From the NCBI GenBank assembly GCA_026874595.1, contig CM049306.1, positions 110,030,142 through 110,094,141 on the forward strand: DNA of 64,000 nt. The letters are read 5' to 3'. Every line of letters begins with the position of its first letter. The first letter of the stretch is position 1. The stretch is from Sipunculus nudus (lineage: Eukaryota > Annelida > Sipuncula > Golfingiida > Sipunculidae). The translations under genes and the position numbers were made by a program. The notes beneath the pieces were generated by a model. It had not been told where the DNA came from. It did no database searches and saw nothing but the letters and a program-made list of their open reading frames with translations. Below are positions 1 to 64,000 of the stretch, piece after piece.

Positions 1-482
1 ATCTGTGATTTTAGATCAACTACTGGAAACAGGAGGGTGAGGATGAGACGATGGCCTTGTACAACACTGTATACTGTACTCACTGTAATTATTTGATACG
101 TCAATTCAATCATTATAATCTGTGATTTTAGATCAACTACTGGAAACAGGAGGGTGAGGATGAGACGATGGCCTTGTACAACACTGTATACTGTACTCAC
201 TGTAATTATTTGATACGTCAATTCAATCATTTTAATCTGTGATTTTAGATCAACTACTGGAAACAGGAGGGTGAGGATGAGATGATGGCCTTGTACAACA
301 CTGTATACTGTACTCACTGTAATTATTTGATACGTCAATTCAATCATTATAATCTGTGATTTTAGATGAACTACTGGAAACAGGAGGGTGAGGATGAGAC
401 GATGGCATTGTACAACACTGTATACTGTACTCACTGTAATTATTTGATACGTCAATTCAATCATGATAATCTGTGATTTTAG
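1..482 (+). repeat. 117-bp tandem array spanning an intron-exon junction
   Basis: Copies begin at 1, 118, 235 and 352, and a fifth partial copy at 469 runs into the real exon. Each unit carries an acceptor-like CTGTGATTTTAG, the first 52 bases of the exon at 483, and 65 bases of intron. The copies differ by only a few substitutions, so the expansion is young. The unit is 39 codons, and in the exon frame it hits a TGA six bases before the next AG. The array probably continues left of the window. Confidence 0.95.
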
Positions 483-672
483 ATCAACTACTGGAAACAG
501 GAGGGTGAGGATGAGACGATGGCCTTGTACAACATTGTACCGGGTGACACAGATGAGGGGTTGATCATCGGGCTTAGTGTTAATACCTACTACTATGTGA
601 ATGTTCAGGTCTACAACCATGCAGGCTTTGGCCACAAAAGTGAATGGTATTTGGAAGAAACTTACAGACTTC
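483..672 (+). CDS. Contactin-like exon: second half of penultimate FN3 domain
   Basis: The exon follows the acceptor GTGATTTTAG ending at 482 and ends before the donor GTAAGT at 673. It is 190 nt, entering in phase 0 and leaving one base. It encodes INYWKQEGEDETMALYN and then the F/G strands of an FN3 fold with the typical tyrosine-corner stretch YYYVNVQVYNHAGFGHKSEW. Its first 52 bases are also present in the four upstream copies of a 117-bp tandem array, so the true acceptor is the fifth of five nearly identical acceptors. Confidence 0.85.
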
Positions 673-3600
673 GTAAGTGTCCACATTTTCATCAAACAAG
701 TCTTTATGATAGAGTGAAACACCCATTATTTATAATTTTTGCATGTTCTAAACATATCATAAACCCCATTATGTTGAAGCTAAAGAACCAATTAAACTGT
801 CACATATCTGAGATTTGAAATTTTTCACTTATTTGGATATAATTTAAATCAGCAAAATATGCTCATAAATTTGATTATTGTTTGAAAATGATATACTTGT
901 AATTTCCAAAATGTTTTATGACATGTCAGAAATGATTGACTGGTGTATCAGGTCATACTGATCATGATAAGTTAATTGTATGTATAAAGTGGGCGTTCCT
1001 CATACTAAGATTATATAATTCAGTAATTATAAATCTCAGCTAATTACAATGTTTATATATATATTTTTAAATTATAATTGATGTTACACTTTGATAAGAC
1101 TGATGGGGCTCTTCTGCTTCCTCGTGAAATAATTAAAGAACAAAAAAACAAAATGTAAAAGAGGAAATGAAAAAAGATGTAAATGATAACATTGCAGCTC
1201 CCCAGGAGGCGCCACAGGAAGTGCATGTGTTCCCTTTAGATTTCACGTCAATCCGTGTGATCTGGCGAGGTGTTGATATCACACAGGAAGAGGAACCATT
1301 ACAAGGATACATGGTGAGGGAGGTCACTTCTACTCACCCAGCTACTCAGCATTCTAGCTCTGTTTTTTTTAATAGTTTAGTACACATGTTTGATCACACC
1401 AGATAAAATATGAGATAAAGTATTATATAATTCAGTGAATGTTAATGTAAATAACAATTTATTACTACCTGTAAGTTGTCTGACATGTTTCAGCTTTTTT
1501 AGATTAAGTTAGGTGTTTAGTGCTTCTGTTAGATAGTAGAATACTTGTATCCTGATGCAATGTTTGATATCATTGAGGTCATGACATAATTACATAGATA
1601 GTGGAAATGTGGCTTAGATAACATGAATCTTGCCTTGAATATTGACCATGACTATCAAATGACAGCAGTAGTTTCAGTTTTTCAGTTGTGGTTTCATTTA
1701 GTGTCCTGAAACCTGGTGTGTTTATTGATCAAAAGTGGATACCCTAAAGTAATCACCCTGTCCATCCATCTGTCCATATGTCCATCAGTAAATTTGTTTC
1801 CAGATGATTACTTCAGTTTGGATTAACATATGGATTTCAAACTTGCCTTATGTATGGCCCACCATGATAGCAGGAACCCTAATCATTTAGGGTCATCAGG
1901 TCAAAGATTGTGGATGCATTTTAAGCCAAACTTTTCATCCCAAACCTTCCATCTTGTGCATATAGCTGACCTGCCAATAGAGGAAGATTCTAATTGAATT
2001 TTGAGTCACAAGGTCTAAAGCCAATCCATTCACAAATTAGTTATGGATGATAAATCTGGTTTGGATTGACAGATTAGCTTCAAACTTGATTTATTAATGA
2101 TCCACTATGAAATTAAGAGCAATTTTGATTTTTGGTTCCTGAGGTGAAATTAAGGTGTATGTCACAGGACCAACATCTTTAAAGAGATTGTGGATACATT
2201 GGAAATCAAACTTTTCATCCCAAATCTTCCATCTTTCACACATGGCTTACCTGCCCAAAAGTGGAAGAAATGTAAGTTGTCAGTCATGTTTCATCTTTTT
2301 GAGATTAATATAGGACTTTATAATTACTTCAGTATTGACACCAGCCGTCCATCAGCATGGAAATTAATAACCATTTGACTTGGAAATTTCTAACTCAACA
2401 TCCTGGGAAGTCCTGGAAAAATCTCCTCGGAAACTGGAAATAGGTCACCCTCTACAAGTGTTTGAAGTACTGCATATTTTCCCCTGACATTTAATACACA
2501 AATTATTTCAGCCATTACCTCAGATATTCTTGAAAATTGGTGACCTTGACCTAGATCTTCAAGTTCACTTCTGGAAATCTAATACTTATAAAAGGAATTT
2601 GGTTCACGTTTGTGCGCAATGTTCTCTAAAACCGCTTGTGTACAATATTGTGCCATACATCATTTTAAAGGTTATTATCCCCACAGTGACATAGGTGATA
2701 TGAAAATAAATAATTTTTAATATACATATAATTCTGAGTGATTTTTTCCATTTTTGTTACTGAGCACAGCCGAACTGCCTTCGGCAATCACCGGAATGCG
2801 TGCATAGTGGTCACTTAACCTCTAACACTATGGACTATTGTTCACATGAATAACGCTTGCTTTCAATGAGGGATTTGACTCACGTGCGTGTTCAGTAAAG
2901 AGAAAAACACATGTTTCTCGCTTTATGAAATGGACAGTTCAACCCAGGAGGATAAATGACAAAACCTAATTCAAGGTCCCAATTTCAGGAACAGGGCTCG
3001 GGTGGGGTGCAGTTGGGTGGGGGTGGAGGTTTCAGGCCTCAAAATTTGTCTTACACGATGAAAAAAGGGTTGCAGTGGCTGAAAATGGGATACGGACCAA
3101 CTGCATGGAGTCCCGCTGGGTCCACTTCTGCTACTTACGATGTATGCATATTTCTGTTTCCTTCTTCAGGAACAGTTTCCTTGCAATGTACATTTAATTT
3201 ATCTTTCATGAGTTCCTCACATCAACCTATTCTTTATACGTCCAACGAAAGAAACCAGTCAAATATCAACAAAACACTGTATGCCTCTGCATCTCATTCC
3301 GGTTCGTAATGTAAACCATTACTGACCAGGTCTTCAAGGTAAACATACCGGGGTATGATTTTTGTCACGAGCACAGCGCCACAAAATAAGAGTAAACAAA
3401 TATTTGTACATACCGTATTTGAGAGTATCCCACTAAAAATCTATATTTTCTTTTAACTTTTATAATAAAAAACGAGCCCACATTCAATATCTCAGTAAAT
3501 ATATCTCCCAAACCCCAGTAAAAAGCCCGGTATACCGGGTTTATCAGCTAGTAAAGTATATTTTCCCCTAAGTTTTGTGGATGGGGCCCATGGGGGGATG

Positions 3601-6600
3601 TCTGCATGTTTTCCGCCTGGAAAAAACATTCTCATTTACATATATATTCCAGTCAGCATGTAAAAAATGTACAAAACTTATCAAACCAGTTCTTCAGAAA
3701 TATTATTCTTCTCTCATAAAACCTGTACAGACCAGTCATGATTGGATTCAGTCTTCACATATGTGTGACCCATCACTTACAAAGAACCCTGCTGACCTTC
3801 ATGTCAGAAGGTCAAGATCACATATGAAGCTGAATATAACACAATACTCCTATTGTAAATGTTAGGCTAAAATGTCTTGCTAGTCAGCTGAGTGTCAGCT
3901 AGGTATTTTAGAAGATCTGTTGTCTTATTTCATGTGGACAACAGGCACACATTAAATATCCTTGGTCTTTCACTTAGAATTTAAAACAAAATCATTATTC
4001 ATTCAGGTCCGTTATTGGACAGAGGGAGAAGATTTGTACTCTGCAACTGAGTTTGATGCTGGCAAGAAGGCCCACTACGAATTGACCAATCTTCAGGCCA
4101 ACAAACTGTACAATTTGAGAGTGTTTGGTTACAGCCTGGGAGGGGAAGGCAAAATGAGCTCACCCACTGTACAGTTTGTCCTAGGTATGTTTATTACACC
4201 ACTGCTTAACTTGAATATGGAAAGAAAATAATCAGACATATAACATTCAAAGACATTCAAAAGGGCCACTTTAAGTATAAAAGAATCATTATTTCAAGAT
4301 AATATGGCAATGGGGATTTACATGTATTCTTGGAATCCTGATTTGATGTTTAAACCTGTTTTATTAGCTCATCTAAGCTATAGTTAAATCCATTGTCCAT
4401 CGTCCACCCATCCATATGTCTGTCCATTAGACTGGCATGTTTTGAAACTGTGAGACCTACTATCCTAAATTTGGCATACTGTTAGATGTCCCTCAAATCT
4501 CCTACCAAACCAAAAACTTGCTTACTGCAACTTCATTCCTTCAAGAAATTAAGGAAAAACTTCAATTTTCCATTAAAACACTATTATCATACTTTGGGAC
4601 TGCCTAATTTTAAAGCCACTTATCTGTTTTTCTTAATATTTACCATTTATATTTTTCTGTATATATCCATCCTATACTCATGCCAGTCTGTATTGTATAA
4701 TTTATTGAAGTTATGAGCCCAAACATAATGCACTTTGTCAAAAATCAGGAAAGATATTGAAGCTAGAGACTTTTATTTCAGGTATATAACTTTTTTTTAA
4801 TCAAGATTCAATTGTATATACAAAATTAGATCTGAATTTTGTAACTTTTTTAAGTTATTAGCATTCAAATAAAATCAGTACCTTAAATTTTGCCCATCTT
4901 TGACCATTGCATGTTTTTTCCTGTAAGTACCGTTGATTTAATTTTTTCAACATGTAAACACAAGTATTTAATCTGTTAAATCTGAAATTTGAAAATAAAA
5001 ACTAAAAAATTAGGCATTTTATTGAATATGTTAAGGCTGTGTTGTATTCACTAGCATTGTTCAGCTGCAGGCAGGCCACTTCTGGTCACTGGAGGTCAGC
5101 CATGCCAGGGTTCATGATTTGAAATGGTTCATTGGGGGAGATCCTCTGCTGTGACAAGCGTACAGTTATTTTCATATCAACTCCCCCCCCCCCCCCCCAC
5201 CCTCCCCACCAAGTGTTATGCAGTAATTTTTATTCTTTGCTCGTTATTTTCCTTAATTATAATACTGTTTCCACTCCAATATACAAAACTTCTTGAAATA
5301 GTAATTGAAGGAGTAATGCATAAGATGTTGTGGTAATGTAGCATTTATAAAGAAATCAGTTTTCTTTTTTAATAATTTTAACAAATAAAGTATAATTAAA
5401 CCCATTAGTATGCATAAATTGATAATATATGAGCCAAATTATGAATGAATCAAGGCACAATAAAAAATGTGAATTCTGAATCAAGTATTATTTCCAGATA
5501 TTTATTGTTTTGCAAATTTAAAGATATATTTTTTTTTTGTACCTGACAAGATTAAGATATATGATGATACAATTAAAGAGTATGAATCAACTTTTATGTT
5601 CAGATATACATGTTATATTAGAAATGTATAAAACTTAAACTTGAAAAAAAAAATTGGTGTTATAAAAAAATTGAGGATCTAATGCAAACATTTGTTCATT
5701 ATTTCCCTACCTCAGCAAAATAGGAGATAAAGTGATGGGCTTTGTATGTCTGCAAGTCTGTCCTTTTTTAAATATTCAGTAATTGTGAATGAACTTTTTT
5801 TAATCCTGTAAGCACTGTTAAATTTAGTGAATATTCTGTATTTATATACAGAGATGTTGTAACTCCCATCTTCACATCCCCCCCCCCTCACCACCACCAT
5901 CACCCGCCCCCCCCCCCCCCCCCCACACACCGCCACCACCAAGTCCTTGCAGCTGAGGACTAGGGACATAGTGATATTGCAACTATATACATTTTATAAA
6001 AATAAAAAATATATGATATTAAAAAATATATCTTATTGATCAAATGTGTTTAATGCTAAACTGTCAGCAATTTATCAAAAAGCCAACCAATGATCATGGT
6101 TATAGAATAGATCTTATGTTCACAAACTGCTCACATGCTTCAGTTTCAACATTGGGAAACACATGGTCAGGTCACAAAATATTATTTGCAACAATTTCTT
6201 TCATCAATACAAATCAGTCATATCAGTGTCCTATATTACCTCTTCCCCTCAGACTTTATCTCCATTTGATATTAATTTAGATTTTTACCTTCAAGGTCAA
6301 CTTCAGCTGTGACCCATAGGTCCCTTGTTTATTCAGATATCATGAACAGATTTGTGACTTTTTTATGCGACCCTTTAGTTCAGTCTGAAAATGTACAGAG
6401 CCTAAGTTTTCTTATTCCCCTAATGTTTGCTTCATTATGTTAAAAATCATATATAAAGTGAGAAATACTACTTGTTGCAGTAATAAAACTTGATAACATC
6501 TATAACAAAAGGTAATTGTACCTTGTTAAAACATAGAGATTCATGGAGGTAATATCATCTTTTTTCTCAAAGCATCATATCTTTTATAGTAATAAATTAT

Positions 6601-8275
6601 TTTGTCTTTTTAATTTCAGGATCCAACTGCACAATAATGAAAGGTAAGTCAAGAATCCTTTTCAATATGAGATAAGTGATGGCCCTAAGAAGTGCAGCAA
6701 CTACTCAAACACACTGAACCTGTCAAGGAAATCAGTTTTTTACTAACCAATCAAATCATGCCATAAAAAGCTGTTATCCAATCAGATTACGGCAAATATT
6801 ATGGTAATGTAAGTCACAACAGCTTTTGTAAAAAAAAAATTCTCCCTGTTAATACAGGTGGCATGTTTGCAAGACAGTCATACAGTAAAACATGCTTCTT
6901 TCAACAAAAATATTGGTGTGAATACAGCTTGGACTGTAGCATGGGATGTTTTATCTATTTTCTTAAAGGGGTTTCACCATTTTATAATTCTTAAAGAACA
7001 TTTCATTGCTCATGCTGTGCAGGAACAACACAAGAAATGATGTTGATTGATAAATATTTATTTTTCATGAGACAGGCCACAGCTTTCACCAAAAATGTCT
7101 CCTTCGTTTACATTTGATTTACTATGATTGCTGTACACCCATTTCTATATGATGTGTATGAACTTACAGAATACCCAAATGAAACTTACATCTGCACCTA
7201 TATCATGTTATTAAACTTTCAGAATACCCAGATAAAACATACACCTACACCTGTATCATGTTTATGAACTTTCAGAATACCCGGATAAAACATATAACTA
7301 CACCTGTATCATGTTTATGAACTTTCAGAATACCCAGATAAAACATATATCTACACCTGTATCATGTTTATGAACTTTCAGAATACCCGGATAAAACATA
7401 TATCTTCACCTGTATCATGTTTATGAACTTTCAGAATACCCGGATAAAACATATATCTACACCTGTATCATGTTTATGAACTTTCAGAATACCCGGATAA
7501 AACATATATCTACACCTGTATCATGTTTATGAACTTTCAGAATACCCGGATAAAACATATCTTCACCTGTATCATGTTATTAAACTTTCAGAATACCCAG
7601 ATAAAACAAACACCGACACCTGTATCATGTTTATGAACTTTCAGAATACCCAGATAAAACATACACCTACACCTGTATCATGTTTATGAACTTTCAGAAT
7701 ACCCAGATAAAACATACACCTACACCTGTATCATGTTTATGAATTTTCAGAATACCAAGATAAAACATACACCTACACCTGTATCATGTTTATGAACTTT
7801 CAGAATACCCAGATAAAACATATATCTACACCTGTATCATGTTTATGAACTTTCAGAATACCCGGATAAAACATATATCTACACCTGTATCATGTTTATG
7901 AACTTTCAGAATACCCGGATAAAACATATCTACACATGTATCATGTTATTAAACTTTCAGAATACCCAGATAAAACATACACCGACACCTGTATCATGTT
8001 TATGAACTTTCAGAATACCCAGATAAAACATACACCTACACCTGTATCATGTTTATGAACTTTCAGAATACCCAGATAAAACAAACACCTACACCTGATA
8101 ATGTTTAGGAACTTTACGAATAAAAAGATAAAACATACACCTACACCTGTATCATGTTTATGAACTTTCAGAATACCCGGATAAAACATACATCTACACC
8201 TGTGGATGTGGGGGCCTGCACATGGCAGCACTGACAGTACTCACTGCTCTGTGTTTACATCTTCTGTGGACGTAA
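483..8275 (+). CDS. Contactin-like GPI-anchored FN3 adhesion protein, 3' part of gene (5 coding exons)
   Basis: Joined coding segments are 483-672, 1198-1313, 4007-4184, 6620-6643 and 8172-8275. All introns are GT-AG and all phases agree, giving one open frame to a TAA at 8273-8275. The product has the second half of one fibronectin type III domain (starts INYWKQEGEDE, contains YYYVNVQVYNHAGFG), a complete FN3 domain (EAPQEVHVFPLDFTSIRVIW to GYSLGGEGKMSSP), a short linker and a hydrophobic tail (LTVLTALCLHLL) directly before the stop. FN3 repeats ending in a GPI-attachment signal are the hallmark of contactins, which are cell-surface neural and glial adhesion proteins with six Ig and four FN3 domains. 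The Ig domains and earlier FN3 domains would lie left of the window. Family assignment is inference from domain order and the GPI tail; another GPI-anchored FN3 protein is possible. Confidence 0.78.
673..1197 (+). other. Intron of contactin-like gene
   Basis: AT-rich intronic sequence with GTAAGT donor and ATTGCAG acceptor. I see no repeat array or conserved coding signal in it. Confidence 0.7.
1198..1313 (+). CDS. Contactin-like exon: first half of last FN3 domain
   Basis: The acceptor is ATTGCAG (ends 1197) and the donor is ATG|GTGAGG. It is 116 nt, completing a codon with two bases and leaving in phase 0. It encodes PQEAPQEVHVFPLDFTSIRV, then IWRGVD and EEPLQGYM. This is the standard FN3 opening: proline-rich linker, then the conserved tryptophan of strand B/C, then the GY pair before strand C. 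Confidence 0.85.
1314..4006 (+). other. Intron of contactin-like gene
   Basis: A 2.7-kb intron between two halves of one FN3 domain. It holds a decayed fragment of the interspersed family also seen near 53-54 kb (1734-2450). The stretch 2750-3870 contains open frames without recognisable domains, including a glycine-rich one near 2956-3309, which I do not call as genes. Confidence 0.65.
1734..2450 (+). repeat. Fragment of dispersed 'D' family (mollusc-type repeat)
   Basis: Phrases such as GATTGTGGATGCATTTTAAG, CATATGGATTTCAAACTTG and CCATCTTGTGCATATAGCTG recur here and in the element at 52574-54243. It is a degraded, endless partial copy inside the intron. Confidence 0.75.
4007..4184 (+). 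CDS. Contactin-like exon: second half of last FN3 domain
   Basis: The acceptor is ATTCAG (ends 4006) and the donor is CTAG|GTATGT. It is 178 nt, entering in phase 0 and leaving one base. It encodes VRYWTEGEDLYSATEF and then YELTNLQANKLYNLRVFGYS followed by GGEGKMSSP. The L-x-P/A-x-x-x-Y-x-x-R-V pattern and the terminal G-x-G-x-x-S-x-P are the conserved end of an FN3 domain. The junction GYM|VRYW joins smoothly to the preceding exon. Confidence 0.88.
4361..6330 (+). mobile_element. Interspersed non-coding element, family A, copy 1 (degraded)
   Basis: The left end is TTAGCTCATCTAAGCTATAG and the right end is CAGCTGTGACCCATAGGTCC followed by CTTGTTT. The body matches in order the copy at 21902-23828: a GAAACTGTGAGACCTA-type block, a poly-C tract, the phrase AAGTGTTATGCAGTAATT, and a block ending in ACACATGGTCAGGTCACAAA. 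I find no transposase or reverse transcriptase frame, so it looks non-autonomous. It lies in the contactin-like intron between 4184 and 6620. Confidence 0.75.
6620..6643 (+). CDS. Contactin-like 24-nt microexon (linker before GPI signal)
   Basis: TTTAATTTCAG precedes this segment and GTAAGTC follows it, both strong consensus sites. It is 24 nt and starts and ends in phase 1, encoding G-S-N-C-T-I-M-K with an N-C-T glycosylation sequon. Because 24 is a multiple of three and the phases of the flanking exons match, skipping it would also give an intact frame (VL|EYPDK). Its assignment rests on splice sites and phase alone, since the peptide is too short for family recognition. Confidence 0.65.
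7150..8171 (+). repeat. 53-bp tandem array of splice-acceptor/exon-start units
   Basis: About 20 copies. Each unit contains TTATGAACTTTCAG followed by AATACCCRGATAAAACATA and a CACCTGTATCATG tail, which is the acceptor and first 32 bases of the terminal coding exon at 8172. The unit is 53 bp, so the frame shifts by two at each copy. One unit near 8115 has lost its AG. The last unit flows into the real exon. Confidence 0.95.
8172..8275 (+). CDS. Contactin-like terminal coding exon: GPI-anchor signal and stop
   Basis: The acceptor is TGAACTTTCAG (ends 8171). Read in the phase set by the microexon it encodes EYPDKTYIYT, then the small-residue stretch CGCGG, then a hydrophobic stretch LHMAALTVLTALCLHLLWT ending at TAA 8273-8275. 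A small-residue omega region, short spacer and hydrophobic terminus is the classic GPI transamidase signal. The first 32 bases of this exon are the part amplified in the 53-bp array immediately upstream. A possible donor (CACAG|GTAATT) lies 10 nt after the stop. Confidence 0.82.
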
Positions 8276-10100
8276 CCTTCACAGGTAATTTTCATAATTA
8301 TCATATTTAAATATATATTTCAAAGTTTAAATTCTTGTATATTCAAATTTCAGACTGACCAAAATGGTCCTTAAAGAAACTGGTTAAAGTCAATTTTAGC
8401 CCATGCTCTTGGCAAGTTATAAAAATCCATGAGAAATCATGGTACATCGTCAAAGTGAATGTTAATCATCGCACCTGAGCCTTGTTGAGCAGTCTCTAGA
8501 CTACACTAAAACAAACTCTCATCTTTCAAGTGAATAGCTGTTATCTGTAGACTTCTGTTCTTAATTAATGTAGGCTTTCTTAATGAATACTTTTATTAAT
8601 ATTTCAGTATTCAATAACAGATCTGTAGGACTTTCAGTTGATTATAATATTGATAATATAGACAAACAAATGGAATCTTGTACAATGTATGTGCATGTTT
8701 GGTATCCAATATTGATTATTGAGATGCCCTATTTTGTGTACCCAAGGTTAAGGTTATACTTATTACATGTAGTTAAATAAAGTAACAAGACGAGTTATTA
8801 GTTTTAGATAAATTTGCTTTATTTCATGTTCCTAATGAAGCATTGTTAGGTTTCTAAAAAACTATTCTCCTTATATGTTGTTTCTTCTTTGTTACAGGCG
8901 AGTACTGAGCAAATGAATATTATCTAAGTAATAGAATAATTTAAAACAATTCAATGTAACTAGCCCAAGTGTGACCCAGACTATACTTTTACTTTGTTAC
9001 AATGGAAAAATAAAAATTTTTGGAACTGCTTGTTTTCCTGTGAGGGTTTATTTTGGGCTCAACTGGCACCAAGAGCAATTGCTTCTTATCTGCCAGTGTT
9101 GATCCCTGGATATCAGGACACCACTGATGCCACACTTTTCTAGTTACATGCAGGGGACTAGGCCAGTGTTTATTGTTTCAGGGTTTGTACATGGAAAAGA
9201 TTTTGATTAAGTGTAATTGATATTAATTTATAACACCTTTTATAAATTTATAAAGCATGCCAGTCGTCCTTTATTGCTTTTAAATTTCCTTAAAATAATC
9301 TGTTTATTAATATAAGGGAAAATGGGTAACCAACATAATCCTCAATGTTGGAACACATGAATAATTCATTAATCATATAGGTTTTTGTATATATTTATAT
9401 GTACAGTATCTATATATGTGTATCAAGGTTAAAAGCTTAATTCTTTTTTTTTCAGATGACAGAAAGTTAAAGATTTGAAACATCATAGAAATATATGACA
9501 CTGAAGTATTCACAACATTTAGATACACGACTTAATAATCTGGATACAACAGGATGCACCATGACCTGGTATAACCATAATTAGCTTTAACAGTGCAGCA
9601 AACAAACAAGTGTTTTAAAATCTCCCACTGTATGCATATAGATAAGAAAAAGTTATTTTTAAAATTGTCCATATTATGATCAGGTGTGAATTTTAGCCAC
9701 AAAGAGACTGGTTTTAGTAACATTATTTACACTTTATAATAATAATCGTGATGTTTTACACTTATCCAAATGAACTTGGTAAAAATACGTTTTAGACTTT
9801 AAGTATGCTGACACATCAGGTCATATTTCCAGCTTTTTGATACTCAAGATTGTTATATATCATGTTTTTATGTTTTATATATTGTAAATATTTTGTGAAT
9901 GTATATAAAATAATCCACACATTATGCAGCAAACATATATTGTTCTAATTGACAGTACTGTGACTCTGCTGAAGGGCACTGTGCTGAAATGATCAATGTA
10001 CAAAACATTCCTGATGATCAAATCGATTTGAGAATTATTTTAATGACATTAATAACTGATAATTATATTTACCTTTTGTAATAAACATTTTTGTATAAAC
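8276..10100 (+). other. Probable 3' UTR region of contactin-like gene, with candidate poly(A) signals
   Basis: Ten bases after the stop is CACAG|GTAATT, a good donor. TTGTTACAG ending at 8898 is a good acceptor, followed by a stop-rich segment with AATAAA at 9009-9014. Another acceptor-like tract ends near 9456, and AATAAA occurs again at 10080-10085. The transcript end cannot be chosen without RNA data. The rest is AT-rich, with no coding signal seen. Confidence 0.45.
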
Positions 10101-10162
10101 CCTCCACTGGTTATTTGTTGATTACAGCACCTCCTGTCATAGGCATTCCCTTTCAGTTCCAC

Positions 10163-12074
10163 TGTCAGTTATCAGTGATTTATGTAGACTGGACCTCGCA
10201 CTGCATTACAGCCATTTATATAGCAGTCATTTATGTAGACTGGACCTCGCTCTGCATTACGGCCATTTATATAGCAGTGATTTATGTAGACTGGACCTCA
10301 CTCTGCATTACAGCCATTTATATAGCAGTCATTTATGTAGACTGGACCTCGCTCTGCATAACAGCCATTTATATAGCAGTCATTTATGTAGACTGGACCT
10401 CGCTCTGCATTACGGCCATTTATATAGCAGTCATTTATGTAGACTGGACCTCGCTCTGCATTATACAGCCATTTATATAGCAGTCATTTATGTAGACTGG
10501 ACCTCGCTCTGCATAACAGCCATTTATATAGCAGTCATTTATGTAGACTGGACCTCGCACTGCATTACAGCCATTTATATAGCAGTCATTTATGTAGACT
10601 GGACCTCGCACTGCATTACAGCCATTTATATAGCAGTGATTTATGTAGACTGGACCTCGCTCTGCATTACAGCCATTTATATAGCAGTCATTTATGTAGA
10701 CTGGACCTCGCTCTGCATAACAGCCATTTATATAGCAGTCATTTATGTAGACTGGACCTCGCACTGCATTACAGCCATTTATATTGCAGTGATTTATGTA
10801 GACTGGACCTCCCTCTGTATAACAGCCATTTATATAGCAGTCATTTATGTAGACTGGACCTCGCACTGCATTACAGCTATTTATATAGCAGTCATTTATG
10901 TAGACTGGACCTCGCACTCATTACAGCCATTTATATAGCAGTCATTTATGTAGACTGGACCTCGCTCTGCATAACAGTCATTTATATAGCAGTCATTTAT
11001 GTAGACTGGACCTCGCACTGCATTACAGCCATTTATATAGCAGTGATTTATGTAGACTGGACCTCGCTCTGCATTACAGCCATTTATATAGCAGTCATTT
11101 ATGTAGACTGGACCTCGCTCTGCATTATACAGCCATTTATATAGCAGTCATTTATGTAGACTGGACTTGCTCTGCATAACAGCCATTTATATAGCAGTCA
11201 TTTATGTAGACTGGACCTCCCTCTGCATTACAGCCATTTATATAGCAGTCATTTATGTAGACTGGACCTCGCTCTGCATTACAGCCGTTTATATAGCAGT
11301 CATTTATGTAGACTGGACCTCGCTCTGCATTACGGCCATTTATATAGCAGTCATTTATGTAGACTGGACCTTGCTCTGCATTATACAGCCATTTATATAG
11401 CAGTCATTTATGTAGACTGGACCTCGCTCTGCATTATACAGCCATTTATATAGCAGTCATTTATGTAGACTGGACCTCGCTCTGCAATACAGCCATTTAT
11501 ATAACAGTCATTTATGTAGACTGGACCTCGCTCTGCATTACAGCCATTTATATAGCAGTTATTTATGTAGACTGGTCCTCGCTCTGCATTATACAGCCAT
11601 TTATATAGCAGTCATTTATGTAGACTGGACCTCGCTCTGCATTACGGCCATTTATATAGCAGTGATTTATGTAGACTGGACCTCGCTCTGCATTATACAG
11701 CCATAAATATAGCAGTCATTTATGTAGACTGGATCTCGCTCTGCATTACAGCCATTTATATAGCAGTCATTTATGTAGACTGGACCTCGCTCTGCATTAC
11801 AGCCATTTATAGCAGTGATTTATGTAGACTGGACCTCACTCTGCATTACAGCCATTTATAGCAGTCATTTATGTAGACTGGACCTCGCTCTGCATTACAG
11901 CCATTTATATAGCAGTGATTTATGTAGACTGGACCTCACTCTGCATTACAGCCATTTATAGCAGTCATTTATGTAGACTGGACCTCGCTCTCCATTACAG
12001 CCATTTATATAGCAGTCATTTATGTAGACTGGACCTCGCTCTGCATTACAGCCATTAATTTATATAGCAGTGAT
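10163..12074 (+). repeat. 51-bp tandem array, copy 1
   Basis: About 37 units containing ATTTATGTAGACTGGACCTC and CATTTATATAGCAGT. Unit variants (GCTCTGCATTACAG, GCACTGCATTACAG, GCATTATACAG) form a recognisable order. Because 51 is a multiple of three, stop-free frames run for up to 160 codons on both strands; these are by-products of periodicity. Confidence 0.95.
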
Positions 12075-12759
12075 AGGCCTACTTGTGTCATGACAAAAGT
12101 CATACAGGGGTATGCAATGCAACAGCCATTCATCCTATTGCATCAATATCGTGGGAAACAGCCAATAATTTTAACAATAAGCTATGAGTGATGAATTATC
12201 ACAAAATTATTACTCACATGCCAAAGTGAAAATCCGTCTCTAACCGCTCATTTCATGTGTTGCATACAAGATATCCTGTAACCTTTGTTGGCCATGCTTG
12301 TATTCATGGTCTGAAAAATTCATCAAACGATCGCTGGTTTATGCTGAGTGACTGCATCCTTGCAGGTAATGAGGTGTTGTCAAAATTGATGAAAATATTT
12401 GCCTTGCACCAAGCCTTACAGAATGCTAGTAGGTTTCATGTTAAATTAAGCAAGGCATTCTGATATCTCTATAGAGTCTCCTATGTCAGCAGTCTGAAAT
12501 ATCCCCAGACTAGACCGGGCTTTTACAGATAGACATGACATTTATAGTAGATTATAACTGGAGGTACATACAGGATTTGAGAAAAATTGGGGGGGGGGGG
12601 GGGGGGGGAGGGGAGGGCAAGGGAGGGGATTTCACTTCACATCTTGTGTGAAATTCAGACTGCAGTTGTGCAATCCAGGGTGGTTTAAATACATTATGAT
12701 GCAATTGTCAACTCTATGTTTTTTCTTTATTCATATACTTACCACTCTAAATTCAACCC
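12075..12759 (+). other. Unique spacer between 51-bp and 28-bp arrays, copy 1
   Basis: About 685 bp of non-repetitive DNA with a poly-G tract near 12589-12609 followed by GGGG-A-GGGG runs. A 68-codon frame at 12257-12463 is altered by a small indel in the duplicate copy, so I do not regard it as a gene. Confidence 0.8.
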
Positions 12760-14885
12760 TGATTGGGATATGACACTGTCTCAGTGATGATCGGGATATG
12801 ACCCTGTCTCAGGGATGATTGGGATATGACCCTGTCTCAGTGATGATTGGGATATGACCCTGTCTCAGGGATGATTGGGATATGACCCTGTCTCAGGGAT
12901 GATTGGGATATGACCCTGTCTCAGGGATGATTGGGATATGACCCTGTCTCAGGGATGATTGGGATATGACACTGTCTCAGTGATGATTGGGATATGACCC
13001 TGTCTCAGTGATGATTGGGATATGACCCTGTCTCAGGTATGATTGGGATATGACCCTGTCTCTGGGATGAATGGGATATGACCCTGTCTCAGGGATGATT
13101 GGGATATGACCCTGTCTCAGGGATGATTGGGATATGACCCTGTCTTGGATGATTGGGATATGACCCTGTCTCAGGGATGATTGGGATATGACCCTGTCTC
13201 AGTGATGATTGGGATATGACCCTGTCTCAGGGATGATTGGGATATGACCCTGTCTCAGGGATGATTTGGATATGACCCTGTCTCAGTGATAATTGGGAAA
13301 TGACCCTGTCTCAGTGATGATTGGGATATGACCCTGTCTCAGTGATGATTGGGATATGACCCTGTCTCAGTGATGATTGGGATATGACCCTGTCTCAGGG
13401 ATGATTGGGATATGACCCTGTCTAAGGGATGATTGGAATATGACCCTGTCTCAGTGATGATTGGGATATGACCCTGTCTCAGTGATGATTGGGATATGAC
13501 CCTGTCTCAGTGATGATTGGGATATGACCCTGTCTCAGGGATGATTGGGATATGACCCTGCATCAGGGGTGATTGGGATATGACCCTGTCTCAGTGATGA
13601 TTGGGATATGACCCAATCTCAGGGATGATTGGGATATGACCCTGTCTCTGTGATGATTGGGATATGACCCTGTCTCTGTGATGTTTGGGATATGACCCTG
13701 TCTCGGTGATGATTGGGATATGACCCTGTCTCAGGGATGATTGGGATATGACCCTGTCTCAGTGATAATTGGGATATGACCCTGTCTCTGTGATGATTGG
13801 GATATGACCCTGTCTCTGTGATGTTTGGGATATGACCCTGTCTCGGTGATGATTTGGATATGACCCTGTCTCAGGGATGATTGGGATATGACCCTGTCTC
13901 AGTGATGATTAGGATATGACCCTGTCTCAGTGATAATTGGGATATGACCCTGTCTCTGTGATGATTGGGATATGACCCTGTCTCGGTGATGTTTGGGATA
14001 TGACCCTGTCTCGGTGATGATTGGGATATGACCCTGTCTCAGGGATGATTGGGACATGACCCTGTCTAAGGGATGATTGGAATATGACCCTGTCTCAGTG
14101 ATGATTGGGATATGACCCTGTCTCAGTGATGATTAGGATATGACCCTGTCTCAGTGATCATTGGGATATGACCCTGTCTCTGTGATGATTGGGATATGAC
14201 CCTGTCTCTGTGATGTTTGGGATATGACCCTGTCTCGGTGATGATTGGGATATGACCCTGTCTCAGGGATGATTGGGATATGACCCTGTCTAAGGGATGA
14301 TTGGAATATGACCCTGTCTCAGTGATGATTGGGATATGACCCTGTCTCAGTGATGATTAGGATATGACCCTGTCTCAGTTATGATTGGGATATGACCCTG
14401 TCTCAGGGATAATTGGGATATGACCCTGTCAAAGGGATGATTGGAATATGACCCTGTCTCAGTGATGATTGGGATATGACCCTGTCTCTGTGATGATTAG
14501 GATATGACCCTGTCTCAGTGATAATTGGGATATGACCCTGTCTCTGTGATGATTGGGATATGACCCTGTCTCTGTGATGTTTGGGTTATGACCCTGTCTC
14601 GGTGATGATTGGGATATGACCCTGTCTCAGGGATGATTGGGATATGACCCTGTCTCAGTGATAATTGGGATATGACCCTGTCTCTGTGATGATTGGGATA
14701 TGACCCTGTCTCTGTGATGTTTGGGATATGACCCTGTCTCGGTGATGATTGGGATATGACCCTGTCTCAGGGATGATTGGGATATGACCCTGCATCAGGG
14801 GTGATTGGGATATGACCCTGTCTCAGTGATGATTGGGATATGACCCAATCTCAGGGATGATTGAGATATGACCCTGTCTCAGGAG
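12760..14885 (+). repeat. 28-bp tandem array, copy 1
   Basis: Roughly 76 units of the type GATTGGGATATGACCCTGTC plus TCAGTGAT. Marker variants (CATCAGGGGTG, CTCGGTGATG, TAAGGGATG) recur in the same order at longer distances, e.g. CATCAGGGGTG at 13561 and about 14792, which shows higher-order repeats near 1.23 kb (about 44 units). Confidence 0.95.
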
Positions 14886-16685
14886 CAGTGATTTATGTAG
14901 ACTGGACCTCACTCTGCATTACAGCCATTTATATAGCAGTCATTTATGTAGACTGGACCTCGCTCTGCATAACAGCCATTTATATAGCAGTCATTTATGT
15001 AGACTGGACCTCGCTCTGCATTACGGCCATTTATATAGCAGTCATTTATGTAGACTGGACCTCGCTCTGCATTATACAGCCATTTATATAGCAGTCATTT
15101 ATGTAGACTGGACCTCGCTCTGCATAACAGCCATTTATATAGCAGTCATTTATGTAGACTGGACCTCGCACTGCATTACAGCCATTTATATAGCAGTCAT
15201 TTATGTAGACTGGACCTCGCACTGCATTACAGCCATTTATATAGCAGTGATTTATGTAGACTGGACCTCGCTCTGCATTACAGCCATTTATATAGCAGTC
15301 ATTTATGTAGACTGGACCTCGCTCTGCATAACAGCCATTTATATAGCAGTCATTTATGTAGACTGGACCTCGCACTGCATTACAGCCATTTATATTGCAG
15401 TGATTTATGTAGACTGGACCTCCCTCTGTATAACAGCCATTTATATAGCAGTCATTTATGTAGACTGGACCTCGCACTGCATTACAGCTATTTATATAGC
15501 AGTCATTTATGTAGACTGGACCTCGCACTCATTACAGCCATTTATATAGCAGTCATTTATGTAGACTGGACCTCGCTCTGCATAACAGTCATTTATATAG
15601 CAGTCATTTATGTAGACTGGACCTCGCACTGCATTACAGCCATTTATATAGCAGTGATTTATGTAGACTGGACCTCGCTCTGCATTACAGCCATTTATAT
15701 AGCAGTCATTTATGTAGACTGGACCTCGCTCTGCATTATACAGCCATTTATATAGCAGTCATTTATGTAGACTGGACTTGCTCTGCATAACAGCCATTTA
15801 TATAGCAGTCATTTATGTAGACTGGACCTCCCTCTGCATTACAGCCATTTATATAGCAGTCATTTATGTAGACTGGACCTCGCTCTGCATTACAGCCGTT
15901 TATATAGCAGTCATTTATGTAGACTGGACCTCGCTCTGCATTACGGCCATTTATATAGCAGTCATTTATGTAGACTGGACCTTGCTCTGCATTATACAGC
16001 CATTTATATAGCAGTCATTTATGTAGACTGGACCTCGCTCTGCATTATACAGCCATTTATATAGCAGTCATTTATGTAGACTGGACCTCGCTCTGCAATA
16101 CAGCCATTTATATAACAGTCATTTATGTAGACTGGACCTCGCTCTGCATTACAGCCATTTATATAGCAGTTATTTATGTAGACTGGTCCTCGCTCTGCAT
16201 TATACAGCCATTTATATAGCAGTCATTTATGTAGACTGGACCTCGCTCTGCATTACGGCCATTTATATAGCAGTGATTTATGTAGACTGGACCTCGCTCT
16301 GCATTATACAGCCATAAATATAGCAGTCATTTATGTAGACTGGATCTCGCTCTGCATTACAGCCATTTATATAGCAGTCATTTATGTAGACTGGACCTCG
16401 CTCTGCATTACAGCCATTTATAGCAGTGATTTATGTAGACTGGACCTCACTCTGCATTACAGCCATTTATAGCAGTCATTTATGTAGACTGGACCTCGCT
16501 CTGCATTACAGCCATTTATATAGCAGTGATTTATGTAGACTGGACCTCACTCTGCATTACAGCCATTTATAGCAGTCATTTATGTAGACTGGACCTCGCT
16601 CTCCATTACAGCCATTTATATAGCAGTCATTTATGTAGACTGGACCTCGCTCTGCATTACAGCCATTAATTTATATAGCAGTGAT
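14886..16685 (+). repeat. 51-bp tandem array, copy 2
   Basis: Repeats the array at 10275-12074 unit for unit, including rare variants such as TATTGCAGTGATTTATG and a CCTCCCTCTGTATAAC unit, at an offset of 4611 bp. It starts abruptly inside a 28-bp unit (CTGTCTCAGGA|GCAGTG). Confidence 0.95.
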
Positions 16686-17369
16686 AGGCCTACTTGTGTC
16701 ATGACAAAAGTCATACAGGGGTATGCAATGCAACAGCCATTCATCCTATTGCATCAATATCGTGGGAAACAGCCAATAATTTTAACAATAAGCTATGAGT
16801 GATGAATTATCACAAAATTATTACTCACATGCCAAAGTGAAAATCCGTCTCTAACCGCTCATTTCATGTGTTGCATACAAGATATCCTGTAACCTTTGTT
16901 GGCCATGCTTGTATTCATGGTCTGAAAAATTCATCAAACGATTGGTCTGGTTTATGCTGAGTGACTGCATCCTTGCAGGTAATGAGGTGTTGTCAAAATT
17001 GATGAAAATATTTGCCTTGCACCAAGCCTTACAGAATGCTAGTAGGTTTCATGTTAAATTAAGCAAGGCATTCTGATATCTCTATAGAGTCTCCTATGTC
17101 AGCAGTCTGAAATATCCCCAGACTAGACCGGGCTTTTACAGATAGACATGACATTTATAGTAGATTATAACTGGAGGTACATACAGGATTTGAGAAAAAT
17201 TTGGGGGGGGGGGGGGGAGGGGAGGGCAAGGGAGGGGATTTCACTTCACATCTTGTGTGAAATTCAGACTGCAGTTGTGCAATCCAGGGTGGTTTAAATA
17301 CATTATGATGCAATTGTCAACTCTATGTTTTTTCTTTATTCATATACTTACCACTCTAAATTCAACCCT
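16686..17369 (+). other. Unique spacer, copy 2
   Basis: Near-identical to 12075-12759. Differences I see are a 3-bp change (GATCGCTGG versus GATTGGTCTGG) and a shorter poly-G tract. Confidence 0.9.
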
Positions 17370-20338
17370 GATTGGGATATGACACTGTCTCAGTGATGAT
17401 CGGGATATGACCCTGTCTCAGGGATGATTGGGATATGACCCTGTCTCAGTGATGATTGGGATATGACCCTGTCTCAGGGATGATTGGGATATGACCCTGT
17501 CTCAGGGATGATTGGGATATGACCCTGTCTCAGGGATGATTGGGATATGACCCTGTCTCAGGGATGATTGGGATATGACACTGTCTCAGTGATGATTGGG
17601 ATATGACCCTGTCTCAGTGATGATTGGGATATGACCCTGTCTCAGGTATGATTGGGATATGACCCTGTCTCTGGGATGAATGGGATATGACCCTGTCTCA
17701 GGGATGATTGGGATATGACCCTGTCTCAGGGATGATTGGGATATGACCCTGTCTTGGATGATTGGGATATGACCCTGTCTCAGGGATGATTGGGATATGA
17801 CCCTGTCTCAGTGATGATTGGGATATGACCCTGTCTCAGGGATGATTGGGATATGACCCTGTCTCAGGGATGATTTGGATATGACCCTGTCTCAGTGATA
17901 ATTGGGAAATGACCCTGTCTCAGTGATGATTGGGATATGACCCTGTCTCAGTGATGATTGGGATATGACCCTGTCTCAGTGATGATTGGGATATGACCCT
18001 GTCTCAGGGATGATTGGGATATGACCCTGTCTAAGGGATGATTGGAATATGACCCTGTCTCAGTGATGATTGGGATATGACCCTGTCTCAGTGATGATTG
18101 GGATATGACCCTGTCTCAGTGATGATTGGGATATGACCCTGTCTCAGGGATGATTGGGATATGACCCTGCATCAGGGGTGATTGGGATATGACCCTGTCT
18201 CAGTGATGATTGGGATATGACCCAATCTCAGGGATGATTGGGATATGACCCTGTCTCTGTGATGATTGGGATATGACCCTGTCTCTGTGATGTTTGGGAT
18301 ATGACCCTGTCTCGGTGATGATTGGGATATGACCCTGTCTCAGGGATGATTGGGATATGACCCTGTCTCAGTGATAATTGGGATATGACCCTGTCTCTGT
18401 GATGATTGGGATATGACCCTGTCTCTGTGATGTTTGGGATATGACCCTGTCTCGGTGATGATTTGGATATGACCCTGTCTCAGGGATGATTGGGATATGA
18501 CCCTGTCTCAGTGATGATTAGGATATGACCCTGTCTCAGTGATAATTGGGATATGACCCTGTCTCTGTGATGATTGGGATATGACCCTGTCTCGGTGATG
18601 TTTGGGATATGACCCTGTCTCGGTGATGATTGGGATATGACCCTGTCTCAGGGATGATTGGGACATGACCCTGTCTAAGGGATGATTGGAATATGACCCT
18701 GTCTCAGTGATGATTGGGATATGACCCTGTCTCAGTGATGATTAGGATATGACCCTGTCTCAGTGATCATTGGGATATGACCCTGTCTCTGTGATGATTG
18801 GGATATGACCCTGTCTCTGTGATGTTTGGGATATGACCCTGTCTCGGTGATGATTGGGATATGACCCTGTCTCAGGGATGATTGGGATATGACCCTGTCT
18901 AAGGGATGATTGGAATATGACCCTGTCTCAGTGATGATTGGGATATGACCCTGTCTCAGTGATGATTAGGATATGACCCTGTCTCAGTTATGATTGGGAT
19001 ATGACCCTGTCTCAGGGATAATTGGGATATGACCCTGTCAAAGGTATGATTGGAATATGACCCTGTCTCAGTGATGATTGGGATATGACCCTGTCTCTGT
19101 GATGATTAGGATATGACCCTGTCTCAGTGATAATTGGGATATGACCCTGTCTCTGTGATGATTGGGATATGACCCTGTCTCTGTGATGTTTGGGTTATGA
19201 CCCTGTCTCGGTGATGATTGGGATATGACCCTGTCTCAGGGATGATTGGGATATGACCCTGTCTCAGTGATAATTGGGATATGACCCTGTCTCTGTGATG
19301 ATTGGGATATGACCCTGTCTCTGTGATGTTTGGGATATGACCCTGTCTCGGTGATGATTGGGATATGACCCTGTCTCAGGGATGATTGGGATATGACCCT
19401 GCATCAGGGGTGATTGGGATATGACCCTGTCTCAGTGATGATTGGGATATGACCCAATCTCAGGGATGATTGAGATATGACCCTGTCTCAGGGATGATTG
19501 GGATATGACCCTGTCTCAGTGATGATTGGGATATGACCCTGTCTCAGGGATGATTGGGGAAATGACCCTGTCTCAGTGATGATTGGGATATGACCCTGTC
19601 TCAGTGATGATTGGGATATGACCCTGTCTCAGTGATGATTTGGATATGACCCTGTCTCAGTGATGATTAGGATATGACCCTGTCTCAGTGAAAATTGGGA
19701 TATGACCCTGTCTCTGTGATGATTAGGATATGACCCTGTCTCAGTGATAATTGGGATATGACCCTGTCTCTGTGATGATTGGGATATGACCCTGTCTCTG
19801 TGATGTTTGGGATATGACCCTGTCTCGGTGATGATTGGGATATGACCCTGTCTCAGGGATGATTGGGATATGACCCTGCATCAGGGGTGATTGGGATATG
19901 ACCCTGTCTCAGTGATGATTGGGATATGACCCAATCTCAGGGATGATTGGGATATGACCCTGTCTCAGGGATGATTGGGATATGACCCTGTCTCAGTGAT
20001 GATTGGGATATGACCCTGTCTCAGGGATGATTGGGGAAATGACCCTGTCTCAGTGATGATTAGGATATGACCCTGTCTCAGTGATGATTGGGATATGACC
20101 CTGTCTCAGTGATGATTTGGATATGACCCTGTCTCAGTGATGATGGGGATATGACCCTGTCTCAGTGATGATTGGTATATGACCCTGTCTCAGTGATGAT
20201 TGGGATATGACCCTGTCTCAGTGATGATTGGGATATGACCCTGCCTCTGTGATGATTGAGATATGACCCTGTCTCAGTGATGATTGGGATATGACCCTGT
20301 CTCAGTGATGATTGGGATATGACCCTGTCTCAGTGATG
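17370..20338 (+). repeat. 28-bp tandem array, copy 2 and extension
   Basis: Repeats the first 28-bp array to about 19494 and then carries on for another 0.85 kb. Markers such as CATCAGGGGTG occur at about 18173, 19402 and 19877, showing further internal duplication (17 and 44 units). Confidence 0.95.
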
Positions 20339-20344
20339 AAATTA

Positions 20345-20780
20345 TCGCAGAGTAATACTCATCTTAGATCTTGGCCATCCTGGATTTTTCATGCCCCCGC
20401 CACAAAGTGGCAGATACCACCCTGATTTTTTATGTGTGGGCAGATAATGACAGTTACAGATCGAGTTCGCGTTCCATGCCAGTTGACCTACTTTTGATTG
20501 TTTTACGGCTCCTAAACATAGAAAATTTCATAAAAGACAGAAATTTTTATGGAAAATGCACATGTATGGATTTTTTTTTTCACAATGCCTGCAGATACTG
20601 GCCTGATTTTTTATGTGTTGCTTGATAATCACCCGTTACAGATCGAGTTTGCATTTTGCCCTTGTTGACCTACTTTTGACCATACGACACCTCCTGAACT
20701 TAAATTTTTTTCAAAATTTAACAAATGTTTCTAATTTGCCCTAGGCGGGGGCATTCGTGTCGTTCCGACACATCTAGTTT
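20345..20780 (+). repeat. Dispersed repeat fragment with two related halves
   Basis: CCACCCTGATTTTTTATGTG and TGGCCTGATTTTTTATGTG, each followed by a TTACAGATCGAGTT-type phrase and GACCTACTTTTGA, occur twice about 180 bp apart. The tail is GGGGGCATTCGTGTCGTTCC. There is no protein domain in the 84-codon frame that spans it. Confidence 0.6.
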
Positions 20781-21737
20781 TTAAATAACATTCGCCACTG
20801 TTTCAGATTAAGTCGTTTTTTTAGCTCAGCTGACTGAGAGTCATCTGAGCTATAGCGATCACTCTTTGTCTGTCATCCGTCTGTCTAGCTATCTTTCTGT
20901 CCGTCTGTCTGTCCGTCCGTCCGTCCGTTAACAAGGCACAAATCGTAACCACTGGACCTAGAATCTAATAGAATTTTTACAAAAGCTCAAGTATCTGAAC
21001 AACAAATGCATTGATCACCATAATTCTTAATATGCATATTCATCATGGCATGTTTCATCAGTTCCTACAGACTGGTGGCGCCACTTGGATTTTTTTTTAC
21101 GAATTTCTACGCATTTTTTTCTCTATTTTTGAGACCTTCAAAGATGAGGACGTCTGTTAACAGGGCACAAATCGGAACCATTACACCTAGAAACTTCTAA
21201 CTTGACATCAAGGAAGGTCCTTGAAAATTCTCCATGGAAACCTGAAATAAGATCTCTGTGACTCATATCCTCCAAGCCATGGGGCTCAGAATTACCCCAC
21301 AGAATAATTAAAAAATTGTTACAAAAGCTCCAGTATCTGAATAACTAAGTCAGTGATCAGCTTGATTTTTTGCATGCAAATTTATCAAGGATTGTTTTAT
21401 CAGTTCCTGCAGACTGTTGGTGCCACCTGTATTTTTTTCGAATTATTACGCATTTGTTCTTTATCAGACCTTCAAAGATGGTGGTCTGTTAACAGGGTAA
21501 AAATTGTAACTATTCAACCTAGAATCTTCTTATTTAACATCAATGGAGGGTCATGATAAATCTCCTTGAAAACATGAAATTAGGTCTCTGTTCCCATATG
21601 TTCCAGTATAATTAAAAATTTGATACAAAACCTCCAGTTTCTGAACTGTTGCATTGATCACCATGATTCTTTGCATGCACATTCATCATGCAGTTTTTTA
21701 TCAGTTCCTGCAGACTGGTGGCCTCACCTAGATTTTT

Positions 21738-24700
21738 GGCGAACCTGTGAGCTTATGCAATGGTGTGGCGTTGTCCATCGTCGTCTGTTCGTTAACCCAT
21801 ACTGTCTAGAAAAACGACAGGAGCTAGCATCACAAAATTTTATGCAAAAAAAGCCATCTGGAAAACACTTTCAGATTTTGCTTATTTTCTGGCTAACTGC
21901 ATTTTTAGCTCAGCTGACTGTAAGTCATCTGAGCTATAGTCGTGGTCCATTGTCCGTCCGTCTGTCCGTCTGTCCGTCCGTCCGCCCGTCTGTAGATGTG
22001 GCACGTTTTGAAACCGTAAGAGCTAGGAAGCCAAAATTCGGCATAATGTTAGATTTCCCCAAGATCTCCTACCAAGCCGAATACTGCGTCTTTGCGAATT
22101 CGTTCCTTTGAGAAATTAAGGAAAAACCTTAATTTTTTATTAAAAACCTATTTTCACACTTCAGGACTGCTTAATATCAAAACCACTCATCTGTTTTTCC
22201 TCATATTTACCATAAATATTCATCTATATAGTTCCTATGTACATGCCAGAAATTAAGTCTGTTAAGTATAAATTCTTAAAGTTATAGGCCCGAACATAAT
22301 GGACTTTTTAAAAAATCAGGAAAAATATTTACTCACTTAACATGAAACATTTTAAAACTAGAGTCTATTTTTCCGAGTATATAACTATGTTTAATTTAGA
22401 TTCAATAGTTTACCCAAAATTTGATCTGAATTTTGTGATTTTTTTAAGTTATTAGCATAAAAACAAAAATCAGTACCTTAAATTTTGCCCAACTTTGACC
22501 ATGGCACATTTTTTTCCTGTAAGTACCATTGATTTAATTTTCACAGCATGTAAACATAAATATTTAATTTATTTAAATCTGAAATTTGAAAATAAAAGCT
22601 TGAAAATTAAGCTAGTTATTGATTTTTTTTCATGAGGCTCTATTGTAGTCATTTGCTTTGATTACAGATTACAGATGCAGGGTCCCACTCCAGGTCACTG
22701 GGAGTCAGCTATGCCAGGGTTTCTTATTTCACTGGGGGAGATCCCCTGCTGTGACAGGTGTACAGTTATTCTCATATCACCACCCCAATCACCCCCCCCC
22801 CCCCCCCGGCAAACCCAACCCACCAACTGGCACCAAGTGTTATGCAGTAATTGTTATTGTTTTCACTGTATCTCCTTCATTGTAATGCTGTTTCCACTCC
22901 GATTACAAAAACTCTCCTTGAAAAAGTAATTCAGGGTGTAATCCAGAAGATGCAATTTTCTGAAATGTAGCATTTTGAAAGAAATCAATTTCCTTTTAAA
23001 TGATTTTACCAAATATCATTGAACCCATCAGTATGCTTAAATTTATAAAATAAGAAGCATATTATGGATTAATAAAGATACAATTGAAAATTGTGAAATC
23101 TAAATCAAGTATTATTTTCAGATATTTATTGTTTTGCAGATTTAAAAGATATATTTTTGTGGTAAAAATAAATAAACATTTGTATGCATGATGTGGTGTT
23201 ATCTGACAAGATTGAGATTTATGATGATGCATTTGAGAATTATGAATCAACTTTTATATTAAGATATATATGTTATATTGGAAATGTATAGAAATATAAA
23301 CTTAAAATTTAAAGAAATTAAAAAAAAATTAATGTGATAAAAAAATGAGGATTTAATACAAACGTTTGTTCATTATTTTCCTGCCTCAGCAGAATTTGAG
23401 ATCAGGCTTTGTTTGCCCTGTTTTATGTTGTTAATTAGTCATATATCAACTGTATTAATTTCATTAAAAAATACATATATTTAATAATATATATTATACA
23501 AAAAATAGATTCAATTGAACAAATGTGTAAAGTACTGAAATGTCAACAGTTAATCAAAAAGCCAACTAATGATCATGGTAATAGTACAGATCATTTGTTC
23601 ACAAACTGTTCACATGCTTCAGTTTCAACATTAGGAAACACATGGTCAGGTCACAAAATATTGTTTGCAACAATTTCTTGCTCATCAATACAAACCAATC
23701 ATATAAACCAACCATGGCCTTTATTACCTCTTCCTCTTACACTTTATCTCCATTTGATATTATTTTAGATTTTTACTTTCAAGGTTAACTTCAGCTGAGC
23801 ACAGTGACCCATGGGTCCCTTGTTTAAAGTTTACAACAGAGAAAAAAAAATAAAAATCTTCTCCGCCGAAACGGTCCAGCCATACTGTTAAATATTTCAC
23901 AGAATAATCTCTTATACCATCTCTGTCAAGTTTGTTCGAATGGTTCAAGTTCGGTGAATTTGGGCCGAGTTACAGGAAGTTAAACTTAGTAATCTACCCA
24001 AAAGAGCTGACTAAAATAACAGTCTCAGATATGGCTGGATCTATCATCAGCAAGTTTCATGCCCGTGTTGGTCACATTAGTCATATATGAAGTTCAGGTA
24101 GTTGTGGCGCCATCTGCATTGGCCTTTTTTGTACGGGGTCATCGGTAATCTGTACATTAACCCATAAATTCTGAGGAATAGCGAGCTAACATCCTCATAT
24201 TTGGTGCAAAAATCTGTCACATATCAAATGTTGTGATTTTATAGAGAAAATGCTGAAAACCCCTATAAAAGTCTTCTTCTCATAAACGGTCTAGCCAAAT
24301 TGTTCAATATTTTACAGAAATTATCCCAAAGGCAAGCCCTCTCGAGTTTGTTCAAATGGTTTGCGTTTTAATTAATTTTGGCGCAGTTACGCAAATTTGA
24401 AATTAGTCATTTAGCCAAGTAAGGTTACTTACACAGCAATCTCAGAAATGAATGGAGCTAGCATCACCAAGTATTGTGCTTATGTTGGTCACATGACTCA
24501 TATTTGAAATTGCAGATTTCCAGGCGCCACCTACATTGACCTATTTTATGGGCAAAATCTCATAATTTTAGCCTCTTTCAGCTAATAAATGACTATGATG
24601 AAACTGTCAAGTTGAATCGTTCAATTTTTCACAAAATTATCCTAGGACATGGTTCTTTCAATAATATAAGAATAGATTGAGTTGGTTGAATTTTGGTAGA

Positions 24701-26507
24701 GTTGTGAGAAGCTTAAGTTGGTCTTATTGCCATTATTAATTCTTTTTTAAACTGAGGACTGCAATAGTCTTCTTCTACAAAATTGCTATCTCAATTTTAA
24801 CTTCTGTAACATTACACAAAAATTATTCTTGGGTGGCCTTTGTTCAAGTTTACTTGGATGATTTTTGGCAGATTTATTTGACCTTTAACAAATAAAGGAC
24901 TGCATCTTTTATTATTCTACATATTTTGATTATAATATCTGATGAATATGTAAGCTTGAAAAAAAAGCATTTTAGCCAGTCTTTCTGTATGTGTAAACAG
25001 GTTTACCAACAGGCCAAGATTGTGTCTTTATCTATATATAGGTTGAGAAACTGCCAACTGTTTCAGATTTAGCAATAGGTCAAGAGTTCATTCAGTGCAG
25101 CCAGATATAGGTCAAGAGTTCAATCAGTGTAGTAAGGCACAAAGCATGTGATCACCTCATGGGTGTCATGTGAACACCTGATGGACACCATGTGATCACC
25201 TCATGGGTAGCATGTGATCACCTCATGGGTGTCATGCCCCTCAGGGCTGCATGTGGAGCCAACCTGTGAGCTTATGCAATGGTGTGGCGTCGTCCATCTT
25301 CTGTATGTTACCCATACTATTTCGAAAATGGCAGGAGCTAGCATCACGAAATTTTATGCAAAAAAATTAGTCATCTGAAAAACTCTATCGGAGTTTGCTT
25401 TTTTTGGCTAATTGTACGTTAACCCATACTATCTCTGAGGAGTGGGTCAAAGTATTGTTCTGAAATTTGGCATGTTTATCCATATTGGAAAGTTTTCTCG
25501 TAAACCAGAAAGGTGGCACCACTGACCTTTCCGTTTTCGTAGAATTAATTAATACCATTTTCTCAAGAATGATTCACAGTATTGGCCTGAAATTGTACTT
25601 ATCCATAGATCTTGAACTCCTCCGTCCTGTATTCAAGACTGGTGGCGTCATCTGTAATTGTTTTTCCGTGGCGTCAATCCGTATATGCGCTTTAGGTGAA
25701 AATTGCTCATATCTCAGGAGTGGGTCCAGATATTAATCTGAAATTTGGCATCTTCATCCATCTTGGAAAGTTTTCTCATAAACCAGACAGGTGGCGCCAC
25801 CAATCTTCCGGTTTTCGTAGAATTAATTAATGCCCTTTTCGCAGGAGTGATTTTCATTATTGGTCTGAAAATATGCATATCCATAGATCTTGGACTCTCC
25901 ATCTTGTACTCAAGACTGGTGGCGCCATCTGCAATTGTTTCACGTGGCGTGCATCCATGCATGAGCTTTTGGTGAAAATTGCTTATATCTCAGGAGTGGG
26001 TCAAGGTATTGGTCTGAAATTTGGCATGTAAATCCATCTTGGAGAGTTTTCTAGTAGACCAGACAGGAGGCGACAGGTGTTTCGTTGAATGAATTAATAC
26101 CCTTTTCTCAGAGTTTTAGTTGACCATATTCAGCGGTGGTGCGACATACCACTTAATCCATCCTTCACTTCATCCGTACTACTCTGACTTCACCGAACAC
26201 GTTGTCGCTTGTCGACTACCGGTTTTCAAGTTATTTCATGCGTCTGTGCTCATAGCCTAACAGTGGCTGGAAGTATCTGCCTGAAATATTTCATGTCCAT
26301 ACATCTTGGATGGCTTTCTCATACCCAAGACTTATGGTGCCACTTACAGTCGTTTCTGTGTTGTGTATATCCATGACATATTCAACAGAGGTGTTTGTAC
26401 ATATAAATGTCATACATGTATTTGAAAAGTAACGGTCCAGCATGGAAGCATTATACCTGATTATATCCAATTGCACAGGTTCGCATTAGACCTATAGGCC
26501 TTGTTTC
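21738..26507 (+). mobile_element. Family C element with terminal inverted repeats, inserted in family B
   Basis: The left end is GCGAACCTGTGAGCTTATGC and the right end contains TTGCACAGGTTCGCATTAGA, so the ends are inverted (GCGAACCTGTG / CACAGGTTCGC). The interior has tandem modules of about 275-280 bp marked by CTCAGGAGTGGGTC near 25440, 25719 and 25994, and by GGTGGCGCCACC. A second internal start-like copy occurs at 25255. It is interrupted by a family A element. Confidence 0.7.
21902..23828 (+). mobile_element. Interspersed family A element, copy 2 (best preserved), inserted in family C
   Basis: The start is TTTTTAGCTCAGCTGACTGT with inverted AGTCATCTGAGCT, then GTCCGTCCGTCTGTCC. The end is CAGCTGAGCACAGTGACCCA followed by GGGTCCCTTGTTT. 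About 1.93 kb, AT-rich, with a poly-C tract near 22793. It matches copies at 4361, 30310 and 31763 block by block. I see no transposase, reverse transcriptase or helicase frame. Confidence 0.78.
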
Positions 26508-26879
26508 AAATTTTAACAATTTTCTTAAATTTTATTTTTGAAACCTTGAAAAATGGGGTCGCCCGTTAACAGGGCACATTATGTTACCATTGCACCTGAA
26601 ATCTTCTAACTTGACATCCTGGGAGGTCCGTAAAAAATCTCCTTGGAAACCTGAAATTATGTCTCTGTTACCCTTATCCTCTGACCTTATATGCATCAGC
26701 TGAATTCGGATACCACCTACAAACTTTGGCATTCAGATGGCAAAAATTCTTTTGTGAATGTCTTCCTGGTCAACTGAGCGTCATGACCCCTGAGTCACTT
26801 GTTTTTGTGCCAATTGGCATTAGGATACCGTAGTTGAACTTATAATATTTTTACCCAGCTTCTATTTATGACATTTTTA

Positions 26880-27330
26880 TCTGAGATGACTGAAAGTAAT
26901 TGGAGCAATACCGATCATCCTGTGTGTGTCCGTCGTCCGTTGGTTAGACTAGCTCATTTTAACACTGTTGGACCTACTTCGTCCGTTTAGTAGACTAGCT
27001 CATTTTCACACTATTGGACCTACGACGTCCGTTTGTTAGCGTGCTCATTTCGACACTATTGGACCTACGTCGTCCGTTTCTTATACTATAGCTCATTTTG
27101 ACACTCATGGACCTGCGTCTTTCGTTGGTTAGACTAGCTCATTTTGACACTATTGGACCTACGACGTCCGTTTGTTAGACATGCTTATTTTGACACTATT
27201 GGACCTACGTCTTTCGTTGGTTAGACTAGCTCATTTTGACACTATTGGACCTAGGTCGTCCGTTTGTTAGACTAGCTCATTTTGACACTATTGGACCTAC
27301 GTCGTCCGTTTGGTAGACCAGATCACATAG
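26880..27330 (+). repeat. 46-bp tandem array behind a family-B-like head
   Basis: A degraded head (TATCTGAGATGACTGAAAGT) leads into about eight units with GTCCGTTTGTTAGACTAGCT and TTTTGACACTATTGGACCTA. The repeated phrase ACTATTGGACCTA is a family B internal motif, so the array grew from that element. Confidence 0.85.
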
Positions 27331-27379
27331 GCTATGGAAAAGTTTTGGAAGTGGGGGGGGGGGCACTTTGGGTATATAA

Positions 27380-27441
<62 letters not shown>

Positions 27442-28235
27442 TATTTCGTTAGCTTTTAAAAAGTGGGGGGCATATTCTGCAAATGTAAACGCCCGAAAGG
27501 GGGTGGGTGTGGGAAGGGGTATCCCCCATAAAACATAAAAAATGCATTTTCAGTGCAGTATTTTGACCAATTTCCTATTTTGAATCACATGCTGCACCAC
27601 ACAAAAAATGATTAAATATTTAATTTAATTTAGAATTTAGAATCATGTGTGCGAAATTGATAATATTTATACCCTAATATAGTCTTTGTCAAATCTTAAT
27701 AAATCTTCAGATCCGTTACTGGGATTTTAATTTTACTCCACCATTGATGTGTGAGGTATAAAGCACGAAACACTTAGGCAAAGGATATAACATTTTCAAA
27801 CTTACTTGAAGTTTAAGTTGTAATTATCAAATAAATATTACAATTAACAATTAATTTACAGAAAACTGTATCAGTCATATATAATTAAACATTGAGCAAT
27901 AGGAAAAAAATATTTGTAAATTCCAAAGCAGACCTGTCTATAAGGTTATCAGTTTAAAATTAATTACGCATACAAGTAGTCTAAATTTCCAACTGTTCTC
28001 ACTAAAATGAATTACATTATATTTAATTGTCTTATCTGTAAAAATTACACAGTAATGACCTATATTACTATTACAGTTGTTTTCACGTGAGGCGTGTATA
28101 GACTTAGATTGAATACAATGGATTTTCCATCCAAATAATGGAACTTACAGAATTTCACACAGAAAGATCACACCTACCTCCACCACTGGACCAAAAAGTG
28201 TGTGTGTGTGGGGGGGGGGGGGGGGCAAGCCTGTG

Positions 28236-28287
<52 letters not shown>

Positions 28288-30254
28288 AACATTGGGGGGG
28301 CAAGTGTAGACCAATATATGGTACCAATATAATGGGAGAGAATTAGAGTGAATTTGTTGCAACTCCAGTTTCATGCACAGCAGTGACAAATGTTATTTCA
28401 GACAAATGTTATACTTTAAGTAGAAAAATTAGAAAACAAATTTATACTCCCCCCCCCCCCCCCCCCCCCGGATATATAGTCAGACGCTATTTAATCTGAG
28501 CTTCACGGGTCTCAGAGCTCAGGGTTCCGAGTTACTGCAGGCGTCTGGAATTGGTAGCAGAACATAGGACAGCTATAGGGCCAAAGCTGGTTATATAGCT
28601 CAGATGACTTACAGTCAGCTAAGCTAAAAACTTATAGTTTACTAATAGCTTATTTATTTAGAAACAAAATATAGGAACAAAATATAATTTTACATAAATC
28701 ACTGGGTTATAGGTGGAATCTTGAGATTTGACAAAGAAGTCAGATACCTTGTGCTTTCTGCTATAGATCTCATTAAAACACTAAAGCACTGACTGTAGAC
28801 ATGTCTTTCAAGCTTCAATTTCAGACAGTCAATGTGACTGTGACTGACCAGCAAGAAAGTTTATGAATAGCAAAGATGCCCGGCCTACAAGATCTGGACA
28901 GTCTCACACTTTAGGGTGTCAGGACCCAGGTTCTCAGCATGCAGTGGCAGCCTCACTGGCTCTGACCTGATAAGTAGTAACACAGTGATCTCCGTATTTC
29001 ACTGAAGGTCTATTGTTAAACCAAAAGATGGCAAAGAATCAAAACCCCTGATACACATCTATTTCCTTTGTTCATGCCAGAAATTAGGTCACCATTGAGT
29101 AATTTGTGAATGTTACGGATTGAATCACTGGAACCTGATCCTTTTAGTAAGAACACTAGGAGAGACATGTACTAGCTTGACATTCTAGAGATATGTCAAC
29201 GGAATATCTGCATTTAATTTATTTATAAACGTCCACCATAAATTATGTCGAAATATTGTAAATATTTAAATGTTTAGCTCAGATGTAAAATCATTACCAA
29301 CAATTTTCAATTTTGCCTTACTTTGACTGTGGCACTTTTGTCCTTTAAGCATTTTTGCTTTAATGTTCATGTCATGCCCATACATTGATTCAATCTATTG
29401 AATCCTGAATTTTGAAAGCATTTGCCCTAATGTTTGGTTATTCCTGTTATTTTTCACGATGTTTTACCATAGTTTATGAGTAATCCAGGCCAGCAAGGTG
29501 CAGAAGCCAAAGCGTGCACCTGTCTATTTAGGGCACACATAATGTCAGGAGTGTTAGGGTTATATAACCTTCAGAGTCAGCTTGTCTGAGCTATAAAATG
29601 TAATTAAAAAATTATAATGACATGTAAAATAATTAATTGAAATAACAACACTATATAAATGAGCTCAAATGAATCACCTTGCAGTTTTTTCCATCTTCCT
29701 TTGGTAGATATGCTTCCATATATATTCAGATGACACCATGTTGGGTGTTGTTCTTTTAAATTTAAATTTCTGAAATAGAATTATTGAAATACAAGATTCT
29801 ATACAAGTAGATATGAAGGAAATGATTATACAATTAATGTTACCTTGTCTTTGATCCTAAGCTCTACATTATGCAAATTTATAACTATATGTTCTTTTTC
29901 GATAATTCATATGTGATTAATCATCAGGATCTAACACACTTACTCATTGACCTGATTTAAGCTTTAATGATGACATTAAGATTCCTAGTCATTAAGACTT
30001 CTGGTATCTTATGTGCGTCAAATTGAATGGCGTTGTTTTTAAGATGTATTTTACATTTTCAGTTGTAAATTAGTTGTAAATAGATTACTCTATAAATATA
30101 TCAAAGCATATCTATTCAACAATTGTCAGCCTGGTTATTTCATTTTTAAAGGATCTATGCATAACACCTGTGCACTCAGTAAATCATGCATGGTTATTGG
30201 GTACACTTTCATGGAATTTACCTTTTAGCTCATCATATGTTTATCTGATTTAAG

Positions 30255-30298
<44 letters not shown>

Positions 30299-30309
30299 TT
30301 ATTTATTTA
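27331..30309. other. Intergenic AT-rich region with microsatellites and old repeat fragments
   Basis: Contains (TA)n at 27384-27439 and 28239-28285, poly-G near 28211-28225, poly-C at about 28449-28470, a minus-strand family head at 28598-28632 (CTCAGATGACTTACAGTCAG) and decayed family-A-like phrases near 29080-29420. No gene seen. Confidence 0.7.
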
Positions 30310-31735
30310 TTTTTAGCTCAGCTGACTATAAGTCATTTGAGCTATAGTCATGGTTCTTTGTCCCTCGTCTGTCCGTCCGTACGTCCGTCAAACTGACACG
30401 TTTTTAAACAGTTAGACCTAGGGATCCAAAATTCGACATAGAGTTATATGTCCCGAAGTTCTCCTGCCAAACCCAAAATTGATCACTGCTTTAAATCCTT
30501 TCCTAAAAGGAATTAAGCAAAAACTTCCATTTATTATTTAAGAACTATTGTTACACTTCAAGACTGCCATCTGTGAAAACCGCTCTTTTTGTTTCTTTCA
30601 AATTTGGCATATAGGCCTATATGGTCCGTAGTATATTTCCTATGCACTTGCAAGAAAATAGGTTAATATTGCATAAATTTTAGAAGTTTCGGCTCCGAAC
30701 ACAATGTACCTTCGTCCAAACGCCAGGAAATATATTTACCTACTATATATGTTAACGGTTGAAGCTAGAGAGTTTTTTAAAGGATATATAACTATATTTA
30801 ATAAAGATTTAATTGTATACAAAATATAAGATCAGAATTTTATATTTTGTTTAATTTATTAGCATAAATGTAAATCAGTACCTAAAATTTTGTCCAAATT
30901 TGACCGTGGCACATTTTTTACATCAGGGCAGTGGTAAGCACAGTCAATGCTACAGTTTGGCCTCCCTGGCTGTTACATGTTATAACTCACTCCAATCCTG
31001 GGCAGCTAGCTTCCTTTGGGTTTCCTCCCTGCCCCCCCCCCCCCTTCCCCAATACTCAACTTCCATGAACAAGATGCATAAACAAGATGTGTGTTATTAT
31101 TTTCTATGTGTAATTCATGTTTTCTAGACTTTACTACATTTTGGATTTGGTTTTGTATCACAGTTGGTTACAGTGATTATAGCGCACATTTCATTTGATG
31201 TATATTTAAGTGTACACACTATACACCAGAAGTTAAATCAGGTTATTTATTAATTTTTTTTTGGATAAACGCTTAAAATCTCTGCCTTATATTCTGCCCC
31301 ACTTGAACAGTTGCGCATTTTTGTCTGTAAACACTGTTCACTTAATTGTATAGGATGCACACATATGGATTAAATCTTTTAAGGTCTTAAATTTGAAAGC
31401 AATTGATAAAAATTTTAGCTTTTATCCAAGTTTTTAGAAGACCAAGTTATAAAAATTACTGTTTTTTACATCAGACATAGCCATTGCCATAGGTGCTGTG
31501 GCCACCTGAGTCTGTTAATGTAACGAATTTTTATTATCACAGCATTTTATATCAGTTAATAAATTAAATGTGTATTATTATGCTTCAGCTCATGTCCATT
31601 ATTCTATAATTTTCATTTCTATAACTTTTACAAATACATGTATGTGATCATGAGAGCCTCCTGTGTCTTTCATGTATTCCATAAAAGTGCACAATTTCAG
31701 CTGAGCGCCGTGACCCACAGGTCTCTTGTATTCAA
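30310..31735 (+). mobile_element. Interspersed family A element, copy 3
   Basis: The head is TTTTTAGCTCAGCTGACTAT preceded by an (AT)n/(TTTA)n run, with GTCTGTCCGTCCGTACGTCC just inside. The tail is CAGCTGAGCGCCGTGACCCA followed by GTCTCTTGT. Shorter than copy 2 but with the same block order. No coding frame of interest. Confidence 0.75.
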
Positions 31736-31762
31736 GTTTTGTAAGACCAAGTCAAGTATTGT

Positions 31763-33770
31763 TTTTAGCTCAGCTGACTATAAGTCATTATAGCTATAGT
31801 GATGGCACTTTGTCCGTCGGCCCTCCGGACGTCCGTTAACAAGGCATGTTTTGAAACCATTGGATCTATGAATCCGAAATTCTATATACTGTAAGATGTC
31901 CCCAAGTTCTCCTACCAACCCAAAAACTTGGGTCACTGCGACTCCGTTCATTCGAGAAATTCAGGACAACCCTCAATTTTCCATAATTATCCTATTGTTA
32001 CACTTCAAGACTGCATAATATTAAAGCCAATGGTGTTGTTTTGATCATATACGGCATAACTATTCGTCATAAGTTTCCTTTAACCTTCCCAGAAATTAGG
32101 TATATATTGCGTAATTTATAGTTATGAGCCCTAAAATAATATATATCATAAAAATAAATCGGGAAAATATTTTCCCTTCTTACATGGTAACTTTCAAAAC
32201 TAGACAGCCTTTTTCAAGCATGTAGCTTTATTTAATCAACATTTTACTACATGCAAAAAATTAGATCAGAATTTTTCTAATTTATTCAAGTTATAAACAT
32301 AAATATAAAATCAATACCCATCTTTTGCCCAACCATGGCACATTTCCCCTTTTACACACTGTTGATTTATTTTCACATCATATAAACATTGCCATTTAAT
32401 CTTTGAAAATCTCATATTTCAAAGGAATTGATCAAAAGGAGTAGCCTTTATTCAAGTTTTATGTCATGTATTATTTAACTGAAGCCAGCCCAGTTTAACA
32501 ATGGCATGTAATTGGTGATGCAGCCTTCACCTATGTTATGTTATCTGTTTCACTCGAGGCAGCTCCCTTGGTCCCTAGCTTGGCTTCCCCTCTGCCCCCA
32601 CCCCCTACGGACTTTTCTCGATATAATTCATTCTTATTCTTGACTTTGCTGCATTTTTTATTTTGTCTTGTATCACATGGGGTTACAATAATAAAAGTAC
32701 ATGTGCTGTATTGCTATAAAAGTGTGGACATTTCGTTCATACCTCTTATGGTTTGCAAGGCCTTGAGATTGCATATATACCACTCGTACACTGAATCAAG
32801 AATACTGATCAAACTTTCCTGGAATTATAATTTTAGGTCATTTTGCCATATGTTTAAACTGTTTTTAGAATTATTAATTACATTTACACTTTTAGCGAAC
32901 CTGTGAGCTTATGCAATGGTGCGGCGTCGTCAGTCGTGCGGCAGTGCGTCGTCTGTACGTTAACCCATATTATCTCGCAAACGGCAGGATCTAATATCAC
33001 CAAACTTTATGCAAAAATTGATCATGCATCTAATAAATTCTATAGAATTTTTTTTTTTTATTTTTGGCTCTCTGCATTTACTTAGATTTTATAGAGAAAA
33101 AGCTTGTTCAAGTGTTTAGTATTTGCATTGTTCATATACATGCTACACATGCTTTTGAAAAGTAATGGTCCAGCATTGAAGCATTATGTCTGGTGTAATC
33201 CCATTGCACAGGTTCGCTTTAAGCCTGTGGGCCTTGTTTTTTTTTCAAATTTATCCTTTCGTATAACTCGCCTTTTCTCTTATTGCATGATTAAATGGTT
33301 TCATTTCAATATATACTTATTATATATACTTATTATATATACTTATTAGATTAAGTTTATGCTCAATCGTACAAATGTACAATTATCATATTTTTACAAC
33401 ATTTTATTTCAGTTTACAAATTAAATGTTTATTATTCATTATTATACATCAGCTCTTCTCCACTTCATTCCTTATCTATATTTAACAGGGTTTGTTATTC
33501 CCGGTGAGTATTTTAAACACATATTACTTTCACATAGTTGAAATACTGATAGTTTTGCAAATATCTGATCATTTTAGTCCATAAAACGTGAACATGCAGT
33601 ATTTATCTTGCATTCATATATTTAGTATTTGATTATCACCAAATTGCAGTGTCATTTCCTCTTAGCTTTTCAAAAGCAAATATATAAAAAATTATAAATA
33701 AGTACATTTTGCATTTTCTAAACTTTTACAACGTTCAACTGAACGCCCTGATCCATGGGTCCCTTGTTAT
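31763..33770 (+). mobile_element. Interspersed family A element, copy 4, interrupted by a family C insertion
   Basis: The head is GTTTTTAGCTCAGCTGACTA and the tail is CAACTGAACGCCCTGATCCA followed by GGGTCCCTTGTT. The phrase around AATTAAATGTTTATTATTC near 33420 matches copy 3 near 31560, showing that the element continues on the far side of the family C insertion at 32893-33240. Confidence 0.73.
32893..33240 (+). mobile_element. Short family C element (about 350 bp) with inverted ends
   Basis: The left end is TTAGCGAACCTGTGAGCTTA and the right end is CACAGGTTCGCTTTAAGCC. The terminal AGCGAACCTGTG and CACAGGTTCGCT are exact inverted repeats. It lacks the long internal modules of the copy at 21738 and is too short to code for a transposase, so it resembles a MITE. 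Confidence 0.75.
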
Positions 33771-34825
33771 CCTTTCAAACTCTTAGGCAAATTATTATGT
33801 TATTATTAATTGTTTAATTAAACTGATTCAGACCACAATTATCATTAATTACACAGATCAATACAAACCTAATTGACTTTTTTAAAATATGCTTTTCAAA
33901 ATTAGTTTATTCTGATTTGAATATGAAAATATTTTACATCCTTTTAATTAAGTTAGTTAATCAAACAGGTTTCAATTCATCGAAATTTTCTTCTTCATTC
34001 TATATTTCACATGGTTCCGTACATTCCCGATGGGCATTATATAATTATTGCATGAATATTACAGTCGCACAGTCGTAAGAGGCTTCCGCATCTTTTATGT
34101 AGTTAATTCACAGACAACACCAAATGTGTTTTGTGTACACATATATGAAAGGTGATTTACAGATAATTCAATAAATGTTTCCTGTTTCCATTTGCTCGGC
34201 TTTTCTTAGAGACCTACAGGTCCTTTGTTTTATAAATTGATTCCTGTGTTATGATTCCTGTGTTTCGTATTCCTGTTTAACGTATTCCTGTGTTACGTAT
34301 ATGAAGAGAGTACAGATTTAAACAAATGCCCGAGTAAAGTAAATACATTAATATATACTGGTACTGGTACCAGAGTCATAATGACATGACAGCTGTTTGA
34401 GCCTTCCAACCACAATGGAAATACAAAAATCTTATCTGGACCAGAAACTAATTACCAGAGAAACCTATGTGGAAAACATGAGCAAAACACAAAAGACCCC
34501 TGCTGATGCAAATATAACTCTTTATTATTTTATCAATATTTCTTGAATATAAAACATGCAAAAACATCTGTAAACGTCCGTATTAAAATGGCAAAATTAT
34601 ACATTTAAACTTACAGCTAATGCTTTTATGTACGATTATCAAATTAAAAAAAGGTAGTGTATTTGTGCTCTATCGTGGAACCGCAAGCAAAATAAAATAT
34701 TTTTTATTGAAAGGGAGAATTTTAAAAGAGGTTTACAATATCTGTGTATCATGAAAACAATTGTTTCAATAAAGCAAACTTGCTTATTTTCTCGAGGTGT
34801 TACATTTTGGGTTTGATTTGTTCAG
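33771..34825. other. Intergenic AT-rich sequence
   Basis: No repeat array or coding signal recognised. On the minus strand, TTTATT (AATAAA in reverse) occurs at 34703-34708 and near 34521; either could be the poly(A) signal of the SLC6 gene, but this is not decidable here. Confidence 0.5.
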
Positions 34826-35019
34826 AAGTTTTGTCTCTGCACGCTGGAAACATTACTCGTCTTCAACAAACACATTTGGATGTCGATGATTCATTGACAT
34901 TTGAACACTTTGTGACTTTCTTGTTTACATACTGTCATGACCCGGCCTGGTACGACACGGCACTGTATACTTATGAGAGGATCCTGACGTACATGGTTTG
35001 GAAGCATCGCATGCAGTAA
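34826..35019 (+). CDS. Candidate terminal coding exon of unknown gene (low confidence)
   Basis: A good acceptor (GATTTGTTCAG ending 34825) opens a frame that completes a codon with AA and runs 64 codons to TAA. The peptide has ordinary protein composition (VLSLHAGNITRLQQ, then DDSLTFEHFVTFLFTYCHDP, AWYDTALYTYERIL and VWKHRMQ), unlike the repeat-derived frames elsewhere. AATAAA at 35103-35108 lies 84 bp after the stop. I do not recognise the family. Upstream exons would have to lie in repeat-filled DNA, so it may instead be an orphan exon or a gene fragment. Confidence 0.35.
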
Positions 35020-35102
35020 CGATTGGGATGGCAGGGTTTGCATCGTTATGCTAAATGACTACAAGTCATGGCAGTTTCGGGGGGGGGGGGAGCGGTTCAT
35101 TC

Positions 35103-35108
35103 AATAAA
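35103..35108 (+). terminator. Candidate poly(A) signal AATAAA
   Basis: AATAAA 84 bp downstream of the stop of the candidate exon at 34826-35019. A match of this length is common by chance, so it is weak support. Confidence 0.3.
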
Positions 35109-35482
35109 ACATGTAAAGCTACAGTCCCACTGCAGCAGGCAGCACTATACGGATAGGCACGGCTTACACCCCGGATCACTCCGGACCTATCCTTGGCACT
35201 GCCGTAGCTCTGCCGTCTCCTCTATGGGACTTATACTTAAACAACCACGTTGAGAAACCTTCATTGACAAATATTCCACGCTCTGTACCAGAGGTCGCAT
35301 CAACTGATGTTCCTATCCCAAAAATGACTGCTTGCCCGTGCCCCTGAGCCCGGAGTCTTTCTACGTGTGTTCCGTCATCCGTAAAGGACATGTAACATAT
35401 TTGAAGTCTACGACCGTAAACATAAAATAAAAAAAATGTAATCAACGTTTTCGCGTTTCTTTTAAAAACCAGACTTTTGTGG

Positions 35483-35506
35483 AGCTCTCTCTCGAGAGAG
35501 AGAGCT
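35483..35506. other. Inverted repeat of CT/GA in probable SLC6 3' UTR
   Basis: AGCTCTCTCTC is followed almost at once by GAGAGAGAGCT, so the transcript on either strand could fold into a stem of about 11 bp. It lies about 70-95 nt beyond the SLC6 stop codon. Function unknown. Confidence 0.4.
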
Positions 35507-35576
35507 TAGAGTGTGTGAATTAACAGCGTGAGCTGACCACTTTGTACCAATTAGATGAGTGAAGCCCTGAATTCTT

Positions 35577-35672
35577 TCAAACAACCGTCATCTCGGTCCA
35601 CTCCTTTGCCTCCCGCCATTTAGATGAGATCTGTTCTGGCCTAAGTTCAGGCGTCATAATCTGCTTCAGTCT
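35577..35672 (-). CDS. SLC6 terminal exon: cytoplasmic C-tail with possible PDZ ligand
   Basis: The acceptor is TTTCAAATTTTAG and the frame runs 31 codons to TGA. It encodes [19 protein letters not shown], then [12 protein letters not shown]. The RLKQ-x-x-TPE-x-RP continuation after SPRQ matches the usual SLC6 tail. The last residues T-V-V fit a class I PDZ-binding pattern (T at -2, V at 0). Confidence 0.9.
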   Translation of the reverse strand, partial: RLKQIMTPELRPEQISSKWREAKEWTEMTVV

Positions 35673-38600
35673 CTAAAATTTGAAAAAAAATATGAAGTAA
35701 ATTTTCTGCATTACAGAGTGTATTATATTTTGTATAGTATTTTATACCAAAAGTGTTTTGTGTTTGATGGGTTATAGTTTGTATTTTTTTTAAATATTAT
35801 CCGACAGGAAAACAGGTTATTATAAAAAAAGACAGCCCTTGTTTATTCAAAAGATGTAATGTGACCACAATCTAACATTAAAAAAATATTAATATAACAT
35901 CCTCTGTTCTTGTTTTGGAAGCCAGTTATCGATTAGTCACGATATTCTCTGATCACCAGGACTGTAATGACAATATACTAAAATATACAGGGACATTCTC
36001 TGTTAATATAACAACACAATAAACATATACACAAGGGCTACAAGAACAATCTATGTTAACATAACACTTCAAAAAACATTTACACAAGCGCACAGGAACA
36101 GTCTCTTACAATAAACCTATACACAAGTGTGTAGGAACACTCCTCTAAAATCTTGATATAAGCCATAGCTTTACCTGTCTTGGGGAGCCATGAGCTTTAC
36201 AGAACTTGTACAGAGCGACTCCCGGTATCCACACCATTGAACTGGCAGCTATCATCACTCCCATGACGTTGGCCCACCTCGGGTAAACGTAAGAGTTGTT
36301 GTAAACCAGGCCTCTAAAGGTCACAATACTAAACAGAAAAATTCCCTGAAATTAAGAAAAAGGCAAACATTAGGTGCCCTGATTTATTTTTATCCTAAGC
36401 CTCGGTCGCAACCGGGATGCGGTCGCCGTACGGCTAGTGTTTTGGGCTATGCCGTGCGGTAGACGCACGGCAACCGTGCGTTTTTCAAAGGCCGCAGGCG
36501 CTCCGCAACGACCGTTACTGCCATTAGCGCAAGCACTTAAGTTGATGCGGCTTCCGTGCGTCAGGCAGCCACCTACGGGCTCCGTACGGGCACCGTTAGG
36601 TAGACGTATGGATGTCGTAGGATGCTCGTGCGATTTTTAACGCCTACTCGGCTACCCGAGAGACGTACGGTGTACCCGCGGCTGTCGTAAGGGGTCTTTA
36701 CGGCTTCCGTAAGGTTAGCTTGCGGCGTCCACAGGGTTAGCTTACTTTTCCGTGCGATGGCCGTAAGAATGAGGAAGACACCTTGCCGTAACCGCACGTC
36801 GGCCTCATTAGTGTGCTGTGGTTTAAAAAACCGAACAGTGATCAACGGTGTGCGGTGACTGCAGCGGGTTGTGACCGAGGCTTAAGTATTCCTGCGGTCC
36901 CAAAAACCGCATGGTACTCTACGGTTTGCGGTGACCGCAGCGGGTTGTGACCGAGACTATATATAGGTATGAATGGACTGGTTTCCTCTTTACATTGGGC
37001 GGTCAGAGGGGAATCGAGAAATAAATTTCTAGGATGGGGCGTTTGTACTATAAAGGGGAATCAAGCAGAAAGCAAGTTTAACATATATTGTAGCATATAT
37101 ATCAAGTAGCGTATTATTGAACTATTATAAATATAAATGTTTATGTTTCCAGATCGTTACCATTCTATCGTAAAAAAGGTCTCTCCTGGTCCCTTATTAT
37201 TGCCAATGTCAATTCATAAAATATTCTTCTTTAATTAGCTGGTTAGCGAGTTCACTATGTACCTATGAAGGCATGTCCCGGCGGAATTTTTTAAGAAGAT
37301 TTTATTTTATCTTACTTAAACATGTATTATTGGGGCAGTAATATTGTAAAATCTTTGTTTCTTAACTGCCAACTCTAGTATATTTTGTGAAGCAATGTCT
37401 GTTATTTGTAATTTAGAAAATCACATCACGCCTGATAACTAGATATAAACAATTGCTGCACTCTCTTAGATTCTACTAATCATTTTAAGGCCCCGCATTT
37501 ACTATGAAACTCATAAAACTCTGTATAAAAAACACCTACTGTACAAAGAAGAGGTGCGAGTTCACTCCAGCAGACCCACAACCACGGGTTGATCCGGAAT
37601 CCTATCATCATCTCTATAGCGTCATAAAACCGCCACGCTCCTGTCAAACACACGTATGTACAATCTACATTACAAACAAATTATGATACTTCGCCAAACG
37701 TTTATAACGGCAATTTCCTCAATTACCATTGTATCCCACAACCAGGACAGCTGTGGTCTGAGGTGATCTTTAATCTTGTATAATTTCTCCGGACAATTCT
37801 TTTACAACTGTTTTATTTTTAAATGTAATGGCATGCCTTACTCTGCAGTCAATAGTCCAATACATTGTTGATGAATAAATGTACATGAAAACACACATTT
37901 ACACATTTATTGAATATCTCATCAACCTAAATCCTACATATTGCATGTGATATATGGTTAGTAATTTCAATAGTGTAATAGTAATCATAACTAATGTAGG
38001 TTTTGCAGTATTTCAAATAATTTTTGTAGTTCACCTGTAAATTTAGCTTATAATGACGAACTTATAATGATGAACTGGGTGAACAAGTAGTTGAACACAC
38101 ACACATTTATAAACACGTATTTTTAATGTTTGTCTAAAACATGCATGAATTTACACTTACCAAAAAACCAGGCCACGGCGACACATTCAAAGAAACACAC
38201 CCACAGTAAAGTCATCCCACTTGAAGCATAGTAGTCGAAGATCTGGAAGACGTACATCCCGCCCTGTGCAGATTAAAAAGAAAAACCAAGATGAAACAGT
38301 TCAAGATGCGTGTACATTTCTTCTTGTGTTAAAGAAAACAGACATATTGTGGAATAATCATCCCTATACAGGAGAAAAGAAAGACATACCGTATTACTGA
38401 AATAATCATCATTATAAACTGTACCATATTGACATAAAAATTAGACGTAAAAATTTCTCCCATACAATTTTATTGAGAGCAAGTCTCCGCCAAGAAAAAA
38501 AAACAACGCAACAACAACTCCTGGGTTCGCTTCTTTATCAGAATCCTCAAGGACCATTAACCCCTAGTCCCAACCACAGCCCTCGGATCCTCAGGGATAT

Positions 38601-41600
38601 TTAATCCGTATAGTCCCAACCACAGCCCTCGGATCCTCAGGGATATTTAATCCCTATAGTCCCAACCACAGCTCTCGGATCCTCAGGGATATTTAATCCC
38701 TATAGACCCAACCACAGCCCTCGGATCCTCAGGGATATTTAATCCCTAAAGTCCCAACCACAGCCCTCGGATCCTCAGGGATATTTAATCCCTATAGTCC
38801 CAACAACAGCTCTCGGATCCCCAGGGATATTTAATCCCTATAGTCCCAACCACAGCTCTCGGATCCTCAGGGATATTTAATCCCTAAAGTCCCAACCACA
38901 GCCCTCGGATCCTCAGGGATATTTAATCCCTATAGTCCCAACAACAGCTCTCGGATCCCCAGGGATATTTAATCCCTATAGTCCCAACCACAGCTCTCGG
39001 ATCCTCAGGGATATTAAATCCCTATAGTCCCAACCACAGCCCTCGGATCCTCAGGGATATTTAATCCCTATAGTCCCAACCACAGCCCTCGGATCCTCAG
39101 GGATATTTAATCCCTATAGTCCCAACCACAGCCCTCGGATCCTCAAGGATATTTAATCCCTATAGTCCCAACCACAGCCCTCGGATCCTCAAGGATATTA
39201 AATCCCTATAGTCCCAACCACAGCCCTCGGATCCTCAGGGATATTTAATCCTTATAGTCCCAACCACAGCCCTCGGATCCTCAGGGATATTTAATCCCTA
39301 TAGTCCCAACCACAGCCCTCGGATCCTCAGGGATATTTAATCCCTATAGTCCCAACCACAGCCCTCGGATCCTCAAGGATATTTAATCCCTATAGTCCCA
39401 ACCACAGCTCTCGGATCCTCAGGGATATTTAATCCCTATAGTCCCAACCACAGCCCTCGGATCCTCAGGGATATTTAATCCCTATAGTCCCAACCACAGC
39501 CCTCGGATCCTCAGGGATATTTAATCCCTATAGTCCCAACCACTGCCCTCGGATCCTCAGGGATATTTAATCCCTTCAGTCCCAACCACTGCTCTCGGAT
39601 CCTCAGGGATATTTAATCCCTTCAGTCCCAACCACAGCCCTCGGATCCTCAGGGATATTTAATCCCTATAGTCCCAACCACAGCCCTCGGATCCTCAGGG
39701 ATATTTAATCCCTATAGTCCCAACCACAGCTCTCGGATCCCTAAGGATATTTATTTCTAGCCCATATCACTGCCCCGGGCAAACATTTATAGAAATCAAT
39801 TCAGTAAGTATTCCGTTGTCCTACCGACAAACACGCAACCAAAATATGATGTAATAGAGACATAGTCGCCAGCCCTGTCGTGCAGACAATTGTAGACGAT
39901 TTCATGAAATTCCCGTTTAGGGGTGGAATAAGGGGGTGGCTGAGAGGCTGCAGCCAGAGGCCTCGGTATTTATAGGGGCCCCCGAAAATAAGTAAATAAT
40001 AAATGTAAAACGAATTTTATTGCTTGATTGATTTGACGAGGAGGGAGGATGGCGAAAGTCAGCAATGCGATAACTAGCACTTCCGGAATGAAATCTTATT
40101 GGTGTTATGATGTGTAATACACTTCCTTCGGAGGTTTATTATAGATAATAATATAATCATTCGAGACACGAAGAAAAATATCTTACCTCTATTACATTAC
40201 CTCTGTATATAATTAGAATTATGTCTTTAGTTCTCCTGATAGACCATGCATGTAATACTCCTGCTGTGACGCTGATGTTACCTGCTCACCCAAGTAAATC
40301 AAGAGGTAGTTACATTTTAGACATGCAGTGAGCGGTTGAATAAAGTAATTGTTTTTGCTTCATGCTCACGGAAGCTTAGATATTAAACAATGTGGAAAAT
40401 ACATTTTTCAAACTAAAATCAGGTGTGCATTTTTTGGGAGAAAGAGACTCAGTGTCACATGCAGAACGTAAAATGAAAAAAGTAGGGTGTTTGCAAAGGA
40501 GGTCAACTGGCGCCTGCATGATAATTTTTCAAACTGTTCAAACATTTTTTATTGGGCTCTCAATTTCGTATATTGTCCTGTCGGCATAAACCATTTTAAA
40601 TGGTTTTCAATAAATAACTTGCAAACGATATTATTTCAAAATCATTAATTCCGATTCAGAATAGCAGTAGAGAATCGCAAACTTACTTGAGGTCAGTCAT
40701 TTTACACGGTGAGTGTTTCTCTCTTTCTAGTATACATGTTATAAACTCCGATTTAGTCAGCACAGTCATGTGATTTAGTAATGTTATTTACACATTCTTT
40801 ACTTTTGTCTTTCAATATATTTGATATTTATATGATATCACAAATTAAATTATTAAAACATATAATTAGTATTTATTATAATGATTGTTATATTCATAAA
40901 ACTGGTGTCACTGGATTACAAGGTCATCAAAGATTACTTTGGATAATTCCGTTTTCAGCATGAATTATGGGAAAATTGGAAATTCTTTTCTAGGGTCCAG
41001 GTTTGTGCATTACACACTGCCGGATATCGCTATTAATAATGTATTATCACTGTCAGCAATCGAACAACATGAATTAACTGTCCGTATTTATCTTAAAATT
41101 TTACTTTAGTGTGGGCGGGGTATAAGGGCCTTCAAGAAGGGATATAAAGAAAGACGACAAAACGACTGTTAGACAAAACGACGAAATGCTTAATTTCTTG
41201 ACATTTTGTCTAATATCTGTCTTAAGAGATAAGCAAAAGTGTATTATTTTGCGAATTTTGCCCTATCCCATAAATTCATTAGCTTGGACATCACTCTTAA
41301 TTAACATCAAGGACGTGTCATTTTTAATGAATTTGTAAGTTCGCTGAACTTCAATGATGTAAACGTGCCATGTAATGCTATACTAATGAATATGTTACCA
41401 TCATAATCTAAATACATAGTATGACATAACACGGACGAGTCTTGTACACAGCTTCAATTGATGAAAGGGTCCCTGCTTTCAGCAAAGCCAGGGAGCCTAT
41501 ACAACCTTCATCCGCCCCTGCTCTAGCTCGCTTATGGGCAAACATATAGGGAGATTTGCAGCGGAGTCACTGAAAGCTTGAAATCTCGGTTATTCTCGTT

Positions 41601-41909
41601 TGACACAAAATGTAGCAAGATTTTACGAGACTGGCGACTGAAAATTCACGAGTCTGTGTGTTTTTTTTTAGTCTTTTTACCTAATCACTATTCTTCATAA
41701 ATAGTCTATAAAGAAGAAACGGGTATAATGTTTACTCAAAAGTAGCTGGTTATATTGTATGGCAATAATGAGATATGTAAAACAAAAGACCATTTCATAT
41801 CGATCAGTCATCTTTCAAATAAAGTGTATGTTAATCAAGCGAGTGAATCAGGCAGTTAATATATTGACTGAAAATATCAGTAATTTACACAATGACAAAT
41901 TAATATATT

Positions 41910-41958
<49 letters not shown>

Positions 41959-44900
41959 GTGTGTGTCCGGTTAGGAGACCACGTGTTTTCTTGGGAAACT
42001 GAAACCGCAGTGTCACTGCTGACACTACTGCTGACTAAGCTTTCAAATCAACATGGATGCACCTGGTACCGCATTAGAACAGACAACATGGCCTTGATCT
42101 TATTGGTATATACAGTGCTGGATAGGAGAACAATGAACTGAGCCCCTGTTTCGTAGGCCAGGACAAGTCACAGCATAAACTTATCTCTGTCGGATAAAGA
42201 TGTTGCACAGTTATTTGTGTAGATGAATCCTTAGCAAACCAGTATACTTACTCTTGTGACAAATACGAGCCCCGCCAGGAACCCACAGCAGCAGTACGCC
42301 AGGACAACCAGAGCCCGCTTCTTCTTGACTCTCATCTGGGGAAACCAGTCTAACAGAACGGTTATTATTGACTCCATGGCGACGAACTGAAATACAGGAA
42401 TCTGTATTACTTTAAATATGATCTAATTCCAAACAAGCCCCCGCCTTACTGCTGATGGCCCCTCTCAACTCTACCTACGTGATAAGGACTCTGAGGACAG
42501 AGCTCCCCCACTAATTTAGAATTGTGCTAATTTTGGCATAAAAACTTAAACAACGTACAATTCAGTGTGCAGAAGAGAGTTAATCTAGTCTGAATTTCAC
42601 ATAACTTGACATTTGTGTAATAAAAACTATGCGTATAATTAATATTTTATTACAATTGTAAAAAAGGAGTTTTGTTTTAAACAAATCACATTATATATAT
42701 ATATATATATTATATATATATATCATTAGGTAAAACATTATACAATACAGGAAACAGCATTTAGAATTGTGAGACAAGTTGGTTTACGTGTGAATGCTGG
42801 GATAGAGAGCACCTGTTGACCCCTACCTGACTGTCAAGACCGAGTAACAAGAGCATGAAGAAAAACATGGCCGACCACAATTGTGACAGCGGCATCTGGG
42901 TGACGGCCTTGGGGTAGGCTATGAAGGTCAAACCAGGGCCTAAAACGACAGGTGTTAATAATACCTAGCTCATCAATCTGACATTTATTTATTGATATTT
43001 ACACTTATCATAAAGACCTTATTCAGTTTGTTGCTCATTTGTTTTAGCCTGGTTAATATATTATTAATCACACATTTGTGTGTGTATGTGTGTGTGTGTG
43101 TGTGTGTAAAACGATGAAAATTTAAAGTTATACACTTCATTCGTTAAACTGTAAGCCACACAGTATTGGTTTTGCTCCTGATTAATATCAAAGTTGGTGT
43201 TGCTGTCAATTAAACAACCATCTTAATCTATGATGAACCACCTGATGACATGTTTTAATCGTTCCATGGTTTAATCGATACTGAAAAAAAAAATAATAAT
43301 AATAAATAAAAAACCTCTCAAACCTTTTTCGGCGACCATGTCTATGCTTGTGCCTTGCAGATTTGCCATAAACCCAAGAGTGGTAAAAATGGCGAATCCC
43401 GCGTACATGCTTGTCCCGCTGTTTATCAGACAAATGATGGAGCAGTCCCTGAAAAAAAGTTTCATATCTAGGAGACCTGTAGCAAGGAGACACAGAGCCA
43501 GGTTACACTTAACCAGGTGACACGTAGCGATGAGACACGTAGCCAGGTGACAGGTAAAAAGGAACACGTAGCCAGGTGAAACGTAGCAAGGAAACACGTG
43601 GCTAGGTGACACGTAACATGGAAACACGTAGCCAGGTGACACGTAGCCAGGTGACAGGTAAAAAGGAACACGTAGCCAGGTGAAACGTAGCAAGGAAACA
43701 CGTGGCTAGGTGACACGTAACATGGAAACACGTAGCCAGGTGACACGTTACAAGCTAGGAGACACGTAGCCAGGAGACACGTAACAAGGAAACACGTCGA
43801 CAGGTGACACTGAACAAGGAGACACGTAGCCAGGTGACACGTAGCAAGGAAACACGTAGCCAGGTGACACGTTACAAGGAGACACGTATCCAGGTGACAC
43901 GTAGTAAGGAGACCCGTGGCACGGTGACAATTAACAAGGAGACACGTAGCCAGGTGACACGTAACAAGGAAACACCAGGCACGGTGACACGTAACGGGGA
44001 GACACGTAGCAAGGAGACACCTAGCCAGGTGAAACGTAACAAGGAAACACATAGCCAGGTGTCACGTAACAAAGAAAAACGTAGCCAGGAGACACGTAAC
44101 AAGGAGACGAGTAATAAATTCTGGTTAAGATTTAATGCCATGACAGAATTTCAAGAAAATATTTTCTTTTCTGCTTGTACATCTGGTTCAATGCATTATT
44201 ATAAGTGCTGACGAGTGGTGCAAGTTTGTATTAATAAGAAAATCGGCCTTTTCAGGAAGTTACCCGTTATATTTTTTTTATTCGCATACTTTGGACCTAC
44301 TTGTAGAAATTCTTTTGGAATTTATTGTAACTTCCCAATGCAGTCAGTGCTCCGTTTGCTACAGCATACGAGTAGAAGATCTGGGTACCAGCGTCTATCC
44401 ACACCTGAAAATCAGACATATTAAAAGGATGGAGATTAACATACTAATTCCAAACATTAAAGTATCCTGTTGCTAGTCCCTCTTGATTATAAATGTAAGA
44501 ACGTATTAGTATTACCACTGTAACAGCACAGTGTGCATTAGCGGAGTTTGTGAGCGTCACCGCAGCTTCTGAATACACAGATAGCGTAGGTATAAACGTA
44601 GTGAAGAGGGTAATGTAGTCCGTTAAAATATGATAAGAATGATTAAACTTATTATAAAAATTACATAAGCATTGATGTAATTATGGTAATGTTATCACAG
44701 AGTATTTTGCAAGCATGGCATGTGCAATGTAAACAGAAAGTATTTCCTTGATATGTAACAAATTTTGATTTTAAAGTTTGACAGTTGAGACACCTAGTCC
44801 CAACCATCCCACATAGCCCATCAAGAAGATTTCCTTTTTAATAGAAACGATCTCTGGCGGAAGGTGATTAAGAAGATGAAGATTAGCATACTATAAAACA

Positions 44901-47900
44901 AAAATTTTATAAACAGTGAAACATGTTTCGTGTTGGTGGTCCCGCTTGCTTATAATGCAAGAACGTATAAGTAATACCATGTTGAAGAAAGTAACATTGT
45001 GTCAAGTTCGATGCTATTTTGATTACGTTACATTTAACAAGTAGAATGTAAATACAAATATACCTGACTGTCAGCAAGTCTAGAAAAATCGGGCTTTAGG
45101 TAATATATGACGCCGTCTATTGCTCCTGGGAGAGTGGCCCCTCGTATCAACAAACACGTCAGCACCACGTAGGGAAAGGTGGCCGTAAAATACATCACCT
45201 GAAACAGTACTAGTACATGAGGGAAAAACAGAGCACCAGTACATGAGGAGAAACAGGGCATCAGTAATGAGGAGAAACAGAGCACCAGTACATGAGGAGA
45301 AACAGAGCACCAGTATATGAGGAGAAACAGAGCACCAGTGCATGTGGAGAAACAGAGCACCAGTAAATAAGGGAAAACAGAGCACCAGTGCATGAGGAGA
45401 AACAGAGCACCAGTATATGATTAGAAACAGAGCACCAGTACATGAGGAGAAACAGAGCACCAATACATGAGGAGAAACAGAGCACCAGTGCATGTGGAGA
45501 AACAGAGCACCAGTACATGAGGGAAAAACAGAGCACCAGTGCATGAGGAGAAACAGAGCACCAGTATATGAGGAGAAACAGAGCACCAGTACATGAGGAG
45601 AAACAGAGCACCAGTACATGAGGGAAAAACAGAGCACCAGTGCATGAGGAGAAACAGAGCACCAGTACATGAGGAGAAACAGAGCACCAGTACATGAGGA
45701 GAAACAGGGCACAAGTAATGAGGAGAAACAGAGCACCAGTACATGAGGGAAAAACAGAGCACCAGTGCATGAGGAGAAACAGAGCACCAGTACATGAGGA
45801 GAAACAGAGCTCCAGTACATGAGGAGAAACAGGGCACAAGTAATGAGGAGAAACAGAGCACCAGTACATGAAGGAAAAACAGAGCACCAGTACATGAGGA
45901 GAAACAGAGCACCAGTAATGAGGAGAAACAGAGTACCAGTACATGAGGGAAAAACAGAGCACCAGTGCATGAGGAGAAACAGAGCACAAGTAATGAGGAG
46001 AAACAGGGCACCAGTACATGAGGAGAAACAGGGCACCAGTAATGAGGAGAAACAGAGCACCAGTACATGAGGGAAAAACAGAGCACCAATACATGAGGAG
46101 AAACAGAGCACCAGTAATGAGGAGAAACAGAGTACCAGTACATGAGGGAAAAACAGAGCACCAGTACATGAGAGAAACAGGGCACCAGTAATGAGGAGAA
46201 ACAGAGCACCAGTACATGAAGAGAAACAGAGCACCAGTACATGAGGAGAAACAGGGCACCAGTGCATGTGGAGAAACAGAGCACCAGTACATGAGGGAAA
46301 AACAGAGCACCAGTGCATGAGGAGAAACAGAGCACCAGTATATGAGGAGAAACAGAGCACCAGTACATGAGGAGAAACAGAGCACCAGTACATGAAAAGA
46401 AACAGAGTACCAGTACATGATGGAAAAACAGAGCACCAGTACATGAGGAGAAACAGGGCACCAGTCATGAGGAGAAACAGAGTACCAGTACATGAGGGAA
46501 AAACAGAGCACCAGTACATGAGGAGAAACAGGGCACAAGTAATGAGGAGAAAAAGAGTGCCAGTACATGAAGGAAAAACAAAGCACCAGTACATGAGGAG
46601 AAACAGGGCACCAGTAATAAGGAGAAACAGAGCAACAGTACATGAGGAGTAACAGAGCACCAGTACATGAGGAGAAACAGAGCACCAGTGCATGTGGAGA
46701 AACAGAGCACCAGTACATGAGGGAAAAACAGAGCACCAGTGCATGAGGAGAAACAGAGCACCAGTATATGAGGAGAAACAGAGCACCAGTACATGAGGAG
46801 AAACAGAGCACCAGTACATGAGGGAAAAACAGAGCACCAGTGCATGAGGAGAAACAGAGCACCAGTACATGAGGAGAAACAGAGCACCAGTACATGAGGG
46901 AAAAACAGAGCACCAGTGCATGAGGAGAAACAGAGCACCAGTACAATAGGGAAAAACAGAGCACCAGTCATGAGGAGAAACAGAGCATCAGAACATGAGG
47001 AGAAACAGAGCCCCAGTACATGAGGAGAAACAGAGCACCAGTACATGAGGAGAAACAGAGCACCAGTATATGAGGAGAAACAGAGCACTAGTACATGAGG
47101 AAAAACAGAACACCAGTACATAAGGAGAAACAGAGCACCAGTACATGAGGAGAAACAGAGCACCAGTACATGAGGGGACAGAGCACCAGAACATGAGGGA
47201 AAAACAGAGCACCAGTGCATGAGGAGAAACAGAGCACCAGTACAATAGGGAAAAACAGAGCACCAGTCATGAGGAGAAACAGAGCATCAGTACATGAGGA
47301 GAAACAGAGCCCCAGTACATGAGGAGAAACAGAGCACCAGTACATGAGGAGAAACAGAGCACCAGTAAATGAAGAGAAACAGAGCACTAGTACATGAGGA
47401 AAAACAGAACACCAGTACATAAGGAGAAACAGAGCACCAGTACATGAGGGAAAAACAGAGCACCAGTGCATGAGGAGAAACAGAGCACCAGTATATGAGG
47501 AGAAACAGAGCACCAGTACATGAGGACAACAGAGCACCAGTACATGAGGAGAAACAGAGCACCAGTATATGAGGAGAAACAGAGCACTAGTACATGAGGA
47601 AAAACAGAACACCAGTACATAAGGAGAAACAGAGCACCAGTACATGAGGGAAAAACAGAGCACCAGTGCATGAGGAGAAACAGAGCACCAGTATATGAGG
47701 AGAAACAGAGCACCAGTACATGAGGAGAAACAGAGCACCAGTACATGAGGGAAAAACAGAGCACCAGTGCATGAGGAGAAACAGAGCACCAGTACATGAG
47801 GAGAAACAGAGCACCAGTACATGAGGAGAAACAGGGCACAAGTAATGAGGAGAAACAGAGCACCAGTACATGAGGGAAAAACAGAGCACCAGTGCATGAG

Positions 47901-50057
47901 GAGAAACAGAGCACCAGTACATGAGGAGAAACAGAGCACCAGTACATGAGGAGAAACAGGGCACAAGTAATGAGGAGAAACAGAGCACCAGTAATGAGGA
48001 GAAACAGAGTACCAGTACATGAGGGAAAAACAGAGCACCAGTGCATGAGGAGAAACAGAGCACAAGTAATGAGGAGAAACAGGGCACCAGTACATGAGGA
48101 GAAACAGAGCACCAGTAATGAGGAGAAACAGAGCACCAGTACATGAGGGAAAAACAGAGCACCAATACATGAGGAGAAACAGAGCACCAGTAATGAGGAG
48201 AAACAGAGTACCAGTACATGAGGGAAAAACAGAGCACCAGTACATGAGAGAAACAGGGCACCAGTAATGAGGAGAAACAGAGCACCAGTACATGAAGAGA
48301 AACAGAGCACCAGTACATGAGGAGAAACAGGGCACCAGTGCATGTGGAGAAACAGAGCACCAGTACATGAGGGAAAAACAGAGCACCAGTGCATGAGGAG
48401 AAACAGAGCACCAGTATATGAGGAGAAACAGAGCACCAGTGCATGAGGAGAAACAGAGCACCAGTACATGAGGAGAAACAGAGCACCAGTACATGAGGGA
48501 AAAACAGAGCACCAGTGCATGAGGAGAAACAGAGCACCAGTACAATAGGGAAAAACAGAGCACCAGTCATGAGGAGAAACAGAGCATCAGTACATGAGGA
48601 GAAACAGAGCCCCAGTACATGAGGAGAAACAGAGCACCAGTTCATGAGGAGAAACAGAGCACCAGTATATGAGGAGAAACAGAGCACTAGTACATGAGGA
48701 AAAACAGAACACCAGTACATAAGGAGAAACAGAGCACCAGTACATGAGGAGAAACAGAGCACCAGTACATGAGGGGACAGAGCACCAGTACATGAGGGGA
48801 AACAGAGCACCAGTATATGAGGAGAAACAGAGCACCAGTACATAAGGAAAAACAGAACACCAGTACATAAGGAGAAACAGAGCACCAGTACATGAGGAGA
48901 AAGCATCTTCAACGTATTTTGTACGTTTAATATAAATTCTCCTAATCAGATTCCGGCCAGATTGTTCGGAGATTAGATAAAGAGCCTTATGTATAAAATT
49001 CATTAATATTTGACCAGAGTTTTCTCAGTCAGGGCACCGGGTTGAGAGGATTCACATGCAGGAACGTAACATTGTATTTTCAAGCATTATGTTATTTAGT
49101 CATCACTCAGATCCATTCTCTGAGGTATATTTAATATTTCCTTAAGCATCAGTAAAAGCTTACCAGTCATGGATACAGAATTCAGGTGGTATATTAATAC
49201 AGAACAAGAAATGAACAATGACAGGATAAGGGTGACTATCGGCAATCGAATGCCACGGACTGGACTGTGTTTAACGACTGGTAGTGTCAGGACGCGTCAC
49301 CTTGCCAGTCAGATGAACTCCCAGAAAGATGCAGCAGTAACAAACGACCCACATGACAAACAGCGAGACCACCAGCTCCCACACGAAGCCGTCTGGATGG
49401 TCAATCCCCGGAGATATCTGCAGGATCTTCCTCCTGTCAATCAAAATCAAATTTATCATCGTTATGAAGTTACCTATACTTCTCCCAGGTGAGGCGACAA
49501 TGATCATATGATACCCGTCAATAATATCAGGAAGAGAAAACTTATAAAATATAGTAACGTGAAGTAGGGTCTTCCTAGACCCTAATTATACAAAATGAAA
49601 ATAATAACCAGTAAGATGTGTGAAAAAATACCACGATAAAGACACATTCAAACGTAAGAAAAACTAAATGTCTGACTCTGTGCTAAGCTCTTATATATAA
49701 CGGATTATTTTAGTCTTCAGTTTTGTTGTATAGACATGATATAAAAACAGAGTAGTTCCTATTAATAAGGCCACAATGTTAAAACTTCATGTCAAAAGCG
49801 TTTGACCATAACACATCAATGTACACACAACTACCTTTCCTATATGTAAATAGTAAATATAATGCACGGAATTAACGGCCGCTGCTGCTATAGGTGTAGA
49901 TACTACTGGTGTGTCAATCAGGAGTGAGGAGTACATTTTTCACCGTGAGATCCGATATAACGCTGTTACTTACTCCCAGAATTCTACAACAGGATCCGTC
50001 ACTTTAGTACTGACATTGGACATCATCAGTGCTGTTCTGTTTACTCCCAAGCTGCAC
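35577..50057 (-). CDS. SLC6 family Na+/Cl- dependent transporter, GABA/taurine/betaine/creatine-like, 3' part of gene (11 exons)
   Basis: Exons, in transcript order: 50057-49974, 49433-49301, 45198-45064, 44404-44301, 43448-43324, 42939-42827, 42386-42252, 38263-38161, 37640-37540, 36345-36175 and 35672-35577. All are bounded by AG/GT with consistent phases. They give 432 codons covering extracellular loop 2, TM4-TM12 and the C-tail; about 170-190 residues with TM1-TM3 are missing to the right. Diagnostic SLC6 motifs are [11 protein letters not shown] and [10 protein letters not shown] (TM6), [11 protein letters not shown] (TM7), [25 protein letters not shown] (TM8), [17 protein letters not shown] (TM10) and [18 protein letters not shown] and SGTS fit the GABA-transporter branch. 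The family imports neurotransmitters or osmolytes across the plasma membrane using Na+ and Cl-. Exact substrate is not decidable without TM1 and TM3. Confidence 0.93.
36175..36345 (-). CDS. SLC6 exon: TM11-TM12
   Basis: The acceptor is TTAATTTCAG and the donor is CAG|GTAAAG. It is 171 nt, 57 codons. It encodes [17 protein letters not shown], then [35 protein letters not shown] and SPRQ. The P-x-WA-x-x-x-G-x-x-IA-x-SSM-x-x-IP stretch is the SLC6 TM12 signature. Confidence 0.95.
36396..36885. mobile_element. GC-rich MITE-like element with terminal inverted repeats
   Basis: The left end is TAAGCCTCGGTCGCAACCGG and the right end is CGGGTTGTGACCGAGGCTTA, which are inverted copies. The interior is much richer in G+C than the flanking DNA and full of CCGTACGG/CGTACG-like words. 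About 490 bp, with no transposase frame. It lies in the SLC6 intron between 36345 and 37540. Confidence 0.8.
36890..36958. mobile_element. Second, partial right end of the same MITE-like family
   Basis: TGCGGTGACCGCAGCGGGTT followed by GTGACCGAG repeats the right end of the neighbouring element within 75 bp. It is either a solo end or a tandem remnant. Confidence 0.65.
36959..37539 (-). other. SLC6 intron remainder
   Basis: AT-rich intronic DNA between the MITE remnants and the exon at 37540. Nothing else recognised. Confidence 0.6.
37540..37640 (-). CDS. SLC6 exon: intracellular loop 5 and start of TM11
   Basis: The acceptor is TGTTTGACAG and the donor is ACA|GTAGGT. It is 101 nt, completing the glycine codon left by the TM10 exon. 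It encodes [20 protein letters not shown], then [17 protein letters not shown]-x-I-x-x-MIG-x-R is the family motif. The phase bridges 38161 (leaves one base) and 36345 (phase 0). Confidence 0.93.
38161..38263 (-). CDS. SLC6 exon: TM10
   Basis: The acceptor is TCTGCACAG and the donor is TTTG|GTAAGT. It is 103 nt. It encodes [20 protein letters not shown], then [15 protein letters not shown]. The GG-x-YVFQ-x-FDYY-x-x-SG motif is near-invariant in SLC6. Confidence 0.96.
38551..39760 (-). repeat. 46-bp tandem array in SLC6 intron
   Basis: About 26 units with TCCCAACCACAGCCCTCGGA, TCCTCAGGGATATTTAATCC and CTATAG. Two-unit variants (ACAACAGCTCTCGGATCCCC) recur, showing local duplication. Each unit carries a GGATCC site and a short GGGAT/ATCCC inverted pair around ATTTA. 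It starts about 290 bp upstream of the acceptor of the TM10 exon. Confidence 0.95.
39761..42251 (-). other. SLC6 intron, mostly unique
   Basis: A 2.5-kb stretch with one (AT)n run at 41913-41955. Frames of 60-71 codons here have no domain or splice support. No exon is needed, because the phases of the flanking exons already agree. Confidence 0.65.
42252..42386 (-). CDS. SLC6 exon: end of TM8, intracellular loop and TM9
   Basis: The acceptor is CTGTATTTCAG and the donor is AGA|GTAAGT. It is 135 nt, phase 0 to 0. It encodes [20 protein letters not shown], then a basic KKKR loop and a membrane helix with three consecutive cysteines ([10 protein letters not shown]), ending VFVTR. Confidence 0.93.
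42680..42730. repeat. (TA)n microsatellite in SLC6 intron
   Basis: Interrupted TA run about 300 bp from an SLC6 exon. A (TG)n run follows at about 43076-43107. Confidence 0.85.
42827..42939 (-). CDS. SLC6 exon: extracellular loop 4 and TM8
   Basis: The acceptor is CGTTTTAG and the donor is CAG|GTAGGG. It is 113 nt. It encodes [20 protein letters not shown], then [17 protein letters not shown]. The Asp-Ser of LDSQ are the Na2-site side chains in GABA-transporter-like SLC6 proteins. Confidence 0.95.
43324..43448 (-). CDS. SLC6 exon: TM7
   Basis: The acceptor is CTTTTTTTCAG and the donor is AAAAAG|GTTTGA, a weak but usable GT site. It is 125 nt. It encodes [20 protein letters not shown], then [16 protein letters not shown] and MVAEKG. 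The Asn and second Ser in INSGTS match the Na1 and Cl- ligands of the family. A 15-bp array begins about 20 bp upstream of the acceptor. Confidence 0.94.
43470..44112 (-). repeat. 15-bp tandem array at the acceptor of the TM7 exon
   Basis: About 43 units of the type GACACGTAGCCAGGT with alternating variants GACACGTAACAAGGA and AACACGTGGCTAGGT. It starts about 20 bp from the acceptor of the exon ending at 43448. The 15-bp period gives long open frames on both strands that are not genes. Within it, a block near 43540-43630 is repeated at 43650-43740. Confidence 0.93.
44301..44404 (-). CDS. SLC6 exon: TM6 (substrate/ion site)
   Basis: The acceptor is GATTTTCAG and the donor is AA|GTAGGT. It is 104 nt. 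It encodes [20 protein letters not shown], then [16 protein letters not shown]6 is the unwound helix that binds substrate, Na+ and Cl-. The Gln in GTQIF and the Ser in YSYA correspond to Cl- ligands in GABA transporters, which is established family knowledge. Confidence 0.95.
44405..45063 (-). other. SLC6 intron between TM5 and TM6 exons
   Basis: AT-rich, non-repetitive as far as I can see, with no extra exon needed. Confidence 0.65.
45064..45198 (-). CDS. SLC6 exon: TM5 and start of extracellular loop 3
   Basis: The acceptor is GTACTGTTTCAG and the donor is CAG|GTATAT. It is 135 nt, phase 0 to 0. It encodes [20 protein letters not shown], then [14 protein letters not shown] and [18 protein letters not shown] and RG-x-TLPGA are strong SLC6 signatures. 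A 25-bp array begins about 5 bp upstream of its acceptor. Confidence 0.95.
45204..48901 (-). repeat. 25-bp tandem array at the acceptor of the TM5 exon
   Basis: Roughly 150 units of AGGAGAAACAGAGCACCAG plus TACATG, with variants GTGCATG, TAATG (shorter) and AGGGAAAAACAG. It starts about 5 bp from the acceptor of the exon ending at 45198. The unit contains no CTA, TCA or TTA, so all three minus-strand frames stay open for hundreds of codons. Long blocks repeat: the 46940-47120 region recurs near 47240-47420 and 48545-48720, and 45800-46360 recurs near 47920-48470. Confidence 0.95.
48902..49300 (-). other. SLC6 intron remainder
   Basis: Non-repetitive intronic sequence between the 25-bp array and the TM4 exon. 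Nothing recognised. Confidence 0.6.
49301..49433 (-). CDS. SLC6 exon: TM4 region
   Basis: The acceptor is TGATTGACAG and the donor is AAG|GTGACG. It is 133 nt. It encodes [11 protein letters not shown], then the membrane segment [19 protein letters not shown] and the cytoplasmic turn GVHLTGK. The GK immediately before the next exon's V-x-Y-F-T-A matches the family order. Confidence 0.92.
49974..50057 (-). CDS. SLC6 exon: extracellular loop 2
   Basis: The acceptor is TTTTTTTACAG and the donor is GGGA|GTAAGT. It is 84 nt, completing one codon with a leading G. It encodes [12 protein letters not shown], then [16 protein letters not shown]. The cysteine is likely one of the conserved loop-2 disulfide pair. 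NRT and NVS are N-glycosylation sequons, and VVEFWE before TM4 is typical of the family. Confidence 0.88.
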
Positions 50058-51324
50058 CTGTAAAAAAAGAGTATTTTACCAACCCCGTTAAAAAGTGTAA
50101 TATTTCACAACAACAGTTGTAAAAAACTTAGCATATTAGTGGTTAATATTTTACAGTTTACATAAATCCAGACAGGTGGGAATGAGATTTTATTGGAAGC
50201 ATCACTATCACATTTAAGCGATCTATATCCTGTGCATACAGCGAGAAAAAAACATAGTCTGAGTAACATGAAAGGCAGACTCTAGCTATTAGCAATTAGA
50301 ATTTTCAAGGTCTTGCGGTTACGGTTTGTGCCCTCTTAACAAACTGGCAGACAGACAGACGGACGGACAGACGTCGATCAAAGATTGATCGTTAAAGCTC
50401 AGATGACTTTCAGTCCTCTGAGCTAAAAATGACTTTTAACGACCGTTTTGCCCTGAAGTATGAAATTAAATGTATTTGCCTGGTTGAACGAATCATGATG
50501 TTATTTATATGAGAAATTTGGGGTGATAATTTTATTAGAAACTGCCATTACCTCTTGTTGAAAATATACAATAATTTGCTAAGATAGGAGTATTTCCTCA
50601 TACCAAAGATTAAAACAGCAGGTAAATGCATGTCCCTGTGATTATTTCATACCAATCACCATCAGTTTTAACCGAGTCAAAACTCGATAACAATTTCGTG
50701 ATTCGTGTATTATAAACGGACTACTCCGACCATTCCCCCAATGTAATACCTTATGTTAACAAATGACCCATGGACCATGACGCTCAACTGTCTGATGTGT
50801 TGGTTGTGGCTGTGATACTATATGTATTTTTTTGTGTTAAGTATTTGTTGACCATAGGGCACTGTGCAAATGCATATATGCAAATGACCTAATTAAAAAT
50901 ATTCAGGTAGGCATTGGGTAAAGGGTCACGATGTGCAAACATGGAACGATAAACAACAGTAATCATAATACTAACCATTACAACTAGTTTTATTAGTGAA
51001 TATGAAATTTTCGGAATGTGGCTTGCAAAATACTGGTTTTATTAAAGAGATTTCCAGGACTGCCGTAGATATGAATCGTTCAATGATTACAAATTTTGTC
51101 CTGCAGCACATCAAAGTTTCAGAAACTAGCGCAAATGCTGTAACGTTGCAGTCTACATGTAAGATGTATGAAATTAAAATTAAAATTCATATGATGCCAC
51201 AGGTCATTACCACCTGAAAAAATAGTTAAGATCTTCAAGTGTACCAGGTTTCAGGACAATAAGATACTAGAGCTCGGACTCCGACACAATTGCTGAATTG
51301 TGTCGGTCTCAAATAGAGAGAAAA
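50058..51324 (-). other. SLC6 intron (5' side) with short family-B-like fragments
   Basis: Intron upstream of the loop-2 exon. A minus-strand family head (GACGGACGGACAGACG, then CTCAGATGACTTTCAGTCC) lies at 50350-50430, and a reversed tail (GACCCATGGACCATGACGCT) near 50763-50785. I looked for exons coding TM1-TM3 and saw none up to 56.4 kb. Confidence 0.6.
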
Positions 51325-54300
51325 ACTAGTGGCACATGGGCAATGACGCTCAGCTGAATTCAAGGAAAACGATGAGCAAAATGACTGCCAGAGTGCAAAA
51401 AAATATCATGAATGTTGTGGGTAGAAATGGGTTACAGTAGGCTTTTGGACAGATGACAGATCTGAAGGTCACATAAATAGAAAAAATAAATGCGTAAAAA
51501 TTTGAAAAAATACAGATAGTGCCACCAGTCTGCAGGAACTGATGAAACACTCCATGATCAATAAATACCCTAAGAATCATGGCTATCAAGGCATTGGTTA
51601 TTCAGATAATGGCGCTTTTGTATCACATTTTTAATTATTCTTTGGAGTAATAACAAGCTCTATACCTAGGAGAATATGGGTAACAGAGACCTAATTTCAG
51701 GTTTCAAAAGAGATTTATTATTAGTCTCCATGGATATCAAATGAGAGGATTCTAGGTTCAGCGGTTATTGTTTGTTCCGTTAACAAATGACCACTTCATT
51801 TTAAGGTCTCATAAATAGAAAAAAAAAGTCTTAAAATTTTTTAAAACTTCAGGTGGTGCCACAAGTGTACAGGAACTGATGAAACACTATATGTTAAATA
51901 TGCATGCAAAGTACAATGGCCTTCAGTGCATTAGTTATTCAGATACTGGAGTTTTTGTATCACATTTTTAACTAGAAAACAGACAACGTGTATCTGCCGA
52001 AGTCAGTGGTATAGGTGAAGTGAGGGATATATTGAGTGGTCCGCTAAAACTACGCGAAAAAGGGCATTAACTTAATCAACAAAATCACCTGGCATCACCT
52101 GTCTGGTTTATAAGAAATTTTAAAAAGATGGATAGACATGCCAAATTTCAGAAAAATACCTTGAACCACTCCAAAGATATGAGCACTTTGCCAGAGGAAA
52201 ACGATTGCAGATGGCGCCACCCATCTTGTTTACCAGATGGAGGAGTCTGAGATATATGGACATGCATAATTTCAGGCCAATTAGGCACAAAATTCCTTAG
52301 ATAAGAGCATTAATTTATTCTATGGAAATAGGACGGTAGGTGGCGCCACCTGTCTGGTTTACGAGAAAATATTCCAAGATGGATGGATATGCCAAATTTC
52401 AGACCAATACCTTGAACCACTCCGGAGTTATGAGCAATTTTCCCCCAAAGCACATGTATGGATGGACACCACAGGAAAACAATTGCAGATGGCACCACCA
52501 GTCTTGAGTACGAGATGGAGCAGTTCAAGACCAATGGAAAGGCAAATCACTTCTGAGAAAAGGGCATTAATTGTATCCCCAGACAAAGTCGGGATACTAT
52601 GATTTCACGACGGTCCCGCCGCCGCCGCCGCCGCACAAAATCCTTGTGAGCGGGATTACTAAAAAAATATTTCACTGAACCTTTTCAAACTTTACATTTG
52701 TATAGATATAGGTAAGGGGACGAAGCCTAATTAAAATGGGGTCATGACCTATGCTAGGAGAGTTACCTTGACCTTGAATAGGTCCATTTTTGCTGAAAAT
52801 AACACAAATTCTTAAATATCTCAAGTAAGCTTGCATGGACTGGTCCAAAAATCAAAGTAACCGAAGATCTTGGATAGCCTTGTGATATACCGGAAACTGG
52901 TGGCGCCACCTATTATCCTTTTCTTGTTTTTACGCCTTTTAATACCCCCATAATTGCCACTTGACATTACTGTAAGCATTATAAGTCAAAAACTAATGGA
53001 CAGATTTCTTTCAAATTATGCACATGTAGAGAGATGGGTTATGGGATGAGGTCTATATACATTTGGGTCATGACCTTTATCATGAGAGTGGCCTTGACCT
53101 TTAATGTGTCCATATTTTGTGAAAACCACACACCTCTTATGATATCTCCAGTGTTGATAGCCATATGGATTTCAAACATGACTTATGTATGGCCCACCAC
53201 TAAAGTAAGAACCCTATAGGTTCTAGGGTCATAAGGGTCAAAGGTCAAGGTCACTGGACTCGTACTTAAAAGATACTGTGGATGCATTTTAAGCCAAACT
53301 TTCATCCCAGGTCTTCCATCTTGAATATATAGCTCACTTGCCAATAGTGGATGATCCATATCAATGTTGGGGTCACAAGGTCAGAGGATGATAATTCCTG
53401 CTTTTATTAATGTATTGATTTCAAACTTGACTTATATATGTCCCATTGAAAAAGCAAGACTCCAATTGATTTTGGGGTCATGAGGTCAAAGGTCAAGGTC
53501 ACAAGACACATCTTTAAAAAGATTGTGGATGCATTTTCAGCCAAACATTTCATCTCAGACCTTTCATCTTGCACATATAGTTCATCTGCCAATAGAGGAA
53601 GACCCCTATCAATTTTTAGGTCACAAGGTCAAAGGTGAAGGTCACAGGAGCCATATGTCCAAAAATTAGTTTCTGGATGATAATTCCTGCTTTTATCGAT
53701 GTATGGATTTCAAACTTGACTTGCATATAACCCATTGGAAAAGCAAGACTCCGAATTGATTTTGGGGTCATGAGGTCAAAGGTCAAGGTCACAGGACACA
53801 TCTTTAAAAAGATTGTGGATGCATTTTCAGCCAAATAATTCATCTAAGATCTTTCATCTTGCACATATAGTTCACCTGCCAAGAGTGGAAGACCTCTATC
53901 AATTTTGAGGTCACAAGGTCAAAGGTGAAGGTTTCAGGAGCCATCTGTCCAAAAATTAGTTTCTGGATGATTATTCCTGCTGTTATTGATGTATGGATTT
54001 CAAACTTGACTTGTATATGTCCCATTAGAAAAGTAAGACCCGAAATGATTTTGGGGTCATGAGGTCAAAGGTCAAGGTCACAGGACCAACATCTTCAAAA
54101 AGATTGTGGATTGATAGATGGAAGAAACAATAATTGCTTGCCAAGTGTCAGTATATTCTGCTAAAAATGGGGGCCTATTCCTAAGGGGAGGGGGGCTACT
54201 ATGTCTGGGGATACTCTGGCACCTGCGGGTCAAGAAATGTCTAGTTTATTCTACAAAAACGGGAAGGTAGGTGGCACAACGTGTTTGGTTTACGAGAAAT

Positions 54301-56125
54301 TTTCTCAAGATGGATGGATATGCTAAATTTCAGACCAATTCCTTGAACCACTCAGGAGATATGAGCAATTTTCACCTAAAGCACATGTATGGATGGACGC
54401 CACAGGAAAGTGATTGCCGATGGCACCACCAATGTTGAATACAAGATGGAAGAGTTCAAGATCCATGGATATGCATAATTTCAGGCCAATACGGAAAATC
54501 ACTCCTGAGAAAAGGGCATTAATATATTCTACAAAAAACAAAGAGGAAGGTGGCGCCACCTGTCTGGTTTACGAGAAAATCTTCCAAGATGGATGGACTT
54601 GCCACATTTCAGACCGATACCTTGAACCACTCCTAAGATATGAGTCATTTTCACCCAAAGGACATGTACAGGTGGACGTCATGCAAAAACGACTGCAGAT
54701 GGCACCACCAGTCTTGTTTACAAGATGTAGGTGTCAATGATCAATGAATATGCACAATTTCAACCCAAAACATTGAAGAGCCACTAAGACGAACAGATGG
54801 CAAATGCCTAGATGGACACTTTGCAAAAAGTAATGAAGTGGCGCCACCAGTCATGATTACGAGATGGAGAGATCCATGATCTATGGACGTTCAAACCTTC
54901 ACCTCAATACATTGAACCATTACTGAGATATAGGTTGTTGTCTAAAAGACACCCAGATTCGTACTGCACAGAAAGGATTGCAAGTGGTGCCACCTGTCTT
55001 TGTTACGTATCATGCTGGTTTCTGGAAAGATTGGTCCAAGAGTCTCAGAGGAGTTCTCCGGAAACCAACGCAGAGTTTTTGTATCACATAAATTATTCTG
55101 GGGGGGGGGGGGGGTACTTATGTGCCCCACAGCTTGGAGGATATGGGTAACAAAGACCGAATTTAAGATTTTCATGAAGACTTTTCATGGACATCCTTTG
55201 ATGTCAAGTTAGAAGATTCCAGGTCAAGCGGTTACGATTTGTGTCCTGTTAACAGATGACAGCTTCTATGAAGTTATTAAAAATAGAGAATAAAAATCAT
55301 TAAAAAATTATTAAAAATACAGGTGGCGCCACCAGTCTGCAGGAACTGATGAAACACTTCATGATCAATAGGCATGCAAAGAATCATGGCAAACAATGCA
55401 TTATTATTCACATACTGGAGCTTTTGTATCAAATTTTTAATTATTCTGGGGGTATATACGAGCCCCTTAGCTTGGAGGATATGGGTAACAGAGACCTAAT
55501 TTCATGTTTCAACAGAGACTTTTAATGGATCTCCCTTGATGTCAAGTAAGAACATTCCAGGTCCAGCGGTTACGATTTGTACCCTGAGGATATGGGTAAC
55601 AAAGACCGAATTTAAGATTTTCATGAAGACTTTCATGGACATCCTTTGATGTCAAGTTAGAAGATTCCAGGTCAAGCGGTTACGATTTGTGTCCTGTTAA
55701 CAGATGACAGCTTCTTTGAAGGTATAAAAAATAGAGAACAAAAATCGTAAAAATTAGAAAAAAATACAGGTGGCGCCACCAGTTTGCAGGAACTGATGGA
55801 AAACTTCATGAGCAATATTCATCCAAAGAATCATTGTGATCAATGCATTAGTTATTCAGGTACTGGAGCTTTAGTCTCAAATTTTTTATTATTATGGGGG
55901 GGGGAGGGGGGAATTACGAGACCAATAGCTCAGAGAATATGGGTAACAGAGACCTTATTTCAGGTTTCCAGGGAGATTTTTTATGGACCTCCCTAGATGT
56001 CAGGAACGAAGATTCAAGGTCCAGTGGTTACGATTTGTGCCCTGTACACGGACGGACGGACGGACAGAAGACGGACAAAGAGTGATCGCTATAGCTCAGA
56101 TGACTTTCAGTCAGCTGAGATAAAA
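51325..56125 (-). mobile_element. Family B element, reverse orientation, interrupted by family D
   Basis: Read on the minus strand, the head lies at 56125 (TTTTTATCTCAGCTGACTGA, then GTCTTCTGTCCGTCCGTCC) and the tail near 51325 (AATTCAGCTGAGCGTCATTG). The body is built of repeated modules containing GGTGGCGCCACC, CTGCAGGAACTGATGAAACA and GGTTACGATTTGTGTCCTG. The stretch 55560-55700 repeats 55130-55250, a local duplication. No transposase or polymerase frame seen. Confidence 0.73.
52574..54243 (+). mobile_element. Family D element inserted in family B
   Basis: The left end is TATCCCCAGACAAAGTCGGG. ACTATGTCTGGGGATA at 54198-54213 is its inverted partner, with about 30 bp more before family B resumes. 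The interior holds a GCC-repeat (CCGCCGCCGCCGCCGCCGC) and a module of about 280 bp in tandem, marked by AGGTCAAAGGTCAAGGTCAC and GATTGTGGATGCATTTTCAG. Ends are uncertain by about 30 bp. A fragment of the same family is in the contactin intron. Confidence 0.7.
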
Positions 56126-56465
56126 ACGTAAAAAATATAAAAAAAATTGAAACCAGTTATGATCCGTGATCCATAAATATTCGAGTTTTTACTTCACAAC
56201 AGCTGAGAATCTGATACGATAACTTTAATTTTGGAGTCAAAAAAGTGAAAAAAAATAACCAATCTTCTGCAACTGAGAAAGTAATTCATTATCGATAAAC
56301 ACACCAGATTTCAGGACAGTGGATGAAACCACATCTGAGCAGCTGACATTATTGCTGTAATTTGGTCGTTTAAAATAATGAGGAAATAATGCGCTCTCAT
56401 CGTAAAGGAAAAATACGTAATAACCCAAATACAGTTGGTGCCACTTCAGGAAATGATAAAATAGT
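56126..56465 (-). other. Non-repetitive stretch before the 49-bp satellite
   Basis: AT-rich. A 63-codon minus-strand frame at 56237-56428 has no domain or splice support. Nothing else recognised. Confidence 0.5.
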
Positions 56466-59400
56466 CATGATTAGGAAATATCAACCAATATGTCTGCTCA
56501 TCCATGAAGATGAAGGTGATTAGGAAATATCAACAAATATGTCTGCTCATCCATGAAATTGAAGGTGATAAGGAAATATCAACAAATATGTCTGCTCATC
56601 CATGAAGATGATGGTGATTAGGAAATATCAACAAATATGTCTGCTCATTCATGAAGTTGAAGGTGATTAGGAAATATCAACAAATATGTCTGCTCATCCA
56701 TGAAGTTAAAGGTGATTAGGAAATATCAACAAATATGTCTGCTCATCCATGAAGATGGTGATTAGGAAATATCAACAAATATGTCTGCTCATCCAGGAAG
56801 ATGAAGGTGATTAGGAAATATCAACAAATATGTCTGCTCATCCATGAAGGTGAAGGTGATTAGGAGTATATACAAATATGTTTGCTCATCCATGAAGATG
56901 AAGGTGATTAGGAAATATCAACAAATATGTTTGCTCATCCATGAAGCTGAAGGTGATTAGGAAATATCAACAAATATGTTTGCTCATCCATGAAGCTGAA
57001 GGTGATTAGGAAATATCAACAAATATGTCTGCTCATCCATGAAGCTGAAGGTGATTAGGAAATATCAACAAATATGTTTGCTCATCCATGAAGATGAAGG
57101 TGATTAGGAAATATCAACAAATATGTCTGCTCATCCATGAAGTTGACGGTGATTAGGAAATATCAACAAATATGTTTGCTCATCCATGAAGCTGAAGGTG
57201 ATTAGGAAATATCAACAAATATGTCTGCTCATCAAAGAAGCTGAAGGTGATTAGGAAATATCAACAAATATGTCTGCTCATCCATGAAGATGAAGGTGAT
57301 TAGGAAATATCAACAAATATGTCTGCTCATCCATGAAGTTGACGGTGATTAGGAAATATCAACAAATATGTTTGCTCATCCATGAAGATGAAGGTGATTA
57401 GGAAATATCAACAAATATGTTTGCTCATCCATGAAGCTGAAGGTGATTAGGAAATATCAACAAATATGTTTGCTCATCCATGAAGCTGAAGGTGATTAGG
57501 AAATATCAACAAATATGTCTACTCATCAATGAAGCTGAAGGTGATTAGGAAATATCAACAAATATGTTTGCTCATCCATGAAGATGAAGGTGATTAGGAA
57601 ATATCAACAAATATGTCTGCTCATCCATGAAGCTGAAGGTGATTAGGAAATATCAACAAATATGTTTGCTCATCCATGAAGATGAAGGTGATTAGGAAAT
57701 ATCAACAAATATGTCTGCTCATCCATGAAGTTGACGGTGATTAGGAAATATCAACAAATATGTTTGCTCATCCATGAAGCTGAAGGTGATTAGGAAATAT
57801 CAACAAATATGTCTACTCATCAATGAAGCTGAAGGTGATTAGGAAATATCAACAAATATGTCTACTCATCAATGAAGCTGAAGGTGATTAGGAAATATCA
57901 ACAAATATGTCTGCTCATCAATGAAGCTGAAGGTGATTAGGAAATATCAACAAATATGTCTACTCATCAATGAAGCTGAAGGTGATTAGGAAATATCAAC
58001 AAATATGTCTACTCATCAATGAAGCTGAAGGTGATTAGGAAATATCAACAAATATGTCTACTCATCAATGAAGCTGAAGGTGATTAGGAAATATCAACAA
58101 ATATGTCTACTCATCAATGAAGCTGAAGGTGATTAGGAAATATCAACAAATATGTCTACTCATCAATGAAGCTGAAGGTGATTAGGAAATATCAACAAAT
58201 ATGTCTACTCATCAATGAAGCTGAAGGTGATTAGGAAATATCAACAAATATGTCTACTCATCAATGAAGCTGAAGGTGATTAGGAAATATCAACAAATAT
58301 GTCTACTCATCAATGAAGCTGAAGGTGATTAGGAAATATCAACAAATATGTCTACTCATCAATGAAGCTGAAGGTGATTAGGAAATATCAACAAATATGT
58401 CTACTCATCAATGAAGCTGAAGGTGATTAGGAAATATCAACAAATATGTCTGCTCATCAATGAAGCTGAAGGTGATTAGGAAATATCAACAAATATGTCT
58501 ACTCATCAATGAAGCTGAAGGTGATTAGGAAATATCAACAAATATGTCTACTCATCAATGAAGCTGAAGGTGATTAGGAAATATCAACAAATATGTCTGC
58601 TCATCCATGAAGATGAAGGTGATTAGGAAATATCAACAAATATGTCTGCTCATCCATGAAGTTGACGGTGATTAGGAAATATCAACAAATATGTTTGCTC
58701 ATCCATGAAGATGAAGGTGATTAGGAAATATCAACAAATATGTTTGCTCATCCATGAAGCTGAAGGTGATTAGGAAATATCAACAAATATGTTTGCTCAT
58801 CCATGAAGCTGAAGGTGATTAGGAAATATCAACAAATATGTCTGCTCATCCATGAAGCTGAAGGTGATTAGGAAATATCAACAAATATGTTTGCTCATCC
58901 ATGAAGATGAAGGTGATTAGGAAATATCAACAAATATGTCTGCTCATCCATGAAGTTGACGGTGATTAGGAAATATCAACAAATATGTTTGCTCATCCAT
59001 GAAGCTGAAGGTGATTAGGAAATATCAACAAATATGTCTACTCATCAATGAAGCTGAAGGTGATTAGGAAATATCAACAAATATGTCTACTCATCAATGA
59101 AGCTGAAGGTGATTAGGAAATATCAACAAATATGTTTGCTCATCCATGAAGCTGAAGGTGATTAGGAAATATCAACAAATATGTCTACTCATCAATGAAG
59201 CTGAAGGTGATTAGGAAATATCAACAAATATGTCTGCTCATCAAAGAAGCTGAAGGTGATTAGGAAATATCAACAAATATGTCTGCTCATCCATGAAGAT
59301 GAAGGTGATTAGGAAATATCAACAAATATGTCTGCTCATCCATGAAGTTGACGGTGATTAGGAAATATCAACAAATATGTTTGCTCATCCATGAAGATGA

Positions 59401-62400
59401 AGGTGATTAGGAAATATCAACAAATATGTTTGCTCATCCATGAAGCTGAAGGTGATTAGGAAATATCAACAAATATGTTTGCTCATCCATGAAGCTGAAG
59501 GTGATTAGGAAATATCAACAAATATGTCTGCTCATCCATGAAGCTGAAGGTGATTAGGAAATATCAACAAATATGTTTGCTCATCCATGAAGATGAAGGT
59601 GATTAGGAAATATCAACAAATATGTCTGCTCATCCATGAAGTTGACGGTGATTAGGAAATATCAACAAATATGTTTGCTCATCCATGAAGCTGAAGGTGA
59701 TTAGGAAATATCAACAAATATGTCTACTCATCAAAGAAGCTGAAGGTGATTAGGAAATATCAACAAATATGTCTGCTCAGCCATGAAGATGAAGGTGATT
59801 AGGAAATATCAACAAATATGTCTGCTCATCCATGAAGCTAAAGGTGATTAGGAAATATCAACAAATATGTCTGCTCATCAATGAAGCTGAAGGTGATAAG
59901 GAAATATCAACAAATATGTTTGTTCATCCATGAAGATGAAGGTGATTAGGAAATATCAACAAATATGTCTGCTCATCCATGAAGTTGACGGTGATTAGGA
60001 AATATCAACAAATATGTTTGCTCATCCATGAAGCTGAAGGTGATTAGGAAATATCAACAAATATGTTTGCTCATCCATGAAGCTGAAGGTGATTAGGAAA
60101 TATCAACAAATATGTCTGCTCATCCATGAAGATGAAGGTGATTAGGAAATATCAACAAATATGTCTGCTCAGCCATGAAGATGAAGGTGATTAGGAAATA
60201 TCAACAAATATGTCTGCTCATCCATGAAGCTAAAGGTGATTAGGAAATATCAACAAATATGTCTGCTCATCAATGAAGCTGAAGGTGATAAGGAAATATC
60301 AACAAATATGTTTGTTCATCCATGAAGATGAAGGTGATTAGGAAATATCAACAAATATGTCTGCTCATCCATGAAGTTGACGGTGATTAGGAAATATCAA
60401 CAAATATGTCTGCTCATCCAAGAAGCTGAAGGTGATTAGGAAATATCAACAAATATGTCTGCTCATCCATGAAGCTAAAGGTGATTAGGAAATATCAACA
60501 AATATGTCTGCTCATCAATGAAGCTGAAGGTGATAAGGAAATATCAACAAATATGTTTGTTCATCCATGAAGATGAAGGTGATTAGGAAATATCAACAAA
60601 TATGTCTGCTCATCCATGAAGTTGACGGTGATTAGGAAATATCAACAAATATGTTTGCTCATCCATGAAGCTGAAGGTGATTAGGAAATATCAACAAATA
60701 TGTTTGCTCATCCATGAAGCTGAAGGTGATTAGGAAATATCAACAAATATGTCTGCTCATCCATGAAGATGAAGGTGATTAGGAAATATCAACAAATATG
60801 TCTGCTCAGCCATGAAGATGAAGGTGATTAGGAAATATCAACAAATATGTCTGCTCATCCATGAAGCTAAAGGTGATTAGGAAATATCAACAAATATGTC
60901 TGCTCATCAATGAAGCTGAAGGTGATAAGGAAATATCAACAAATATGTTTGTTCATCCATGAAGATGAAGGTGATTAGGAAATATCAACAAATATGTCTG
61001 CTCATCCATGAAGCTAAAGGTGATTAGGAAATATCAACAAATATGTCTACTCATCAATGAAGCTGAAGGTGATTAGGAAATATCAACAAATATGTCTACT
61101 CATCAAAGAAGCTGAAGGTGATAAGGAAATATCAACAAATATGTTTGTTCATCCATGAAGATGAAGGTGATTAGGAAATATCAACAAATATGTCTGCTCA
61201 TCCATGAAGTTGACGGAGATTAGGAAATATCAACAAAAATGTTTGCTCATCCATGAAGATGAAGGTGATTAGGAAATATCAACAAATATGTTTGCTCATC
61301 CATGAAGCTGAAGGTGATTAGGAAATATCAACAAATATGTCTGCTCATCCATGAAGATGAAGGTGATAAGGAAATATCAACAAATATGTCTGCTCATCCA
61401 TGAAGCTGAAGGTGATTAGGAAATATCAACAAATATGTCTGCTCATCCAAGAAGATGAAGGTGATTAGGAAATGTTAACAAATATGTCTGCTCATCCATG
61501 AAGATGAAGGTGATAAGGAAATATCAACAAATATGTTTGCTCATCCATGAAGCTGAAGGTGATTAGGAAATATCAGCAAATATGTCTGCTCATCCATGAA
61601 GATGAAGGTGATAAGGAAATATCAACAAATATGTCTGCTCATCCATGAAGCTGAAGGTGATTAGGAAATATCAACAAATATGTCTGCTCATCCAAGAAGA
61701 TGAAGGTGATTAGGAAATGTTAACAAATATGTCTGCTCATCCATGAAGCTGAAGGTGATTAGGAAATATCAACAAATATGTCTGCTCATCCAAGAAGATG
61801 AAGGTGATTAGGAAATATAAACAAATATGTCTGCTCATCCATGAAGCTGAAGGTGATTAGGAAATATCAACAAATATGTCTGCTCATCCAAGAAGATGAA
61901 GGTGATTAGGAAATATCAACAAATATGTCTGCTCATCCATGAAGATGAAGGTGATTTGGAAATATCAACAAATATGTCTGCTCATCCATGAAGCTGAAGG
62001 TGATTAGGAAATATCAACAAATATGTCTGCTCATCAATGAAGCTGAAGGTGATTAAGAAATATCAACAAATATGTTTGCGCATCCATGAAGCTGAAGGTG
62101 ATTAGGAAATATCAACAAATATGTCTGCTCATCCATGAAGCTGAAGGTGATTAGGAAATATCAACAAATATGTCTGCTCATCCATGAAGATAAAGGTGAT
62201 TAGGAAATATCAACAAATATGTCTGCTCATCCATGAAGATGAAGGTGATTAGGAAATATCAACAAATATGTTTGCTCATCCATGAAGCTGAAGCTGATTA
62301 GGAAATATCAACAAATATGTCTGCTCCTTCATGAAGATGAAGGTAATTAGGAAATATCAACAAATATATCTGCTCATCCATGAAGATGAAGGTGATTAGG

Positions 62401-64000
62401 AAATATCAACAAATATGTCTGCTCATCCATGAAGATGAAGGTGATTAGGAAATATCAACAAATATGTCTGCTCGTCCAAGAAGCTGAAGGTGATTAGGAA
62501 AAATCAACAAATATGTCTGCTCATCCATGAAGATGAAGGTGATTAGGAAATATCAACAAATATGTCTGCTCATCCATGAAGATGAAGGTGATAAGGAAAT
62601 ATCAACAAATATGTCTGCTCATCCATGAAGCTGAAGGTGATTAGGAAATATCAACAAATATGTCTGCTCATCCATGAAGATGAAGGTGATTAGGAAATAT
62701 CAACAAATATGTCTGCTCATCCGTGAAGATGAAGGTGATTAGGAAATATCAACAAATATGTCTGCTCATCCAAGAAGCTGAAGGTGATTAGGAAATATCA
62801 ACAAATATGTCTGCTCATCCAAGAAGATGAAGATGATTAGGAAATATCAACAAATATGTCTGCTCATCCAGGAAGCTGAAGGTGATTAGGAAAAATCAAC
62901 AAATATGTCTGCTCATCCATGAAGATGAAGGTGATTAGGAAATATCAACAAATATGTCTGCTCATCCATGAAGATGAAGCTGAATAGGAAATATCAACAA
63001 ATATGTCTGCTCATCCAGGTGGATGAAGGTGATCAGGAAATATCATCAAATATGTCTTCTCATCAATGAAGATGATGGTGATTAGGAAATATCAACAAAT
63101 ATGTCTGCTCATCCAGGAAGATGAAGGTGATTAGGAAATATCAACAAATATGTCTGCTCATCCAGGAAGCTGAAGGTGATCAGGAAATATCAACAAATAT
63201 GTCTGCTCATCCATGAAGCTAAAGGTGATTAGGAAATATCAACAAATAAGTCTGCTCATCCAAGAAGCTGAAGGTGATTAGGAAATATCAACAAATATGT
63301 CTGCTCATCCATGAAGCTGAAGGTGATTAGGAAATATCAACAAATATGTCTGCTCATCCATGAAGCTGAAGGTGATTAGGAAATATCAACAAATATGACT
63401 GCTCATCCAAGAAGATGAAGGTGATTAGGAAATGTCAACAAATATGTCTGCTCATCCAAGAGGATGAAGGTGATTAGGAAATATCAACAAATATGTCTGC
63501 TCATCCATGAAGATGAAGGTGATTAGGAAATATCAACAAATATGTTTGCTCATCCATGAAGCTGAAGGTGATAAGGAAATATCAACAAATATGTCTGCTC
63601 ATCCATGAAGTTGACGGTGATTAGGAAATATCAACAAATATGTTTGCTCATCCCTGAAGATGAAGGTGATTAGGAAATATCAACAAATATGTTTGCTCAT
63701 CAATGAAGCTGAAGGTGATTAGAAAATATCAACAAATATGTTTGCTCATCCATGAAGATGAAGGTGATTAGGAAATATCAACAAATATGTCTGCTCAGCC
63801 ATGAAAATGAAGGTGATTAGGAAATATCAATAAATATGTCTGCTCATCCATGAAGATGAAGGTGATTAGGAAATATCAACAAATATGTCTGCTCATCCAT
63901 GAAGATGAAGGTGATTAGGAAATATCAATAAATATGTCTGCTCATCCATGAAGATGAAGGTGATTAGGAAATATCAACAATTATGTCTGCTCATCCATGA
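56466..64000 (+). repeat. 49-bp satellite array running off the right end
   Basis: About 154 units with GGTGATTAGGAAATATCAAC, AAATATGTCTGCTCATCCAT and GAAGATGAA. Variants GTTTGCTCATCCATGAAGC, CTACTCATCAATGAAGC, GTTGACGG and GATAAGG...TTTGTTCATCC are ordered in blocks. The GTTTGTTCATCC marker recurs at about 245 or 392 bp (5 or 8 units), showing higher-order structure. The 57800-58560 stretch is almost pure CTACTCATCAATGAAGC units. It is presumably in the 5' intron of the SLC6 gene, since the N-terminal exons must lie further right. Confidence 0.95.

Follow-up and report, generated by a model that had tools for sequence, protein, structure and literature searches.

The contactin locus

The window, a 64,000-nucleotide stretch of Sipunculus nudus DNA, begins inside a gene that the first-pass annotation of this DNA had taken for a contactin, and database comparison bore this out. 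The plus-strand exons in the window, at 483-672 (half of an FN3 domain, INYWKQEG...), 1198-1313 and 4007-4184 (first and second halves of the last FN3 domain), 6620-6643 (a 24-nt microexon), and 8172-8275 (the coding part of the last coding exon, which probably runs to 8284), share one frame, and skipping the microexon from exon 4007-4184 keeps that frame. When the window exons and the two exons before them were compared with sequences of solved structures (PDB phmmer), the closest were Contactin-3 (1.3e-31) and Contactin-2 (4.9e-30), and the C-terminal part of the gene matched fn3 in Pfam at 5.2e-28. We followed the gene through the 90 kb upstream of the window and identified 20 exons; others, including the first, may have been missed. 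Four joined upstream exons give a C-type lectin domain (Lectin_C, 1.6e-7, over the Pfam cut-off). For the Ig domains, Ig3 matched Ig_2 at 2.4e-11 (over the cut-off) and Ig2 matched Ig_3 at 1.3e-5 (below the cut-off); further Ig-domain exons between lectin and FN3 were recognized by eye, the sixth Ig in part. Arthropod contactins carry an N-terminal C-type lectin domain, and we annotate the Sipunculus gene as a contactin with a C-type lectin domain. A contactin paralogue, which would make a natural control, lies at C1:87971848-87976183 (87.97 Mb), with 44-54% identity in four matched stretches.

Other features of the region are as follows. An SLC6-type (sodium:neurotransmitter symporter) gene lies on the minus strand at 42240-45198 of the window (Pfam SNF, 1.7e-44 and 1.3e-17). 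Two arrays stop just short of sites in this gene, one (25 bp x 148, 45212-48902) 13 bp from its TM5 exon and the other (15 bp, 43470-44108) 21 bp from a likely acceptor. A 51-bp array and, after it, a 28-bp array fill 10173-14882, and the pair recurs at 14884-20339 with unchanged consensus units, so that 10173-20339 looks like a block duplication of two arrays. A 49-bp array of >150 copies with 94% matches occupies 56468-64000 and runs to the window end. In L002-L003, some 81 to 75 kb upstream of the window, there are several long open frames that resemble retrotransposon fragments by eye.

A 53-bp array repeats the acceptor of the last coding exon

Between the microexon and the body of the last coding exon lies a plus-strand array at 7148-8203, resolved by Tandem Repeats Finder (TRF) as 20.0 copies of a 53-bp period with 91% matches and with a higher-order period of 369 bp, equal to seven units. 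When the units were cut at the acceptor, each comprised 22 bp of intron 3' end with its acceptor and 31 bp of exon start, in agreement with the earlier claim that the array consists of the acceptor plus the start of the last coding exon. Each unit thus spans an intron end and an exon start, as do the tandem intron/exon-boundary copies that were given the name "mirages" in amphioxus Adh3 (via PMC3087553). The acceptor AG is intact in 19 of the 20 units, namely, the true site at 8172 and 18 decoys; the array is therefore real and has 20 units, but the "about twenty" decoys of the first-pass annotation number 18. Decoy exon starts lie at 7170, 7223, 7276, 7329, 7382, 7435, 7488, 7541, 7592, 7645, 7698, 7751, 7804, 7857, 7910, 7961, 8014, and 8067. 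They are followed by the unit at 8119, which has lost its AG (ACG where the others have CAG), and by the true exon start. Unit spacing departs from 53 bp in two steps of 51 bp and one of 52.

From -20 to +3, 13 of the 18 decoys are letter-identical to the true site, the exceptions being 7170, 7223, 7592, 7751, and 7961. Divergence from the true copy is 17% for each of the end units (7170 and 8119) and 2-15% for the 17 units between them, and the mean pairwise difference among these internal units is 9%. The seven-unit period, together with the greater divergence of the end units, fits ordinary minisatellite turnover. Among the internal units, variation affects 4 of the 22 columns on the intron side and 13 of the 32 on the exon side; the second figure is inflated by the gap-free alignment of two internal units that are short by 2 bp. 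These counts do not particularly support selection preserving the decoy AGs; since turnover is concerted, column variation says little about selection. In a DNA search of the 1.43-Gb genome, with very common words skipped, the 53-bp array matched one place only, the array itself. Its structure is far from chance.

Seven arrays span exon boundaries in the same gene

The first-pass annotation had pointed to two junction amplifications in one gene as unusual. The situation is indeed unusual, but two is an undercount: seven of the 11 minisatellites in the contactin gene span a boundary (three acceptor arrays and four donor arrays). We counted over 70 kb, from -61777 (numbering from the window start) to the GPI exon, and took in minisatellites with a period of 15-200, at least 3 copies, and a score of at least 100, merging overlapping rows. 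The 22-bp array at -61777, just before the first identified exon, is included among the 11; we left out one row of two copies (-57549 to -57407, 68 bp x 2.1) and two rows with long periods (280 and 342 bp), all three clear of the identified exons. We also excluded arrays that abut an acceptor and stop short of containing it, namely, a 69-bp x 99 array and, in the SLC6 gene, the 25-bp x 148 and 15-bp arrays.

Besides the array at the last coding exon, the boundary-spanning arrays are a 53-bp acceptor array at lectin exon 2 (-60039 to -59740), four donor arrays (30 bp x 29, -56083 to -55214; 46 bp x 8, -41634 to -41259; 50 bp x 25, -39235 to -37974; and 37 bp x 25, -5067 to -4156), and an acceptor array on the plus strand at -3053 to 539 (starting at L010:6947). 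The last of these is the second junction array of the first-pass annotation, which had placed it at 1-539 of the window; it is there, and by TRF it extends 3 kb upstream as 117 bp x 30.7, with exon 483-672 as the true copy that closes it. Each of these six arrays contains both the intron and the exon side of a boundary. Counting sites with an intact core and at most three mismatches from the true one, and including the true one, they hold 4, 26, 8, 22, 9, and 30 sites in the order given; in the 37-bp array just 9 of about 25 units qualify. The seven arrays together contain 118 sites, or about 110 decoys once the 7 true sites are subtracted. In all seven the copy adjoining the full exon is the real boundary, and the additional ones are intronic. 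The array-bearing exons join their neighbors in frame to give lectin, Ig, or FN3 stretches or, for the 53-bp x 20 array, the contactin C-terminus.

Two further observations concern exon edges in this gene. The 69-bp x 99 array (6.8 kb; L005-L006, from 54885 to 48046 bp upstream of the window) stops 17 bp short of the acceptor of E4, the final lectin exon, and leaves the boundary outside. At the Ig3a exon, 39.4 kb upstream of the window, a donor array lies downstream and an apparent two-copy repeat of the acceptor region, seen by eye, lies upstream, so both edges of this exon seem to be affected.

Were the original units placed at random in the gene, an expected 0.24 of the 11 arrays would cross any of the 39 identified boundaries, against the seven observed (P = 3.5e-10; this and the following P values assume independent random placement of original units). 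Without the two window arrays, five of nine span a boundary, against 0.16 expected (P = 1.6e-7), and when the chance was doubled to allow for missed exons, P was still 4e-8. Random passive origin does not explain this concentration of arrays on boundaries.

Minisatellite context and the question of seeding at junctions

The locus is a minisatellite hotspot. The minisatellite share is 39% in the window and 17.5% across the upstream 90 kb, whereas two groups of 30 comparison loci have 1.2% and 1.6%; because these loci are centred on exons, their values are biased low. The window end lies 818,966 bases (~0.8 Mb) from the end of contig C1. Minisatellites crowd near chromosome ends.

An excess at boundaries of the size found here, inside and outside the window, would be expected if tandem duplication were actively seeded at splice junctions in this lineage, for example, co-transcriptionally at exon edges. 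Such seeding is compatible with a mirage and differs from passive expansion in the origin that it proposes; we consider it possible but doubtful. To the boundary excess can be added two arrays found among 60 comparison loci, of which 30 were FN3 loci (mostly from few genes) and 30 were Ion_trans (ion-channel) loci, all scanned by TRF and by self-comparison of matched exons with 60-bp flanks. Both are 3-copy donor arrays in FN3 loci (L013 and L027), and that in L013 has GT in two of its three copies. Other self-comparison matches in the FN3 loci, mostly 56-76% identical over long distances, were taken as neighboring FN3 domains. On the other side, the same two methods detected no boundary arrays at the matched exons and 60-bp flanks of the 30 Ion_trans loci, and the evidence for seeding is dominated by one gene.

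A genome-wide test set splice words in tandem against the same words reversed. Three words were drawn up (TTTTCAGG, AGGTAAGT, and AGGTGAGT), and counts were obtained from TTTTCAGG and AGGTAAGT. By occurrences in tandem, the words exceeded their reversed forms (1334 versus 244 for TTTTCAGG and 1032 versus 662 for AGGTAAGT), and single long arrays account for many of the listed matches of both. Counted by array, there was no enrichment of TTTTCAGG, with 8 clusters versus 6 for the reversed word among the matches listed on C1 and C2; outside arrays this word is itself about twice as common as its reverse (29 versus 15 in 308,585 unmasked bases). Nor was there an excess of AGGTAAGT clusters in the first 7.57 Mb of C1 (1 versus 3 for the control), the stretch over which the match lists of word and control, each limited to 100 places, are both complete. 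Because there is no excess by cluster and single long arrays inflate the occurrences, we do not claim genome-wide enrichment, and the clustering of arrays at boundaries is claimed for the contactin gene only.

Decoy readings and a predicted 3'-UTR intron

Spliced from microexon 6620-6643, the true site at 8172 reads EYPDKTYIYTCGCGGLHMAALTVLTALCLHLLWT followed by a stop codon. The result is a GPI-signal-like tail in which small residues precede a hydrophobic C-terminal stretch (mean hydropathy of the best 12 residues, 2.3). Joined to the same microexon, each decoy gives EYPDKTY... or a close variant of it. The earlier expectation of a stop after about 30 codons describes most of these readings, 12 of the 18 stopping at 32 codons and one (8014) at 31, but not the four that stop at 49 or the one (8067) that stops at 10. 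As had been proposed, a hydrophobic C-terminus is lost: all 18 decoy readings stop without the tail of the true exon (hydropathy computed for 4 of the 18).

Nine nucleotides past the true stop codon there is a good donor (8284/8285), and a pyrimidine-rich acceptor follows at 8897/8898. These sites delimit a plus-strand 3'-UTR intron at 8285-8897 (CACAG/GTAATT ... TTGTTACAG/GCGAG), predicted from sequence only, with an AATAAA beyond it at 9009 and a second AATAAA inside it at 8776. If 8285-8897 is spliced, the last junction would follow the true stop by 9 nt and the 18 decoy stops by 176-1017 nt. The usual rule for nonsense-mediated decay is 50-55 nt, so that with this intron decay of decoy transcripts would be expected. 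If the AATAAA at 8776 were used instead, the transcript would end inside the predicted intron, and decoy transcripts could escape decay. If the predicted 3'-UTR intron is real, the sequence rather favors decay of decoy transcripts over a stable secreted product.

These features bear on a functional reading of the array, in which decoys would be used, either constitutively at a low level or in a regulated manner, to produce a secreted contactin lacking the GPI anchor. Every decoy retains its AG and most match the true site, each decoy reading would remove the hydrophobic tail, and a transcript end at 8776 would put the decoy stop in the terminal exon; in addition, human acceptors lean upstream overall, according to the available text of one study (PMC9225289). 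We nevertheless judge a secreted isoform unlikely and, given the predicted 3'-UTR intron with its distant decoy stops, have not adopted it as the main reading. Regular splicing has been reported despite the amphioxus mirages, in the part of that work available (PMC3087553), and a special role for the 53-bp x 20 array is not needed because six other arrays lie at lectin, Ig, or FN3 exon edges of the same gene.

That the 53-bp array was created or inflated by mis-assembly is very improbable: tandem arrays are error prone in assembly, and haplotype 1 of amphioxus BflGb6 appears aberrantly assembled in the genome draft (PMC3087553, available part), but the units here differ from each other in an ordered pattern, the gene contains seven arrays with different units, and the 110.9-Mb length of contig C1 suggests a long-read assembly. 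The copy number of the array in the assembly may be wrong.

Origin of the array and choice of the splice site

We think it quite probable that the 53-bp array is a passively expanded mirage in which the copy farthest downstream, on the full exon, serves as the working acceptor and is picked by exon context, with decoy use being rare and the resulting transcripts being decayed. Under this model, the array would have been founded when a stretch straddling the intron/exon boundary of contactin's last coding exon was duplicated in tandem, and would then have expanded into the intron, partly via duplicated seven-unit blocks, leaving 8172 as the sole copy attached to the full exon. The minisatellite-rich setting, the six sister arrays, and the amphioxus precedent speak for this reading; the concentration of arrays on boundaries speaks against a purely random beginning. 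Local splice-site strength cannot discriminate between the true site and 13 of the 18 decoys, because these are identical to 8172 from -20 to +3. The decoys lack the exon body and are farther from the downstream donor or poly(A) site; exon context is thus the likely discriminator, and we infer that the spliceosome most likely reads the exon body, the downstream 3'-UTR donor, or the poly(A) site. Decoy use would probably be rare, and decoy transcripts would probably be decayed.

Data on human splice sites agree with this in part. In one study, the closest of alternative sites across the exon is favored when introns are long (PMC9225289, abstract), and 3' splice sites lean upstream overall, a lean that is reported to be significantly reduced in exon-definition mode (section 9). 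With such an upstream lean, some use of decoys is quite possible.

The gene amounts to a ready-made competition experiment: a single intron holds, ahead of the true acceptor, 13 others that match it letter for letter from -20 to +3. Some leakage to decoys is possible and could be measured, as could the extent to which exon context governs site choice. A broader proposition, which we offer tentatively and think less likely than not to hold, is that in this lineage splice junctions are favored birthplaces of tandem duplications, and that large genes in regions rich in minisatellites consequently gather arrays of decoy donors and acceptors. If it holds, the contactin gene, with its seven arrays and about 110 decoys, is a natural test of how the spliceosome discriminates among exact copies.

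Comparison with known boundary repeats

The sources covered describe repeats at exon boundaries in amphioxus and, in a different form, in human segmental duplications; further reports may exist elsewhere. In human segmental-duplication genes, internal tandem repeats that sit on exon-intron boundaries can give rise to splice sites or shift them (PMC2812944, available part). Those repeats are described as altering exons or forming novel introns of young paralogues, whereas the contactin arrays are intronic decoys within one gene. There is also a resemblance to polyubiquitin UBC, in which a tandem array of splice sites lies within a repeat and stochastic use is reported (PMC10809524, available part). 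The UBC sites, however, are AGGT motifs at the borders of coding monomers and serve as donor and acceptor, while each contactin array repeats one boundary type and is intronic.

The closest parallels are the amphioxus mirages, as far as the available portions of the two reports describe them. BflGb6 has copies of an intron end plus exon start, and in BflGb9 the 3' boundary of exon 2 has been copied; many of the globin boundary copies carry AG or GT, reverse transcription-PCR suggests that splicing is undisturbed, and inner units are homogenized with the cluster edges excluded (PMC3087553). PGBD5 and troponin C are further cases (PMC3902484). The contactin arrays share with Adh3, BflGb6, BflGb9, PGBD5, and troponin C the minisatellite-like copies of boundaries, the involvement of both 5' and 3' boundaries, and the retention of many splice signals. 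As in amphioxus, the authentic copy remains with the gene's exon and edge units lie outside homogenization. There are differences as well: BflGb6 has 6 and 3 copies in its two haplotypes, against 20 and about 31 in two of the contactin acceptor arrays, and here seven arrays occur in one gene of a 1.43-Gb genome. The 53-bp array thus reads as a further case of the mirage kind in an unusually rich form, and the contactin gene extends a phenomenon described in amphioxus to seven cases in a single gene, at acceptors and donors alike.
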